Assembly: GCA_017439585.1 (NCBI GenBank)
Contig: JAFSIV010000012.1
Span: 1-64,000 of the forward strand
Reading direction: 5' to 3'
DNA length: 64,000 bases
From: Clostridia bacterium
GTDB taxonomy: Bacteria > Bacillota > Clostridia > Oscillospirales > Acutalibacteraceae
This document shows, piece by piece, positions 1 through 64,000 of this stretch; the stretch's first letter is position 1; each line of letters opens with the position of its first letter. A program made the position numbers and the translations under genes. The notes below the pieces were generated by a model. It was not told where the DNA came from. It was given only the letters and a program-made list of their open reading frames with translations, and ran no database searches.

Positions 1-99
1 GACTTTTCTCTTGATTTCTCTCGAGAATTGTCGGGTCCTTATTTCTTCGTTGTTTAATTTTCAAGGTCCGTTTTTTGCGCCCCTCGTTTAGAGCGCCTG
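1..99 (-). other. 5' leader of an rRNA operon lying off the left edge
   Basis: Read on the minus strand, this stretch contains ACCTTGAAAATTAAACAACG at about 66-47, the kind of sequence commonly found in Bacillota rRNA leaders and spacers just upstream of 16S or 23S. It is preceded by a near-consensus strong promoter. I infer that transcription enters an rRNA gene located before position 1. No mature rRNA sequence is visible, so the identity rests on the leader motif and promoter only. Confidence 0.5.
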
Positions 100-131
100 A
101 TTATAATACCACACACCTTCCCTTTTGTCAA
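100..131 (-). promoter_or_regulatory. Strong sigma-A promoter (rRNA-type), minus strand
   Basis: On the minus strand TTGACA (131-126) is followed by a 17-bp spacer and TATTAT (108-103). An overlapping TATAAT at 105-100 would give a 20-bp spacer. The -35 is perfect. The promoter feeds the rRNA-leader-like segment to its left. The AT-rich DNA between here and about 360 holds no gene that I can see. Confidence 0.65.
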
Positions 132-362
132 CACTTTTTTTAAACTTTTTTTAAAATTTTTTTCATTATTTTCTAAGCCACAATATATTGGGTTTTACTA
201 CATATCAAAAACACATTTTCACCTCTGAGATTTCCTTATTATGTATATGTATATATAGTGTTTTTTCGTATATATAATATATATGTATAATAAAAAAACG
301 AAAAAATCAAATTCCAACCACACTAATTACAAGTTTTCTTTTTAACTATTTTTAAAAAAGCA

Positions 363-391
363 TTGACTTTTTCAGGTTTTATATATATAAT
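363..391 (+). promoter_or_regulatory. Promoter of tRNA-Pro
   Basis: TTGACT (363-368), a 17-bp spacer and a perfect TATAAT (386-391) lie about 40 bp before the tRNA. The predicted transcript start is near 398. Confidence 0.7.
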
Positions 392-433
392 TAATAGGCT
401 GTCTTACTAATTCAGTATACATATATAATGCTT

Positions 434-510
434 CGAGGCGTGGCTCAGTTTGGTAGAGCGCTGCGTTCGGGACGCAGAGGCCGCAGGTTCAAATCCTGTC
501 GCCTCGACCA
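434..510 (+). tRNA. tRNA-Pro (anticodon CGG)
   Basis: A 77-nt cloverleaf with encoded CCA. The acceptor strands are CGAGGCG and CGCCTCG. The D-arm begins at TGGCTCAG. The anticodon stem CTGCG/CGCAG carries the loop TTCGGGA, giving anticodon CGG, which reads the proline codon CCG. The T-arm contains GGTTCAAATCC. It is a single-gene unit with its own promoter (363-391) and a hairpin terminator immediately after. Confidence 0.95.
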
Positions 511-511
511 A

Positions 512-548
512 AAATCCGTGTTTCCCATAGGGGAAACACGGATTTTTT
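512..548. terminator. Bidirectional terminator between tRNA-Pro and trxB
   Basis: A perfect stem (AAATCCGTGTTTCCC paired with GGGAAACACGGATTT, loop ATAG) has a T run on the plus side and the complementary A run on the other. It can end both the tRNA transcript and the convergent trxA-trxB transcript. Confidence 0.85.
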
Positions 549-597
549 ATGCTTTATTTTTTTGTTAATGTGTAGTAATTTTTACTCTGGCAAAACC

Positions 598-1515
598 TCA
601 AGCTTTCGACAAGTATTCTTCGGCATAATGTACCGCTACTGCGCCATCTGATACCGCTGTTACCACCTGACGAAGAACCTTTGTACGAACATCGCCAATC
701 GCATATACTCCGTCAACATTTGTTCTTGTAGATTCATCAGCAACTACATATCCGTTTTCATCAAGTATAACCGCATCTTTTAAAAATTCAGTAGCAGGCT
801 TTCTTCCGATACTTATGAAAATACCGTCACAAGCAAGTTCTCTAAAAGTACCGTCGGTTACACTCTTTACTTTCACACCACTCACTCTGTTATCTGCTAT
901 AAACTGCGCAACCGTACTGTTCCAGATAAATTCTATGTTTTCCGCTTTAAAAAGCGGTTCTTGATAGATTTTAGTCGCTCTCAAACTGTCTCTTCGGTGC
1001 ACCACATATACCTTTTTGGCAAGTCTTGAAAGGTAAAGCGCATCTGACACGGCGGAATTTCCGCCACCCACAACCACCACAGTCTTATCTTTATAAAATC
1101 TTCCATCACAATGAGCGCAATAATGAACTCCTTTGCCTATTAGCTTCTCTTCGTTTTCAACTCCAAGCTCACGCGGATTGGCGCCGCTCGAAATAATAAC
1201 TGTTTTACCGTAGAAAACGCCGCCCGCAGTCTTGACCTTCTTTTCTTGCCCAGAAAAGTCCACATCCAACACTTCGTCATATTCGGTCTTAGCACCAAAG
1301 CGTTCTGCACTTTGTTGCATTTTTATACCGAGAGTAAAACCGTCTATACCTTCCTCAAATCCGGGATAATTATCTATATCACCGGTAAGCGTCATTTGTC
1401 CTCCCGCTGACATTCTTTCAAGCAAAACCGTATCAAAGCCGGCGCGTGCGGCATATAAAGCTGCGGTATAACCTGCGGGGCCGCCGCCGATAATAATTAT
1501 ATCATAAATATGCAT
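598..1515 (-). CDS. trxB: Thioredoxin-disulfide reductase
   Basis: A 305-residue FAD/NAD(P)H flavoenzyme that transfers electrons from NADPH to thioredoxin in the cytoplasm. Visible features are the N-terminal FAD-binding GGGPAG (residues 10-15), the redox-active CAHC (133-136), the second nucleotide-binding GGGNSA near 150, and a C-terminal YAIGDVR segment typical of the FAD domain. Its length matches the low-molecular-weight TrxB family. It starts 6 bp after the trxA stop, so the two form a two-gene operon with trxA first. The operon runs into the shared terminator with tRNA-Pro. Nothing unusual is seen. Alternative NADH- or ferredoxin-dependent paralogues cannot be excluded by eye. Confidence 0.95.
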   Translation of the reverse strand: MHIYDIIIIGGGPAGYTAALYAARAGFDTVLLERMSAGGQMTLTGDIDNYPGFEEGIDGFTLGIKMQQSAERFGAKTEYDEVLDVDFSGQEKKVKTAGGVFYGKTVIISSGANPRELGVENEEKLIGKGVHYCAHCDGRFYKDKTVVVVGGGNSAVSDALYLSRLAKKVYVVHRRDSLRATKIYQEPLFKAENIEFIWNSTVAQFIADNRVSGVKVKSVTDGTFRELACDGIFISIGRKPATEFLKDAVILDENGYVVADESTRTNVDGVYAIGDVRTKVLRQVVTAVSDGAVAVHYAEEYLSKA

Positions 1516-1521
1516 TGCCTT

Positions 1522-1830
1522 TTAACCCTCAATCATAGCAAGAATCTGTTGCTTTGTCTTTGCACCTACTGATTGATTGACAATTTTACCGTCTTTTATT
1601 ACCACCAGCATCGGAATACTCGAAACCCCAAATTCCTGCGCTAATTCGGGCTCATTGTCCACATTAATTTTCCCCACAAGATAATTAGGATTTTCTTCTG
1701 CTATTGCCTGCACAAAAGGCGCAACCATACGACAAGGACCGCACCAATCGGCATAGAAATCAAGTAAAATTGTTTTTTCACTGTTTATAATTTCATTAAA
1801 ATTATCTCTGTTTAAGTTAACTACTGACAT
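1522..1830 (-). CDS. trxA: Thioredoxin
   Basis: A 102-residue thioredoxin fold protein with the active site WCGPC (Cys30 and Cys33) and the conserved cis-proline region SSIPML. It reduces protein disulfides and is recycled by the TrxB encoded directly downstream. I choose the ATG at 1830, which begins MSVVNLNRD, over the upstream in-frame start at 1857. The ATG at 1830 has an AGAAAGGAA ribosome binding site at the right distance, and the nine extra residues are not typical of thioredoxins. Co-transcription with trxB is strongly suggested by the 6-bp gap. Confidence 0.95.
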   Translation of the reverse strand: MSVVNLNRDNFNEIINSEKTILLDFYADWCGPCRMVAPFVQAIAEENPNYLVGKINVDNEPELAQEFGVSSIPMLVVIKDGKIVNQSVGAKTKQQILAMIEG

Positions 1831-1973
1831 AGTTTTCCATTCCTTTCTTATTATCATACAAATTAACCTATTTGCATTGTATTTTATAGGATAAAACCAA
1901 TCTTCACGATTATACTTTTGAAATACTTATTGTGCTAAATAAAAATAATCAATATGCTTTTATTTTATGTTAA

Positions 1974-2951
1974 TTATAAAAGATCAGAAACATCTACATA
2001 CTCGTGATTAACCGATACCACTCCATTTTCGTTTACGGCAACCACCGTTCCGCCGTTAATTTCAGGTTCCCAATAACTGCCGCAACCTGTTTTTGTTCCA
2101 AAAATAAAGCGCACACCGTTATATTTTACAACCCAATTATTAACATGATTATGGCCGCAAATAATATTTTTGGTTGAACCCAAATTGCATATTAAATCAA
2201 ATGCGCCCTCGTCTTCGGGATAAGCACTTATCGGCTCATGCAGAACACCATAAGAATCTTCATATCCTGCATTCCATATATTAGTGCCATAGCTATCGCT
2301 AAGCTTAACCGATTTATCAGGCTGAGGATTTTTAAATGCTGATTTTGCCGCCTGAATATAAGCATTTATTGGGATATGAGTAATAAGTATACTTTCATTG
2401 CAGCCTATTTCTTTAAGCTCTAAAACTCGTTTTTCATACCAATTAAGCTGTTCGGCGGTCAGCTTTCCCCAGGCTTGATTTATTCCACAGCTATTCTCCT
2501 TATATGGCACTCTATCGTGAGTATCCATTAAAAATATGGCTTCGGAATTCTTACCATTTTTCTCAATGAGAATAACAACATTGCTGTTTCCAAGAGATTG
2601 GTCGCACTTTTCGAAAACAAAAAAATCATGCTTCATATACTCATCTATAACCTTTTGCATAGGCTCATCACCGTCTTGGTTATCGTGATTACCAAAGCAA
2701 CAGGTCCAAGGAATTTTAAAGGAATCGAAATAATCGGCAAATTTTTTATATGAAGCAAAATCATCCGCATAGGACAAATCGCCGCTTAAAGTAATCAAAT
2801 CGGGTGATACCCGTTCTATCAAGGTTTCAACCGTTTTCCTGAATATCTTTCCAGTCTGATTGTTTTCATCCCACTCCTCAATTTTCAGCTGAGGGTCGGT
2901 TAGATTTAAAAGACGAAAATCCCGTTTGCTGTTATTTATAAGCTTAATCAT
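1974..2951 (-). CDS. Cytoplasmic calcineurin-like metallophosphoesterase
   Basis: About 325 residues with no signal peptide. The metal-binding signatures of the calcineurin-like superfamily are present in order: a D-P-Q-L block near the N-terminus, GDLSYADD, GNHD, a histidine in ITHIP, and CGHNH near the C-terminus. It resembles the purple-acid-phosphatase/DHR2-like branch, which acts on phosphomonoesters or cyclic nucleotides; the substrate is unknown. The ATG at 2951 has a better spaced GGAG site than the TTG at 2957. It is the last gene of the ROK-SIS-GH38-GH106-like operon (21-27 bp gaps), and its domain resembles the exported phosphoesterase domain of the 16411-22347 protein, so a role in handling a phosphorylated sugar is possible but inferred. 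Confidence 0.85.
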   Translation of the reverse strand: MIKLINNSKRDFRLLNLTDPQLKIEEWDENNQTGKIFRKTVETLIERVSPDLITLSGDLSYADDFASYKKFADYFDSFKIPWTCCFGNHDNQDGDEPMQKVIDEYMKHDFFVFEKCDQSLGNSNVVILIEKNGKNSEAIFLMDTHDRVPYKENSCGINQAWGKLTAEQLNWYEKRVLELKEIGCNESILITHIPINAYIQAAKSAFKNPQPDKSVKLSDSYGTNIWNAGYEDSYGVLHEPISAYPEDEGAFDLICNLGSTKNIICGHNHVNNWVVKYNGVRFIFGTKTGCGSYWEPEINGGTVVAVNENGVVSVNHEYVDVSDLL

Positions 2952-2978
2952 AATCAATTACTCCGTTATATAGCTTTT

Positions 2979-5924
2979 TTATTTTAAAAATACTCCATTT
3001 TGAACAAACGAATATTCGTCTGTCCATTTGGGATTCATTCCATCTCCCCAACTCCAAATATTTGTTTTATGGAAGAAGTAAAAAGGTAATGCGGTATAGG
3101 TTTCGCCCTCTTTAAGATGGAAGGGACCAAGCAGATTTCTGAGACTTCCCGTTAAGGTTATCTTAATCTCATTTTCACCCTCACGAACAAATTCAGATAT
3201 ATCAATGCTATATGGCTTCCACATTATTTTGCCGGCATCTGTACCGTTAACCTCTATATCGGTTATGATACTAGGCAATTTATCAAAGCAAATAACCGCA
3301 TTTCGAGCTTCATTTTCCGATAAAATAATCTTTTTACAAAGTGTTATACTTCCTGCAAAGAAAGGATATCCCTGGATTTCAAGCGCACCTGTTTTAACAA
3401 CCTCAGGCGCTTTATCAAGATAAAATCTGCCCTTAGTTTTTACGGCGCTTCGCTCGATGAATTCAAATTCGTTTTCCGCGAAAACTCCGAAATCACCCTT
3501 TAAATATACCGCTTCAATTTCCATATCGTATGTAAGACTATTTTTTATAGATTCAAAATGTTTTATCTTATTAAGCATCTCATAAACTGCTTCGGTCTGC
3601 TCAAAATCGCAAGACAGGCATATCTCATTTTCGCCCTTTTTAAGATATTTATAAATATCAATAGTTTTAAAGCAAGCGTCGTGGCAGTAGCCGGTAATAT
3701 TCTTTTCAAGCTTACGGTTATTTACGAAAATATCAAAAATTTCAGGTGTTTCGAGCATTAATTCTAAGCTACTGAATGCAAGCTCTTTAATATTAATATG
3801 GAAAATGATTTTAGCATTTACCTTTTTGCCATAAGAACAAAGCAACTCTTGAACATCGCTTACAGGCATATTTTTAGAAATCATTTCTCCGTTTACAATC
3901 AAATCGCAGAAATCAAGGGTTATAGAATTTTTATCCGAACCCGAAACCTGCCAATTGCCCTTTAATTTATCCGAAACAGAAATTTCATTTTGTTTTTTCA
4001 AAGGCTTAGCTGGTGTATTTTCTTCTTTTTCATAAACAAAGAATATAACACTTGCATTTGAGGGGATTTTAGCTTTAATTTCAATAGTATCACCGCAATT
4101 TTCAAAGCAAGCAGTCATTATATCTCCGCTTATTGCATCAAAAATCTTTGCGCTTTTCCCCTTAGCATTAAGGGTTATTTTGTTCTCTTTATCGCCGAAA
4201 TTGCAAATATAATACATTTTCATTTGATTTTCGCTAAAATGCCTTACAGTAGAACGAATAAACTCGCTTTGCGATTTGTCCTCAATTTCAAGCGAAACCA
4301 AACGGCAGCTTTCGGGTATACTATCGGCTATATTCTCGTTATTTGTTATAATGCATTTCTTTGCAAATTCTATAACCTTATCGGTTTTAATGCCGTTTAT
4401 ATATTCCGGAATTTCCTCTGTGAAAATAACCGTTCCGCCCTGATTTTTAAATTCACATAGCATATCAAAGGTGTTTTGGTCAAGGCATTTTGCAGGAGGA
4501 ACAACAACTGCCGAATAGCTTTGGGTTCCTATATTAAACCTTCCGTTTGTAATACTACCATAACGCTTAATAATTCTGCTCTCGCCCAAATGGTATTGAA
4601 GCTGCGCATCCTCTAATTCATTCATAACTCCTGTTAGCTTTTTAGCATAACTGTCAGTCTCGGTTCGGTTATCGGTTAAAAGCCAACCGCTTTCGATTGT
4701 ATGAAGCACTAAAATATTGAAATTAACCTCGCCCTCGGCTAAAATCCACCCGATACGGCTTACCATATCGTTAAATATTTTATAATCCTTCCACCAAGGT
4801 TGATGACGATATAGCGAGGCAGGATAATCGCGCTTACGGATTCCCCTCAAAGAATAACCCTCAAGGTGCTGACATAAAAGGTTAACACCATGCACCATCT
4901 GATGCTCATAAAGTCGTCTCAAATCCTCAAAGCTCACATTCCAACCGCAAGCCGCAAAGGTTTCGGATAAAATTTGTTTTTTGCCAAGCTGATTGCAGAC
5001 AGAAGTGAGCTGCATTTCGGTCTGAACAGAGGGCATACCGCGGCACAGATGGTCCATACCGGGAATATCCATAAATTCATACATTGGCATACAGCATCCG
5101 TTTGCTAAAATATGCTCATAGTAATCCTCTTCTAGTACCGCATGACCTGTAAGCTCAGAACCGTTTTCCTTACACCATTTTCCGATAGTTCCCATAAAGC
5201 TATCGGTGAAAAGGTCGCGCACCAGCCTCCAATATTTGAACCTGAATTCCTCAAAACCGTCAATTCTGTAAAAAAGCTTCGGCAAATGCTCTCTAATCTT
5301 CTCGCCGTATATTTTTTCATACTCTTTTTCAATATTAAACGACCACGGAATACCGTTTCTTGAAGCCTGCGGCTCATCAGTAAAAAAGCCTTTCATCTTT
5401 TTAAAGCTGTCGCCTAATGTTTCGCGGTATTTTTCATGGGTGGATTTTAAAAACTCACCTATAACCTCAGGGTTCATCGTGTCAACATAAAACGGATTTA
5501 CATCAAAATAGCAACGGTAAATTTTGCCTTCTATCCTAACATTTGCTAATGTAAACTCGTCCTCTACGGGAGCTTCAACCAATTTGCATCTTAAATATTT
5601 TTGCTGATATTTAAGACCTAAGCCGTTTACTGCGCCGTTACCGAAGCCGCTCGGCCAACCGTTTTCATCATAACCCCAGGCAAGCATATCTAATGCATCG
5701 CCCTCATCTAATGAGGCAGCAATATTTTGAAACCATTCGTCCGACAGGTATTCTGTTTGAAGTCCGCCCCTTGCGTGCATAAAAAATCCGCCAAGACCAG
5801 CTTCTTCCATCTGCTTTATTTGTTTTTTTGTTTCCTTCACATCTAGTTTTTCGTTCCAGGACCAAAACGGTGCTGGACGATACTTTTTAGGCGGATTTTT
5901 AAGTATTTTTTCAAAATCGGTCAT
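2979..5924 (-). CDS. GH106-like glycoside hydrolase (putative alpha-L-rhamnosidase family)
   Basis: 981 residues without a signal peptide. The N-terminus carries the hallmark opening RPAPFWSWN followed by an AGLGGFFMHARGG block, seen in proteins related to GH106 (alpha-L-rhamnosidase, Pfam Glyco_hydro_106). A (beta/alpha)8-type catalytic region is followed by beta-rich segments. The C-terminus has a galactose-binding-like fold ending in FYFFHKTNIWSWGDGMNP. The true substrate of many members with this opening is unproven. The gene lies between a GH38 alpha-mannosidase and a phosphoesterase, all on the minus strand with gaps of 20-30 bp, so it probably trims imported oligosaccharides in the cytoplasm. 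The start is ATG at 5924 after a GGGAG site. Confidence 0.75.
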   Translation of the reverse strand: MTDFEKILKNPPKKYRPAPFWSWNEKLDVKETKKQIKQMEEAGLGGFFMHARGGLQTEYLSDEWFQNIAASLDEGDALDMLAWGYDENGWPSGFGNGAVNGLGLKYQQKYLRCKLVEAPVEDEFTLANVRIEGKIYRCYFDVNPFYVDTMNPEVIGEFLKSTHEKYRETLGDSFKKMKGFFTDEPQASRNGIPWSFNIEKEYEKIYGEKIREHLPKLFYRIDGFEEFRFKYWRLVRDLFTDSFMGTIGKWCKENGSELTGHAVLEEDYYEHILANGCCMPMYEFMDIPGMDHLCRGMPSVQTEMQLTSVCNQLGKKQILSETFAACGWNVSFEDLRRLYEHQMVHGVNLLCQHLEGYSLRGIRKRDYPASLYRHQPWWKDYKIFNDMVSRIGWILAEGEVNFNILVLHTIESGWLLTDNRTETDSYAKKLTGVMNELEDAQLQYHLGESRIIKRYGSITNGRFNIGTQSYSAVVVPPAKCLDQNTFDMLCEFKNQGGTVIFTEEIPEYINGIKTDKVIEFAKKCIITNNENIADSIPESCRLVSLEIEDKSQSEFIRSTVRHFSENQMKMYYICNFGDKENKITLNAKGKSAKIFDAISGDIMTACFENCGDTIEIKAKIPSNASVIFFVYEKEENTPAKPLKKQNEISVSDKLKGNWQVSGSDKNSITLDFCDLIVNGEMISKNMPVSDVQELLCSYGKKVNAKIIFHINIKELAFSSLELMLETPEIFDIFVNNRKLEKNITGYCHDACFKTIDIYKYLKKGENEICLSCDFEQTEAVYEMLNKIKHFESIKNSLTYDMEIEAVYLKGDFGVFAENEFEFIERSAVKTKGRFYLDKAPEVVKTGALEIQGYPFFAGSITLCKKIILSENEARNAVICFDKLPSIITDIEVNGTDAGKIMWKPYSIDISEFVREGENEIKITLTGSLRNLLGPFHLKEGETYTALPFYFFHKTNIWSWGDGMNPKWTDEYSFVQNGVFLK

Positions 5925-5953
5925 TCTGATTACTCCCTAGGGTATTTTAATGA

Positions 5954-8900
5954 TTATTTTTTAAAGCGTAAAGTTTTAATTTCAAACGGTTTAAAGCTAA
6001 GCTTAATACTGTTATTTTTAATCTCGATAGGCTCATCATTATATTCGAGCATATCGGTTTTGAAAACGGATTTTATAGCCTTGCTAAATGCCAAATTGCA
6101 AAGAGTGTAAGAGCCCTCAGTTTCATAAATTCGGGCAATAAAGCCATTTTTGTCCTCAGCAGGCTTAACCGTTTCGATAATAACATTATCGGCAGAAACA
6201 TTTAAAAACGAGCCGCAATTTTCTAAATCTGCCAAGCCATCAAACGCAAGCACAGGGTAATTTAACTCATAAGCCGGTTTTATAACCGATTCGGTGCTAA
6301 ATCCTGTTTCATGAACAAGCAAAGAATATGTAAACCTATGAACCCCCTTATCTCCTCTCGGGTCAGGACGCCATCCACCCTTATGCAAGGTTAAACGCAT
6401 ATCATTTCCGTCTACCGATATACCATACTTACAGTCATTAAGAATTGCAACGCCGAATCTTGTATCCGAAAGGTCGGTCCACTTATGGTTGCAAACCTCG
6501 AACTGCGTTTTATCGGTCGGGTAGTTTTCGTGAGTAGGTCTTTTAATATTACCAAACTGGGTTTCAAACCTAGCCACATCTGATAAAACATTAACCTTAA
6601 AACCAACCTTTAATAATGAGTGAGTGCTATTCCAGTTGACTTCCGATTCGAAATCTATACGGGGATTATCTGAATAGAAAACAATATCCTGAGAAAGCTC
6701 AGAATCCGCGAACTTATATTTAACGCGAATTCGAAGCTGCAACGCACCAATAGACACAATCTCACTCGAAACAAAATCGAGTACGGGATACATTTTTTGA
6801 GATTGGTCATAATCTATATCCCAGTTATCCCAAACCTGAGGAATATCCTCACCGAAATATAGGGTATTTAGCGGAATATTTTTATCCGATACAACCTCTA
6901 AGCCACGCTTCGTTTTATACGACACAAATCGTCCCTTTTCAATAACAATATCTGCGAACGGAGTACTGATTTGGTTACCATCAACCTTAAAAGGACACTT
7001 CGCCTCTTTTGCCTCTCCCGATTTAATGGTAGAAACCGAGAATGCAGGCAAAGTAATACCTGAAACCGCAGTACACTTATCACCATAAATATCAGTATAT
7101 TCCTGAACAATAGTGTTTTCGGGTATAAAGTCGGTATTTTTTAGTATAATCTGATCTTTTCTCTCGAAAGACAAGGTATTACATATACTTTTTACTAACT
7201 TTTCGCCGTTAAACAAACTCTCTATACCGCTTTCAACCTCGTCTATTGCCTTTTTATTCTCATAAATTGCAACATCATGAGCATCGGCAATACAGGTTCC
7301 CGGCAAAATATCGTGGAACTGATTTAAAAGTAAAGTTTTAAGGGTTCTGCTGCGCAATTCTTCATCGGTATTATCGGTCATAACCGATAAAAGCTCGTAA
7401 TTATGTATAGCCTTTTCAAGCAAACGGTTAGTTCTCTTTATTTCGTGCAGTTGAGTTAAAGTTCCTCTATGAAGTTCAAGATAAAGCTCACCTGTAAAAA
7501 CAGGTAAATTCTTTGAGGTCTCTTCTAAACGCTTCATAAATTTACTTACAGTAGTGCTTTCGAGCTTCGGCATTCCCGCCATATCTTTAACAATCTTTTC
7601 GGTTTCAAGCATAGAATAGCTAGGTCCACCACCGCCATCGCCATATCCATAAGACAAAAGCTTCATATTTGCCGATTCGGGATGTTTTATAGAATAAAGG
7701 GCTTTATTCTTAACATCGCATATATCAGGCCAAGCAAATGTTATATTAAAATGGGTTAATACCTCAGTACCGTCTATACCTCTCCAAACAAATGAATCAT
7801 GCGGAAAAGTATTTGCCTCGTTCCAGGAAAGCTTGGTTGTTAAGAAATATTTAATACCGCATCCTTTCAAAATCTGAGGAATCGCCGCAGAATAACCGAA
7901 AGTATCGGGTTGCCAGAAACAGTCTGCCATATAACTCAGGTTTTCTTTTGTATATCTTTGTCCTATAAGGAATTGCCTTATAATATACTCGCCCGCAGGG
8001 ATATTATTATCACATTCAACAAAGGCACCGCCGTTTGGCTCCCATCTGCCCTCGGCGGTTCTCTTTTTTATGTTCTCATATATATCAGGATAATATTTTT
8101 TCATCCAGTCGATATAAACAACCGAGCTTTGAATAAAGTGATAATCGGGATAAATCTCCATAAGTCTTAAAGCGTTTGAAAAGGTTCTTGCCGCCTTATG
8201 AAGCGTTTCGCGCACGGGCCACAACCAAGCAGTATCAAGATGGCTATGACCTATAAGTCCAACATAACCGAGTTCTTCACCCTCTTGACTTTTCCTGTCT
8301 GTAACGCTCTTTAATATTTCGTTTGCTTTTTTAAGAGACGGATGCCAGTCGAAATCAACCTCCTCAGGTTGAAGCGGCAAAATTTTAAAAAGCTCACAAA
8401 AAGCATTTGCAGCCGCCGAATAACTGGCAGTATTTTCGCCATAACAGTCTAAAATCTGTTTTACTATTCTATGTAGATTTAAAAATTCTGCAACCGTTTC
8501 ATCGCACTCAACTATATCCAATGAATTAAATGTATGAACAAAATTTGCAGGATAAAAACTCCATTTATCAACCTCGCCGTTTTCATAAGGTCTGGTGCCT
8601 AACACCCTATGTCCCGCATAACACTCAACAGCAATCTCAAAGGTTTCTCCGCCTTTTGCATTAAGAGTTAAGGGCTGAACCTCGTGAAGACGAAAATCAG
8701 AGGGAATATCAGGGCAAACATCGAAAATTCCCGACGCTTTACCGTTTAAAAACAATAATCCCTCAACAAGACCTACATTTGGTCTTAAAAGTAATTTTTT
8801 GCCCTCAAATTCATTAGGAACAGTATACTTTGAGCGAACCCAGGCATAGCCAAATTCTTCGCCCCATTTATCACCTGAATTTACCTTTTTCCAATTACCT

Positions 8901-9067
8901 TCGGGCATTGCCACCTGAAACTTTGCGCGAGCCTCAGGAGTGTTTTCAGGTGCAGGTATTTCGGATATTTCACAAGGAAGCTCTGTTACCTTATTATATA
9001 AAAATTTTCTATATTCCCAGAATAATCTTTTAACCTTTTCAATGGTTTTTTGAGTATAAGTTTCCAA
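5954..9067 (-). CDS. GH38 alpha-mannosidase (long form)
   Basis: 1037 residues, the usual length for bacterial and class II GH38 enzymes. The zinc-binding GHSHLDTAWLWP motif lies near residue 275, and the WQPDTFGYSA segment near 389 contains the predicted Asp nucleophile. The central HDILPGTC and C-terminal all-beta domains also match the family. A roughly 250-residue N-terminal beta-rich domain precedes the catalytic core. There is no signal peptide, so it should act on imported alpha-mannosides. The start is TTG at 9067, supported by an AGGAGG site 8 nt upstream. It is co-transcribed with SIS and ROK genes upstream and the GH106-like gene downstream. A second, shorter GH38 lies at 34564-36990. 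Confidence 0.92.
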   Translation of the reverse strand: METYTQKTIEKVKRLFWEYRKFLYNKVTELPCEISEIPAPENTPEARAKFQVAMPEGNWKKVNSGDKWGEEFGYAWVRSKYTVPNEFEGKKLLLRPNVGLVEGLLFLNGKASGIFDVCPDIPSDFRLHEVQPLTLNAKGGETFEIAVECYAGHRVLGTRPYENGEVDKWSFYPANFVHTFNSLDIVECDETVAEFLNLHRIVKQILDCYGENTASYSAAANAFCELFKILPLQPEEVDFDWHPSLKKANEILKSVTDRKSQEGEELGYVGLIGHSHLDTAWLWPVRETLHKAARTFSNALRLMEIYPDYHFIQSSVVYIDWMKKYYPDIYENIKKRTAEGRWEPNGGAFVECDNNIPAGEYIIRQFLIGQRYTKENLSYMADCFWQPDTFGYSAAIPQILKGCGIKYFLTTKLSWNEANTFPHDSFVWRGIDGTEVLTHFNITFAWPDICDVKNKALYSIKHPESANMKLLSYGYGDGGGGPSYSMLETEKIVKDMAGMPKLESTTVSKFMKRLEETSKNLPVFTGELYLELHRGTLTQLHEIKRTNRLLEKAIHNYELLSVMTDNTDEELRSRTLKTLLLNQFHDILPGTCIADAHDVAIYENKKAIDEVESGIESLFNGEKLVKSICNTLSFERKDQIILKNTDFIPENTIVQEYTDIYGDKCTAVSGITLPAFSVSTIKSGEAKEAKCPFKVDGNQISTPFADIVIEKGRFVSYKTKRGLEVVSDKNIPLNTLYFGEDIPQVWDNWDIDYDQSQKMYPVLDFVSSEIVSIGALQLRIRVKYKFADSELSQDIVFYSDNPRIDFESEVNWNSTHSLLKVGFKVNVLSDVARFETQFGNIKRPTHENYPTDKTQFEVCNHKWTDLSDTRFGVAILNDCKYGISVDGNDMRLTLHKGGWRPDPRGDKGVHRFTYSLLVHETGFSTESVIKPAYELNYPVLAFDGLADLENCGSFLNVSADNVIIETVKPAEDKNGFIARIYETEGSYTLCNLAFSKAIKSVFKTDMLEYNDEPIEIKNNSIKLSFKPFEIKTLRFKK

Positions 9068-9085
9068 AAATACTTCCTCCTTTTA

Positions 9086-9709
9086 TTAATTTTCAAAGAA
9101 ATATTTTTCGATTTCTGCGCAGAGATAATGATATATCGGCAAGTGCAGTTCCTGAATTTTATAGGTTTCAGTTTCAGGGGCGCATATACAAACATCTGCA
9201 ATTTCTTTAAGTTTTCCGCCGCTTTGCCCTGTTAAAGCTATAACCTTAATGCCGAGAGCTTTACCAACAACCGCCGCCGCATATACATTTTTCGAGTTAC
9301 CCGATGTGCTTATGCAAAAAAGAATATCCCCTTTTGAAGCTAACCCCATTAACTGTTGGGCATATAAAAGCTCGGGGTTTACATCGTTGCAAAAAGCCGT
9401 ATTCAAAGCCGACTGCGCGGTTAAAGATATTGCAGGCAAAGCCCCTTGCAACTCGTCAAGCCACTGTAAGTTTATATAATCGGCATTGCTTATCATTTCT
9501 CTCTTTTTTTCTTCCGTTAAGCTTCTTTTGCTCATAAAGCCCTTCATTAGCTCACCAACAATATGGTCGCAATCAGCTGAGGAGCCTCCGTTTCCGCAGA
9601 GCAAAAGCTTGCCGCCTTTTTTATATGATTCTATAAGTATATTTGCCGTCTTTTCTATATCTTCTTTGCAAGATACTAAATTAGGATAGCGTTTTAATAA
9701 TTCTTTCAT
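9086..9709 (-). CDS. SIS-domain sugar isomerase, GmhA-like
   Basis: 207 residues with a single SIS domain. The phosphosugar-binding CGNGGSSADCDH block near residues 38-49 and the later CISTSGNSKNV segment are typical of the sedoheptulose-7-phosphate isomerase (GmhA/DiaA) group. It probably binds or isomerises a sugar phosphate in the cytoplasm. No other heptose pathway genes are present, so classical heptose synthesis is not supported. The position between a ROK kinase and a mannosidase suggests processing of a phosphorylated monosaccharide released by the locus. Its ribosome binding site GGGGGAT lies within the end of the ROK gene, indicating translational coupling. Confidence 0.8.
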   Translation of the reverse strand: MKELLKRYPNLVSCKEDIEKTANILIESYKKGGKLLLCGNGGSSADCDHIVGELMKGFMSKRSLTEEKKREMISNADYINLQWLDELQGALPAISLTAQSALNTAFCNDVNPELLYAQQLMGLASKGDILFCISTSGNSKNVYAAAVVGKALGIKVIALTGQSGGKLKEIADVCICAPETETYKIQELHLPIYHYLCAEIEKYFFEN

Positions 9710-9711
9710 TT

Positions 9712-10650
9712 TTAATCCCCCAATAATGCAACCCCTATTGCAGCATAATCGCCGATTTGCTCGCCGAGAGTTGCCGGAACAACCTCACAAACACTCGCAG
9801 AAATCGATAAACTTTCTCTATCTATTACCTCTTTTGCATATTCCCACAGTAAGTCTCTTGAACGGGTAAATATACTGCCGATTACTATTCTTTCAGGGTT
9901 TAGTATATCAATTATAACAGACAAGCCTTTACCGAGCTTTTCCCCGCAGGTCTTATAAACGGCTATTGCCGTTTCGTCGCCAAGCTCTGCGGCGTCCGCT
10001 ATTGTTTTGGCATTTATTTCATCCTTCGCAAAAGCTGGTGTTATCCCATTCTCCATAGCCTTTTCGGCAAAGATTTTACCAAGCTTGGCAATACCACCGC
10101 CGCTGCAAAAGCCTTCAAAAGAGCCTTGCTTTCCGTATCCCTTAGGTCCATCGTCCTCCAAGCGAATATGTCCAACCTCGCCGGCATTATCGTTTGTTCC
10201 GCTATAAAGCTTTCCGTCTAGGATAAGTCCTGCACCAAGACCCGTTCCAAAGGTTAAAAACACGATATTTTTATAGCCCTTTCCCGCGCCAAATTTCCAT
10301 TCGGCAACCGCGCAGGCATTAGCATCATTTTGAAGATTAACAGAAACACCGTAATGCTCTTTAATCTGGTCCACAATCGGCACATAATCCCAACCCACAA
10401 GATTTGGAGGACCTAAAATAACACCTTTTTTTGAATCCAAAGGTCCGCCACAGGATATTCCTATTTTTTCGGGCTTTTTATTCCCTAATATTTTATCTGC
10501 CAAGGCTATGAGCCTATCTATCATTTCACAAGGCTTAATTTTCAAATCCGTCTCGATTTTTTCCTTTTTTATAATCTCAATTTCGCCTTGATTTATTTCT
10601 GCTGTTACAACGGCGCATTTTGTTCCGCCAATATCAAAACCTAATATCAT
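9712..10650 (-). CDS. ROK-family sugar kinase
   Basis: 312 residues with the N-terminal phosphate-binding FDIGGTKCA, the FLTFGTGLGAGLI block and the GEVGHI histidine of the ROK fold, so it is predicted to phosphorylate a hexose or N-acetylhexosamine with ATP. No helix-turn-helix precedes the kinase domain, so it is an enzyme rather than a NagC-type repressor. The usual zinc-site pattern CxCGxxGC after GH is replaced by a GYGKQGSFEGFCSGGG stretch, so the cysteine ligands are largely absent. It is the first gene of a five-gene operon and overlaps the signals of the SIS gene. Sugar specificity cannot be told from sequence alone. Confidence 0.88.
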   Translation of the reverse strand: MILGFDIGGTKCAVVTAEINQGEIEIIKKEKIETDLKIKPCEMIDRLIALADKILGNKKPEKIGISCGGPLDSKKGVILGPPNLVGWDYVPIVDQIKEHYGVSVNLQNDANACAVAEWKFGAGKGYKNIVFLTFGTGLGAGLILDGKLYSGTNDNAGEVGHIRLEDDGPKGYGKQGSFEGFCSGGGIAKLGKIFAEKAMENGITPAFAKDEINAKTIADAAELGDETAIAVYKTCGEKLGKGLSVIIDILNPERIVIGSIFTRSRDLLWEYAKEVIDRESLSISASVCEVVPATLGEQIGDYAAIGVALLGD

Positions 10651-10748
10651 ATTTTTATCCTTTGGTAAATATTTTTATATTTTAATAATACAATATATTT
10701 TCAAAAATTTAAAGTTTTTTATCAGATATTAATTAAAATATTTAAAAT

Positions 10749-10781
10749 GGTCAGCCGAATCCAGACGGATAACGGCTGACC
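10749..10781 (-). terminator. Terminator after the phosphatase/InlB-repeat surface protein
   Basis: On the minus strand, GGTCAGCCG pairs with CGGCTGACC and an inner ATCC/GGAT extends the stem, followed by an ATTTTAAATATTTT tail. It lies 10 bp past the stop at 10792 and insulates the ROK operon from the surface-protein gene. Confidence 0.8.
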
Positions 10782-10791
10782 ACCTCGTTGT

Positions 10792-13700
10792 TTAACCACG
10801 CTTTGAGCGTTTTTTCAAAATAATGAAGATTGTTTCGGCAGCAATAACCACAAGACCGATAACACTAAACAATACATATTTCAAAACATTTAATATTGTT
10901 TTTTCTTCTCCAATCGGTTTAATAATTGAGCTTAGAGGATTCTTTTCTCCAAGCGGAGCTTTCTTAAAGCTTGCAACCAATGTTATAGGAGCATTAACCG
11001 GAGCTTCCATATTATACTCGCCACCGTCTTCACTTAGCCATTTATCAAATTTGTATCCTGCTTTGGTTGGTATATCAAATATCTGCACAGCTTCGCCTGC
11101 AAAAACATTCAAGCGCTTATATAAAACACCGTCTACCATAAGCAAAACAGGATAGGTGCGTTTCTGGAACTTAGCCTTGAAAACAGTATCGAGATAAATA
11201 CCATCCGTATCAAAGTTCCATTCCTCACCAAGCTCAGTAAACCAACCCATAAAGAGCTTATCGCCTTTATCTGCGAGTCTGCCATAGGATTTTACAGTGT
11301 TGCCTCTTAAAACCTTAACGGAGGATAACAGCTTATCACCATTATAGAACGATACTGTTTTATAAATATCGATATTGCGTAAAATACCCGTATTCGGCAT
11401 ACCCTGGAAGAATACATCCGAGCCTTCAATATTTGCTCTGTTATCAAATTCTTCGAAGATTAGCTCGCCGTTTATATAAACTGTTAGAACCTTAACGCCC
11501 TTGTAGCCCTTATTATTGAGTACACGAACGCCAATTTCAAACAAATACTCTTTTCCGCCGATAATATCGGTTTTCATATTTAAGGTCGGCAAACCGCCGT
11601 CAACACCGCTCGAATAAACATAAAGTGTATCGAATTTAGTGAAATACAGCTTTGCAAAATAGTTCTCATCCCACTTTGGTGAAAAGCTTATCTGCGGACC
11701 ATTTTGCATATTTTCGGTCGGAATATAAATTGCTTTAAATACTCTGCCGCCTGTTTTAGCTGCTTTGTGGTAGGTATAATTTTTGGTATTTGTTGCGCTC
11801 ACCTTTGAAACTTCAAAATCATTGTAAATACCTAAATCGCGCAGGCTGATTTCGTCATAGTCATCAAAGCTATAAGCCTCGAATAAAGCGGTAACATTCA
11901 TATTTGCAGTAACTTTACCCTTGTATATTGCACCGTTTACAGTCCATCCTGCAAATACATGACCTGGTTTTTGAGGCTTCGGCAATTCGTCTAATGTTTT
12001 GCCAACTTCAACGCGGTAGGTAAGTATCTTGCCCTCAACATTTGCCTTAATAACCTTAACATTTGCAAAACGTGCATAAAGGCTCATATCTTTATATACG
12101 GGGTCTGCATTTTCATCCCAAAGCTTTCCACCCGACTTCTCGGTATACCAACCCGCAAAAGGAAGACCGTTTTTAGCCGAAGGCTCTTTAACCTTAGGCA
12201 ATAAACCGCTGCGCTCAACCTTGTAAGTTCCCATAAGGGTATTTCCGTTATAGAACTTAACAGTTTTATAAACAGGCTTGTTTATAAGATAAGCTGAACC
12301 TGTTCCGCCATGGAAGAATATTAAATTCTCGCTAAGATCTGCCTTGCAGCCGATATATTGAACTAATAATTCTCCGTTTACGGTAACCTCAAATACCTTT
12401 TTGCCCTCATAGCCCTTGTTCTTCATAACGCGAACGGCAAATTCGATATTATACTGCTTGCCGGCTTCAAGGGATAACATTTTTGAAATATCAGGTCCTG
12501 AACCGAGCTTGCCGTTATAATAAATATGAGACATTGTATTAGTCTGGAACCATGCTCTAGCAAAACTGTTAACTTCCCAGTTATTAGTTAAAGCTACCTG
12601 AGGTCCGTCGCCATTGTTCATATTGCCAACGGGTTCAAGAATAAATTGAAGCAATCTGCCGCCGCTTTCTGCGGTTTTTTCGTATGTATAAACCGTATTA
12701 GTTTGATTTAAAATCTTATCCTCTTTAACACCTAAATCTTTAAGACTTATGGTATCATACGGCTCAAACTGAATGTTCTCAAACTTAGCGGTTAAGGTGA
12801 TATCGCTGTTTGTATAACCGTTATATTTCTTGCTTCCATTATAGAAACCAACGAAAAGCTTACCCATAGCCTTTGGAGCCTCGGGCATAAAGTATACGCC
12901 GTCAAACGACTGATAGGTATACTTTTTACCTAAAACATCAACTGTAATAATGTTAGGCTTTTCATTAGGTGTTGCATTTTTATCAAGCAATATATCCTTA
13001 ATAGAATTTAATGTTGCCTCAAAAATGCCAACATAACTAGTAAGGAAGTTCTGGATTGCAACCTGTAAATTTCCGCTACCATCACCGTACTCTTCGAGCA
13101 TACGCTTATATGTTCCGTCCAACGTAAGATTTGGTTGGTAAGAATCAGCCGCTCTGAGACCTATTGCACTAAATGTAGTAAGCTCGTACTCAGGACGGAT
13201 ATCGTCATACGAAACACCCAAAAGTCCGTAGAGTAAGAATGCTAAGGTACCAGTTCTGTCAGCACCTGCAGAGCAGTGGAAATAGAAGGGATAATTATCT
13301 TTGTTCGCCAATTTCTCAAACATAGCCTTGTACTGGCTTATCTGATTGGAATTCATTGTGAATATTTCCTGATAAGCTGCGCCCTGTGTATAATGCACAT
13401 TTGAATTGTTCTCATCCCAAGGGGTATAATCGTGCTCCATACCGCCTCTGAGTTCTATTTCGGATTTCATTCCTAAATACTCAAATACATAGCGAGCATC
13501 ATCATCAAGATGAGATGTGTATTCATCAAGCGCGGCACCGCGATAAATAAGCTCATATTTAACCTTATCACCGTCTGCGTTTACCTGACCGCCCAAATCA
13601 CGCATATTAATAACATTTCCTGCGGTAATGTAACGAACAGGAGTGTTTACAACAGTGAAGCTATCAACCGCACTGCATTTGCCGGTGCTATTTCCGCAAA

Positions 13701-16194
13701 CAAACCAATAATAAGTTTTGCCCGGAACAAAGATACCAACCTCATTTGTAAGCGAGGTTTTTGTTGTTGTAACTATATAAGCATCTTCAAAGTCTTTGTT
13801 ATCTGCAAAGTAAACAGTATATTTACTGTTTTTGCCGCTATCAGTCCACTTGAATGTTGTGTTTTGATAGTCTTGATAGCTTCTTTGCGCCGCAGAATAA
13901 TATTGTTTAACAAACGTTGTTTGCTTAGAGGTCTCGGTTGATAGATAATCGTGTATCATATCAGTGTTAAGATAAATCTTAGTTTGCTCGGTTAATTTAA
14001 CTGCCGAACTAGAAGACGGAACCTTAACAGTATAAACCGCATTAACAGTCATACTCTTGGTAAGACCGTTTACATTATGCTCCTCCCATTTTCCTGTTGC
14101 ATTTTTGATTGCAGGAACGGCAGGTTCTTTACCGCTAACGGTTGGATTACTTAATACAAACGCAACCTTTTTAACAAGCTTGCCGTTCGCATAATAAGAA
14201 ACAAAATACTCTTTCTCTTTATATTGAGCAATAAATGTTGTGTCTTCGGTTATTCTATCGGTTTCAAAGTTGAATATTTTGCCTGTGTTATCGTTCTTCC
14301 AACCAACAAAAGAATATTCAAAGCCTCCGTTTGAATAAGAAGGTGCAGCAGGTGGAGTTACGAGAGCGTTTTTACCTGTTGTTACGGTAGAAACTGTGCC
14401 ACCATTAGCGTTTTTAAAGGTGGCTTTTACCGATTCGGTGGTAAATCTCGCATAAAGATTTATATTAGCGGTTAATTTAGTGTTTTTAAAATCGAATAAT
14501 TTGCCGCCTGTTTTTGCGGTATACCAACCAATAAAGTATTGACCGCTCTTTTCAGGGTCGGCAGGTTGTTTTGCAGTAAAGCCTTTTTGAGCTAACTGGT
14601 CGAGATAAAGCTCATCGCCAACATAGTATTTGGCGCGAAGCTCATTGTATCCTAAAACCTGAATTTCTTCGATAGCTTCAACATAAACTTGTTTACCTGC
14701 CATTGGTCTTGATTCAGGATTAGCATAGAAAGAACTTACAATCTCGCCATCTATTTTTAGATATACATAATCTTTTCCTTGGTTAACACCGGAAGTAACA
14801 CGAATTCTACCCTGCTCAAATGCATACCAAGTATTGCTTTCAAATTTATAACTTTTGGTTCCGCTTGTGCAGCCATCAATTTCCCAACCGAACATAATTT
14901 GACTCTTTTGACCGGCAGAGATATACGCACGGCAGAAACCGCAGTTACCGCCTATATCAACAACCATAACCGAGCCGTCCATAGCGGCATCGCCGAACTC
15001 ACCTGTTTTAAGAACGTATTTAACAACGGTTGAATTTGTTGCTGAGGTGAGCGTAGCAGGATATGTATAACCTAAGAAATTATCGTGTTTTGTGTCTTTT
15101 GCAACACCGCCCGGAATAATATCACCAAGATTTACATAGTCGATATCGGTAACATATTCGTCAGGCTTAGCAAAACCTGAGAAGCCTTGCTTTGAAACAC
15201 CGTCATTTACAAAATGAACAGTATAAGTTCTGGGGAATTTGTTGCCGTCATAAGCATCGTATCCGCCGGCTGCCTGATAATGTTTAGTATATTTTGAGGC
15301 TTTAACAACACCGTCTATTTTAAGGAACACATAATCCATGCCCATATTAGGACCTGCTGTAACGCGAAGTCTACCAAACTCAATATCGTGTTTACCGCTT
15401 GTGTATTGCTCATCAATCTTAACACGCAAATCAGTAAACGAGCCTTGGCCTGGGCAGAAATAAATAGCATCATCTCTGAACCATACCATGCAGTTAGCAT
15501 TCCAATAGGTATCAAGAGCCAGTTTCCAGTCGATATCGCCGGTTACATTGGCATCCCAACCCATTTTAACGATAACTGAATATGTATCAGATTTTCCTTT
15601 ATAGCTATATGAACCGCTTGAAACAGGAGTTTTATAATCAGTTCCTGCCAACCCCAAATCAGCGAGAGTAACTGTATCATATTTATCGGTAAATGCTTCG
15701 GGCTTAGAACGCATATCTTCACCTATGCTAATATTCTTAATTTTAGTGCCTGTGGGGAAGGTTGAAGCCACACGAATTCTTGTTATATCTTTTCCTATAT
15801 GAGAATTGGTATGCGGAACGGTTGCCAAAGAAATCACATAATGATACCAACCGTCTTCAATGGGCTCAATCACCATACCAAATTGGTCTCCACCATATCT
15901 CAAATCAATATTAGACGAAACCTGTGTTGAGCTTTCATTATGTAATCTTATATAACGAGTACCGCTATCAGAGCTCGATATAAGCGTATTCAAATCGAAT
16001 TCAAGCGTTTTACCCGATTCAAGATAATTCTCAACCTTTTCGGGCAGGTCATAATAATCGCCGCGGATAACATCTACTGCACCGTCCCCAACATTTGCAA
16101 ACACACTTTGCAAGGGAACAATTAAATTAGCCAACATTATAACGCCAACCAATAGGCTTCCAATAATTTTTCTCGATTTCTTAAATTTCAACAT
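10792..16194 (-). CDS. Exported membrane-anchored protein with a LipA/PtpB-type tyrosine phosphatase and InlB-like repeats
   Basis: About 1800 residues. A signal peptide (basic KFKKSRK, hydrophobic stretch, FANVG) is followed by two N-terminal beta modules, several InlB/Flg_new-type repeats of about 60-70 residues (GWYT..GGKL..F patterns), and a fibronectin-III-like stretch near 730-850. A phosphatase domain spans about 858-1070, with NMRDLGG and the catalytic HCSAGADRTG near 973 (HCxxGxxR). Then come two more beta modules interleaved with further InlB-like repeats. The C-terminus is one transmembrane helix and a KKRSKRG tail, without an LPXTG motif. The ATG at 16194 fits an AAAGGTGAG site better than the GTG at 16209. 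It is a single-gene unit with its own terminator. The phosphatase resembles Listeria LipA and mycobacterial PtpB; its target is unknown. Confidence 0.8.
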   Translation of the reverse strand: MLKFKKSRKIIGSLLVGVIMLANLIVPLQSVFANVGDGAVDVIRGDYYDLPEKVENYLESGKTLEFDLNTLISSSDSGTRYIRLHNESSTQVSSNIDLRYGGDQFGMVIEPIEDGWYHYVISLATVPHTNSHIGKDITRIRVASTFPTGTKIKNISIGEDMRSKPEAFTDKYDTVTLADLGLAGTDYKTPVSSGSYSYKGKSDTYSVIVKMGWDANVTGDIDWKLALDTYWNANCMVWFRDDAIYFCPGQGSFTDLRVKIDEQYTSGKHDIEFGRLRVTAGPNMGMDYVFLKIDGVVKASKYTKHYQAAGGYDAYDGNKFPRTYTVHFVNDGVSKQGFSGFAKPDEYVTDIDYVNLGDIIPGGVAKDTKHDNFLGYTYPATLTSATNSTVVKYVLKTGEFGDAAMDGSVMVVDIGGNCGFCRAYISAGQKSQIMFGWEIDGCTSGTKSYKFESNTWYAFEQGRIRVTSGVNQGKDYVYLKIDGEIVSSFYANPESRPMAGKQVYVEAIEEIQVLGYNELRAKYYVGDELYLDQLAQKGFTAKQPADPEKSGQYFIGWYTAKTGGKLFDFKNTKLTANINLYARFTTESVKATFKNANGGTVSTVTTGKNALVTPPAAPSYSNGGFEYSFVGWKNDNTGKIFNFETDRITEDTTFIAQYKEKEYFVSYYANGKLVKKVAFVLSNPTVSGKEPAVPAIKNATGKWEEHNVNGLTKSMTVNAVYTVKVPSSSSAVKLTEQTKIYLNTDMIHDYLSTETSKQTTFVKQYYSAAQRSYQDYQNTTFKWTDSGKNSKYTVYFADNKDFEDAYIVTTTKTSLTNEVGIFVPGKTYYWFVCGNSTGKCSAVDSFTVVNTPVRYITAGNVINMRDLGGQVNADGDKVKYELIYRGAALDEYTSHLDDDARYVFEYLGMKSEIELRGGMEHDYTPWDENNSNVHYTQGAAYQEIFTMNSNQISQYKAMFEKLANKDNYPFYFHCSAGADRTGTLAFLLYGLLGVSYDDIRPEYELTTFSAIGLRAADSYQPNLTLDGTYKRMLEEYGDGSGNLQVAIQNFLTSYVGIFEATLNSIKDILLDKNATPNEKPNIITVDVLGKKYTYQSFDGVYFMPEAPKAMGKLFVGFYNGSKKYNGYTNSDITLTAKFENIQFEPYDTISLKDLGVKEDKILNQTNTVYTYEKTAESGGRLLQFILEPVGNMNNGDGPQVALTNNWEVNSFARAWFQTNTMSHIYYNGKLGSGPDISKMLSLEAGKQYNIEFAVRVMKNKGYEGKKVFEVTVNGELLVQYIGCKADLSENLIFFHGGTGSAYLINKPVYKTVKFYNGNTLMGTYKVERSGLLPKVKEPSAKNGLPFAGWYTEKSGGKLWDENADPVYKDMSLYARFANVKVIKANVEGKILTYRVEVGKTLDELPKPQKPGHVFAGWTVNGAIYKGKVTANMNVTALFEAYSFDDYDEISLRDLGIYNDFEVSKVSATNTKNYTYHKAAKTGGRVFKAIYIPTENMQNGPQISFSPKWDENYFAKLYFTKFDTLYVYSSGVDGGLPTLNMKTDIIGGKEYLFEIGVRVLNNKGYKGVKVLTVYINGELIFEEFDNRANIEGSDVFFQGMPNTGILRNIDIYKTVSFYNGDKLLSSVKVLRGNTVKSYGRLADKGDKLFMGWFTELGEEWNFDTDGIYLDTVFKAKFQKRTYPVLLMVDGVLYKRLNVFAGEAVQIFDIPTKAGYKFDKWLSEDGGEYNMEAPVNAPITLVASFKKAPLGEKNPLSSIIKPIGEEKTILNVLKYVLFSVIGLVVIAAETIFIILKKRSKRG

Positions 16195-16345
16195 AATTAT
16201 TGCACTCACCTTTCAATATTTTATAGTTTATATTTCAAGGCATCTCAAAACAGACGCCGTATACTGTTTTAATAATAACAGTGGAATAAAGATAATAAAA
16301 CTCATCTGCATTCCATTGGTATTATTAAAATAATTGATAATAGGT

Positions 16346-16375
16346 GCCTTTTGGGGCATTTCTGCCCCAAAAGGC
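16346..16375 (-). terminator. Perfect 13-bp hairpin after the 16411-22347 gene
   Basis: GCCTTTTGGGGCA and TGCCCCAAAAGGC form a 13-bp stem with a 4-nt loop, 36 bp past the stop codon. There is no clear T run on the minus strand after the stem (ACCTATTATC), so it could be an inefficient terminator or an mRNA-stabilising or processing hairpin upstream of the 10792-16194 gene. Confidence 0.5.
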
Positions 16376-16410
16376 TTAGGATTAGCGTAAAACACTATCC
16401 GTTAATAAGT

Positions 16411-19400
16411 TTAAGCATATCTAGCTACAAATTCATTAATAGCGGTATAATCAGTTGATCCGTTATGGAAGTAACTGTAAATAGCCTTTGCGCTTTCCTT
16501 AGCTGCGTAAGGTTCATGGTCTAAATCATCATATGCATAGAACAAACCGAAGTAAGTTTCAGATGGAGAAGCGCCCTTTTCTAACGATATATCTGCAACC
16601 TGATAGAAGATTACAGTGTCAATAAAGGTAAGCTCGCTATCTAACTTTTGAAGTGCCTTTTCGATGATAGCAGCAACATTTTCTTCACTGCGTGGTTCGC
16701 CATCTGAATGATAGGTAGACATACCTATCTCGGATAACCATACGCGGCTGCCGCCATCGTTATGAGCCTTAACTACATTGTAAGCTTCATTGATATATCC
16801 TGCCCACTCATTAATCTCTTTATTTGCGTTAGATTCAAAATTATCACCTAACCAGCTATCATCTTCAGTATAATCCGGATAAGCATGGAGGTTAACGATA
16901 GTGAAGTAGTTATCTACTCTGGTATCAGCAACAACATTATTTATCGGATGAGTACCGGATTCAATAGCCTTGTAGAACTCCTCGATGAAATCCTTTTCAA
17001 TAACAACATTTGAACCAACAACGATTGAAGGAGATGTAACCTGATTTGCAGAATCAACTGATTTAACAGCTCTTGAAATATACCAGCAAAGGTCTGCCAT
17101 AATAGCGGCTTTTTCCTTAACGGTAAACTTGAAGTTAGCCTGCTCATCAGAGGTTGAATCCCAAGCAACGCCGTATTTCTCAAATCTTGTACCCTTAGTG
17201 TTAATCTCATTGAAAGGCTCAAAGAACTTGATTTCGGGAACTTCTTCTGCCAATGCCTTAAATGCGGCTGCGTTTACTTCAAGCCAAGCAATATAGTTAT
17301 CAGGATCAGAATTAGGATCCGGAACAGTTATATTATGGCACTTAGTAGGATCGCCGTAATTTGCAGGAAGAATAAATGAGTTGGTTACATAAAGAATATC
17401 ATTGATACCCTTTGCTTTAAGTGCTGCAACCATTTCTTTGAACGTAGCCATATTATCTTCTCTAACAGCAACACCATTAGTTGCAGTTACATAATATAAA
17501 TTATGAATAGGCTCACTTAAACGGTATGCGGTACCACCCATTGTAGCGGTAGCATCAGCTATATATTCTGCTGTTTTGCTTTCATCTTCAAGAAGATGCT
17601 CTTGGAGACCTAATGTAAGCTTGCCTGTCTTAGCATAGCTGTTAACAGGTGCTAAATATTTCTGAATAGCAATTAAGTCGAGAATATCGGTTTCGCCGTC
17701 GTTATTGAAATCAGCGATACCCTCAGGCAATTCGCTTAATTCTTCAACACCTAATAAAATTCTCTTAAGGTATACGAGGTCTAAGCCGTTGATAACGCCA
17801 TCACCATCAAAGTCGCCCTTTGTACCCTCGGGAACGATAACGGGTTTCTTCTCTTTGTAAGCACTGATTTCGTTACCCTCACTGCCCCAATATGCGAAGA
17901 ATATTTCGCCTGATTTAACATTGCAGCTTACATCGCCAGGTTTAGTTACGTAATTACCATCTGCATCAACTAAACTTGCATCAACATAATCCTCTGCTAT
18001 GATAACATCATCAATCTTAATGTATACATAATATTTGCCCTTGTTAGGACCGTTTGCCACTTTAAGTCTTGCAAACTCAACATTATAAGACTGACCGGAA
18101 ACCAAAACATAAGGCATATCTACCTCTGGACCATAAGCCGGTCTTAACCACATTCTGCCGTTAGGATAGTTTGCCGCTTCGCCAGGTGCAGATAACCAAG
18201 CGCCGAACATATAACCCATTGCATCATCAGCAGTCTTTTCAAAGGACATCTGGAATTTAGCAACAGAGCCTACTTCCCAATTATACTTAAAGATAACAGA
18301 GCCTGTTGGAGAAGTGCGGTCATATTTTAATGTAGTACCGCCGACCATATTCTTTGAGGTTCCAAGAGTATTTCCATTTGAATCCTTCAAATCTTCAAAG
18401 CCTATTTCGTCATAAGCCTCATATTCTTCAACAAATGGAACAGCACTAATCTTGTTGCCCTCACTGCCCCAGAATGCGAAGAAGATTTCGCCTGATTTAA
18501 CATTGCAGTTAACATCGCCAGGGCCGGTAATATAATTACCATTAGCATCAACAACATCTGCATTTACATAATATTCAGAGATAAGCTCTCCATCTATCTT
18601 CATATAAACATAGTATTTACCTGCATTTTCGCCGGTTTTAACCTTAAGTCTTGCAAACTCCATATCATGTGTAGAGCCTGCTTCTAAAACATAAGGCATT
18701 TCAATCTTCGGTCCGTAAGCAGGGCCAACCCATAAACTACCGTTCGGGTATTCTGCATCTGCACCCGCAGCTTCTAACCAAGCGCCAAATCTGTAAGCCA
18801 TTGAAGAATCGGAAGCCTTTTCAAATGACATTTGGAACTTAGGAACAGAGCCGATTGTCCAACGATATTTGAAAACAACAGAGCCTGTATCAGAAGTGCT
18901 CTTATACTTCAAGGTTGTGCCGCCTGCGAATACCTTCTCGCTACCTAATGCGCCACCGTTTGCATCGGTTAAATCATCATAACCGATTTCATCATATTCA
19001 TAATATGGTGATTCGGGTTCTTCTGGCTCTTCAGGAACTTCGGGTTCTTCTACAGGAATTGAAGAAATGATGCCATCCGCAGTACCATTTACCATACGAA
19101 TGATATTTGTCGGAGCCGGATTGGTTAATGCATCTGTATAATGAGCTTTGATAAGCTCGCCATTAACGGTAAGAGAAACATAGTATTTACCTTTATTTTT
19201 ACCGTTCTTTACCAAAAGACGAGTAAATTCGATATCAAAAATCTCGCCGTTTTCTATAGGCTTATCTAACTGTTCGATACTGCTATTATTAGAACAGTCA
19301 AGATGCCATGCACCGTTTTCACCTGCTACTTTTCCACCACCAACATCGGTAAGGGGCGGTTTTGCAGCAAAGCCATATGGATGATTAGGCCAAGCGTCGT

Positions 19401-22347
19401 AATAAACAACAAGTGATGCTACTGTGCCTGCTGTCCAACGGAACTTCACTTTTGCAGAATATGATGGAGAAGTTGCTTTATATGTTATTTTTCTGTTAGC
19501 GCTTAAATCTATACCATTTGCAGGTAGCGAATTGTCATCTATACGGAAATCTTCATATGTTACTTCATCATATGCATCATATTCTTCTACATAAGGAGAA
19601 GGAGCAATAGTCTGAGTACCGCCACCCCAACTTGAGAAGTAAACTCTATTGGTCATGGTGAAAGGTGTATCAGATTTAGGATCGGAGTTAGAGGTGTAAA
19701 CACCCTGCTTGCTAACCAAACTACCATCAATATAACATTCATCGATTAACTCATCATTTATCTTAAAGTATAAGTAATAATCGCCTTTGTTTTCACCATT
19801 TTTAACTTTAAGTCTTCCAAGCTCAAGATCGTAATCTTTACCAACTTCAAGAGGTGCCTTTAAGCCAACCTGTGCTCTGTAGCCAGTGCTTAACCAAATT
19901 TTACCGTTAGGATAATCTGTATTCGGTGGGGTCAACATAACACCAAATCTATAAGCAAATTTATCTTCTGTATCAAAACCTAAGTAGAAGTTTGTATTCT
20001 CTTTATATTCTTTCAAACGGAATTTTACAATAGCCGAACCGGTTTCAGAAGTTTTATTATATGTGTAGGTCTTGGAACCAACAGTGTAGCTATCGGTTGG
20101 AAGAGCACTACCATTTGCGTACATATCATAATATGTTACTTCATCATAAGCATAATATCTTGAATCCGGATCGGGGTCATAAGGAGTTGCAGAAATTTTG
20201 CAAGTATTATTGTCTGCAAAACCAAGGAAAATCTTATTACCTAAATAGTTAGCAGTATTTACATCATCTGCAGCTACATATTTTTCAAAGATAATTTCGC
20301 CATCTACCTTGAAGTAGGTATAATACTTACCTTTATTTTTACCGCTGGCCACCTTAAGTCTGGCAACTTCTAAATCGTAGTAATCGCCGGATGTAGGTTT
20401 GGGATTTAAAGCTACCGGAGAAGCCGCACCATCTGCTTTGTGTTGCCAATGGTTATCTTGTAAGAAATACGCAAAATTATTTTTGCTGCCCCATCCTTGC
20501 ATGTGAATTTCAAATTTAGCCAATGTTTCCATTGTCCAACGTAATTTGAAAATTACAGAATGTGTTTTAGCTGCTTCTGTTGATTCAAAATATGAAACTG
20601 AGTTATTAGTTTTTGTTAATTGAATACCGCCAGGGGTAAGAGGATTATTACCTGTATCCAATAAATCTTCATATCCAATTACGTCGTATGCTTCATATTG
20701 CTCTGCGGGCTCAACATATTCGGAAATTACATCATCTCCGCCGTTGCCCCAACCGCCGAAACGGATTTCATTTGAAACCATGCAATCGTATCTGTTTCCT
20801 GAAGAATAACCACCGTCTTCAGCAGTATTAGAATAGCCTTCTTGAATAAGCTTGCCGTTTACCTTTAAGTAAACATAATATTGACCAACGATTTTGGGGT
20901 CGCCCTCTAAAACCTTTAAACGACCAAATTCAATATCAAAGGTATCGCCCTGCTTAACAGCAGTAGCCATCTTAACTTCAAGGTCAGATTTATTTGGTTT
21001 TAAGTGCCAAGAACCGTTAGGAGCAACTTGATCTGCTCTCTTAATCCAAACACCGAATGGGTGAGAAATGTTACCATTATCACCTACGTCAAATGAGAAC
21101 TGATAACCCGGTTTTGAACCTGCGGTCCAACGATATTTGAGTATTGCAGATTTAGATGGTGAGGTTGCATCATAGGTAAAGGTATGACCGCCGCTAATAG
21201 TATAGCTATCACCTAATTTATTGCCGTTTTCTTTCAAATCAGCATAAGTGATTTCATCATACGCGTCATATACAGTTTCAGGAGCAGTACCTAACTCTGC
21301 ATCCAAAGTTGAGAACTTAACCGAATGATAATCATAATCAGATAAATCATTTTCGTCTAATTCGATAACACCGTAGCCTCTTATAGCTTCGTCGCCATAG
21401 TTGAAATAGGTCATACCGGGAACAGCGGTAATTTGAATACCGTCATGATAACCTGTAAAATCATTTAAGTGGTCATGACCTGAAACAACACCTAAAACAT
21501 TGCCCATTTCTTTAAGGGTTTGGAATTCGCCTGTGTTGTCGTCTGCATAGATAGTAGCCGGGAATTCGCCCGCTGTACCAACAACGCCTTCTTTTAATTC
21601 TAACTTATATTTCTTGCCGCCATATTCTTTTGAACCATTTGCATCCTCAACAAAGAGGTTATAGGTTTCAGGCATAGGAATATGCTGGAATACGATAGAG
21701 TTAACCCCTGCATCGTTGTTTGCTGCCATCCAAGCTAACTGGTCGGCATGAGGATTATCGTATCCGCTACCACCGTCTAACGGATTTTGATAAGAGTTAG
21801 AGTCAACCATCCAAAGATTGAATGCTAAATCATTGCCATTTGAAGAATAAATCGGAACCTTACATGTACCTGTTCCTGTGAGTTCGGGAACAGAATCTAT
21901 AGTGCGGCAATCACCGATTGACTGCCAAACTCTTAATAACGCCTCTTTGTCAGCAACAGGAACACCTTCTGCACCTGATTGTGGATCGTGATTACCAAAA
22001 ACGATTGAATACGGAACACCTGCTTCAACAACAGGTCCGAGTATTTGTTCAACTGTTTTTCTGTAATCAACCTCGGGGTCTTTTGTATTTATTTCGGTCA
22101 TATCACCTGTAAATACAACGAGGTCGGGATTTTCGCGTTCTATTGCCTGTCTCATTATGTTAATAACTCTCTGATGAACAGGGTATTGATCTTGAACATC
22201 GGAAAAGATTACAATTTTAAACTTGCCGTCTTCACCGAATTTCAAGGGAGCTTGTTCTGCGCTTGCAGTAAAAGGAACTGCAAAGAACGATCCAAGCATA
22301 GCAAATGTTAAAACAAATGCTAATAGTTTCTTAAACTTTTTTCCCAT
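16411..22347 (-). CDS. Giant secreted protein: metallophosphoesterase, six repeat modules, dockerin, clan GH-A hydrolase
   Basis: About 1978 residues. A signal peptide (MGKKFKKLLAFV to TASAEQ) precedes a calcineurin-like phosphoesterase (about 40-350; SDVQD, FTGDM, FGNHD, VFQHIP, SGHDH). Six tandem modules of about 185-195 residues (about 357-1505) each begin with a Y-x-x-YDEI-type line and contain an F-R-W core and an FGRLKV-YYVYLKV block. A type I dockerin follows (about 1508-1566; calcium loops DFDGDGVINGLD and DFNNDGETDILD). The C-terminal hydrolase domain (about 1570-1978) has EPFNEIN and VWLSEIG as candidate acid/base and nucleophile glutamates. The ATG at 22347 is chosen over 22422 for its AAAGGAG site and clean signal peptide. 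There is no membrane anchor, so retention may depend on a cohesin, none of which is in the window. Confidence 0.82.
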   Translation of the reverse strand: MGKKFKKLLAFVLTFAMLGSFFAVPFTASAEQAPLKFGEDGKFKIVIFSDVQDQYPVHQRVINIMRQAIERENPDLVVFTGDMTEINTKDPEVDYRKTVEQILGPVVEAGVPYSIVFGNHDPQSGAEGVPVADKEALLRVWQSIGDCRTIDSVPELTGTGTCKVPIYSSNGNDLAFNLWMVDSNSYQNPLDGGSGYDNPHADQLAWMAANNDAGVNSIVFQHIPMPETYNLFVEDANGSKEYGGKKYKLELKEGVVGTAGEFPATIYADDNTGEFQTLKEMGNVLGVVSGHDHLNDFTGYHDGIQITAVPGMTYFNYGDEAIRGYGVIELDENDLSDYDYHSVKFSTLDAELGTAPETVYDAYDEITYADLKENGNKLGDSYTISGGHTFTYDATSPSKSAILKYRWTAGSKPGYQFSFDVGDNGNISHPFGVWIKRADQVAPNGSWHLKPNKSDLEVKMATAVKQGDTFDIEFGRLKVLEGDPKIVGQYYVYLKVNGKLIQEGYSNTAEDGGYSSGNRYDCMVSNEIRFGGWGNGGDDVISEYVEPAEQYEAYDVIGYEDLLDTGNNPLTPGGIQLTKTNNSVSYFESTEAAKTHSVIFKLRWTMETLAKFEIHMQGWGSKNNFAYFLQDNHWQHKADGAASPVALNPKPTSGDYYDLEVARLKVASGKNKGKYYTYFKVDGEIIFEKYVAADDVNTANYLGNKIFLGFADNNTCKISATPYDPDPDSRYYAYDEVTYYDMYANGSALPTDSYTVGSKTYTYNKTSETGSAIVKFRLKEYKENTNFYLGFDTEDKFAYRFGVMLTPPNTDYPNGKIWLSTGYRAQVGLKAPLEVGKDYDLELGRLKVKNGENKGDYYLYFKINDELIDECYIDGSLVSKQGVYTSNSDPKSDTPFTMTNRVYFSSWGGGTQTIAPSPYVEEYDAYDEVTYEDFRIDDNSLPANGIDLSANRKITYKATSPSYSAKVKFRWTAGTVASLVVYYDAWPNHPYGFAAKPPLTDVGGGKVAGENGAWHLDCSNNSSIEQLDKPIENGEIFDIEFTRLLVKNGKNKGKYYVSLTVNGELIKAHYTDALTNPAPTNIIRMVNGTADGIISSIPVEEPEVPEEPEEPESPYYEYDEIGYDDLTDANGGALGSEKVFAGGTTLKYKSTSDTGSVVFKYRWTIGSVPKFQMSFEKASDSSMAYRFGAWLEAAGADAEYPNGSLWVGPAYGPKIEMPYVLEAGSTHDMEFARLKVKTGENAGKYYVYMKIDGELISEYYVNADVVDANGNYITGPGDVNCNVKSGEIFFAFWGSEGNKISAVPFVEEYEAYDEIGFEDLKDSNGNTLGTSKNMVGGTTLKYDRTSPTGSVIFKYNWEVGSVAKFQMSFEKTADDAMGYMFGAWLSAPGEAANYPNGRMWLRPAYGPEVDMPYVLVSGQSYNVEFARLKVANGPNKGKYYVYIKIDDVIIAEDYVDASLVDADGNYVTKPGDVSCNVKSGEIFFAYWGSEGNEISAYKEKKPVIVPEGTKGDFDGDGVINGLDLVYLKRILLGVEELSELPEGIADFNNDGETDILDLIAIQKYLAPVNSYAKTGKLTLGLQEHLLEDESKTAEYIADATATMGGTAYRLSEPIHNLYYVTATNGVAVREDNMATFKEMVAALKAKGINDILYVTNSFILPANYGDPTKCHNITVPDPNSDPDNYIAWLEVNAAAFKALAEEVPEIKFFEPFNEINTKGTRFEKYGVAWDSTSDEQANFKFTVKEKAAIMADLCWYISRAVKSVDSANQVTSPSIVVGSNVVIEKDFIEEFYKAIESGTHPINNVVADTRVDNYFTIVNLHAYPDYTEDDSWLGDNFESNANKEINEWAGYINEAYNVVKAHNDGGSRVWLSEIGMSTYHSDGEPRSEENVAAIIEKALQKLDSELTFIDTVIFYQVADISLEKGASPSETYFGLFYAYDDLDHEPYAAKESAKAIYSYFHNGSTDYTAINEFVARYA

Positions 22348-22534
22348 AACTTTTTCTCCTTTTATAGAATTTTTTTGATTGCTTTGCAACAAAGCAATTG
22401 CCTTGGGACATGCAAATTTCATTTCTTCCTAAAATACCACCTTTCGCACTATATTTTTCCATCTCTCTTATTTTTAAGGGTAACAAGGGTTTACTTGCCG
22501 AACCCCGTAAATAACTAATTTTTTGCCTTAAAGC

Positions 22535-23785
22535 TTATTTCGGCATAAGCTCAGGGCAATATTTATAAAGCGGAGAAACATCATCCGTTTTATGAATATA
22601 TTTATAGAACTCTAAGGTTGCAGGCTTAGGACAGCACGGCTTTTCAGGGTCGCCAAATGAAGTGAAGAAGCCGAAGTTATCCTCGCTCGCGTCAACCGAA
22701 TAGCCTGAATAGTCGTTAAGCATATAGAACATAACTGCTTCTAAATAAGGCATTTTTTCATTATAAAGGTCTAGAAGCTTTACCATATTTTCACCGTTCA
22801 TAATTTCTCTAGCTTCGTTTCCGTTATCGGTGAAGCCACACTCGGTTATAATAGCAGGTTTACCCGCATCATTATGGCGCTCGCAAGCCTTATAAAAGCT
22901 ATCGCAATGCTCAAAATATTCTTCCAATGTTGTATCGTTCAAATACTTATGGAAATTAATAGAATCGAAATATTTATCGGGATTAGTCTCCGCAAAATCC
23001 TCACCGTAAGGGTGAGCACCCGATTCTATTGCTTCATAGATATAATCTAAAATCTCATGTCCTTCACCGTGGGTTGAGAAACCGGGTGTTGTAACAATAA
23101 TTTCCGGATTTACCGCTTTAACCTCTTTATATATGTAATACTGCAAATCAGATATCATATGAGCTTTATCCATTATGCTGTATACATATCCATCGTCTGC
23201 GCCCCATTGATGTCCCTGCTTTGTGAAGATATTAGCGCCGGGAAGCTCAGGCTCGTTCATAGACTCAACATGGGTGATTTCAGGAAATTCCTTAACAATC
23301 ATACCCCAAGCCTTTGCATAGAGCTTCACCCAACGGATATACATTTCCTTTTCAACCGCAGGGTCGGGAACAACACCCGAAGTGGTTACGGTATAACCGT
23401 AAGGATAAATCGGAGCATCACTTACCGCAACAAACTTCTTTATGCCTGCCGCGCTCATTTTTTCAATTACTTGGTGTATAAGCTTTTTTTGCCCCTCTTT
23501 GAAAACAGGGGTGTCTCCTTCTTCAACCTCAAACATTGAATCGAGCGGAGTGCTTAAACGGTAATACTCCATTCCTAAAACACCGGTCATATCTGCTATA
23601 TTATCCAAAGTTGAGCTCGGGTCCATAACGGGACGAAGTTCAAATACATGCGCATTAATTCCGTATTTCAAAGGGGTTTCTCTCTTAGTAATTGCACCGC
23701 TATCAGTTTTACCCGAGTTATTATCACAACCGGCAACACAAAAAACGAGCAAAATCACTAAAAAAACAGCAATCAGTTTTTTCAT
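22535..23785 (-). CDS. Lipoprotein glycoside hydrolase (clan GH-A, GH39/GH5-like)
   Basis: 416 residues with a lipoprotein signal peptide ending in the lipobox VAGC (Cys19-20 region). The rest is a TIM-barrel hydrolase with a candidate acid/base Glu in SMNEPELP and a candidate nucleophile Glu in ITECGFTD. It is clearly paralogous to the C-terminal domain of the 16411-22347 protein: both share the stretch Y-(E/K)-AIESG-(A/T)-HP, a similar DxVD-NFHxY line and the same spacing of catalytic residues. Its ATG overlaps the stop of the upstream 901-residue gene by 4 bp (ATGA), so it ends the ABC transporter operon. It probably cleaves glycan at the outer face of the membrane before uptake. The exact GH family is uncertain. 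Confidence 0.8.
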   Translation of the reverse strand: MKKLIAVFLVILLVFCVAGCDNNSGKTDSGAITKRETPLKYGINAHVFELRPVMDPSSTLDNIADMTGVLGMEYYRLSTPLDSMFEVEEGDTPVFKEGQKKLIHQVIEKMSAAGIKKFVAVSDAPIYPYGYTVTTSGVVPDPAVEKEMYIRWVKLYAKAWGMIVKEFPEITHVESMNEPELPGANIFTKQGHQWGADDGYVYSIMDKAHMISDLQYYIYKEVKAVNPEIIVTTPGFSTHGEGHEILDYIYEAIESGAHPYGEDFAETNPDKYFDSINFHKYLNDTTLEEYFEHCDSFYKACERHNDAGKPAIITECGFTDNGNEAREIMNGENMVKLLDLYNEKMPYLEAVMFYMLNDYSGYSVDASEDNFGFFTSFGDPEKPCCPKPATLEFYKYIHKTDDVSPLYKYCPELMPK

Positions 23786-26475
23786 TGCGCATTACCTCTT
23801 TTCTTCACAAATAGGGCGATAATAACACCTAAAAGCGCAAGAATAACAGCGCCCATTACTGAATATAAAACGATAAATAAGATTGGCATTCCGCCTTCCT
23901 TTTCGGAATTTGCCGAAACCTTATTTTTCTCTAGCTTCGAAACCCAGATATCAGTATCATTAGGGTCTTGCTCATAGCTTACAGCTTCTGCCTTACAGCT
24001 GTTATCAAGCGAATATACCGATATATTATCTATCAATGCATCCTCTGAAAGCCATTTTATAATGCCTTCGTTTACAGGGCTTGCAAATGTATATTCAACA
24101 ATGGGAGAAGCAAATTTATCATTTGGCTCATATACTCCCTTTGCCGCAAGCGACAAAGCATCGTACTGCAAAATAAGCTGCATCTGAGTGTTTTTATAAT
24201 CCGAAAGATTATATTTAGATACATCTAAAACGGTCTTTTTAGCACCGTCATTTATAGTTACTTTCTTTAAATCTTTTGAAAGAATAAGCGATTTATTATC
24301 CGCGAAGCTAACAACTAAATCTGCGTTTTGCTCTAAAATAGTGAAGTTTGCGATATAATATCTGTTCTTATCCTTGGTTGCAACGCTACCGCCTGAAAGC
24401 TTCATAGCCTTGTCTTCAACCTTGGCAGAACCGTTAATAACGAGCTTATCGGTTATTTTTTCGTTTTCAAAAGACTCTCTGAGGGCAATACTTGAATCCT
24501 CGGTTGCCTCAGGTGCAATATTTGTTAGCTTATAATTGAAAATATCAAAGGACAAGCCGCTAACACCGAAAATCGAAACATAACCCGCAGTATTAACATT
24601 AGGAATTACTGCTCGGCAGATACCAAGCTTAGAAATATCCTCGCTATCTTCCTTATAGTAAACATATACTGTTCGGTTCTTTGCAACCAACATAATGTTA
24701 TACTTTGTTTCTTGGTCTTTATAGAAATGATAGCCTTCAACCTTTCTGGTTTTAGCACCATCATCAAATGTGCATAAATTTGCAACCATTTGAGTATACG
24801 GAGTAGAATCCCAACCGTAATATTCGAATTTTATGCTTGTTGAGTTATCTGAAATAGAAGCAAAAGAATCTTTGCCGAAGTTAATACCGAACCACTGACT
24901 GTTTGCGCCCTTAGATACCATTTTTATATCAAACTGCAATATAAAATCGGTATACTGCTTCTTAGGGGCAAAAGCACTGTATGAGCCTGCATTTTCAAAA
25001 TAAAGCGAGGGCTCAGTGGTGAAGGCACCCTTTGGACGAAGCGAAACGCCCGGTCCTATATAATATGTACGGTCGCTAATGTAATACTCTTCAAAGCCGT
25101 CCTGAGTAAGCTTGATTCCGCCGAAATTATTGGATAAATCAGGCTCCGCGCAAGGCGCATAAGTATTTTTAATAACCTTAACTTCATTAAGCTTTACATC
25201 CGCCGCGCTCTTATCAGTGGAATAATTGCAAATTCCCCAGAAACCGTCATACTTTATATTATTAAAGGTAAATTTAACTCCGCCAACTGTGAAAATTATA
25301 GAATAATCACTATTAATCACCACTTCAAAGTCAACCGAAGTATCCTCTATATTAAGAACGCTAAGAGGAATTAAATTCTCTCCGTAATCGGATATTTTTC
25401 CGTTTTTAATTAAATTTACCGACGCAAATTTACTATCATAAGCGCTAACACCTAATATTGTGGCATTATCCAAAGTACCTGATTTTTTAGCACCAAGATA
25501 AAGACCAAAGGTGGAATTTTTACTGAGACTTGTTATCTCTGCCTCAAATGAAATCTCATAAGGCTTGCTTATTTTATCGCTGGAAACCAGCTCGCTCTTT
25601 GCAGTTATAATATCCCCCGCTTTTTTAAATTCAGGACCTGAATTACGGGAAATAAAGATTTCGTCTCTTGTAAATCTTGCCTCATTTATATGCCAGTTAC
25701 TGTCTCCTACCGCCTCATCACCGTAGGTAAGGCTACTATTTTCAAAATTATCAGAAAAAGCTAAATGAGTTGGACTATCATAAACCTTGAAATTGCGAAT
25801 ATCAAACTGCTCGTTCATACCGCCCCACATACAGAAGTATCCGTTAGTATGCTCCATACGAACGAGTGTGCCATAATCGGTTGTAACAATAGGTTCACCG
25901 TTTTCAAGTATTTCAAAGGTTACTTTATAATCGTTTCCAGAGACCTTTTCAAGTGTTACGGCAAAATCGGTTGTTTTACCGACTGTTAGCGCATTATTAA
26001 GAGGGGTGTTTCCAAGCTGAGTCCAACTTTCCATACCGCCCATTTCATAAAGCGCCGTAACTCCTTTTGATACACACAAGTTGAAATCATAATAAGATGC
26101 GGTTGTTTTTTCATTTTCGCCGCCGAAGCCGCAATAAATAAAACCGTCATTAGTGCCTAGCATATCAATCGAATAAGTAAACCTGTTATAGTTTTTAAGC
26201 TTATACGCGGTAAGCACTAATGCAGAGCCGTAATGATATGCTCCTTCAAAGTGCATACTGTAAGAATCGGTTGCAACTTTTACGCTATCACCAGTAAAAT
26301 TCGGTTCGAGTGAGCCTGAATAAAAATGTTCTTCCATAACGGTAGATTTGTTCTGACCGTCGGGCTCGCCCTTGATAACAACACCCTGCGCAAAAGCGGA
26401 TGCCGTTGCCGAAAATATAATTACAGTACTCAGCAAAGCAGCTAAAACCGCTCTTGATAGTCTGAGAATTTTCAT
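23782..26475 (-). CDS. Membrane-anchored multi-domain glycan-binding-like protein
   Basis: About 897 residues. A signal peptide (MKILRLSRAVLAALL to SAFAQG) precedes four consecutive beta-sandwich units that look like LamG/concanavalin or 3-keto-disaccharide-hydrolase (DUF1080)-type folds. These show recurring lines such as RFTYSIDMLG, YEISFEAEI and FILQFDIKM, each followed by a DIRNFKVYD-like strand. The C-terminus has one transmembrane helix and a KKRGNAQ tail. No catalytic motif is evident. It sits in the operon between an ABC permease and a GH lipoprotein, so I infer a surface receptor that presents glycan to the enzymes and the binding protein. The ATG at 26475 has AAGGAAAGGTGG 8 nt upstream; the earlier ATG at 26487 would abut that site. 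Confidence 0.7.
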   Translation of the reverse strand: MKILRLSRAVLAALLSTVIIFSATASAFAQGVVIKGEPDGQNKSTVMEEHFYSGSLEPNFTGDSVKVATDSYSMHFEGAYHYGSALVLTAYKLKNYNRFTYSIDMLGTNDGFIYCGFGGENEKTTASYYDFNLCVSKGVTALYEMGGMESWTQLGNTPLNNALTVGKTTDFAVTLEKVSGNDYKVTFEILENGEPIVTTDYGTLVRMEHTNGYFCMWGGMNEQFDIRNFKVYDSPTHLAFSDNFENSSLTYGDEAVGDSNWHINEARFTRDEIFISRNSGPEFKKAGDIITAKSELVSSDKISKPYEISFEAEITSLSKNSTFGLYLGAKKSGTLDNATILGVSAYDSKFASVNLIKNGKISDYGENLIPLSVLNIEDTSVDFEVVINSDYSIIFTVGGVKFTFNNIKYDGFWGICNYSTDKSAADVKLNEVKVIKNTYAPCAEPDLSNNFGGIKLTQDGFEEYYISDRTYYIGPGVSLRPKGAFTTEPSLYFENAGSYSAFAPKKQYTDFILQFDIKMVSKGANSQWFGINFGKDSFASISDNSTSIKFEYYGWDSTPYTQMVANLCTFDDGAKTRKVEGYHFYKDQETKYNIMLVAKNRTVYVYYKEDSEDISKLGICRAVIPNVNTAGYVSIFGVSGLSFDIFNYKLTNIAPEATEDSSIALRESFENEKITDKLVINGSAKVEDKAMKLSGGSVATKDKNRYYIANFTILEQNADLVVSFADNKSLILSKDLKKVTINDGAKKTVLDVSKYNLSDYKNTQMQLILQYDALSLAAKGVYEPNDKFASPIVEYTFASPVNEGIIKWLSEDALIDNISVYSLDNSCKAEAVSYEQDPNDTDIWVSKLEKNKVSANSEKEGGMPILFIVLYSVMGAVILALLGVIIALFVKKRGNAQ

Positions 26476-26493
26476 AATGTCATCCACCTTTCC

Positions 26494-27465
26494 TTAGAAA
26501 TCAACATCAGGGGTAATCTTATCGGTAATCTTCTTAACCACGATTATAAGAACCGATACTATTACGGTTAAAATGAAGCCTATCGTAGAAATTAAAGGCA
26601 TATCAGAGCTTTGAGCTTTCGGTGCCATAGTAAACATATACCAACCAACCGTATTATAAACGCTGCCCGGTCCCGTAGTGTTACCTGTAAGCAACATCGG
26701 TTGAATATAGAAAGCAGATACCGCCATAACCGAGTTGATTAAGAACACGCTTATAGTGGGCATTATTAGCGGAATATGAATCTGGAAAAGCTCGCGCCAG
26801 AAGCCGACACCGTCAAGCTTTGCCGACTCAATAACACTCTCAGGAATACGCGACATGGCAGATGCCATAAGTATAATGTTAATACCGGCACTCGCCCAAA
26901 CGCAGAATATTGAAATTAACCACCAAATTGTATTAATAACAGCAGGGTCATTAAGGGTTGTTTCCCATCCGTTATAATTAAAACCTAACATTCGCAAAAA
27001 CTCTGCCGCAGGACCTTGAAGCATACCGGGACTATATGTAAACATATAACGGTAGCAAAGTGTTTGAATAACGATAGATATCATTGTCGGAAGATAGAAA
27101 ATCACACGGAATACCTTTTCGCCGCGAATATGCTTTGAAAAGGCATAACCAATGATTACCGCCAGAATAAGACAGGCTATATTAATTGGAAGCGCCCTGA
27201 ATGCGTTAATAAACATATTCATGGTTTCGGGTCTCTCTTTAAATTGCCTGAACTGCTCAACAAAATTATCTATTCCCGCAAATTTATAGGTATTTGCGAA
27301 ATAATCCCAATCCATAAAGGCAAGTGAGATAGTTTCAACATTTATGTAAAGCCAAAACACCAAAAAATGAAGCAACGGGACAATTAGCAAGGATGCAATA
27401 AAAAGGTTGCGTTTCAGATTTTTTCTCGGCCTTTTCACTATTTGGTTTCTTTTAGAATTAACCAA
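26494..27465 (-). CDS. CUT1 sugar ABC transporter permease (MalF/UgpA-like)
   Basis: 323 residues, a basic N-terminus and six predicted membrane helices. The EAA loop reads ESAKLDGVGFWRELFQIHIP, the contact site for the ATPase. It forms one half of the inner-membrane channel for an oligosaccharide, the partner being the permease at 29134-29982. The start is TTG at 27465, supported by a GGAGG 9 nt upstream. No nucleotide-binding subunit is encoded nearby, as is common where a shared MsmX-type ATPase serves several CUT1 importers. It is followed 19 bp later by the membrane-anchored glycan-binding-like protein, in the same operon. Confidence 0.9.
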   Translation of the reverse strand: MVNSKRNQIVKRPRKNLKRNLFIASLLIVPLLHFLVFWLYINVETISLAFMDWDYFANTYKFAGIDNFVEQFRQFKERPETMNMFINAFRALPINIACLILAVIIGYAFSKHIRGEKVFRVIFYLPTMISIVIQTLCYRYMFTYSPGMLQGPAAEFLRMLGFNYNGWETTLNDPAVINTIWWLISIFCVWASAGINIILMASAMSRIPESVIESAKLDGVGFWRELFQIHIPLIMPTISVFLINSVMAVSAFYIQPMLLTGNTTGPGSVYNTVGWYMFTMAPKAQSSDMPLISTIGFILTVIVSVLIIVVKKITDKITPDVDF

Positions 27466-27505
27466 TGCGCTATACCTCCAAATCGGTATAATATAATTTC
27501 TTTTT

Positions 27506-29104
27506 TTATTTTACTTCAGTCATACGGAACTTCTTAATATAATTATTAGTTGAAAGGTCAAAAGTTCTTCTAACTTCCTTCATAATCTCAGCACCGTCTG
27601 TTTTCTTCAACATATTCATAACAGTTGCAATGTTAACATCTGCGAAAACTATCGGGCTTTCATAAGTGTATATAAGCGAAACTGCAAAAGGACTTTCCTT
27701 ATAAGCTTTAAGCGGGAAATCGTAAATCTTTGTGCTATTGTAATACACATCGAAAACGCTCGCGTTGTATTTAGTTAAAGAATCATCCTTAATTTCTCTT
27801 GCATCATAATTGAAAGGACGGATACCGCCGCTTGAACGAACGGTAAATTTCTTCAACTGGTCTTCGTTGCAAAGGAATACCAAAAATTCTTTTGCCAAAT
27901 CCTTATGAGCTGCACCACTGGGTACGAACATAAAGTCATCATATGCGCAATATAGATACTTTTCGCTTTCATGTCCGTCAAGAGCGGGAATATTCATGAA
28001 ACGAATATCTGAATCCTGCTTTCCGTCAGAATCACTGTCAAGAACACCTGTAAGTCTAGCTTCAGACTCACCGAAAGAACTTGCAAATGCGATTACAGGT
28101 CTTTCCTCGTTACGCTCTGCGTATAATGCACGGGTAAGCTCCTGAGTTGAGATAGTGTTAACAGCAGAAAGGCTGTTTTTATAAGAACCGGATTTTGTAT
28201 CGATAACAAGCTTTTTGAAATTATCAAGCGAAGCGGCTATACCCTTTTGCTCAAAAACCTTGCTTGAAAAAGTCTGGTTAAGAGTGGTCTTTGAGGTGTT
28301 GCCAAAGTTCCAGAAATCATAGAAGCTTCCCTGACCTGCAACATTTGAATCATAAAGACCCTGATACTGAGCCCACCAGGTGAACATAAAGTAATAAACC
28401 TGCTCTAATGCTAATGCAGACCAACCAAACGGAACATATTTATGACCATCTTTGCTCTTATAAGCATTGATATCATCACAAAGTGCCAACCATTCGGTAA
28501 GATTTTTAGGAGGAGCAATCCATTTATTTGTGGACTTATCAACCGATTCGGCAGATACCGCAGCAGAAGATGTATGAGGAATTTTCTTTAATACATCATT
28601 GTTATATGCAAGAGACATAGGCATTGCGGTAAACGGAACAATCCAAGGATAAGAATCACCTGTTCCAACCTGTCTTTCAATATAACAGCGGCCAACTACC
28701 TCAGGGTCTATGTATTCCGAAATCTTAACATCGCCCTTTGAGGTTTTAACGGTGGAATCAAAAACGCTTTTAAGGTTTTCAACATAACCGTTTTGAACCC
28801 AGCTCTGCCAACGGTTTGAAGAGCCGATATACACGTCTGCAATATTTTTACCAGCAGTTAGATTGTTTTCTGCGCCACAGTCCATATCAGAAGAAGGAAC
28901 AACCTGAATCTTAACTCCCTTTTCTTCTTCAAATTCCTTAGCGGCTTCCTCAATCCAATCATCGCCGTAAGCACCTGAATAGTATTTAACAACTAAATCA
29001 TAATTCTTGCTATCGGCATCCGAACCGGATGAACCGCAAGCGGTCATACAAGCAAGAATAGCACCCACGAGTGCCACCGCCAAAAGTCTTCTAAAAATTT
29101 TCAT
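27506..29104 (-). CDS. Extracellular solute-binding lipoprotein (family 1, sugar ABC transporter)
   Basis: 532 residues. A lipoprotein signal peptide (MKIFRRLLAVALVG) with lipobox MTAC is followed by a GSSGSD linker and a family 1 solute-binding fold, with lines such as VVKYYSGAYGDDWIEEAAKEF and an AKEFLVFLCNEDQLKKF segment near the C-terminal lobe. At over 500 residues it is longer than the classical maltose-binding size, resembling binding proteins for larger or complex oligosaccharides. It lies between the two permease genes and is preceded by a GGAG site at the right distance. It captures the glycan released by the surface hydrolases and delivers it to the permeases. Ligand unknown. Confidence 0.9.
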   Translation of the reverse strand: MKIFRRLLAVALVGAILACMTACGSSGSDADSKNYDLVVKYYSGAYGDDWIEEAAKEFEEEKGVKIQVVPSSDMDCGAENNLTAGKNIADVYIGSSNRWQSWVQNGYVENLKSVFDSTVKTSKGDVKISEYIDPEVVGRCYIERQVGTGDSYPWIVPFTAMPMSLAYNNDVLKKIPHTSSAAVSAESVDKSTNKWIAPPKNLTEWLALCDDINAYKSKDGHKYVPFGWSALALEQVYYFMFTWWAQYQGLYDSNVAGQGSFYDFWNFGNTSKTTLNQTFSSKVFEQKGIAASLDNFKKLVIDTKSGSYKNSLSAVNTISTQELTRALYAERNEERPVIAFASSFGESEARLTGVLDSDSDGKQDSDIRFMNIPALDGHESEKYLYCAYDDFMFVPSGAAHKDLAKEFLVFLCNEDQLKKFTVRSSGGIRPFNYDAREIKDDSLTKYNASVFDVYYNSTKIYDFPLKAYKESPFAVSLIYTYESPIVFADVNIATVMNMLKKTDGAEIMKEVRRTFDLSTNNYIKKFRMTEVK

Positions 29105-29133
29105 ACAAACATCTCCTTATAATATTTTTAAAT

Positions 29134-29982
29134 TTATCCTTTAATACCGCCGCCCAAAGACACGGTCATAATTTTCTTTTGGAAAACAAAATATAAAATC
29201 AATGTGGGAATAAGCATCAAAACGATAGTTGCAAAGAGTTCGGGATAACTGTATCCTAAATCAATTTTATCGGATATCTCTTTAACACCAACGCCAAGTG
29301 TCGGGTGGGTTGGCAAGAACAGATAAGGTCCTGAGAAATCGTTCCAGGTTCCAATAAAGCCCATTACCCATTGCGCTGCAATAAGGTTTATTGCCTGAGG
29401 ACATAAAATCTGTATGAATGTTCGCCAATATCCCGCGCCGTCCATCATTGCTGCTTCGCTATATGTATGTGATATATTTTTAAATACTGAATAATACATC
29501 AAAAATCCGAAGCCCGAAACACCGCAAGACATTACTATAAGACCTAAATGCTTATCAAATAATCCTATATCGTTAAGCAGCTTATAAACATACGGTGTTG
29601 TACCTGCAACCGAAACAAACATTGGCATAAGGAAAATAAAATAGAAAACATTTTTTAATTTATAATCAAAGCTTGCAATCGCATGCCCCGCGCAAAGCGA
29701 AAAGAAGGTTGATACCGTTGGTATACAAAGCGAAAGGAAAAGGCTGTTTGCAAACATTTCCAAAATATTGTTCTCGCCGGTAAATAGCAGTTTATAATTT
29801 TCAAAAGTAAAGCTCGTGAATTTCCATTGGTCATAGAAGAATTCATTGTTATTGGGTTTGAACGAATTTATAAACATCCATATAAGCGGTAAAAGAAGTG
29901 TTGCCGCATAAATGCAAAATAAGACAAACAAAATGCCCATTATTATGCGGTTTTCTTTTTTTGCTTTCTTAATTTTCTTCAT
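29134..29982 (-). CDS. CUT1 sugar ABC transporter permease (MalG-like), first gene of operon
   Basis: About 282 residues with a highly basic start (MKKIKKAKKENR) and six predicted helices. The EAA loop reads SEAAMMDGAGYWRTFIQILCP, and the end, VSLGGGIKG, is typical of MalG/LacG-type permeases. I choose the ATG at 29982 over the TTG at 29991 because the GGGAGG site lies too close to the TTG. It is the first gene of the operon whose promoter carries the shared operator at 30034-30082, divergent from the AraC regulator. Translation probably proceeds to the binding lipoprotein 29 bp downstream. Confidence 0.9.
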   Translation of the reverse strand: MKKIKKAKKENRIIMGILFVLFCIYAATLLLPLIWMFINSFKPNNNEFFYDQWKFTSFTFENYKLLFTGENNILEMFANSLFLSLCIPTVSTFFSLCAGHAIASFDYKLKNVFYFIFLMPMFVSVAGTTPYVYKLLNDIGLFDKHLGLIVMSCGVSGFGFLMYYSVFKNISHTYSEAAMMDGAGYWRTFIQILCPQAINLIAAQWVMGFIGTWNDFSGPYLFLPTHPTLGVGVKEISDKIDLGYSYPELFATIVLMLIPTLILYFVFQKKIMTVSLGGGIKG

Positions 29983-30018
29983 TTTAGGCAAAATCCTCCC
30001 ATGATTTTTTAAAATTGT

Positions 30019-30082
30019 AACATACGGAAATTTTTTTGTATATCAAAAATTAAGCAAATCATACAAAAAATTAAACATTTTT
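30019..30082 (-). promoter_or_regulatory. Operator and promoter of the transporter operon (copy 1 of shared element)
   Basis: The plus strand holds TTTGTATA (30035-30042), a 17-bp spacer and CATACAAA (30060-30067), an inverted repeat. It lies within a 49-bp block (30034-30082) matching 40288-40336 at 42 of 49 positions. For the minus-strand operon, a -35-like TTGATA (30046-30041) overlaps one half site, and TATGTT (30024-30019) lies 16 bp on. This arrangement suits activation by a regulator bound at the -35 region. Confidence 0.7.
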
Positions 30083-30340
30083 TTAAGTTTTATAATTAAA
30101 CTGTTATAATTTTAAAAAATTTTAAAATAAATCGAAAAATCATGCATTTTTACAATATCAGCTCAAAAATCATATTTTTATTTTAAATCAATAAAACAAA
30201 CGCCTCAAGTGGAATATATTATCAGTTTTCCCTTAATTTGTTATAGTAGTTAAAAAATTAAAAAACCGTCATTTTTAAGCCTTTAAAGCCAAAAAGAACG
30301 GTTTACTTAAAATTGCAAAAATTACGCAAAACAAATTGAC
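30083..30340. other. AT-rich divergent intergenic region
   Basis: This is the rest of the 438-bp gap between the transporter operon and the AraC gene. It is strongly AT-rich and contains an imperfect inverted repeat, AAACCGT near 30262 with ACGGTTT near 30298, which could be a second regulatory site or a weak hairpin. No open reading frame with a ribosome binding site is seen. Confidence 0.4.
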
Positions 30341-30369
30341 TTGACATTATTAAAATACGAATATATAAT
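30341..30369 (+). promoter_or_regulatory. Consensus promoter of the AraC-family regulator
   Basis: Perfect TTGACA (30341-30346), a 17-bp spacer and perfect TATAAT (30364-30369), about 50 bp before the ATG. This implies constant, fairly strong expression of the regulator. Confidence 0.85.
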
Positions 30370-30420
30370 ACAATTAAATATACATTTAATATCATTTTTT
30401 ATAATAATCGGGAGGCTAAA

Positions 30421-31335
30421 ATGCAGGACATATACGAAGAAAAAGGCGAAACTCGGCTTGAAGATTATGAAATTGTATATCAAATATGCGACCATCCGGT
30501 TTTAATGACTTCACCTCATTATCATAACGTTATTGAAATAATATATATTTTGGAGGGTGAGTTTCTTATAACCGTAAGCAATAAAAAATATACTCTTCGC
30601 CCCGGAGAAATGGTTTTAATCAATGCAAAGGAAGTTCATTCGGTTAATATATTGGATTACGGTATACATAGGTCCTTTGCAGTTAAATTCTTGCCCGAAA
30701 CAATTTGCTCCGATAGTCAATCACTTATGGAGCTTAAATATGTTATTCCTTATATTGTTTCGTTCTCTGATTTTAAAACTCACTATACAAGAGACGAGGT
30801 TGAAAATTCTAATATTAAAAATTGTATAGATAACATTATGAAAGAGGACCGCGAACGCGGATATGCATATAAATTTGCAACCAGAATATATATTTCGCAT
30901 TTGTTTTTGGATTTAATCCGCAAGGTTAATACAATTAATCCAAACGAAGAAGAAATAAAGGATAATGTAAAGAAAGAATTTACAAACATATTCCGTTTTA
31001 TTTCTAATCATTACACCGAAAAATTAACAGCAGTTCAAATTGCTAAAAGATTTGGTTTGAGGCAATCGGATTTTTCGGCTCATTTTAAAAAGATAACAGG
31101 TAAAAGCTTTAATGAATATTTGAATTATGTCAGAATTTGCAAAGCTAAAAGAATGCTTATAAGCTCCGAAAAAAACATTACCGAGATTGCTTTCTCGGTA
31201 GGTTTTACAAACACAAGCTACTTTATCAACTGCTTTAAAGCCCAAATGGGCATAACCCCTGCAAGCTTCAAGCAAATATACACCGACCCGCCCGCCAGCG
31301 TTTATTATCACTTAGAACAAAATATTGAAGAATAA
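30421..31335 (+). CDS. AraC-family transcriptional regulator with cupin sensor domain
   Basis: 304 residues. The N-terminal cupin-like sensor (about 20-110) shows SPHYHNVIEIIYILEG and YTLRPGEMVLINAKEVHSV. The C-terminal double helix-turn-helix (about 190-295) shows LTAVQIAKRFGLRQSDFSAHFKK and the signature ITEIAFSVGFTNTSYFINCFKAQMGITP. Such proteins usually activate sugar-use operons on binding an effector through the cupin. It is divergent from the transporter operon and close to the GH42 operon, and both of those promoters carry the same operator-like element. It therefore probably switches on uptake and digestion together. The start at 30421 follows GGGAGG. It is monocistronic with a terminator at 31359-31399. 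Confidence 0.9.
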   Translation: MQDIYEEKGETRLEDYEIVYQICDHPVLMTSPHYHNVIEIIYILEGEFLITVSNKKYTLRPGEMVLINAKEVHSVNILDYGIHRSFAVKFLPETICSDSQSLMELKYVIPYIVSFSDFKTHYTRDEVENSNIKNCIDNIMKEDRERGYAYKFATRIYISHLFLDLIRKVNTINPNEEEIKDNVKKEFTNIFRFISNHYTEKLTAVQIAKRFGLRQSDFSAHFKKITGKSFNEYLNYVRICKAKRMLISSEKNITEIAFSVGFTNTSYFINCFKAQMGITPASFKQIYTDPPASVYYHLEQNIEE

Positions 31336-31358
31336 AATGCTATAATAAAAACAATCTA

Positions 31359-31399
31359 AAAAAGTTCGGAAGACTGAAAAGTCAACCGAACTTTTTGTT
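31359..31399. terminator. Bidirectional terminator between the AraC gene and the GH42 operon
   Basis: AAAAGTTCGG pairs with CCGAACTTTT and an inner GACT/AGTC stem extends it, with a T run on the plus side and A/T runs on the other. It lies between the convergent AraC gene and the last gene of the 31400-40187 operon. Confidence 0.8.
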
Positions 31400-32689
31400 T
31401 TATCTAAATAATATTTTTTGCTCTGCACTTAGGATTATTTCTTTCGGAACCCTATAATATTTAACTATCGGAGTTAATTTCATACCGTCAACCAAAACGG
31501 TTTCTTCGGCATAAGGCAAAAGCGATTCATCAGGCAAAGAATAAATTATATCTGAGTCCAGATAAATTCCGTTCTCGTTTTTCTCAACCTTACCAAAGAT
31601 TTCAGCATATAAAAGTGCTTTGTTTTCGTTTATATACCATAATCCTTCCGCCAAACGCATACTGCAACAAAACTCTGCTTCATAGGTCCTCGCTTTGAGA
31701 TACTCCCAAGGACTACCCTCTGTTACAAGGGTATCAGTACCTGCGCCGCCGTTATCTCTTTGCAAAGTAGCAAAGCCATTATGATAAATTCTTGCGGCAG
31801 TTTTTCGGTATGCTTCATTTTCAGTTTCTTTATATAACTCTAATGCGAGCATAAGCGAATCAACCACTGCGCAAGGCTCAGTCCAGGTATCAGGGCGATT
31901 CCACCAATTAAGATTTTGGTAGGTATATGTCATACCGCCGCCGTTTACATATAAATCATATATTTCTTTTGCACCATTTATATATTTTTCCTCTGCCGTA
32001 ACAGAATACATACGCATCATTCCGCGGGCGGCAGTTAAGGTGCAGTGTGTTTGCACACGAAGCTTCACTTTATCAATAGATAGATAAACCTCTATCATTT
32101 CATCAAGCAATTCTTTTACAGCCTCGTTTTTTGTGATTTTATACACATGGGAAAGCCCATCAACACTCATAAAAGCGCAGCCAATATCACTGGATAGAAG
32201 CCAGTTATTGCAGTAACCGATTTCATTTCCGCTAACACCGCCTTCGTCTTTTTCGGTACGGTCTATTGGATAAGTGGCGTATAGACCTTTTGTTCTCATA
32301 AAAAGGTTTTCGGTTATACTTTTTATAACCTCTAAAACAAATTTATCCCCAAATTGCTCGTAGTATTCGCAAAGTCCTCTAAGCAACCAAGAATGTCCCG
32401 AAAGCTGTTGTTCTAAGATAACATCAGAACGGATTGTACCCAAATATCCTTTTTCGTTAAGCTTAGAGGGAAGCTTTTCAAGCATTTCGGTCATACAAGG
32501 TATTTTTTCGCCGCTTATTTTATAATGCGAAACAAATGCGAGTAATGCTCTGCCCTCTTTGTCAGCAGGCCAATCATAAGTCTCAGGTGCAAATACCTCA
32601 TTTATCTGATAATAAGAAGATTCTGCAAGTCTTTTAAAATTAAGAGCAATTCGGGTGCTTAATTCTTTTTCATTTATATGTTTTATCAT
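31400..32689 (-). CDS. Putative (alpha/alpha)6-barrel glycosidase, GH127-like
   Basis: 429 residues, cytoplasmic, helical throughout. It shows a GYLGTIR line, the GHSWLLRGLCEYYEQF helix, QTHCTLTAARGMMRMY and a YEAEFCCSMRLAEGLWYIN block. The EAEFCC pattern with neighbouring cysteines recalls the zinc/cysteine active site of GH127 (beta-L-arabinofuranosidase, DUF1680), but I am not certain of the family and no substrate can be claimed. It is the last of five genes transcribed from the GH42 promoter (gap 76 bp to the preceding gene), so it probably removes a specific sugar from the same imported glycan. An alternative is a related six-hairpin hydrolase or epimerase fold. Confidence 0.55.
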   Translation of the reverse strand: MIKHINEKELSTRIALNFKRLAESSYYQINEVFAPETYDWPADKEGRALLAFVSHYKISGEKIPCMTEMLEKLPSKLNEKGYLGTIRSDVILEQQLSGHSWLLRGLCEYYEQFGDKFVLEVIKSITENLFMRTKGLYATYPIDRTEKDEGGVSGNEIGYCNNWLLSSDIGCAFMSVDGLSHVYKITKNEAVKELLDEMIEVYLSIDKVKLRVQTHCTLTAARGMMRMYSVTAEEKYINGAKEIYDLYVNGGGMTYTYQNLNWWNRPDTWTEPCAVVDSLMLALELYKETENEAYRKTAARIYHNGFATLQRDNGGAGTDTLVTEGSPWEYLKARTYEAEFCCSMRLAEGLWYINENKALLYAEIFGKVEKNENGIYLDSDIIYSLPDESLLPYAEETVLVDGMKLTPIVKYYRVPKEIILSAEQKILFR

Positions 32690-32765
32690 AGCATAGCCTC
32701 TTTCAGTTCGTAGAACTCTTTTTTTACTGAGTTTAATTAAAACCTTATATTTATCACGCCGAATT

Positions 32766-34523
32766 TCAAGCTTTTATCTCTATATCTCTATATTCACCGT
32801 TAATAAAGATGTTTTTTAGTGATACACCACCCAGAATAAAAGGAACATTTTCTCTATAAGAAATATTGTTTCCATCAAAAACAATATTCAAAAGCCCGTC
32901 GGTAATAACTCTGCAATATAGTGCACTTTCTGCACTGAGGTGCCTCATATTACCCTCTGGATATGCTTCAACCGGATATGGAACTCTCTCTCCAAGCAAT
33001 CTTTTTTCCGAATATTTTTTAAGCATTGAAAAAGCCTTTTCAGCTTTTCCTGAACGGAATAACGCTGCTAAAAAATAAAGAGCACTTCTATCCCACATAG
33101 TTTTTTCGCCCTCAGTAGTTCTGCAACTATAATCATTCCAAAGAGTATCCTCTATTGAGGCAAGAGTATCTTCCGCTCGGTCAAAAACACCCATATAAAT
33201 CGGAAGGCAGTTCCAAGCCCTGATATCATTACAACCCTTATGATAAGCATAAGTATTATAACCTTTAACTTCTGCTGCGAAATGTTCTTCAAACGCTTTA
33301 TAAATATGTTCTCTCAAATCTGTTGCTTTACGGCATAGCTCTTCTTTTCCGTATTTCTTCCACAAAATTGAAACAAGTTCAAGACCTCCAAAAGCTAGTG
33401 AGGTGGTTGAGAGGTTGACACCTGAGGATATTCTTCCTTCTAACTCATCCGAATCAGAATATACCGCACCATCATCCATTGTTTTGAGTTTGATGTATTC
33501 AACACACCATTCAAGTGCTTTTTCCTGTCCTGCGTCCGGTGCTTTGCCTGTCGTTAACAGATACCTTGAAAGTCCAAAAAGATACATAGCAGTATCGCCT
33601 CTGTCACCTGCTGCGGTCCAATAATCAAGTCCTTCCGCTATTACACTGCTTGGAATACAACGATATTCATCGTTCATATAAGGCTCATACCACCTGAATG
33701 CATTTTCGCTAGCCTCCATCGCTTTTTTATCACCTGTAAAGGCAAACCAAGGTGCCGCATATTCAAGCTGATCATTACACCATACTGCCGCATAATAGGA
33801 ATATCCGCCGGGGCAGTGAACCAGACCTTTTTTTGTCCGAAAAATGCTTTCTCCTGCACGAATCTTTGCAAAAGCAAATTCTGTATCTATAACATCGTCA
33901 CCCGTAGTCAGGTCGCATTGGCTAATTAGCTCCTCAACCCTTGCCACACGCTTTTCGAGCGCATCGGCTTCAAATGGCGGGCTTTGGTTTGCAAAATATG
34001 CTCTGTAAGTGAAAATCACACGAAATGCACTGCCACTTTTCACTACACTCGGCTTCTTATCAGCAACGCGCTCAACATAGATATATCCTTCACAGCCTAA
34101 TCTTGTTTCAAGACGCTTTATTTTTTCATAAGAGAGTGTAATATCACTCGTTTTTGCTGTTATTTCAATATCCTCATAAAAACAGGAGAGGGTTGTAGAA
34201 GGATAAAAAGACCTTTTAATTATTACCTCTTCAGTATGTGAATAAAAAGTCAATATTCCACTTATCTGTGCCTTATCAAATGTTTCAACACCCAAAAAGT
34301 CAGGTAAAGTTATTCCCCGTATACAGTAACTTCCGTGGGTATTGTTCGGCTGTATTCTGAAATTTGGAAACACGATATCTCTTGTAAGAATTAATTTGCC
34401 GCCCTGCACACCGTAATTAACAATACCGGACACTCGTTCACCGCTCATTTCCAAAAACTCATTATGTCCTTCAAGAGTTTTTGTTTCGGTCATTCTTTTA
34501 TTCTCTACAATATACCATCTCAT
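32766..34523 (-). CDS. Six-hairpin glycosidase-like protein
   Basis: 585 residues without a signal peptide. A beta-rich N-terminal domain (about 1-190) is followed by an (alpha/alpha)6-type helical barrel. Recognisable lines are VHCPGGYSYYAAVWCNDQLEYAAPWFAFTGD, PSSVIAEGLDYWTAAGDRGDTAMYLFGLSRYL and TMWDRSALYFLAALFRSG, with acidic residues placed like those of GH15/GH63/GH78-type glycosidases. I cannot name the family with confidence. The start, ATG at 34523, follows AAGGATTG. It is the fourth gene of the GH42 operon, 40 bp after the GH38 gene, implying a cytoplasmic role in trimming the same substrate. Confidence 0.6.
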   Translation of the reverse strand: MRWYIVENKRMTETKTLEGHNEFLEMSGERVSGIVNYGVQGGKLILTRDIVFPNFRIQPNNTHGSYCIRGITLPDFLGVETFDKAQISGILTFYSHTEEVIIKRSFYPSTTLSCFYEDIEITAKTSDITLSYEKIKRLETRLGCEGYIYVERVADKKPSVVKSGSAFRVIFTYRAYFANQSPPFEADALEKRVARVEELISQCDLTTGDDVIDTEFAFAKIRAGESIFRTKKGLVHCPGGYSYYAAVWCNDQLEYAAPWFAFTGDKKAMEASENAFRWYEPYMNDEYRCIPSSVIAEGLDYWTAAGDRGDTAMYLFGLSRYLLTTGKAPDAGQEKALEWCVEYIKLKTMDDGAVYSDSDELEGRISSGVNLSTTSLAFGGLELVSILWKKYGKEELCRKATDLREHIYKAFEEHFAAEVKGYNTYAYHKGCNDIRAWNCLPIYMGVFDRAEDTLASIEDTLWNDYSCRTTEGEKTMWDRSALYFLAALFRSGKAEKAFSMLKKYSEKRLLGERVPYPVEAYPEGNMRHLSAESALYCRVITDGLLNIVFDGNNISYRENVPFILGGVSLKNIFINGEYRDIEIKA

Positions 34524-34563
34524 AATTTACAATCCTTAATTAACTAAATTGTATTATTATAGA

Positions 34564-36990
34564 CTATTGTTCAATAATTAGAATTTCCTCAACATTGTCA
34601 TCTTTGGTTAATTTAATTGTCTTAACTTCTTGTGCAGTAAAATTCAGCTCAAAACTCTTATTTATCGCAGTAAATTTCACGGTAACAGTTGTAGATATAC
34701 CGGCGGTTTCCGCAAATCTTATAATTAAACCGTCATTATCTTCGCTGTTTTTAAGGGCAGAAATGCTAATGTTTTTCTTGTCTACTTCCAAAGCGGAATA
34801 CTCTTGCGGTAATATACCGTCGTGGTGGGTTTCTTGCACCAGAACAGGAGGCATATTAAGCACTTTTCCGCAGTTTGCAATATCTGCCGTTCTATTTTGG
34901 GTATGGGGGAAAAGTATAAAGTTAAACTCATGTTCACCTTTATCTATAAATTCCATTTCCGAATCCCTTGTGTTTTGAGCGTAATGGTCAAGATAAGCAC
35001 ACGAACGCGCAACAATAACTCTTAAATCGTTATCGGTAGCCGAGTGGCTATATCTTCCGTCGTTTATAAGACCTAATCCAAAGCCTGTATTGCTATCAAC
35101 CATATCTGCCCATTCGTGAGCAACATCCTCTTCCCCATTCGGAGCTTTTTCAATAAATCCATAGGGCATAGAATATACCGCTTTCGGTGACTCAACATTT
35201 ACAGGGAACGAGAATTTTATAAGCTTATATTCCTCGTCAACATCAAGCACACAGCGAATATGAAGTCTTGCATCGTTTTTATATAGAGTATAATACTTTT
35301 TAAGAACCGAATTGCCGTTTTTAGTAACCGATTTTATAGTGGCTCTTATAGGTCCGTTTTCTATAAGACTTAAATCTCCCTCTCCGAAAGCACCTATATC
35401 GTCATTAAGAGTATTAATTAAGTGCGACCAGGTATCGTGCTTAGAATCATCGCAAACGATAGCCTTGCCTAATTCACCCTTTGCAAATTCTAAGTTTTCA
35501 GCCTTTAATACATAAGAGGTTACCGCACCGCTTTCTTTATCAATAACAATTCTTACAAGACTGTTTTCAAGGGTGTTTTCGGTAGCCTTTAAATCGGTTG
35601 GTATTTCTGACTTTATAGAATTTTCCGTTTTTTTATAAACATAGTAAACTCGGTAGCCCATTGGAGGTAATTCTACCTCGAAAAGACATTTAGTAAAGTT
35701 TACACCGTCAGTATAAGGTGCTCTTACCATTTGGAAAGGCACTTCGTTTCCGTTATGGTCAACCACCTTTGTAACACTGTATGCGCCAAAGCTTACACTG
35801 GTTTTAACACTAAACGGATGCGGATTAAAAACAACCATCGGCGAGCCTTCGCCCTCTCTGTACCACAATCTGTCTCGCATTTCAGAAAAATCGGTATCGA
35901 GAAAATCAGTAGTTTTAATTTTGCCTGCAATTCTTTGAAGCGCAAAGTTTTCAAGCTCGTGCGCTTTTTGACGGGCATAGCCGAACGCATTATAGGCGTC
36001 CGTATAAGCTTCTTTAATGCAGCAACCCGCTAAAACATCGTGGAACTGATTAAACATAACCCTTTGCCATGCTTTTTCAAATTCTAAGTTATGAAAATCA
36101 CCGCCTACAATAAGACCTGCCAATGTATCATAGATTTCGGCGCTAACAAGCTCACATTCGCTGCGACGATTTTCAAACTTAACCCTGCTGTTTGCGCTAT
36201 AACAACCCGAAGCATGATGCTTTAAATCACCTGTTACGGTAGGCATTTCTATACCGCCGATATTTTCAAAATACTCATTTGGAGTGGCATACATAAAACC
36301 GTCTTTTTTAACCCATTCCTCAGCCTGCTTTAAATGCTCCTTGGAGGGGCCGCCGCCATGGTTACCAATACCGTAAAAAATCATCTGGTCCTGAGTTTTT
36401 TCAAGATAAAGGTTTACTCTCTCCTCGGATAAATCACCGTTATATAATTCAAGTATTCTGAAAGCTGTAACCTCGCTACCGTCAGTGCCTTGCCATTTAT
36501 GTAAATTTTCCTCAGGAAACAGGGGATTTTCGGTTTCTCTGTTGGGACGCATATAAACATAACTGTCTATACCGGATTTTTTAAACAACTGCGGAAGTGC
36601 GGCGCTATGACCAAAAGAGTCAACATTATAGCCTATATCGGCAATTTTTCCGAAATTTTCTTTCAAAAACTTTTGTGAATAAAGAAAATGTCTGCAAAAA
36701 GACTCGCCCGACGGAATGTTGCAATCAGGCTGCACCCACATACCGCCAACCAATCCCCAGCGGCCTTCTTTTACTCGCTGTTCAATTTCTTTGAACATAT
36801 CGGGGTCAATTTTCTTTATCCAAAAATAGTAACCTGCGCAAGCGCTGGTGAATTTATAATTTTCATTCTCTTTCATTCTATCCAGAGCAGAACGAAAGGT
36901 CGACCTTATCAGCGATAACCCTTCGGATATTCGCCACTGCCAAACAGGATCTAAATGAGCGTTGCCAATAAGGTAATTCTTTTCCGCCAT
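34564..36990 (-). CDS. GH38 alpha-mannosidase (short form)
   Basis: 808 residues. The zinc motif IGNAHLDPVWQW is right at the N-terminus (residues 8-18). The predicted nucleophile Asp124 lies in YNVDSFGHSA, and FHDVLAGCCIKEAYTDAYNAFG follows in the middle. Unlike the 5954-9067 enzyme it lacks the N-terminal beta domain, so the two GH38 enzymes are distant paralogues that may prefer different mannosyl linkages. There is no signal peptide, so it is cytoplasmic. The start has a GGAGATT site. It is preceded by the beta-lactamase-fold gene (43-bp gap) and followed by the six-hairpin glycosidase. Confidence 0.92.
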   Translation of the reverse strand: MAEKNYLIGNAHLDPVWQWRISEGLSLIRSTFRSALDRMKENENYKFTSACAGYYFWIKKIDPDMFKEIEQRVKEGRWGLVGGMWVQPDCNIPSGESFCRHFLYSQKFLKENFGKIADIGYNVDSFGHSAALPQLFKKSGIDSYVYMRPNRETENPLFPEENLHKWQGTDGSEVTAFRILELYNGDLSEERVNLYLEKTQDQMIFYGIGNHGGGPSKEHLKQAEEWVKKDGFMYATPNEYFENIGGIEMPTVTGDLKHHASGCYSANSRVKFENRRSECELVSAEIYDTLAGLIVGGDFHNLEFEKAWQRVMFNQFHDVLAGCCIKEAYTDAYNAFGYARQKAHELENFALQRIAGKIKTTDFLDTDFSEMRDRLWYREGEGSPMVVFNPHPFSVKTSVSFGAYSVTKVVDHNGNEVPFQMVRAPYTDGVNFTKCLFEVELPPMGYRVYYVYKKTENSIKSEIPTDLKATENTLENSLVRIVIDKESGAVTSYVLKAENLEFAKGELGKAIVCDDSKHDTWSHLINTLNDDIGAFGEGDLSLIENGPIRATIKSVTKNGNSVLKKYYTLYKNDARLHIRCVLDVDEEYKLIKFSFPVNVESPKAVYSMPYGFIEKAPNGEEDVAHEWADMVDSNTGFGLGLINDGRYSHSATDNDLRVIVARSCAYLDHYAQNTRDSEMEFIDKGEHEFNFILFPHTQNRTADIANCGKVLNMPPVLVQETHHDGILPQEYSALEVDKKNISISALKNSEDNDGLIIRFAETAGISTTVTVKFTAINKSFELNFTAQEVKTIKLTKDDNVEEILIIEQ

Positions 36991-37033
36991 TATTTAATCT
37001 CCTCAAATTTTATTTCATCGTCATTGTATTAAA

Positions 37034-38170
37034 TTATATTAAAGATTCACTAACATCTCTTTCGAGTTGACAAGCAGATTTATTTCCTGCTCCGCCATCA
37101 TAACAAGAGTTTTTCATCATAACAACTGAAATGCGATTTTTTCTGTCAACCCAAAAATGAGTTCCGTAAGCACCGCTCCAACCAAAACAACCGATATCCA
37201 ATCCATGAGGATAATCTTCTGAGGTTACAACTCTGACTCCCAGTCCCCATTTTTCGTATCCCAAAGACTTATCGCATTGAGGTGTGGACATCAGATTTAC
37301 CGCATTTTCAGATAATATTTGTTTACCGTCTTTCGACTTTCCGCCAAAACACAGCATATCAGCAAATTTTATATAATCATCCGCCGTGGTTACAAGTCCA
37401 GCTCCTGCAGGCATTCTTTTTGCTAAAAACCCGTCAAACACGCAACCGGTCGGTCTTATGGAATTTTCGCTATCCCCGTTTTCGGTACGGTTATGCATTG
37501 CAACCACTTTTTCCCATTGTTCGTTGGTGGGACAAAAGGTTGTATTTATCATTCCAAGCGGCTCAAAAATATTCTCTTTAAGATACCTGTCAAAAGGAAT
37601 ACCCGATACTTTTTGAACAATTCCCGCCGCTATATCAAACGCTTCTGTTGCACTATATCGTTCTGCTGAATTTGGCTCAAACAATATAGGTTTTGTGAAA
37701 ATATCCTCTATTGCTTGATCCAAGGTCATTTCATTATTTGTGTTTGGGGAAATTGTAGTTATCGGCTCACTGCCGATTCCGCTTGTGTGGGATAATAGAT
37801 TTCTAACTGTAATCTCATTTTCAAGCGGCACACTTGACACGATTTTCTCATTTTTGATTATGGCGACCTTTAAATCTTTCGCCTTAGGATAAAATTTTGA
37901 AATTTTATCATCTAAATCAATGAGTCCCTTATCAACAAGTTGCAAAACTGCGGTTGTGGTAATCGGTTTAGTCATTGACGCCGCACGATAAATCAAGCCT
38001 TTTTTTGCAACAAGACCGCCAACTGAACTTGTTCCGAAAACGCCTGAATAAACACATTCACCTTCCTGATGAACAATAACTTCTTTGCAACCTATTTTGT
38101 TTTCATGTAATTCTTGATTTGTGTGTTTTGATATAAGAAATTCAAGTTTTTGGCTTTCTATTTTTCTCAC
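37034..38170 (-). CDS. Serine beta-lactamase-fold hydrolase (class C/esterase type)
   Basis: About 378 residues from a GTG start. The catalytic SxxK is AASMTK (Ser65, Lys68 in this frame), with LLSHTSGIG and an ERYSATEAFD tyrosine motif following. No signal peptide is present, so a periplasm-type penicillin target is unlikely, and an esterase or deacylase acting on imported, acetylated or acylated sugar fits the context. The upstream ATG at 38230 would overlap the GH42 gene by 29 bp and has no good ribosome site, whereas GTG at 38170 has an AGAGAAG site 6 nt upstream. It is the second gene of the operon. A role in antibiotic resistance is not indicated. Confidence 0.8.
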   Translation of the reverse strand: MRKIESQKLEFLISKHTNQELHENKIGCKEVIVHQEGECVYSGVFGTSSVGGLVAKKGLIYRAASMTKPITTTAVLQLVDKGLIDLDDKISKFYPKAKDLKVAIIKNEKIVSSVPLENEITVRNLLSHTSGIGSEPITTISPNTNNEMTLDQAIEDIFTKPILFEPNSAERYSATEAFDIAAGIVQKVSGIPFDRYLKENIFEPLGMINTTFCPTNEQWEKVVAMHNRTENGDSENSIRPTGCVFDGFLAKRMPAGAGLVTTADDYIKFADMLCFGGKSKDGKQILSENAVNLMSTPQCDKSLGYEKWGLGVRVVTSEDYPHGLDIGCFGWSGAYGTHFWVDRKNRISVVMMKNSCYDGGAGNKSACQLERDVSESLI

Positions 38171-38201
38171 TGTTATCTTCTCTTTTCCAAAATTGATATC
38201 A

Positions 38202-40187
38202 TTAAATCTTTTCAAGCACCATAACTTCATAAGAATTCACAGTAATATCACCCTCAAAAGTTCTCCCAGAAATAATATCTCTGTATTTTATATTATTATG
38301 ATATGTTCCGCCTTTTCCGCAAACATCCACGATGATTACACCCTCAGTTTCTTCTCCTTTGCGGGCAGATACAATAACCGAATTGCCTTCTGTCTTATTG
38401 CAAGGAATATTGGCTTTCTTGCAAACAGCAGCAATCAGTTTGTTCATATCTTTTTCATCAGGCATAGTACCGAGAACATAAACAAAGCCTTTTCCAACGG
38501 GGAAACACTGCAAAACCGAGCCGCCGATAATTTCTTTATGTGAGTCTATTACGGTTACAATATCGGCATTTTTATCAGGCTCAAATATTTCGTAATAAGC
38601 GTTACCGCTAAAAGCTTCTCCGTCCTTCCATTTTGACTTAACGCTTTTTTCTCTGTCTGGAAACCAGTATTTAAATACAGCAGGGGTTAACTCCTCTAAC
38701 ATTCCGTGAAGTCGGTCGGTAAATCTTGTTCCGTCCTTTGTGCGTATATCGGTCATAGGACCGGTAATCCAAATGCCGCCGTTTTCAACCCAATCTGCTA
38801 TTCTTTCCCTGAGGTTTCCTTGGTCTAAGGTTATCATTAAGGGAGAAAATACGATATCGTATTTTTCAAGGCAGGCTTCCTCGTCAATAACATCAGGACG
38901 AAGACCGCTGTTTAAAAGCGGTTTATAAAAATAATTTTTCAAGGCTGTATCATAATGAAAATCGCCAACAACCTGTTGGGTTTCAAATATATTATAGCAA
39001 AGCGAGGAGTAATGTAAAGCAATATTTGTATTAACCTTTGTATTATTAATAAAATCGGCGCATTTCTTAAAATCGCGAGCAACCGCTTTTACTTCCTCGG
39101 TGCTATACATAGGTCTACCGCTCGAATCTAAAACAGAGCCGTGAACTAATTCTTGTCCCGCCCAATGAGTTCGCCAAAGCCAATACATAGTAGCTTCTCC
39201 GCCCAAAGCTAACGGCAACCAAGAGTTAACATAGCAAAAACCATCAGGCTTGATACTGCCGTAAGTTCCGGTTGAACCCGAAAAACAGGTTGCGGTTTCG
39301 GTATTCCAAAAAGGACGGTCCTTCATAGTTCTCAGATAATCAAACCACAATAAGCATTCCCACAGGTTTTCAGGGATATTATAGTGATTAAACTGAACCA
39401 CATCAAGCGGCTCATGTAATTTGCGATAATTCATACCGTTAAAGGGGATTTGGTCGGTGCCTATTGGGGCATTTGTATATTTTTTAAGAATTTCGGCCTG
39501 CATTGCCACAAAATCAATATTTGCCTGCCCTGCGCTGATTAAAAACTCCTGCTTTAAATGGGGATTTTCCCAAGTATCTCTCGGAAACGGTACTTCATCA
39601 AAGCTATCATACCATTGACTAAACAAATTAAGGTTTAACCTTTTGTTCATTTCCTCAATAGTGCCAAATTTGTTCTTTAAATGCTCATGGTATTTTTTTA
39701 AGCAGTTTTTGCAGAAACAACCCTCATTGTTTTGCAAATAGATTTCGTTATCAATTTGCCAACCGATTATAGCCTCTTCTTTTCCAAATTCCGCTGCCAT
39801 TTTTTCAACAATTCTAGCAGAATATTTTAAATACTCGGGGTGATTTGAACAGGCGTGTCTCCTTCCGCTATGCTGCATAACTCTACCGTTTTTATATTCC
39901 ACCAGCATATCGGGATATTTTTTAGTAAGCCATACAGGAGGCACGGCGGTAGGCGTTCCCATAACAATAGCGATACCGGCACTCTTTAATTTATCAACAA
40001 CATTATGTAGCCATGAAAAATCAAACTCACTGTCTCTCGGCTCCATTTTGCGCCATGCAAATTCGCCTATTCGGGCAACATTTATCCCAATCGACAGCAT
40101 TTTTTCAATATCTTTATCTATTTCTGATACATCCCAATCCTCAGGATAGTATGCTACTCCTAAAAAGGGCGGTTTAATTGCAATCAT
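38202..40187 (-). CDS. GH42 beta-galactosidase
   Basis: 661 residues, typical for GH42. The barrel opens with LGVAYYPEDW. The acid/base Glu148 lies in GWQIDNEIY, and the predicted nucleophile Glu lies near 297 in FWNTETATC. The zinc-cluster cysteines Cys113 and the CFCKNC group (157, 159, 162) match the family. The trimerisation-type Rossmann domain and C-terminal beta domain are present. There is no signal peptide, so it works on imported galactosides. It is the first gene of the five-gene operon and its promoter carries the shared operator at 40288-40336. The ribosome site is AGGAGATAT. Together with two alpha-mannosidases it suggests a galactose- and mannose-containing glycan. Confidence 0.95.
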   Translation of the reverse strand: MIAIKPPFLGVAYYPEDWDVSEIDKDIEKMLSIGINVARIGEFAWRKMEPRDSEFDFSWLHNVVDKLKSAGIAIVMGTPTAVPPVWLTKKYPDMLVEYKNGRVMQHSGRRHACSNHPEYLKYSARIVEKMAAEFGKEEAIIGWQIDNEIYLQNNEGCFCKNCLKKYHEHLKNKFGTIEEMNKRLNLNLFSQWYDSFDEVPFPRDTWENPHLKQEFLISAGQANIDFVAMQAEILKKYTNAPIGTDQIPFNGMNYRKLHEPLDVVQFNHYNIPENLWECLLWFDYLRTMKDRPFWNTETATCFSGSTGTYGSIKPDGFCYVNSWLPLALGGEATMYWLWRTHWAGQELVHGSVLDSSGRPMYSTEEVKAVARDFKKCADFINNTKVNTNIALHYSSLCYNIFETQQVVGDFHYDTALKNYFYKPLLNSGLRPDVIDEEACLEKYDIVFSPLMITLDQGNLRERIADWVENGGIWITGPMTDIRTKDGTRFTDRLHGMLEELTPAVFKYWFPDREKSVKSKWKDGEAFSGNAYYEIFEPDKNADIVTVIDSHKEIIGGSVLQCFPVGKGFVYVLGTMPDEKDMNKLIAAVCKKANIPCNKTEGNSVIVSARKGEETEGVIIVDVCGKGGTYHNNIKYRDIISGRTFEGDITVNSYEVMVLEKI

Positions 40188-40272
40188 AATATATCTCCTA
40201 ATCTATCTAAATCAAACCGTGCTAATTATATATTAATAATTAAAAAGCCATATAATTATTCAATATAATTTT

Positions 40273-40336
40273 AACATTGGTGAAAATATTTGTATACCAA
40301 AATTCAATCAAATTATACAAATAATTAAACATTTTT
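40273..40336 (-). promoter_or_regulatory. Operator and promoter of the GH42 operon (copy 2 of shared element)
   Basis: TTTGTATA (40289-40296), a 17-bp spacer and TATACAAA (40314-40321) form a perfect inverted repeat. The surrounding 49 bp (40288-40336) match the element at 30034-30082 at 42 of 49 positions. A -35-like TTGGTA (40300-40295) and AATGTT (40278-40273) with a 16-bp spacer occupy the same relative places as in copy 1. Confidence 0.7.
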
Positions 40337-40395
40337 CATAAATTCCTTTTAAAATAGTGAAAAATATTATGATAATTATAACACAAAAATATATT

Positions 40396-40428
40396 ATACA
40401 CCCTGCCAAATAATTTAGCAGGGTGTAT
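40396..40428 (-). terminator. Terminator after the giant adhesin gene
   Basis: ATACACCCTGC and GCAGGGTGTAT form an 11-bp stem with an 11-nt loop, followed on the minus strand by a T-rich tail (AATATATTTTTG). It lies 17 bp past the stop at 40445 and separates the adhesin from the GH42 promoter. Confidence 0.85.
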
Positions 40429-40444
40429 TTCTACTGGAAATTAT

Positions 40445-43400
40445 TTAATTTTCTTTGATTTCTTTCCTTTTTCTGCCACAAGCCTTGGTTACGAAAATTC
40501 CACCGCCGCTTATAAATAAGAGTGCAAGCCAAAGGTTAATATTTGTGTTATCACCTGTTTGAGGAGGATTATGATGTTCGGGGTCTGATTCAGGAATCTC
40601 AGGCTCTGTTTCGGGTGTGTAGATGTTAGTAAACTCTATCAAACCGTCTTCTTCGCCGTCAACAGTATAAGAAGCTGTTACGCCACCCTGTTCATTATCC
40701 TTAACAGTAACAACAACAGTGTAAACCGTTTCATCATAGGTTACACAGCTATCTGAACCTGCGATTTCCTTTACGGTATAGGTAATCTGCTTCTGACCGT
40801 TTACAGCAACATCAGTCTCATCAAACTTCAAGGTGGTAAAGTTGAAGTTGCCGTCTGCATCATTTTTCACAGACTCTATTAATTCGCCTGCGGCATCATA
40901 CAAACCAAATTCAAATTCGTTTGCATTAACAGTTGTGCGACCGCCGGTGAGCTTCTTAATACCGCGCAAGGTAACTTCATCTTCACCGTCTATTACATAA
41001 GTGTTAATAAATTCTAGGTTGGTTTCATTGGTATTCTTGGTGTTCTCTGTTACCACATTCGAAACACGCAACACACCGTTTTCATTAACCACAGTAACGG
41101 TAATTTCATATTCTGCCTGAGAAGGAAGAATAAAGCTTAATATACCGTCCTTTTTCTCGGTGAGCTTAAACTTATATTCACCGGCTGCACTGAATTCGAT
41201 AGAATCAAAGATTATATCGCCATTTGCATCGTTTTCTTTGGTTTGATCCACATCGGTTTTATCGTCGGCACTTACAAGTCTAAACTTAAAATCGCCGCCA
41301 TTTAAAGCCTTGTTGTAGGTCTTCTTCGCCTCAATGCTATGAGTGATAGGATTAGGTACGAAGGTATTTGTAAAGGTAATGTTATCAACCGTAGCGCTGC
41401 CCTTTCTCAAAGCAGACTCAATATTCAATGCGCCATCTTTATCATCGTCAGTAATACTTACTGTCAGAGTATAAACCGTTCCGTCATAAATATTGTTTCC
41501 TGAACGATAAGTGCCGTCTCGGTTATCGGTAGCACCGTCGGGGATAATTTCCTTAATCGTGTAGGTATAAATCTTACCTAAATCAGCAGCAGTGTATTCC
41601 AAAGCAGCGAAGGTGAAGCTGCCGTTAGCCTTTACATAGGCGGTTTGAAGCAACTCTGCCCCATCATCGTACAATCCAACCGAGAATACATCATCCTCCA
41701 ATGCTTTGCCGCCGTTATAGGTCTTTGTACCAGATAGCGAAAGCTCGTCGGGTTCAGGCTGATAGATGTTATTGAAAGCAATATCAGGATTTATCGCATT
41801 TGGATCGCCGGAATGCTTCACAGCGGTCAAGTAGCTCATCTGACCGTTACCGTTATCAATAACCTCAACGGTGGTATAATACTCGCTAGCATCGTAATGA
41901 ATACCTTTATCACGAGACTCTGGGATGACCTCCTTAACTACGAAGTAATAATAACCCATATCCAAAGTACCAAGGTTAATGTTAAAATTGCCGTTGATAT
42001 TATGGGTAATATCATCCTTTATCAAATTACGGGAGGTGAAATTAGAATCTGATTTGTACAGAGCAAACTTGAATTCGCCCTCTGTCAGTCCGCGGTCTTT
42101 CAACGCCTTTTTACCAGGTAAGCTTACGCTGACAGGTTTACTGTTATACTCATTCACGAACTCGATATTATTTGCGCCGTTTCCGGTAACATTAGCGGTT
42201 ACGGTACCGTTTCCGTTATCGGTAATCTCAACCCTTACCGTAAAGGATTGACTGGACCATGTAACACCGCCTGCATTGTAGCTACCGTCAGAAGTACCGT
42301 CGGGAGCGATTTCCTTAACGGTGTAAACATAGGTCTTACCAATGTCATCAATATCATACTCAATAGCCTCGAAAACAAAGGTGCCGTTTGCAAGGTTGAC
42401 GGTCTCAGCAATCTTTGTACCGGCTTCATTATACAGACCGAAGGTATAATCACCCGCTTGTATTGTCTTGTTACCGTTGTTAACCTTTAAGGTCTTAACA
42501 CCGCTAATAGCAACCTTTACAGGCTCTACGATATAGGTGTTCTTAAAGGTAACGGTTTTATTTATGGAATCCTCAAAGTAGTAGCTTGCTTCAAGCGTAC
42601 CATTATTATCAGAAACCTCAACAACCAAGTCATAAATAATAGAGTCGTAGGTTACGCCGCCTTTGTTTCCCTTAACCTCAATAATGTCAAACTCATATTT
42701 GCTAACCTTAGAGAAGGTTAACTTGTTTGGAGCAAAGGCAACATTTCCGTCGGCATCGTTGGTGCCGGTTGCAAGAGCTTTATTTATATTTGTTAAATTG
42801 CCGTTTGTATCGAACTCTGCTTCGCCGTTTTTAAATATTGCGAAGGTAAATTCTCCGGCAATCATATCGCGGCCTTCCAACTCCTTCTTAACCAAGGTGT
42901 TCAAAGAAACCTCCGCATCGGCAGGATCATAAGTGTTCTTAAAGATGATAGTTCCGCTGTTGCCGTTGGCAGATGCGGTCTCGCCTTCAATAGTAGTACC
43001 CTCTGCTGCCACAATAGTCATCTCTGCTACCAGATTTCCTGCGCCGTTTTCTGCAACTTCCACAGTAACATGGTACTCGGCATCAGAAAAGTCGGTCCAA
43101 CCGATTTTTGAAGTATGCAGCTCTTTTACTACATAGTAGTGTTTACCCACTGCGTTATAAGTCGCGGTCAAACGGGCAGAGCCGTTACTGTCAGAAGTAA
43201 CTGTATAATCTGCGGTATCGTCCACCAAGGTCCAGTTAGAATTTGCCTCATAGGCAACAAACTGGAAACCACCCTTTGATAACTGCGGTGTGTTGGACTG
43301 ATTATCCACCGTTTTTACAATCTCAATGCTAACAGGCGCAACATCAAATTCATTTGTGAAGTTTGCTGTGAAATCCAATGTTCCGTCGCCGTTGGAATCT

Positions 43401-46400
43401 GTGATAGGATTGCGATTTTCGTCCGTAACAGTTGCCACTAACTGACCGTTAACATCAGTTACAGTAACAATGATGGTGTGAACGGTTTTATCGTATGCCA
43501 AGCCGGGCATTGTGGAGCTGGGTTCTATTTCAACAACACGGTAGGTGTAGGTGCCAACCTCTGTAAACTCACCCAAGGTCGCAGTATCGATTATAAAATC
43601 TTCCGTAGCTGTGCCCTGTGTGATTTCATCTTTATCCCATGTCTCGCCTAAATATTTTACACTCTTCCACTCACGAGTCGCCGCATCCCACTTTTCAATC
43701 TCAAAGCCAAGAATGACATCGGACTGTACCGGAGCATCTGAGAGTAGCGTCTTATGTGCCGTTACATCTATTTTTACACTGGTGGGCTTGGGGGTGTAGG
43801 TATTGGTAACAACTACGGTAGCGTTCTGAGCGGGAGCAATAGTAACTTTACCGTCGTCATCAGCAGTCTCACCGGAATGGTTACGGCTTCTGTATTGCGT
43901 CTTTGTATAATTAGCAGGAATATTCACTTCCTTTACGGTAACGGTTGCCCCGGCAGGAATGCCCTTGATATAAACCGTTTCACCATGGCAAAGCTTACCG
44001 GTCATAACACCGTCTTCGTCAGTGGTAAGTTCGGTCAAATTTTCATCATAGTTGTTTTCAAGCTGGAATATGGTGTTTGCAATCGGATTACCGGCTTCGT
44101 CCTTGAAGGTAACCTCAAACTCGAATTCGTGGTCGGTCGGGAATCCTTCGCCGCCATTTGCATGCTCAACTTCTTTTGTTATATACAATGCGCCGGGCAA
44201 AATAGGTGTATTTGTTACAACACCCTCTACAATTTTACCGGCTATTGTCTGGGTTGAGCCTGTATAAGTGTAGCTATACTTGGTGTGTTTTGCTTCGGCA
44301 ACACCGTATGTCAAGCCGGCGGGCAAACCGGAGATTACTGCGCTTTTACCGTCAGCCAGATAGAGTGTAACAACCGTTTTTCCTGAGGATAATGCAGATG
44401 TATAATCCTGCCCATTCACCAAAAGGCTGCCGTTTGTATCGGTAACCACAGGATTGAGGCCTATACCATCCATAACAACATCAATAGCAAATTTCTCGTC
44501 CGCCGAAGCACCGTCAGCAAGTTCGGTTACATCCTTAGTAACCTTGATGCCGGTAGCAGGAGTTACGGTAAGTTTGCCGTTATTACCAAAGAAAGAATAA
44601 ATGTTATAATCAGCCGGATCATCACTGTTAATATTCACCCACAGCTGATCGGTATTGGCAATCGTATCGGTTTTGTTTTCGTCCTTCGCCAGAATTACAT
44701 TTGATAATTGCTGACGAATAGTGCCTGCCTTAACCTCCCAGTAGCCAGTTGTGGCATTTCTCTGGAAATTATCGCTATTTTTAATGGTAGCAGACTGTAA
44801 CTGCTCGTATTGAGTAACAGCCTGCGCCTTGCCTGCTATAACTGTAATAATAGTACGCGCAAAGTAATACGTACCATTAGCGTTGATGCCGTTGGTAACA
44901 GGAGTGTAGCTGTTGCCATTTTTTGTGTATACAACAGAATTTTCCTGAATATAGAAACGCTCGTTGGCGGTATTTGGAACAAAGTGAGATTCCGCAACAT
45001 ACTCTGTTAAATCAAGCTTCTGCTGATCGGTCAAATCAGAAATATTGGGCGCTATATCGTCGTGATTGTTATCCCAACCGTTTGCGTAGAAAACATAATT
45101 GCCGTCTTCATCTTTGTGAATATGGTTGCTTCCGTTTACTGCGAGGTAATCGGCTACCTTTTGATTAATATTAATATTGTTTACATCATCGGGCAGACCT
45201 ACCTCATATACCAAGCGGATAGGGTCATTTTCGTTAACAGTAAGAGTGATGTTTGTTGCTGTCTCCAAAGAATCGCCTTCCAACTCCACCTTGTATTCAA
45301 CCATAGGAATCAATGAAGCGGGAATCTTGAATAAGACTGTCTGGTGGCCGGTAGTAATCTCGGTGCGTACCATAACTACAATATGCATCATATCTGCCGC
45401 ACCGGTTGTTCCGGCAGTACCGCCTAAATAGCCATAGGATTTATTGATATACTTAGCGCCCTCAAGTGCGCCCTCCATACCATAGCCGTAAGACTCTTGC
45501 CAGAAACCGAGATAATTATTATCTTCACCGCCGTACCATCCTATATAGTTAGAATAATCATTTGAAGATACATAATTCAACTGTTTGTTTTGGTAGGCAT
45601 TGCTGATTAAATCCTGAGCAACGGAGGTATCGTCAATGCCAATACGCTCTTTAACGGTTTGAACAAATACATCACCATAATCTTTTGGATTTGATACTGT
45701 ACCCAAAAGACCTTCGTTCATACTCTTTGCAAGCTCCGCGCCGGAGAACAGTGTATCGCCAATCAAGATACCTTTTACATCTTTGACCTGCATCATAGCG
45801 CCTAATTCATCCTGTACGGTAATATATCCGTCAAGGTCTGCATTGCCGCTTTCTACCAGCGTTGCAGAGTACGCAGACTGCAAACCAATCTCGGCAACAA
45901 TCTCCTTAAACGCCTTAATCATTTCATCAACATCATCTGCTGACCAATAGCTATCAACATAATTTTTGCCTATACCGGTAGCAAAACGATCGCTATCGTA
46001 ATCAAGATACCAGTCATTATTATTTCCAAAATTATCCTCCACCCGAACGCTACCGCTTTGGTTGGTTCCGTTCTGGAAATTAGACCACCAGGTAGACACA
46101 GTGTTATTGGTAGTACCACCGGGGTTCAGAACACCCGTAGCATAGGTATCGTTACCTGTACCTAAACCTATAGTGTAGAACAATGCATCTGTGTTGTAGC
46201 GTTTTGATGCAGCGCCTTTAACCCAAGCTGCTGTAAGTTGGGTTAAGAATACGGTTTCCCAACTAGTAGAGTTTTTACTACCGTTACCATAACCACTGTC
46301 ACTGGTGCCGACATTATTATAGTCCTCTGTTGCCAGTGTCGGACGGCCATCGGACATCAAAATAAAGATAGGCTTACGCTGAGTGCCTGCCTGTGCGCCT

Positions 46401-47236
46401 GATTGAACAATGCCTTTATCAGACATATCCTCAAATTCCTGCCAAGCCTTGAAAAGACCGTTCTGAATATAAGTGCCACCAATAGTATTCTTAGAGCCTG
46501 TGGGGCGCTGTTTCTTAGAATTGCGGGTACCGCTTGCAACCGAAACGGTAGTATCGTTGCTTCCGCTAACAGTTAGGTACTGATATTTAGTAACCTGCGT
46601 CCAACCGTCATTTGTCTGCTCCCACTCGGTAGTATTCGTAGTGGTAGTATAGTGGTCCAAAGGCAGAATCACAGTAGCAGAAGAAGTATATCCCGGAGTA
46701 CTGGTGCTAGAATTACCAGAATAGAGCACAACACCTACTCTGTTGTTAATATTCATTTTCAAAAGAGTATCGATGGTTTCATTTGCTGCTTCAATCATAT
46801 CATCCACAGAGCCATCATTATCCATCGACTGCGAAAGGTCCAGCACCAGCATAGTGTCAGTAGGTGTAGAGGACTGTCCCACAATCTCCTTATTAGAAGC
46901 CAATGCAGACAAGGCAATAAGGAAGTTATTAGCTTGGTTATCCATAACTATACTGTTTGGAAAAGCCGAACTGTCAGCATAGACAGACTTATCCGTCCAT
47001 ACACCGCCTGCCTTCCAGGTAGAAATACCTTTGCTGCCATCCGGTAGCAGAGAATTTGTTCCATAATAATCCTTCCAGTTGTTAAAGCTGCTGGGATCGG
47101 CAACCTTACCGATTGCGGTCAGGTCTGTTTGATTAGCAGCGCTTGCCGGCAAGGTGATACTTGGCATCATTCCAAAAACCATTACCAAGGTTAGAAAAAG
47201 TGCCATAATTTTTTTTGAAAAGCTTGTTTTATTCAT
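40445..47236 (-). CDS. Giant cell-wall-anchored vWA/isopeptide-repeat adhesin (pilin-like)
   Basis: 2263 residues. A signal peptide (MNKTSFSKKIMALFL to ASAAN) precedes a vWA domain (about 110-440) with MIDAS residues in LDLSQSMDN near 130, then beta-rich linkers and two Cna-B/SpaA-like units (about 925-1145). Eight tandem repeats of about 130 residues follow (about 1150-2205). They show the streptococcal pilin isopeptide-linkage pattern (FxFxLY, YxYTVKE, VxYD, VEFxNxY), implying intramolecular Lys-Asn bonds. The end has a sortase motif PPQTG near 2223, a hydrophobic helix and an RKRKEIKEN tail. It resembles a pilus-tip or fibrous adhesin. No sortase or further pilin is in the window. The start follows GAGAGGAG. 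It lies 82 bp after a Cys-rich small gene and downstream of a hybrid regulator. Confidence 0.88.
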   Translation of the reverse strand: MNKTSFSKKIMALFLTLVMVFGMMPSITLPASAANQTDLTAIGKVADPSSFNNWKDYYGTNSLLPDGSKGISTWKAGGVWTDKSVYADSSAFPNSIVMDNQANNFLIALSALASNKEIVGQSSTPTDTMLVLDLSQSMDNDGSVDDMIEAANETIDTLLKMNINNRVGVVLYSGNSSTSTPGYTSSATVILPLDHYTTTTNTTEWEQTNDGWTQVTKYQYLTVSGSNDTTVSVASGTRNSKKQRPTGSKNTIGGTYIQNGLFKAWQEFEDMSDKGIVQSGAQAGTQRKPIFILMSDGRPTLATEDYNNVGTSDSGYGNGSKNSTSWETVFLTQLTAAWVKGAASKRYNTDALFYTIGLGTGNDTYATGVLNPGGTTNNTVSTWWSNFQNGTNQSGSVRVEDNFGNNNDWYLDYDSDRFATGIGKNYVDSYWSADDVDEMIKAFKEIVAEIGLQSAYSATLVESGNADLDGYITVQDELGAMMQVKDVKGILIGDTLFSGAELAKSMNEGLLGTVSNPKDYGDVFVQTVKERIGIDDTSVAQDLISNAYQNKQLNYVSSNDYSNYIGWYGGEDNNYLGFWQESYGYGMEGALEGAKYINKSYGYLGGTAGTTGAADMMHIVVMVRTEITTGHQTVLFKIPASLIPMVEYKVELEGDSLETATNITLTVNENDPIRLVYEVGLPDDVNNININQKVADYLAVNGSNHIHKDEDGNYVFYANGWDNNHDDIAPNISDLTDQQKLDLTEYVAESHFVPNTANERFYIQENSVVYTKNGNSYTPVTNGINANGTYYFARTIITVIAGKAQAVTQYEQLQSATIKNSDNFQRNATTGYWEVKAGTIRQQLSNVILAKDENKTDTIANTDQLWVNINSDDPADYNIYSFFGNNGKLTVTPATGIKVTKDVTELADGASADEKFAIDVVMDGIGLNPVVTDTNGSLLVNGQDYTSALSSGKTVVTLYLADGKSAVISGLPAGLTYGVAEAKHTKYSYTYTGSTQTIAGKIVEGVVTNTPILPGALYITKEVEHANGGEGFPTDHEFEFEVTFKDEAGNPIANTIFQLENNYDENLTELTTDEDGVMTGKLCHGETVYIKGIPAGATVTVKEVNIPANYTKTQYRSRNHSGETADDDGKVTIAPAQNATVVVTNTYTPKPTSVKIDVTAHKTLLSDAPVQSDVILGFEIEKWDAATREWKSVKYLGETWDKDEITQGTATEDFIIDTATLGEFTEVGTYTYRVVEIEPSSTMPGLAYDKTVHTIIVTVTDVNGQLVATVTDENRNPITDSNGDGTLDFTANFTNEFDVAPVSIEIVKTVDNQSNTPQLSKGGFQFVAYEANSNWTLVDDTADYTVTSDSNGSARLTATYNAVGKHYYVVKELHTSKIGWTDFSDAEYHVTVEVAENGAGNLVAEMTIVAAEGTTIEGETASANGNSGTIIFKNTYDPADAEVSLNTLVKKELEGRDMIAGEFTFAIFKNGEAEFDTNGNLTNINKALATGTNDADGNVAFAPNKLTFSKVSKYEFDIIEVKGNKGGVTYDSIIYDLVVEVSDNNGTLEASYYFEDSINKTVTFKNTYIVEPVKVAISGVKTLKVNNGNKTIQAGDYTFGLYNEAGTKIAETVNLANGTFVFEAIEYDIDDIGKTYVYTVKEIAPDGTSDGSYNAGGVTWSSQSFTVRVEITDNGNGTVTANVTGNGANNIEFVNEYNSKPVSVSLPGKKALKDRGLTEGEFKFALYKSDSNFTSRNLIKDDITHNINGNFNINLGTLDMGYYYFVVKEVIPESRDKGIHYDASEYYTTVEVIDNGNGQMSYLTAVKHSGDPNAINPDIAFNNIYQPEPDELSLSGTKTYNGGKALEDDVFSVGLYDDGAELLQTAYVKANGSFTFAALEYTAADLGKIYTYTIKEIIPDGATDNRDGTYRSGNNIYDGTVYTLTVSITDDDKDGALNIESALRKGSATVDNITFTNTFVPNPITHSIEAKKTYNKALNGGDFKFRLVSADDKTDVDQTKENDANGDIIFDSIEFSAAGEYKFKLTEKKDGILSFILPSQAEYEITVTVVNENGVLRVSNVVTENTKNTNETNLEFINTYVIDGEDEVTLRGIKKLTGGRTTVNANEFEFGLYDAAGELIESVKNDADGNFNFTTLKFDETDVAVNGQKQITYTVKEIAGSDSCVTYDETVYTVVVTVKDNEQGGVTASYTVDGEEDGLIEFTNIYTPETEPEIPESDPEHHNPPQTGDNTNINLWLALLFISGGGIFVTKACGRKRKEIKEN

Positions 47237-47318
47237 ATTACTGTACTCCTCTCAAGCTTTGCTTATAAGACTAATATTTATTATCCTGATTTGCGATTGG
47301 AATTTAAACCGCCGTTTT

Positions 47319-47699
47319 TTATTCGTTTTTGCGTGCCGACCTCTCCTCATTAGAATATTTATTCTTGGGGCACTCGCAAAATCCAAACAGCTCTTCGCCT
47401 TTTTGGAAAAACACACAATCAGCGCAACTGCTGTCTTCATCTTTTTTGCCGTTATAGAATTCACATACATTTTGCATTGCTGTTACTATTGGTATTCCCT
47501 CAGCCGTATAATGCGGCTCCTTAATAAAGTCCGGATAGATAGGCATCGGGTCGTTAAACGAACTTTCCCGTTCAAAACTTTCGTAATAGCCGTATAGTAA
47601 TCTAAAAGTTTTACCGGAAATTGTAACTTCCTTATATAAGTCACCCTCTTTGGGTGTGGGCGGTTGTTCAACGCCCTGCATTAAAACCTTTGTTAACAT
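47319..47699 (-). CDS. Hypothetical cysteine-rich small protein
   Basis: 126 residues, not recognised. The N-terminal two thirds have lines such as GDLYKEVTISGKTFRLLYGYYE. The C-terminal third has six cysteines (VCEFYNG, SSCADCVFF, GFCECPKN) that could bind zinc or an iron-sulfur cluster. The coding start has a clear AAGGAG site. There is no signal peptide or membrane segment. It lies between the hybrid regulator and the giant adhesin on the same strand, so it may be co-transcribed with the adhesin. Function unknown. Confidence 0.7.
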   Translation of the reverse strand: MLTKVLMQGVEQPPTPKEGDLYKEVTISGKTFRLLYGYYESFERESSFNDPMPIYPDFIKEPHYTAEGIPIVTAMQNVCEFYNGKKDEDSSCADCVFFQKGEELFGFCECPKNKYSNEERSARKNE

Positions 47700-47885
47700 A
47701 TAGTCTCCTTTCTGTCATAAGGCAAAAAGAAAAGTCTGCCATACCATTTGATGATAATAGTATAGCAGATGTTTTTCCGGTTTAGTATATCCAAAAACAT
47801 TTTTTGTGGACATAATTTTCAGAGTATAATATGTCCTTTTTTGAGTAAAAGTGGCTATAATGCAAATTCCAATACTTATAACTAA

Positions 47886-49133
47886 TTATAAAATTGCGGC
47901 AAAATCTTCTCTTGACATACCTGTTTTGTTCGAAATATTGGTAACCGCTTGCTTCACTGCGGATAGCGACATATTAAGAGTAGTCGCAATCTGACCGTTT
48001 TTGAAACCGAACGCAGCCAGCTTTGCCACCTCGCGTTCTTTGGGTGATAATGTGGTTGCTAAATTCTTTCCGCGAACCGAGCCGCTAAGCTTTGTCCACC
48101 CCGCAATATAAACTATATATAAATCTCTCACCGCATACCACGCGTCCATATCCACTCTCGATATCCTCTGTTCCAAAAGCGAATCCAAGGTTCGACCGTA
48201 CTCAGCCAAAATCCCGAACAACCTATCCGGCAAGGCGAGTGCTACTGCGCGGTCAATATGATAAATTGCCTGTTCGTTGTTGCCACCGGTATGATATATA
48301 GCCGCGCAGGTCATACGCAGATAAATTTCAGCGATAATCGAATTATCAGCCACCGCTTGCGAAATCATCGGCTCAATGGTGTTTGGTATCATAGTCATCA
48401 GCGACAAGCCCTGTACTCCCTTTAATTCAAACTGCCTTGTTGCAAGGGCATAGGCACGCGCATAAAGATATTTGGCATAAAAGACCTTAGCGGCAGGAAG
48501 AGCGTCCTTATGCAAGGTCTCAAAACGGCCTATTTTAAACCACTCCGGAAAGGAAGAAACATCATACAAAATACTGTCAATAGCGGTTATTGAAAAGGCC
48601 ATAATATCGCGGTCTGCTTCACTTTTTGCGGGCGCTTCCGCTATATGTATCTTTGCCTGACGCCACATATTTAAGTCTCCGCGCCAGATAGCGCACAAGC
48701 CCAAAAGCATACCCGCAGAAATAACGGCATAAAAGCCAGAATGTTTGTGAAGCAAATAATACGCGCTATCATAAACCTTTTCTATTTCTCCCTTTGAATA
48801 GGCAATTTCCGCCTCCAAAAGAGTTTGCGCCTCCAGATTGCCTTCAAGCTTTCTTATACTCTTTTCGGCAGTGCCTGCAACACTATACAAATCAGTCATA
48901 TGAAGAAAAGGAGTTTTTCGAGGCATCGGCATATCCTTTTCTAAGGAGACCGCCTTATTTTCCTTGCTTTTCTTAGTCCTTCCGTCAATCGGCTTCTGCG
49001 CATCTTTTGGAATCATCCAAGCCTTACCAAAGCGCATAGCGCCTTCTATTTTTCCGCCGGCGCATAGTGTTTGCAACCGTCTTGGCGAAATTCCCCATTT
49101 TTCAGCAGTTTCAGTTATATTTAAATATTCCAT
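47886..49133 (-). CDS. Hybrid regulator: N-terminal MerR/excisionase-like HTH and C-terminal LuxR HTH
   Basis: 415 residues. The first 55 residues read as a HTH_17-type winged helix (LNITETAEKWGISPRRLQTLCAGGKI, GKAWMIPKDAQKP). The middle (about 90-340) is helical and TPR-like. The last 60 residues are a LuxR-type HTH (LSPKEREVAKLAAFGFKNGQIATTLNMSLSAVKQAVTNISNK). Having a DNA-binding-type domain at each end is unusual. It is probably a transcription factor for the adhesin and small Cys-rich genes directly downstream on the same strand, with 186 bp between. No phosphoacceptor domain is seen. The start has an AAAGG site 7 nt upstream. Confidence 0.8.
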   Translation of the reverse strand: MEYLNITETAEKWGISPRRLQTLCAGGKIEGAMRFGKAWMIPKDAQKPIDGRTKKSKENKAVSLEKDMPMPRKTPFLHMTDLYSVAGTAEKSIRKLEGNLEAQTLLEAEIAYSKGEIEKVYDSAYYLLHKHSGFYAVISAGMLLGLCAIWRGDLNMWRQAKIHIAEAPAKSEADRDIMAFSITAIDSILYDVSSFPEWFKIGRFETLHKDALPAAKVFYAKYLYARAYALATRQFELKGVQGLSLMTMIPNTIEPMISQAVADNSIIAEIYLRMTCAAIYHTGGNNEQAIYHIDRAVALALPDRLFGILAEYGRTLDSLLEQRISRVDMDAWYAVRDLYIVYIAGWTKLSGSVRGKNLATTLSPKEREVAKLAAFGFKNGQIATTLNMSLSAVKQAVTNISNKTGMSREDFAAIL

Positions 49134-49237
49134 ATTATAACCTTTCTAATTAGAAACATATTATTCGCAAACACGCTTATTACAATCTTATTATACATCG
49201 TTTTTGCGAATAATACAACATTTTTTTATTTTGATTT

Positions 49238-49279
49238 TTTTAAAACAAATAACCCGACAAGGGTTAAATCCTCATCGGG
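49238..49279 (-). terminator. Terminator after the PqqD-like gene
   Basis: On the minus strand, CCCGA...AGG and CCT...TCGGG pair around a short loop, followed by TTATTTGTTTT. It sits just past the stop at 49293 and ends the OPT-PqqD transcript. Confidence 0.6.
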
Positions 49280-49292
49280 CTCTTTATTCATA

Positions 49293-49634
49293 TTAAAATT
49301 TAACAAAACCATAGCTTTCAAGTATTTGAAAATACTTTGCAAGCCGCTCGTATAAAGGCTCTGCCTTTTCGCCAAAATGCGCTTTAACCTCTTCGCCGAT
49401 TGCGATAATATCTCGTTCGCCGTCAATAAAAGGCCAAACAAAGCTTCCCATTTCATCTAAATGGATAAAACTGTATTTCGGCTTCTTGAAAACCTTTTGA
49501 GCTATTTTATTGAAAAAGCCTTTATTCTCAACTTTGAGAGTTATAACCCCGTTATCATCAGTTTCCCAAGCAATTTCGGGATTTCTTATCGGCTTTTTTT
49601 CAAGAAAATTTTCTTTTAATTCTGTTTTTTTCAT
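49293..49634 (-). CDS. PqqD-like protein
   Basis: 113 residues resembling the PqqD/RRE fold. The lines ITLKVENKGFFNKIAQKVF, HLDEMGSFVWPFIDGERDIIAIGEEV and YFQILESYGFVKF match the pattern of peptide-binding PqqD-family domains that present precursor peptides to modifying enzymes. The ATG overlaps the OPT transporter stop by 4 bp, so the two proteins are translationally coupled. No radical SAM enzyme or precursor peptide is present. I infer a peptide- or protein-binding accessory role to the OPT transporter rather than true PQQ biosynthesis. Confidence 0.75.
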   Translation of the reverse strand: MKKTELKENFLEKKPIRNPEIAWETDDNGVITLKVENKGFFNKIAQKVFKKPKYSFIHLDEMGSFVWPFIDGERDIIAIGEEVKAHFGEKAEPLYERLAKYFQILESYGFVKF

Positions 49635-51541
49635 ACTTCTTTTTTGCGTTTTTTGAAAAGAGAGAATTTAAGCAAGGTTAAAATGATTATTGCAAACAAT
49701 ACCAAGCCGCCGATATCCGAAACAGTTTTTGGAACAAACCCAGATAAATCGAAAATCTTATCGATACCGAATATTGCGAATACCGCAAGCAATATACCAA
49801 CCAAGCCCTCACCGGCTATCATACCTGAACAGAAGAGTATTCCGTCATTCTTTATAGCTTCCTTTTCTTTCTCCTCGCGTTTAATCTTATCAATAACCAA
49901 ACGAACAATACCGCCAACCATAATGCAGGCATTAAGCTGAACCGGTAAATAAACACCTATTGCAAATGGAAGCACAGGAATGCCTAAAAGCTCAACAACA
50001 ACTGCTATAAACACACCGATAAACACGAGAGGCCAAGGCAGATTTCCACCCATAACACCCTCAATAATAAGCTTCATAAGGTTTGCCTGAGGAGCAGGAA
50101 TTGCCTCTGAGCCGAAGCTCCAAGCGCTGTCGAGAAGATAAAGCGTTCCGCCAATAGCAAGAGCTGCGGCTGAAACACCGATAACCTCAGCAATTTGTTG
50201 CTTTTTGGGAGTAGCCCCTAGCAAGAAGCCTGTTTTAAGGTCTTGCGAAGTGTCGCCTGCGATAGCTGCGATTATACAAATAACCGAGCCGATTGCGATA
50301 GCGCTGCACATACCCTTAATACCGTTGCTGCCTGTGAATTTAAGAACTAATGTTGCAATGAGGAGGGTTGCGATAGCCATACCTGATACAGGGTTATTAC
50401 TACTACCAACAAGACCTACCATTCTCGAAGAAACGGTTGCAAAGAAGAATCCGAATATAACGATTATAATAGCACCTATAGGGTTTACGGGAATAGCAGG
50501 AACTAACCAAACCAATAATGTAAGCACTAAAATCGCCGCTAACACAATCTTCATACTCATATCTTTTTCGGTACGCAAAAGAGAGTTTGAAGAGCTTCCT
50601 TTAACGCTCTTAATAGCTCCGCCAAAGGTTTTAATTATAAGCGGCAAAGACTTAATAAGACTTATAATACCGCCTGCCGCCAAAGCACCTGCGCCGATAT
50701 ATCTGATATAATTACTCCAAATACCCGAAGCACCGCTCTCGGCAAAAATCTGAGCGATAGTAAGCTCAGTGCTTGGGTAAATAACTGCATCTGCGCCTAT
50801 AAGCACAATAATCGGAATAAGAACAAGCCATGCCAAAACACCGCCCGAGAACATATAAGAGGAAATTCTCGGTCCGCATATATAGCCAACACTCATTACA
50901 GCAGGGTAAATCTGAGTTCCGATTTCACCGGCATAACCTTTAACTCTGCCTGAAACCTCGCCCGATACCACTTTAAGTCCGTCAATAATAAACTTAAACA
51001 AAGCCGCAAAGCCCATACCTGCGAATACGGTTGAAGCGTTTGCACCGCCCTTTTCACCTGCAAGCAAAACCTCTGCGCAAGCAGTTCCCTCAGGATAAGG
51101 AAGAGTGTTATGCTCTTTAACAATCAAGGCATTTCTTAAAGGCACCATAAAGAATACGCCCAAAAGACCGCCTATTAAAGCGATAAGGGTGATTTCCAAT
51201 AAAGAGGGCTTGCTGGTTTTACCCTCTGCCGCCCATAAGAAAAGAGCAGGCAAGGTAAATATAGCACCGGCAGCAAGCGATTCACCCGCAGAGCCTGCTG
51301 TTTGAACAATATTGCTTTCCAAAATAGAGTTTCTGCGAAGTATAACCCTGATAACACCCATAGCAATAACTGCAGCAGGGATTGATGCAGAAACGGTCAT
51401 ACCAACTCTAAGCCCCAAATAAGCATTAGCCGCGCCAAAAACCACCGCTAAAATAACACCCATAAAAATAGAGGTAAAGGTAATCTCAGGAGTGATTTTT
51501 TCTGCAGGAACATAGGGTTTAAATCCTGTATTTTTATCCAT
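49631..51541 (-). CDS. OPT-family oligopeptide transporter
   Basis: 636 residues with about 14-16 hydrophobic helices, the length of prokaryotic OPT transporters. Characteristic segments are YLGLRVGMTVSASIPAAV, AGSAGESLAAGAIFTLPAL, PYPEGTACAEVL and SSNNPVSGMAIATLL. It imports small peptides, probably driven by protons, across the cytoplasmic membrane. The start is ATG at 51541 with an AGGAG site. It is directly upstream of the PqqD-like gene and downstream of PepD, so peptide import and hydrolysis sit together. Confidence 0.93.
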   Translation of the reverse strand: MDKNTGFKPYVPAEKITPEITFTSIFMGVILAVVFGAANAYLGLRVGMTVSASIPAAVIAMGVIRVILRRNSILESNIVQTAGSAGESLAAGAIFTLPALFLWAAEGKTSKPSLLEITLIALIGGLLGVFFMVPLRNALIVKEHNTLPYPEGTACAEVLLAGEKGGANASTVFAGMGFAALFKFIIDGLKVVSGEVSGRVKGYAGEIGTQIYPAVMSVGYICGPRISSYMFSGGVLAWLVLIPIIVLIGADAVIYPSTELTIAQIFAESGASGIWSNYIRYIGAGALAAGGIISLIKSLPLIIKTFGGAIKSVKGSSSNSLLRTEKDMSMKIVLAAILVLTLLVWLVPAIPVNPIGAIIIVIFGFFFATVSSRMVGLVGSSNNPVSGMAIATLLIATLVLKFTGSNGIKGMCSAIAIGSVICIIAAIAGDTSQDLKTGFLLGATPKKQQIAEVIGVSAAALAIGGTLYLLDSAWSFGSEAIPAPQANLMKLIIEGVMGGNLPWPLVFIGVFIAVVVELLGIPVLPFAIGVYLPVQLNACIMVGGIVRLVIDKIKREEKEKEAIKNDGILFCSGMIAGEGLVGILLAVFAIFGIDKIFDLSGFVPKTVSDIGGLVLFAIIILTLLKFSLFKKRKKEV

Positions 51542-51619
51542 AATTTCTCCTAACCGTCAAAAAAGACTTAAATAATTCATAATATTCTACCATAAAAGGC
51601 TATTTATTGCAACCTGAAA

Positions 51620-53062
51620 TTATTTGCAATTTTTTAGTATTTCAAGAAGTAATTTATATATTTCGGCGGTTGAGCTAATAGATAACCGCTCGTTTACGGT
51701 ATGAACATCCAGAAGCTCGGGACCGATTGCAATGCAATCAAAATTTTCTATTTTATCGGCAAAAACGCCGCATTCAAGACCTGCATGAATAGCCTCAACC
51801 TTAGGTTTTGCTCCAAACTGCTCAAAATAGCATTTTTCATATATCTTCTGCAAAGAGGAATCAGGGTTAAACTCCCAAGGCGGATAATGCCCGCCTGTTT
51901 CGATTTCGGCATCTATAACCGAATAAAAGCGGTAAAGCTTGTCCTCCAATGCCTTTAAAGCCGATTTTTTATTGCTTCTTAGCGCATAACCTAAGGTTAT
52001 TTTATTGTTTTCGGAGTTTAAAACTCCCAAATTAAGCGAGGTTTCAACCAGATTTTCAATTTCTGCGCTCATTTCCAAAACGGAATTTGGGGTGCAGAAA
52101 AGAGCAAAAATAAGCTTATCTAAAATATCATCGCTAAAAACCTCTTCATTTTTAGTCCCACCTGTTTTAATTTCGATTTCAAAATCAGGCTCTCTGGAAA
52201 ATATTTCTTCTTTTATAATGCTCGCATATTCCTCTGCTTTTTCTTTAAATTCATTTGCATTTTCGCATAAAAGGGTTATTGCGCTGAAATTCGGTATTGC
52301 GTTTGATTTATCTCCTCCCGAAACCGATACAAGCTTAAAATCGTATAAGGACTTCATAAACCCTAAAATTCTGCCTAGAATAATATGGGCATTTTGCCTG
52401 CCCTCATTTATGCAAACCCCCGAATGTCCACCCTTTAAGCCTTTAATGGTCAAGGTTAAAAGCTCGCCATTTGAGGTTTTTAAATCACCCTTTAAAAAGG
52501 CATTAAACTCGCTTCCGCCTGCGCAGGAAACCGTTACAGTATCAATTTCCTCAGAATCCAGATTTATCATTTTTCGGCTTTTAAGAACAGCGGTATCAAG
52601 CGCTCTTGCGCCTATCATTCCAATCTCCTCGTCGGTTGTAAACACCGCTTCAATTTGAGGATGAGAAATATCATTGCTCTCTAAAACACTCAAAACCATA
52701 GCAACCGCTATTCCGTTATCTGCACCGAGGGTTGTTCCCTTAGCCTTTAAAAAATCTCCCTCGGCATAAAGTGTAAGCCCATCTTTTTCAAAATCAATAT
52801 CATAATCCTTATCCTTTTGGCAAACCATATCTATATGACCTTGCAAAATCACAGGCTCGGCATTTTCATAGCCTTTTGAAGCCTCTTTAAAAATTATAAC
52901 ATTGTTAGAGTTATCTCTTATATACCTAAGCGAATTTTTGATAGCAAAATTCTCGCAATAATCAGCTATTTTATTCATATTACCCGAGCCGCGCGGTATG
53001 GCAGAAATTTCCTCAAAAAATTCAAAAACTCTTTTAGGCTCTAAACCTTTTAAAGCAGACAT
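51620..53062 (-). CDS. pepD: Aminoacyl-histidine (beta-Ala-His) dipeptidase, M20 family
   Basis: 480 residues of an M20 metallopeptidase. It shows the zinc-binding ILQGHIDMV and LGADNGIAVAMVL, the catalytic DEEIGMIGA, and MINLDSEE; GGHSG lies in the dimerisation domain, with a further metal ligand probable in the AIHAGLECG line. It hydrolyses Xaa-His dipeptides, releasing amino acids in the cytoplasm. It is placed just upstream (in transcription) of the OPT transporter, 78 bp apart, supporting a shared peptide-use role. The start has GGAGG. Length and motifs are normal for PepD. Confidence 0.93.
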   Translation of the reverse strand: MSALKGLEPKRVFEFFEEISAIPRGSGNMNKIADYCENFAIKNSLRYIRDNSNNVIIFKEASKGYENAEPVILQGHIDMVCQKDKDYDIDFEKDGLTLYAEGDFLKAKGTTLGADNGIAVAMVLSVLESNDISHPQIEAVFTTDEEIGMIGARALDTAVLKSRKMINLDSEEIDTVTVSCAGGSEFNAFLKGDLKTSNGELLTLTIKGLKGGHSGVCINEGRQNAHIILGRILGFMKSLYDFKLVSVSGGDKSNAIPNFSAITLLCENANEFKEKAEEYASIIKEEIFSREPDFEIEIKTGGTKNEEVFSDDILDKLIFALFCTPNSVLEMSAEIENLVETSLNLGVLNSENNKITLGYALRSNKKSALKALEDKLYRFYSVIDAEIETGGHYPPWEFNPDSSLQKIYEKCYFEQFGAKPKVEAIHAGLECGVFADKIENFDCIAIGPELLDVHTVNERLSISSTAEIYKLLLEILKNCK

Positions 53063-53151
53063 TTTATTTCCTCCGTAAAAACTTAAAAGTCTTAATTATT
53101 TTAACATTTTTTAAACTTTTTTTCAAGCATTTGTAAATTTAAAAAATCGAC

Positions 53152-53179
53152 TTGAAAATATAAAAATATACGATATAAT
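53152..53179 (+). promoter_or_regulatory. Promoter of the flavodiiron gene
   Basis: TTGAAA (53152-53157), a 16-bp spacer and a perfect TATAAT (53174-53179), about 30 bp before the start codon. Confidence 0.65.
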
Positions 53180-53210
53180 ATACTTAGCATTTAAAATAAG
53201 AGGTGTGATT

Positions 53211-55001
53211 ATGACCATAACAAATGACATTAAATATATCGGCGTTAATGACCGAAATATAGACCTTTTTGAAGGGCAGTATGTTGTGCCTAACGGTATG
53301 TGCTATAATTCCTATGCAATTATAGACGAGAAAATCGCCATTATGGACACGGTTGACGCTAATTTTACTCACGAATGGCTTGATAATATCCAAAATGCAT
53401 TGGGTGAAAAAGCTCCCGATTATCTTATTGTTCAACATATGGAGCCCGACCATTCGGCAAATATTTTAAACTTTGCAAAAACATATCCTAATGCCACTAT
53501 TGTTTCCTCTCAAAAAGCATTTAATATGATGAAAAACTTTTTTGGTACCGAGTTTGAGGATAGAAGAATAATAGTTGGCGAGGGTGATACCCTAAATTTA
53601 GGAAAGCATACCTTAGCCTTTGTTTCAGCCCCAATGGTTCATTGGCCTGAGGTTATCGTAACCTATGATATGGCAGATAAGGTGCTTTTCTCGGCAGATG
53701 GCTTCGGCAAATTCGGCGCAAATGATGTGGACGAGGATTGGGCTTGCGAAGCAAGACGCTATTATATCGGTATCGTTGGAAAATACGGTGCTCAGGTGCA
53801 GGCTCTGCTCAAAAAAGCCGCAGGTCTCGATATCGAAATAATCTGCCCCTTGCACGGACCTGTTCTGAAAGAAAATTTAGGTTATTATATTAATCTTTAT
53901 AACATCTGGTCAAGCTATCAGCCCGAAGAAGAGGGCATTATGATAGCATATACTTCGGTTTACGGTAACACTAAAAAAGCCGTTTTAGCCTTAGCCGAAA
54001 AGTTAAAGGCGAAGGGTTGTCCCAAAGTGGTTGTGAACGACTTGGCTCGCTGTGATATGGCGGAGGCGGTTGAGGATGCTTTCCGTTACAGCAAGCTAGT
54101 GCTTGCAACAACAACCTATAATGCCGAAATATTCCCCTTCATGCGAGAATTTATAACCCATTTAACCGAACGCAATTTCTCTAACCGAACAGTAGCTTTA
54201 ATTGAGAACGGAAGCTGGGCACCTGTTGCCGCAAAGGTTATGAAGGGTATGCTTGAAAAGAGCAAAAACATAACCTTTACCGAAAATTCGGTTAAAATTT
54301 TATCGGCATTAAATGAAGAAAGTATTGCTCAAATTGAGGCTCTATCCAACGAGCTTTGCCGCGAATATATCGCGCTTAAAGAGGATAACGCCAATAAAAA
54401 TGACCCCACCGCGCTTTTCAATATCGGCTACGGTCTTTATGTTGTTACCTCTTTTGACGGAAAAAGAGATAACGGACTTATCGTTAACACCGTAACCCAG
54501 GTTACAAACACTCCAAACCGTATCGCCGTTACAATTAACAAAGAAAATTATTCTCACCATGTTATTAAACAAAGCGGAAAACTAAATATAAACTGCCTGA
54601 CTACCGAAACACCCTTCTCGGTTTTCGAGCAATTTGGCTTTGCAAGCGGAAGAAATGTTGATAAATTTAAAGACTCTAATCCTGCTCATTCCGAAAACGG
54701 TCTTGCAATTCTTCCCCGTTATATAAATTCCTTTATGTCTTTAAAGGTTGAGCAATATATCGACCTTGATACTCACGGTATGTTTATCTGCTCGGTTACA
54801 GAATCCCGCGTTCTTTCGGATAAAGAAACCATGACCTACACATACTATCAAAACAATGTTAAACCAAAGCCTCAGACCGAAGGCAAAAAAGGTTTTGTTT
54901 GCAAAATCTGCGGTTATGTTTATGAGGGAGATACTTTGCCTGATGATTTTATCTGTCCTCTCTGCAAGCATCCCGCTTCAGATTTCGAAGAAATAAAATA
55001 A
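53211..55001 (+). CDS. Four-domain flavodiiron protein (diiron, flavodoxin, flavin reductase, rubredoxin)
   Basis: 596 residues. The metallo-beta-lactamase diiron domain (about 1-245) keeps its ligands: His76, Glu78, Asp80 and His81 (HMEPDH), a His in MVHWPEV, an Asp in FSADGFGKFG and a His in CPLHGP. A flavodoxin domain (about 247-390; TSVYGNTKK) binds FMN. An FMN-binding split-barrel flavin reductase domain (about 405-535) follows. A C-terminal rubredoxin (about 550-596) has all four iron cysteines (CKICGY, CPLCK). Such enzymes reduce O2 or NO to protect anaerobes. ATG 53211 is preferred over GTG 53205 because AAGAGGTG is well spaced to it. A separate rubredoxin follows 21 bp later. Confidence 0.93.
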   Translation: MTITNDIKYIGVNDRNIDLFEGQYVVPNGMCYNSYAIIDEKIAIMDTVDANFTHEWLDNIQNALGEKAPDYLIVQHMEPDHSANILNFAKTYPNATIVSSQKAFNMMKNFFGTEFEDRRIIVGEGDTLNLGKHTLAFVSAPMVHWPEVIVTYDMADKVLFSADGFGKFGANDVDEDWACEARRYYIGIVGKYGAQVQALLKKAAGLDIEIICPLHGPVLKENLGYYINLYNIWSSYQPEEEGIMIAYTSVYGNTKKAVLALAEKLKAKGCPKVVVNDLARCDMAEAVEDAFRYSKLVLATTTYNAEIFPFMREFITHLTERNFSNRTVALIENGSWAPVAAKVMKGMLEKSKNITFTENSVKILSALNEESIAQIEALSNELCREYIALKEDNANKNDPTALFNIGYGLYVVTSFDGKRDNGLIVNTVTQVTNTPNRIAVTINKENYSHHVIKQSGKLNINCLTTETPFSVFEQFGFASGRNVDKFKDSNPAHSENGLAILPRYINSFMSLKVEQYIDLDTHGMFICSVTESRVLSDKETMTYTYYQNNVKPKPQTEGKKGFVCKICGYVYEGDTLPDDFICPLCKHPASDFEEIK

Positions 55002-55022
55002 TTTTTTAAGGAGGAGACTAAA

Positions 55023-55181
55023 ATGAGCAAGTATGTATGCAATATTTGCGGTTGGGTTTATGACGAAGCACTCGGCGACGAGGAAAACGGCATAGCACCG
55101 GGTACCGCTTTCGCAGACCTACCCGATGATTTCGTTTGCCCACTTTGCGGTGTTGGCAAAGACGATTTTTCAGAGGAATAG
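55023..55181 (+). CDS. Rubredoxin
   Basis: 52 residues, below the usual length cut-off for reading-frame searches. It contains CNICGWVY near the N-terminus and [11 protein letters not shown] near the C-terminus, giving a complete Cys4 iron site. The middle loop [19 protein letters not shown] is typical of small rubredoxins. The start has an AGGAGG site. It is co-transcribed with the flavodiiron protein, to which it probably donates electrons, even though that protein already carries its own rubredoxin domain. Confidence 0.95.
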
Positions 55182-55226
55182 TAGAAATTTTTAACTTCGA
55201 TAATACTATCCTTTACTTTAATTAAA

Positions 55227-55340
55227 TGCAAAATGCTAAATTATAAATGCAAAGTTTCGGTGTCGGCTATGCCGACTTATATATCCGTCGCTTCGCGACA
55301 CATTAATTTAGCACTTTGCATTTTAAATTTTGCACTTATT
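55227..55340. repeat. 114-bp structured repeat, copy 1
   Basis: Identical to 55377-55490. The unit begins TGCAAAATGCTAAATTA and, near its end, has the inverted partner TAATTTAGCACTTTGCA. Two small internal hairpins lie between: GTCGGC-TAT-GCCGAC and GTCGC-TTC-GCGAC. It is a non-coding palindromic element of MITE/REP type. Confidence 0.85.
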
Positions 55341-55376
55341 TTAACTACGAATTTTGAAATTGAGTTATGATTTCAT

Positions 55377-55490
55377 TGCAAAATGCTAAATTATAAATGC
55401 AAAGTTTCGGTGTCGGCTATGCCGACTTATATATCCGTCGCTTCGCGACACATTAATTTAGCACTTTGCATTTTAAATTTTGCACTTATT
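55377..55490. repeat. 114-bp structured repeat, copy 2
   Basis: An exact copy of 55227-55340, 150 bp downstream in the same orientation, separated by 36 bp of unrelated sequence. It lies in the convergent gap between rubredoxin and ricT. Confidence 0.85.
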
Positions 55491-55497
55491 ATTAAAT

Positions 55498-55545
55498 CAA
55501 CAGCGAAGCCATACTCGTTTTGGGGTTATGGCGACAGATATAATA
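55498..55545. repeat. Degenerate fragment of the ~246-bp repeat
   Basis: The stretch around AGCGAAGCCATACTCGTT and GGTTATGGCGACAGATAT resembles the start of the larger repeats at 61843 and 63322 (GGCGAAGCCGTTTCGTT, GGTTAAGGCGACAGATAT). It is short and diverged. Confidence 0.5.
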
Positions 55546-55565
55546 ATTTTATCTTATTATATGGC

Positions 55566-55604
55566 AAAAAGCTATCTCACCTCGGTGAGATAGCCTTTTC
55601 TTTT
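55566..55604. terminator. Bidirectional terminator between rubredoxin and ricT
   Basis: GCTATCTCACC and GGTGAGATAGC form an 11-bp stem with a 2-nt loop. AAAAA lies on one side and CTTTTCTTTT on the other, so it ends both convergent transcripts. Confidence 0.85.
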
Positions 55605-56445
55605 ATTCTTCGTTTAAATCTTCTTTTGTTTGCTTTTTCCTTGTTACCAATTTCACCTGACTGCGATGCACCTTTCTGGGTATCGCATCGGGGGTTTCCT
55701 CTTTAACCCAGAGATTTCCTGTTATCAAATTAGCATCGGTAACTCTGGCTGTTCCCTCAGGGGTTTTAACCGTAGCTCCAACGCGAGGAGTTATGGTATC
55801 TAAATACTCATAAGCCTCCTGCTCGTATTTAAGGCAACACATAAGTCTTCCGCAGCTGCCTGAAACCTTGGTAGGATTTAAGGATAAGTTTTGCTCCTTT
55901 GCCATTTTTATAGAAACGGTTTGGAAATCATTTAAAAACCGCTTGCAGCAATATGGCTGACCGCAAATACCGATACCTCCCAAAATTTTAGCCTCGTCGC
56001 GAACACCGATTTGACGAAGTTCAATTCTGGTATGGAAATGAGCCGCTAAGTCCTTTACAAGCTCGCGGAAATCAACCCTACCGTCCGATGTGAAGAAAAA
56101 TACAATTCTTCCGCCATCAAACGAATATTCAACATCAACAAGCTTCATATCAAGCTTGTGTTTTTCTATCATCTTTTCGCAAACAGGCAAAGCTTCCGCT
56201 TCTTTTTGGTGGTTTTCTTCAACCCGTTTTAAGTCCTTTTCGGTGGCTTTTCTGAGCACCTTTCTAAGCGGAGGAGGTATATTATCGTCCTCAACTGCAT
56301 GAACACCGCGCTCAACGGTGCCTATTTCTTTACCGGTTAGCATTTCAACTATAACTTGGTCGCCCTTATTATATTTAAGACCGCAAGGGTCAAAATAATA
56401 AGCCTTGCCGCCCGGTTTAAATACTATTGATACAACATCTGTCAT
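55603..56445 (-). CDS. ricT: PSP1-domain protein RicT (YaaT)
   Basis: 280 residues. The opening VVSIVFKPGGKAYYFDPCGL and the EIGTVERGVHAVED line match RicT/YaaT. The conserved cysteine cluster (GICGQPYCCKRFLNDF and GSCGRLMCCLKYE) is the type that, in Bacillus, holds iron-sulfur centres of the RicA-RicF-RicT complex controlling RNase Y, sporulation and competence. It is encoded downstream of holB (27-bp gap), the same order as in other Bacillota, where tmk-holB-yaaT cluster. Start at 56445 with an AAAGGA site. Confidence 0.93.
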   Translation of the reverse strand: MTDVVSIVFKPGGKAYYFDPCGLKYNKGDQVIVEMLTGKEIGTVERGVHAVEDDNIPPPLRKVLRKATEKDLKRVEENHQKEAEALPVCEKMIEKHKLDMKLVDVEYSFDGGRIVFFFTSDGRVDFRELVKDLAAHFHTRIELRQIGVRDEAKILGGIGICGQPYCCKRFLNDFQTVSIKMAKEQNLSLNPTKVSGSCGRLMCCLKYEQEAYEYLDTITPRVGATVKTPEGTARVTDANLITGNLWVKEETPDAIPRKVHRSQVKLVTRKKQTKEDLNEE

Positions 56446-56472
56446 AAATATATAATCCTTTCAATTGAAGGT

Positions 56473-57399
56473 TTAATTAATCTGCATAACACTACTCACA
56501 AGCGAGCAATATAATAAATTCAAATTTATATTAAGTTCTAAGTTTTTTTCAAATTCAGAAAGCTCTGAATATAGTCTGAAAAGCTTTTTAGCTCTATTAC
56601 CCTCATTTTTAAGTTTAAGCTCTGTTACAATCAAAAGCTTTAATTCCTTTAAAAACTCCTCCGCTAAAAGACGGTTTTTCTCGAATGCCACAGTAACACT
56701 TAGCATTCCCCAACTATCATTTAGGTCCATAAATCTTAAAAATTCTTTTGCAGAGATAGAGGCTTTACTGTTTTTCTTTCCCGAAAGCAGCTTCAATGCC
56801 TTGCCGATATTAAGACCTGCTTCTTTTAAAGCAAAGGCTATATCCTCAGACGTATGCTTGCTGTTTTCTAAAATATAGTCAACCCCCGCCGATAACTCAA
56901 CCGAAGTCAGCGATAAAACCACCGAGCGCGAAATCACCGTTTCAAGCAAAGCCGATTTATTCTCGGCTATAAGGATAAAATAGGTATTCTCCGGAGGCTC
57001 CTCCAAAATCTTCAAAAGCGCATTTTGAGCCTGAGGATTCATATTATCGGCAGGGTCTATAATAAAAACCTTACCCTTTGCGGTATTCGGCTTTATAACC
57101 GCCTGTTCAATAAGCTCTCTGATTTGGTCAACCGCGATAAATTTCTTATTATCAGCAGGCTTTATAATCGTTATATCAGGATGATTATTGCTCTTTATTA
57201 AATTGCAATTAAGACAATTTCCGCAAGGCTTATCCTCACCCTCGCAAACCGCACCCTTGCAAAGATAGGTGGCTAGGGTATGTCTACCTGTTCCCTCGTC
57301 ACCCTCAATTATAATGGCATGAGGCAAACGGTTTTCTTTTAAAGCACTAGAAACCGCATTTGCAATCTTCTCGTTGCCAACAAGCGGAAAAGCCATCAT
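56473..57399 (-). CDS. holB: DNA polymerase III delta' subunit
   Basis: 308 residues of the clamp-loader AAA+ type. It shows the P-loop-like EGDEGTGRHTLA (Arg replaces the usual Lys), a zinc-module cysteine set CEGEDKPCGNCLNC, NALLKILEEPPENTYFI (sensor/SRC region) and an RSVVLSL line. The C-terminal collar domain is short. Its ATG overlaps the trpS stop by 4 bp (ATGA), so the two are coupled, and ricT follows. It loads the beta clamp at replication forks. The altered P-loop is compatible with delta', which need not bind ATP. Confidence 0.92.
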   Translation of the reverse strand: MMAFPLVGNEKIANAVSSALKENRLPHAIIIEGDEGTGRHTLATYLCKGAVCEGEDKPCGNCLNCNLIKSNNHPDITIIKPADNKKFIAVDQIRELIEQAVIKPNTAKGKVFIIDPADNMNPQAQNALLKILEEPPENTYFILIAENKSALLETVISRSVVLSLTSVELSAGVDYILENSKHTSEDIAFALKEAGLNIGKALKLLSGKKNSKASISAKEFLRFMDLNDSWGMLSVTVAFEKNRLLAEEFLKELKLLIVTELKLKNEGNRAKKLFRLYSELSEFEKNLELNINLNLLYCSLVSSVMQIN

Positions 57400-58403
57400 A
57401 AAACAAAACCGACCTTTTTCATAGCCTTATTATAGGTTTTATATGCCTGACGGCAAGCCTTATCAGCACCCTCTTTATAAAGCTGTTCGAGAGCTTTTTT
57501 ATCCTTGATAATTTCCTCATAAGAAGCTTTTATCGGGGCTAAGGTATCAGCAACCGCTTCGCCGACCGCTAACTTAAACTCTCCGTAGCCCCTGCCCTCA
57601 AACTCGCGCTCAACCTCGGCTACGGTTTTGCCTGTGACCGCGGAATAAATAGTTATTAAATTAGAAATTCCTGCCTGTTCTTCACAGAAGCGAACGCAAG
57701 CCTCACTATCGGTAACTGCTCTTTTAAACTTACGGATAATATCGTCCTTACTATCTAAAATAGCAACCCATGAATTAACATTATCGTCTGACTTGGACAT
57801 TTTGCGACTTGGGTCTTGAAGCGACATAACACGAGCACCGGTTTTCGGGATATATGGCTCAGGAATAGTGAAAACATCGCCATATTTATTATTAAATCTA
57901 ACCGCAATATCGCGTGCTATTTCAAGGTGCTGCTTTTGGTCTGCTCCAACCGGCACAAAATCGGGTTTATAAAGCAAAATATCCGCCGCCATTAAAACGG
58001 GATACGAGAAAAGACCAACATTAACATTTTCAGGATGCTTTGCAGATTTATCCTTAAACTGAGTCATACGGGACATTTCGCCAAACTGAGTATTACAGGA
58101 TAAAAGCCACGAAAGCTGAGTATGAAACGGCACATGCGACTGAATAAAAACAGTGTTTTTCTCAGGGTCAATACCTAGCGCCAATAATAGCGCATAGGTT
58201 GAATAAATCTGAGAACGAAGCGCCGCAGGCTCTTGACGGACTGTTATAGCATGAAGGTCGGCAACCGCAAAGGTGCAATCAAACTCATCTTGCATATTAA
58301 CCCAATTTTTAAGCGCGCCCAAATAATTTCCGAGGGTCAACATACCGCTCGGCTGAATACAGCTTAAAACCTTTTTCTTTTGTTCAGTTTCGATATTACA
58401 CAT
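57396..58403 (-). CDS. trpS: Tryptophanyl-tRNA synthetase
   Basis: 335 residues, a normal class I TrpRS. It shows SCIQPSGMLTLGNYLGALKNW (HIGH-like site), VGADQKQHLEIARDIA, and KMSKSDDN. It attaches tryptophan to tRNA-Trp. It is the first of three minus-strand genes (trpS-holB-ricT). Only 70 bp separate it from the YfhO-like gene, with no T-box visible. Start at 58403. Confidence 0.96.
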   Translation of the reverse strand: MCNIETEQKKKVLSCIQPSGMLTLGNYLGALKNWVNMQDEFDCTFAVADLHAITVRQEPAALRSQIYSTYALLLALGIDPEKNTVFIQSHVPFHTQLSWLLSCNTQFGEMSRMTQFKDKSAKHPENVNVGLFSYPVLMAADILLYKPDFVPVGADQKQHLEIARDIAVRFNNKYGDVFTIPEPYIPKTGARVMSLQDPSRKMSKSDDNVNSWVAILDSKDDIIRKFKRAVTDSEACVRFCEEQAGISNLITIYSAVTGKTVAEVEREFEGRGYGEFKLAVGEAVADTLAPIKASYEEIIKDKKALEQLYKEGADKACRQAYKTYNKAMKKVGFVL

Positions 58404-58473
58404 ATATAAATCAAATCCTTAGTATTATTTCTAATCAATATATTATAACATAATTTTTTAAGCTTTACAAGAT

Positions 58474-61104
58474 TTATTCATCTGAATCGTTTATAACATC
58501 AGGGTTTATCTTAAATCCGTTTTCAAACCCCTCGTTTATGCTTGGAATATTTATATTAGTATCAATATCCAAAATAGAGGGCTTTAAAAGAGCTTCTTCG
58601 GCCTCTATCATTTTTTTCTGCTCTTCTATTTCCCATTTTTTAAAGGTTTTAATCAACTCTTCGCCCTCGGGATAAACCGTATCCTTTTTATGCTTTCTGC
58701 TCCATAGAGCAAATGAAAGAATGTATATAAGAAATAGTAATGCAGTAAAGGTTGTTATGATTAAGCCAAGATTAAGTCCCGGTGTTATATACTTAAATTC
58801 TATTTCACTTTCACCGGCTGCCACCTTAACTGCCATAAAGCCCGCATTAACCTTTTCTATCTCGGCAGGTCTTCCATTTACGGTTGCAATAAACCCTTTA
58901 TCATAAGGAACAGAGAAAAATACAAGGCTTTCCTTATCGCGAGAAACGGTAGCAGTAAAGCCGTTTTTGGTATATTTGAAATCCTTTGAGGCGGTTTCTT
59001 TTAGCTTTTCGCAATCAAAACAAAAAGCTTCATAATCGGTTGAAAGAGAGGTTTCGTTTTCTGAATAAAAGCTTATATCCTCGTCGGTTTCAATATCCTC
59101 GAACATATACCCATATTTCTTAATCTGCTCTTTGTTTAAAACAACCGCTTTAAGCATCATAGCTGCTCTTTTTTCATTAGTATAGCTTTCGCAAAATTCC
59201 TCGGTCATATAATAATCATAAGAAAAACCGTAGGGTATATAATTTTCGTTTTCATAGATATAAAAATCGTCTTCGGTTTTAAGATATTCATATCCCGGCA
59301 TAGCGGTCTCGCCTGTTTCTATATCAACAAAGCTTTCATATTTATGCTTGCTGTTTATAAGATATTTAACCGAAAGTAAAGACCTTAAAGCATAATAATC
59401 CTCCGAAGCCTCACTATTAACAATTCGCTCTATACCTATATAATCATAAAACTCCATTATGCTTGGAGATATAGTCGAATGAAAGGAAATATTTCCCGAA
59501 TAACCCAAAAACATAGTAGCGTTGTTCGGTCCGCCATAGGTTTCCACGCGGTATTCGTCCCTTTTTGGCAGATTAATTTCGCCATTTATAAGCTGATTTA
59601 TAACAACATCCTTTGCATCGGTAGCGTGAGACCTGCCGCAAACCATATAAAAGTTTGCATAAACAATCGTTATTATACAAACGCAGGCGGTTGCCGTTTT
59701 GAAAAACAAAGCTTTATCTTTCTTAATAAGCTTTAAAGTGAAGCCTAAAATAACCAGGCTCATTATAGCTATAAAGCAGGTTATAATAAAGCGGGAGAGA
59801 TACATATAAAAGTCCTCTTCACTGCTTCCCTGACTAAATAAGCTAAACAAAACCTTACCGTTTTCGTCAATTTCTCTCGGGAAAAGACCTATAACCAAGC
59901 TTATAGCAACGGTTATACCCATAACCCATTTAAAGCTCGGCTTCCATTCTACCGAATTATCCTCAGTTAGCATAACGGTTGCAAGGCTTATCATAAGAAT
60001 CGGCATATAAAACCATCTGGTGTAGAAAGCTGTATTAAAAGCCGAAAATGCGCTGTTTAAGAAAGGCACTAATGCTATAAAAATACAAATTCCTATAAGG
60101 GTTTTAAGCCAATGCTTTTTGCGATTTTTAAATAAAGCGAAAATTCCAACCGTGCTAAACAACGGCAGCCAACCGCCGAGCGACGACCACTGCACCTTAG
60201 CGCCAGGGAAAAATACAGGACGGGCAGGAATATCGGGCGGGAAAAAGAAACACTCTAAAATATTTCCGTATATCTGCTCCTTGCCATACATTATGGCGCT
60301 CCAACCCAAAAGAAAACTATCAACTCGCGGATTTCCGATTATAGCTAAAACCGAGGGAAGAAGTATAAATGCAGATAGCAAAACCCCCATTATCCCCTCT
60401 AACCATATACATAAAAATCTCGAAAATTTGAATTTATATGCTCCTGTAAACACTCTTACCAAATAATAAATTATAAGGAAAATAAACATTCCAAAGAAGA
60501 AATAGTAATTTGATAAAGCGCATAAACCCACCATAAAGGCAAAGAAAAACCGCTTATTTTCGGTAACTAACTGTTCGAACGATAATAAAAGCAATGGAAA
60601 AAATACTATCGCCTCGTGAAAATGATTAAAAAATATATTATAAACCGCAAAGCCCGAAAAAGCATACATTAAACCGCCCAACCTTGCAGCAGCAGGCGTT
60701 CTTGTAAAACGGCGGATAAATAAATATCCCGTAAGCGCCGAAAGAGCGAATTTTAAAATAAGCAGAGGTCCTATAAAATAAGGCACCCAAGCATTCGGGA
60801 AAGGAAGTGTTATCCAAAAGAACGGACTTCCCAAAAGATAAAAGCTATAAGCACCGATAAAATTAGAACCTAAATCGGTATACTGACTCCAAAAAATCTC
60901 GCCCGACCTTACAGCGCGGTGGCACTCAGTATAAAAGGGTATCTGCTGAGCGTTAAAATCACCGTAAAAGGTAAATGTTCCGCCGTCTATTATTATATAA
61001 GGTATAAAAAAAGCCGTAGCGGTTAAAAGGGCTATTAAAAATGTACTTAAAGCTTTTTCTTTTTGCGGCTTTAAAATTTTAGCCTTTGAAACAGAAAAAT
61101 TCAT
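58474..61104 (-). CDS. YfhO-family multi-pass membrane protein
   Basis: 876 residues with about 12-14 helices, a large extracellular loop after the first dozen helices and one last helix near 810-830. The opening ITLPFPNAWVPYF and FNHFHEAIVFFPLLLLSFEQ resemble the GT-C-like YfhO family, some members of which glycosylate lipoteichoic acid in Bacillus and Listeria. The C-terminal tail is cytoplasmic and acidic. A role in cell-surface glycosylation is inferred from family. It is divergent from the HD-domain gene. Start ATG at 61104 with AAGGAT. Confidence 0.85.
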   Translation of the reverse strand: MNFSVSKAKILKPQKEKALSTFLIALLTATAFFIPYIIIDGGTFTFYGDFNAQQIPFYTECHRAVRSGEIFWSQYTDLGSNFIGAYSFYLLGSPFFWITLPFPNAWVPYFIGPLLILKFALSALTGYLFIRRFTRTPAAARLGGLMYAFSGFAVYNIFFNHFHEAIVFFPLLLLSFEQLVTENKRFFFAFMVGLCALSNYYFFFGMFIFLIIYYLVRVFTGAYKFKFSRFLCIWLEGIMGVLLSAFILLPSVLAIIGNPRVDSFLLGWSAIMYGKEQIYGNILECFFFPPDIPARPVFFPGAKVQWSSLGGWLPLFSTVGIFALFKNRKKHWLKTLIGICIFIALVPFLNSAFSAFNTAFYTRWFYMPILMISLATVMLTEDNSVEWKPSFKWVMGITVAISLVIGLFPREIDENGKVLFSLFSQGSSEEDFYMYLSRFIITCFIAIMSLVILGFTLKLIKKDKALFFKTATACVCIITIVYANFYMVCGRSHATDAKDVVINQLINGEINLPKRDEYRVETYGGPNNATMFLGYSGNISFHSTISPSIMEFYDYIGIERIVNSEASEDYYALRSLLSVKYLINSKHKYESFVDIETGETAMPGYEYLKTEDDFYIYENENYIPYGFSYDYYMTEEFCESYTNEKRAAMMLKAVVLNKEQIKKYGYMFEDIETDEDISFYSENETSLSTDYEAFCFDCEKLKETASKDFKYTKNGFTATVSRDKESLVFFSVPYDKGFIATVNGRPAEIEKVNAGFMAVKVAAGESEIEFKYITPGLNLGLIITTFTALLFLIYILSFALWSRKHKKDTVYPEGEELIKTFKKWEIEEQKKMIEAEEALLKPSILDIDTNINIPSINEGFENGFKINPDVINDSDE

Positions 61105-61132
61105 TTATATAAATCCTTTTTAAATCTTTTTG

Positions 61133-61160
61133 TTGATATTATATCACTTAATGGTATAAT
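61133..61160 (+). promoter_or_regulatory. Promoter of the HD-domain gene
   Basis: TTGATA (61133-61138), a 16-bp spacer and a perfect TATAAT (61155-61160), 24 bp before the TTG start codon. Confidence 0.6.
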
Positions 61161-61183
61161 ATTCAATAAAGGAAGTGTTAATT

Positions 61184-61753
61184 TTGAAAAACAATTTTTA
61201 TGCAGTTATGTCCCGAATGAAGAATATCTACCGTTGGGGACTTATGAGAAATACCAAAACCGAAAATTTAAGCGAGCATTCCTTTGAGGTGGCTCAGATT
61301 GCGCACGCTTTGGCTATCATAAACAATAAACGCTTTGGCGGAGATATAGACCCGAATTTCACCGCTGTTGTTGCTATGTATCACGATTCTTCGGAAATTA
61401 TAACCGGTGATATGCCAACACCTATTAAATATTATAATAACGAAATTAAATCGGCATACAAGCAAATTGAAGCCGCCGCAGAAAACAGCCTCAAAGATAT
61501 GCTGCCCGAAGATTTTAAGGAGGATTTTCTCAAAATCTATTCGCCCGACGAAAAAATCAAGCGTTTAGTTAAAGCGGCAGATAAAATTTCTGCTCTTATT
61601 AAATGCACCGAAGAGCTTAATATGGGCAACCGCGAGTTTTTAGTTGCTGAAAAATCGGTCAGAAAAGCTATTGAGGATATGAAGCTTCCCGAGGCAGAGG
61701 TTTTTATGGAGGAATTTATGCCCGGCTTCTCACTTTCTATTGATGAGCAGTAA
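61184..61753 (+). CDS. HD-domain phosphohydrolase, YfbR-like 5'-deoxynucleotidase
   Basis: About 189 residues. The opening MKNIYRWGLMRNTKTENLSEHS and the HD metal motif (MYHDSSEIITGDMPTP) match YfbR, which removes phosphate from deoxynucleoside monophosphates. The TTG at 61184 sits 8 nt after AAAGGAAG; the GTG at 61175 would overlap that site. Monocistronic with a terminator at 61757-61782. Confidence 0.9.
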   Translation: MKNNFYAVMSRMKNIYRWGLMRNTKTENLSEHSFEVAQIAHALAIINNKRFGGDIDPNFTAVVAMYHDSSEIITGDMPTPIKYYNNEIKSAYKQIEAAAENSLKDMLPEDFKEDFLKIYSPDEKIKRLVKAADKISALIKCTEELNMGNREFLVAEKSVRKAIEDMKLPEAEVFMEEFMPGFSLSIDEQ

Positions 61754-61756
61754 ACA

Positions 61757-61782
61757 AAAAAGACGGCATCAGCCGTCTTTTC
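61757..61782 (+). terminator. Terminator after the HD-domain gene
   Basis: AAAAGACGGC and GCCGTCTTTT form a 10-bp stem with the loop ATCA, followed by a short T run. Confidence 0.85.
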
Positions 61783-61842
61783 ATATACGGGGGCAACTGC
61801 CCCTTTTTTTATTGTAAATTATTAAAATCTTTTCGGTAGGGC

Positions 61843-62088
61843 GCCAACCAAATATAATGGCGAAGCCGTTTCGTTTGGGGGTTAAGGCGACAGATATGCC
61901 AGTATAGAATAAATACAGACTTGACGACAAATTGAAAACTTTGTTTTCACTCTTTGTCGGCTTTTTAATATAAATCATACCTTGTCGCCTGAGGGGGAAA
62001 TCGAAATTCCCCCTTAGGCGAATCTTTCCGCCCTTTCTTTTCGCCTACATAAGAAAGGGCGTGCCCGTCGCGGCACGAGCGACAATAT
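61843..62088. repeat. ~246-bp structured direct repeat, copy 1
   Basis: Nearly identical to 63322-63568, in the same orientation. Internal hairpins include GCCGACAAA-type, GAGGGGGAA/TTCCCCCTC and CGCCCTTTC/GAAAGGGCG. There is no coding frame with a ribosome site. It is a multi-hairpin non-coding element flanking the cassette of two small genes. Confidence 0.85.
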
Positions 62089-62101
62089 TATAAAATTTAT
62101 T

Positions 62102-62854
62102 TTATTCCGTATCTTTAATGCAATTTTCACATAATCCCATTTCAGTTCCGTTTACTATATACCCTCTAAGTAAAACCGCTTCCCTACCACAAAATTCACA
62201 GGTTCCTACCCTTGTTGTTTTATTTTCATTGGCTTTATTATTAATTACTTCTACACTATCATATTCTTTTCCACAATAACTACATGGTGATTTTGAAATC
62301 TCTGCGCCACATTCACATCTCCACTTATGTGTTGCTTGCACATCTTCTTGCGCACCATTTTTTCCATTTGCTTTTTGCATTATTAAATTCCTAACATGAT
62401 TAGGATTTTCTAAACTCACTTTATACATACCTAGCGAAGTAAATATTCTCAAATTGCAATATTCATTTGTTTTTATATCCTGCGAAACTATTTCTATGTT
62501 TTTTATATTGGAAAAATTAATTTCTATAAACTTTTCAGAATCAACTTTTGTATATTCATCAACATATACTATATGTATTTTATCATCATATAAAGTGAGT
62601 TTATTTTTTTGCACATTTAATATTATTTGACTTATAGATTTTGCTTCCTTAGCACCCAAGCTCAAAGCCAGCGTCATGCCACCTATCATTAAGAAAATTG
62701 CAAAAAATTGAACGCTTTCTTCAAACTCGTATGCTTTACAAACAAAAACCATAAACACTGGAAAAAGTGCTGATATTATGGACGATATTGCAGTTTTCAT
62801 CATTTTAGAATTTAATTTTTCCTCAATTTTCTTATCATAATTAAAAACCATCAT
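62102..62854 (-). CDS. Membrane protein with C-terminal zinc ribbons
   Basis: 250 residues, not recognised. Two hydrophobic helices (about 20-75) precede a roughly 80-residue beta-rich cytoplasmic stretch, possibly PH-like (IHIVYVDEYTKVDSEKFIEINF). Two zinc-ribbon segments follow: WRCECGAEISKSPCSYCGKEY and GTCEFCGREAVLLRG ending LCENC. The start has AAAGGTGA. It is divergent from an XRE regulator, with which it forms a two-gene cassette between direct repeats. Function unknown; a membrane sensor or a phage- or plasmid-derived accessory protein are possibilities. Confidence 0.7.
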   Translation of the reverse strand: MMVFNYDKKIEEKLNSKMMKTAISSIISALFPVFMVFVCKAYEFEESVQFFAIFLMIGGMTLALSLGAKEAKSISQIILNVQKNKLTLYDDKIHIVYVDEYTKVDSEKFIEINFSNIKNIEIVSQDIKTNEYCNLRIFTSLGMYKVSLENPNHVRNLIMQKANGKNGAQEDVQATHKWRCECGAEISKSPCSYCGKEYDSVEVINNKANENKTTRVGTCEFCGREAVLLRGYIVNGTEMGLCENCIKDTE

Positions 62855-62945
62855 TATTTTTCACCTTTCAATTATACCATTCAAGTATTTTTTACTGTTT
62901 TGATAGTGTCCGTTTCATTTTTTAAAAATTCAATACCTTTTTCGC

Positions 62946-63022
62946 TTACGTTTATGTAACGTAATTTTAGCATGTTTTTATGTTATTGTCAATACGCTAA
63001 TATAACGTATTGAGGGTATAAT
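62946..63022. promoter_or_regulatory. Divergent operator and promoter of the XRE regulator
   Basis: Two inverted repeats are seen. The first is TTACGTT-TATGT-AACGTAA (62946-62964). The second is CAATACG-N9-CGTATTG (62990-63012), which abuts a TATAAT (63017-63022) placed just before the regulator's ATG. They are probable binding sites for the regulator itself. The gap of 174 bp has no other gene. Confidence 0.6.
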
Positions 63023-63028
63023 AATATT

Positions 63029-63283
63029 ATGAAAAAAATTTGCTTTTATAATAATAAAAATATTATTTCGGAAAGGCTAAAAAATTTACGAGAGGAAAGA
63101 GGATTATCGCAAAGTAATTTAGCCGCGAAATTGCAAACTATGAATGTCAATATCGACCAGCAAATGATTAGCAAAATCGAAAAAAACAACCGGCAGGTTA
63201 CCGATTATGAATTAGCCTGCATCTGCAAATGCCTATCGGTAACACCAAATGATTTATTGAATTTTTCTAATATGGAATTTTAA
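63029..63283 (+). CDS. XRE-family helix-turn-helix regulator
   Basis: 84 residues with one Cro/C1-type helix-turn-helix (LKNLREERGLSQSNLAAKL, QQMISKIEKNNRQVTDYELACICKCLSVTPNDLL). It probably represses its own and the divergent gene through the palindromes at 62946-63012. The TATAAT at 63017-63022 is only 6 bp before the ATG, so transcription would begin at or near the start codon; a GAGGG 12 nt upstream is the only candidate ribosome site. Confidence 0.9.
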   Translation: MKKICFYNNKNIISERLKNLREERGLSQSNLAAKLQTMNVNIDQQMISKIEKNNRQVTDYELACICKCLSVTPNDLLNFSNMEF

Positions 63284-63321
63284 CTTTTTAAATATTGTAG
63301 GGGATGGCATCCTTGACATCC

Positions 63322-63568
63322 CGCCAACCAAATATAATGGCGAAGCCGTTTCGTTTGGGGGTTAAGGCGACAGATATGCCAGTATAGAATAAATACAAAC
63401 TTGCCGACAAATTGAAAACTTTGTTTTCACTCTTTGTCGGCTTTTTAATATAAATCATACCTTGTCGCCTGAGGGGGAAATCGAAATTCCCCCTCGGGCG
63501 AATCTTTCCGCCCTTTCTTTTCGCCTACATAAGAAAGGGCGTGCCCGTCGCGGCACGAGCGACAATAT
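63322..63568. repeat. ~246-bp structured direct repeat, copy 2
   Basis: The copy of 61843-62088, with a few substitutions (for example GACGACAAA to GCCGACAAA) and possibly one single-base indel. The surrounding segment (63296-63652) also starts TTGTAGGGGATGG and ends CCCCTGCCCTACAA, an imperfect inverted pair, suggesting a nested repeat. The rest of the gap up to 63820 is AT-rich with no gene seen. Confidence 0.85.
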
Positions 63569-63825
63569 AAAATAATATTTAATTGGTATATTGTAAAGAA
63601 GTGGCTTGCCACACCGCTTTATTTTAAGCAAGAGTAATCCCCTGCCCTACAAAATGCAAATTGAAATGATATACTAAATGTCGGTAAATGCCATCACCTA
63701 CACCTCAAAGCAAAATTTTTACCTTGAATATATGTGTTATTTTTAGAAAAAATTGGGTTAAAATATGAAAAATCAGGTTTAATTTCAAAAAATTACAAAA
63801 TTATTACAATTTTATTAAAAAATGT

Positions 63826-63854
63826 TTGACATATCCTAAAAGCTATGATAAACT
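63826..63854 (+). promoter_or_regulatory. Promoter of the rpsL operon
   Basis: A perfect TTGACA (63826-63831), a 17-bp spacer and TAAACT (63849-63854), about 70 bp before the rpsL start. The leader between contains an imperfect hairpin around 63866-63888 (CCGTAATATGCG with TATGCGG). Confidence 0.55.
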
Positions 63855-63921
63855 AATATAGCATGCCGTAATATGCGAAAATATGCGGTTTGACTATTAA
63901 AAAAGAGAGGATGGTGTAAGA

Positions 63922-64000
63922 GTGCCTACGTTTAACCAATTGGTTCGCAGTGGCCGTGAAACTGTTGAGAAGAAGGCTAAGGCTCCGGCTCTTTTAAAGG
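63922..64000 (+). CDS. rpsL: Ribosomal protein S12 (5' end only)
   Basis: The first 26 codons of S12 run off the right edge: GTG start, then PTFNQLVRSGRE followed by TVEKKAKAPALLK, matching the conserved S12 N-terminus. A GAGAGG lies about 12 nt upstream. S12 sits in the small ribosomal subunit decoding site. Usually rpsG, fusA and tuf follow, beyond this window. Confidence 0.92.
   Translation, partial: MPTFNQLVRSGRETVEKKAKAPALLK

Follow-up and report, generated by a model that had tools for sequence, protein, structure and literature searches.

At the araBAD promoter of Escherichia coli, AraC binds two direct half-sites (I1 and I2) about 21 bp apart, the proximal of which lies at the -35 element. 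Periodicities of 21 and 32 bp have been sought for AraC-type sites and, in the excerpts available of a study of Caldicellulosiruptor bescii, each of the four single-component AraC regulators is predicted to act at tandem repeats that precede promoters and is read as an activator (PMC8579813). A 21-bp periodicity is also described, in the available portion of another report, for novel AraC-type rhamnose regulators (Bacillales, Bacteroides and Enterococcus regulons), and the same portion gives E. coli RhaR as a protein of inverted 17-bp half-sites separated by a 17-bp spacer (PMC3870299). The class II sites of MarA, SoxS and RamA overlap the -35 hexamer, and those hexamers match the consensus at three positions at most, as stated in an extract of PMC10268841. 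For an AraC protein of Clostridium thermocellum, the authors report that they failed to confirm binding (PMC8457756).

The locus presented here lies in the window, the whole 64,000-nucleotide stretch of a Clostridia bacterium that was analysed (contig JAFSIV010000012.1, positions 1 to 64,000). Two closely matching elements precede a sugar transporter unit and a glycosidase unit on either side of an AraC-family gene, and the proposed regulon is ordinary biology of an already known kind. No AraC regulon with matching gene content was found in literature listings (PMC only).

The araC cluster and its two matching sites

The araC gene is carried on the plus strand between two minus-strand units, the transporter unit (29991-22535) and the GH42 unit (40187-31400), and gene spacing suggests that each unit is co-transcribed (Table 1). 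With a C-terminal HTH and a ligand-type N-terminal domain, the araC product is a member of the AraC/XylS family, and its domain scores all exceed the cut-offs (HTH_18 78.5 bits, HTH_AraC 54.8, Cupin_2 41.3, AraC_binding 32.9).

As to substrates, GH38 and a faint GH76-like match hint at alpha-mannosides and GH42 hints at galactosides; the faint match is that of the 429-aa protein to a GH76 alpha-1,6-mannanase (PDB, E ~0.001), next to sub-threshold Pfam matches to GH88 and GH127. The cluster groups a sugar transporter and GH38/GH42 enzymes with two proteins, of 901 and 585 aa, of no known family: no Pfam family was found for either at gathering level, and PDB sequence searches were fruitless. 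At the end of the consensus of the 901-aa protein, a hydrophobic stretch precedes basic residues, a pattern suggestive of a membrane anchor. Nearby, 16411-22422 encodes a 2003-aa protein that combines a metallophosphoesterase domain with a type I dockerin; the C-terminal stretch of this protein (~1600-1987) corresponds at ~30% to the position that GH5 occupies in relatives. The surface protein encoded at 40445-47236 (2263 aa) has a VWA domain, and eight FctA (Spy0128-like) isopeptide stretches were matched in it.

Table 1. Positions of genes, predicted promoters and candidate operator elements in the window
Feature	Position	Strand	Remarks
45-bp operator, ABC-transporter unit	30035..30079	-	15-site ungapped alignment; PWM 63.3; contains the reported palindrome
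Promoter-distal half-site TGTTTAATTTTTTGTATG	30060..30077	-	Direct-repeat reading; 14/18 vs proximal half-site, 21-bp spacing
Promoter-proximal half-site TGCTTAATTTTTGATATA	30039..30056	-	Direct-repeat reading
8-bp arm	30060..30067	.	Inverted-repeat reading; 7/8 vs other arm of first operator
Other 8-bp arm	30035..30042	.	Inverted-repeat reading
Weak -35 hexamer TATACA, first operator	30037..30042	-	Overlaps proximal half-site and inverted arm
-10 TACAAT with TG extension	30014..30019	-	17-bp spacer; promoter scan, predicted
45-bp operator, GH42 unit	40289..40333	-	Alignment; PWM 61.2
Promoter-distal half-site TGTTTAATTATTTGTATA, second operator	40314..40331	-	13/18 vs proximal half-site
Promoter-proximal half-site TGATTGAATTTTGGTATA, second operator	40293..40310	-	
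Weak -35 hexamer TATACA, second operator	40291..40296	-	Overlaps proximal half-site
-10 TAAAAT with TG extension	40268..40273	-	17-bp spacer; promoter scan, predicted
araC promoter TTGACA-17-TATAAT	30341..30369	+	12/12 consensus; predicted
AraC-family regulator, 304 aa, proposed activator	30421..31335	+	Cupin-type N-terminal, AraC-type HTH C-terminal domain
ABC permease (BPD_transp_1)	29134..29991	-	Likely ATG start 29982; mechanical TTG start 29991
ABC sugar-binding protein (SBP_bac_1)	27506..29104	-	
ABC permease (BPD_transp_1)	26494..27465	-	
901-aa protein, transporter unit	23782..26487	-	No Pfam or NCBIfam family
GH5-like (Pfam Cellulase) protein	22535..23785	-	
GH42 beta-galactosidase-family glycosidase	38202..40187	-	First gene of second unit
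Beta-lactamase-family serine hydrolase (esterase-like)	37034..38230	-	
GH38 alpha-mannosidase	34564..36990	-	
585-aa protein	32766..34523	-	No Pfam or NCBIfam family
429-aa protein	31400..32689	-	Last gene of second unit; sub-threshold glycosidase matches
Terminator-like hairpin	40396..40428	-	Between upstream surface-protein gene and GH42 unit

A first-pass annotation of the window had pointed to a palindromic operator shared by two distant glycan operons. The likeness stands at the coordinates it gave: 30034-30082 and 40288-40336 are identical at 42 of 49 positions; when the window's intergenic segments were dinucleotide-shuffled 60 times, the top 49-mer pair reached 38. The two sites are 10 kb apart but not at distant operons, as the units flank araC and form one local cluster. 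Elsewhere in the window, a separate 255-bp direct repeat, 97% identical (61842-62096 and 63322-63576), flanks a minus-strand ORF (62102-62854) and supplies the top real 49-mer pair (49/49).

The common element TTTGTATA-N17-YATACAAA was likewise correctly described, and searching the genome assembly (1,486,823 bases, 87% complete, so that more sites could be missing) returned exact matches only at 30035-30067 and 40289-40321. Allowing up to two mismatches gave 7 forward and 9 reverse matches; the additional ones are near noise, since a control motif read backwards gave 4 and 6. A longer 40-mer lacking the CAAA end, searched with up to three mismatches, again found just the two operators in the genome. 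Sites with more than three mismatches were sought in the window and the fetched loci by means of a position weight matrix (PWM, threshold 11). In the window its sole match besides the first operator was the second, and across the window and 12 loci it added to the 15 training sites (scores 38.4-67.1) one diverged site, scoring 21.8, upstream of GH42 in one relative (G078).

Both sites also stand at the same distance from a -35/-10 pair of their minus-strand unit, as had been claimed (TATACA-17-TACAAT and TATACA-17-TAAAAT, or TATACA-17-TGnTAnAAT for both). Promoter-like sites numbered 11 near the first operator (9.2 expected) and 11 near the second (3.6 expected); in DNA this AT-rich the promoter scan alone says little, and the weight rests on conservation. 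An RNA element was ruled out: each site precedes the -10 that belongs to it, and the one Rfam match in the window at gathering thresholds was a tRNA.

Distribution of site and regulator among relatives

In the genus set of 70 genomes, an AraC match (E <= 1e-50) was present in 8 and the 33-bp motif with up to three mismatches in 7, and the backwards control scored 0 in every genome. Six genomes had both, two had AraC only, one had the motif only and 61 had neither (Fisher p = 1.5e-6, a value that ignores kinship, and sites from related genomes are non-independent). In a family sample the extended motif was found in 2/398 genomes (G000 and G065), both with AraC, and in an order sample, scored for at most five candidates per genome, AraC was found in 2/394, the same two; these two samples were drawn evenly from the larger groups and overlap the genus set.

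As for the genomes with AraC only, the contig of one (G014) stops within araC, and the other (G085), whose AraC is 68% identical, shows at the expected place a site that has diverged by five mismatches; on its 13.5-kb contig neither the GH42 gene nor a second site was found. The genome with the motif only (G024) has a GH42 site with 0 motif mismatches and no AraC match was found in it. The arrangement there resembles a deletion that removed araC together with the ABC and 901-aa genes, and an assembly error is also possible; in the same genome the 429-aa glycosidase-like gene is fused in frame to a GH5 tail (L027:4935-5987) and the GH42 operator is kept. With this one exception the sites are limited to the cluster and to AraC-bearing genomes, and a wide spread of the motif in unrelated DNA was seen neither in the genome nor in the searches of relatives.

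In six relatives (G028, G026, G034, G065, G078 and L041) araC is flanked by the two target units, and the last of these, a goat rumen MAG (RGIG3470), has both sites. Four further loci (L039, L040, L042 and L043) seem to be duplicates of the G034, G026, G028 and G014 records, and water-buffalo reticulum, caecum and rumen are the named origins of three of these. Gene content varies: among the loci searched, the beta-lactamase-family gene was matched in G034 and G065 only and the 585-aa gene in G026, G034, G078 and G014 only. In G028 the 429-aa gene lies across the GH42 operator in opposite orientation (L048:10938-12366), which places the operator between divergent genes.

The genome encodes 11 proteins with an AraC-type HTH (HTH_18), and another of these or an unrelated factor might bind the sites and leave the neighbouring AraC incidental, for which the site without a detected AraC in G024 could also speak. 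That is very unlikely given that site and AraC occur together in six genomes, set against 61 with neither, and given the place of araC between the target units in six relatives. The link between the operators and the AraC at 30421 is hence well supported by these comparisons, and so far the earlier claim that this protein governs both units held; binding and activation are what I infer from it.

An identity of 42/49 might also point to recent copying of a promoter segment between the operons with no common regulator. The high identity, however, stops outside both stretches, and comparison of 12 of the 15 aligned sites, from the six genomes with both, gave a mean of 38.2/45 for same-genome pairs (6 pairs) and 38.3 for cross pairs (30 pairs). 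With no excess likeness inside genomes, recent duplication was rejected as extremely improbable.

Direct and inverted symmetry of the candidate operator

An ungapped alignment was made of fifteen related sites, 8 of which precede the ABC-permease gene and 7 GH42, taken from nine genomes or loci; it yielded the consensus (operon strand) AATGTTTAAtTt-TTTGTATaaTTTG.tT.atTTTTGgTATACAAA. The conserved block exceeds the palindrome, as it takes in AATGTTTAAtT upstream and conserved bases within the "N17", and by this alignment it is both larger and asymmetric. The 45 columns contain 49.8 bits, divided into 19.4 (39%) for the 8-bp arms, 12.8 for the 12 bases upstream (-12..-1) and 17.7 for the 17 inner ones (8..24). 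The palindrome of the first-pass annotation is real in the consensus and leaves out the conserved upstream and inner bases; aligning relatives can show a palindrome seen in one genome to be just one portion of a larger conserved operator.

Direct and inverted symmetries are both present in the operator. The direct repeat at 21 bp has a mean match of 13.33/18 (11-16 of 18 per aligned site), a value reached by 1/20,000 column permutations for a placement that was picked after viewing the alignment; with every placement searched at 18 bp, the direct repeat was equalled by 0/400 nulls on the 45 columns and 0/200 with flanks. On the 45 columns only, the inverted repeat was the best 8-bp match (0/400 nulls) and unremarkable from 10 bp up, and the 21-bp direct repeat was best at 12-18 bp (2, 6, 0 and 0 of 400 nulls at 12, 14, 16 and 18 bp). 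Adding the flanks favoured the inverted repeat at 8, 10 and 12 bp, with 8.2, 8.0 and 8.7 (0, 1 and 0 of 200 nulls; the 12-bp match pairs columns -5..6 with 26..37) versus 5.0, 5.3 and 7.1 for the direct repeat (20, 9 and 0 of 200). At 14 bp the inverted match scored 6.4, at a different place, versus 6.0 for the direct one, and the direct repeat led at 16 and 18 bp, with 7.2 and 8.3 (1 and 0 of 200 nulls) versus top inverted matches of 2.5 and 1.7 located elsewhere.

An AraC dimer might accordingly be imagined to sit head-to-head, as RhaR does, on an inverted repeat TTTGTATA-N17-TATACAAA or an extended version of it. The outer arms match at 6-8 of 8 positions in 15/15 aligned sites, the inverted match with flanks outscores the direct one up to 12 bp, and right-arm bases 31-32, accounted for by neither the direct repeat nor the -35, were counted against the direct reading. 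On the other hand, the arms carry only 39% of the information, the inner conserved bases are asymmetric (0-3 of 8), the best inverted match at 16-18 bp lies elsewhere and scores lower, and the diverged G078 site, which was outside the training set, has 3/8 in the arms and 11/18 in the direct repeat (one site). The probable -35, TATACA, also makes up most of the right arm. Overall, the head-to-head reading is fairly unlikely, and direct repeats 21 bp apart appear to be the best description of the element over 16-18 bp; because they cover more of it, the symmetry read by the protein leans direct.

Both symmetries could also be in use, with TTTGTATA serving as part of the 21-bp direct repeat and as an inverted arm, so that AraC would bind as a head-to-tail dimer with ligand in an activating state and as a head-to-head dimer without ligand that covers the -35. 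This would make an on/off switch on the same DNA without DNA looping, and I consider it unlikely.

The proposed regulon and its place among known systems

The reading preferred here is that both sites are operators of the AraC encoded at 30421-31335, which probably activates both units from direct repeats in the class II manner. Two half-sites of roughly TG-nTTnATTTTTnGTATA would lie head-to-tail, 21 bp or two helical turns apart, and the proximal one would overlap a poor -35, which a good -10 follows. A near-consensus promoter would keep AraC at a steady level, and a sugar bound in the cupin domain would place the AraC dimer on both half-sites, where, as a class II activator, it would bring in RNA polymerase and turn on in concert the genes for uptake (ABC) and those for digestion (GH42, GH38 and partners). 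A regulator made at a steady level, together with a good -10 and a poor -35 beneath the activator site, fits class II activation; binding, the reading of the direct repeat by a dimer, activation rather than repression, and a ligand are all suggested by sequence comparison.

Two features of a class II site are present: a pair of direct half-sites spaced by about 21 bp, and overlap of the proximal one with the -35 of a predicted promoter that has a good -10. In the aligned sites TATACA is found in 15/15 and TAnAAT at 17 bp in 12/15. Counted against the class II reading were the shift of the -10 to 18 bp in 3/15 sites (TACAAT twice, TAAAGT once), the TG ahead of the -10 in 11/15, and the -35 itself, which matches 4/6 consensus positions as compared with three or fewer in the class II promoters of MarA, SoxS and RamA given in the extract of PMC10268841. 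Upstream of araC, 8/8 aligned regions have a promoter-like pair, TTGAC(A/T)-17-TATAAT in 7/8 and TTGCCT-17-TATAAT in L041, the AraC of which was excluded from the AraC alignment. From the ABC operator to the araC promoter (30085-30340 in the window), G000, G028 and G026 carry additional DNA that G034, G065, G078 and L041 lack.

The comparison of 70 genus genomes supports the idea that transport and digestion form one regulon, centred on AraC, in which a glycosidase unit is joined to a unit for a sugar ABC transporter. The result provides an uncharacterised glycan cluster, found in Clostridia of gut and rumen, with a likely regulator, a predicted binding motif and a putative two-unit regulon. 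What emerges is a well-supported if ordinary candidate AraC regulon, with an operator larger than the palindrome first reported.

The operator resembles araBAD I1-I2 in that its direct half-sites are spaced by about 21 bp and the proximal one is at the -35. No sign of a third, looping half-site as in E. coli AraC was seen in the window (PWM, threshold 11), and, unlike E. coli AraC, the regulator is not an AraC orthologue by the NCBIfam cut-off (residues 45-287, 64.7 bits versus 208). As with RhaR at rhaSR, inverted arms are readable, here significantly so to 12 bp with flanks, whereas in contrast to RhaR as described in the available portion of PMC3870299 the inverted symmetry appears to be gone by 16-18 bp and the inner bases are conserved and asymmetric. 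There is likeness in kind to the C. bescii and rhamnose regulons as they appear in the excerpts (PMC8579813, PMC3870299), which share with this locus a local AraC-family gene, a sugar ABC operon, glycosidases, and direct repeats with the site at or upstream of the promoter; the cluster differs from them, to the extent of those excerpts, in its own half-site sequence and gene set, in having GH42 and GH38 in one unit, and in the inverted repeat superposed on the direct one.
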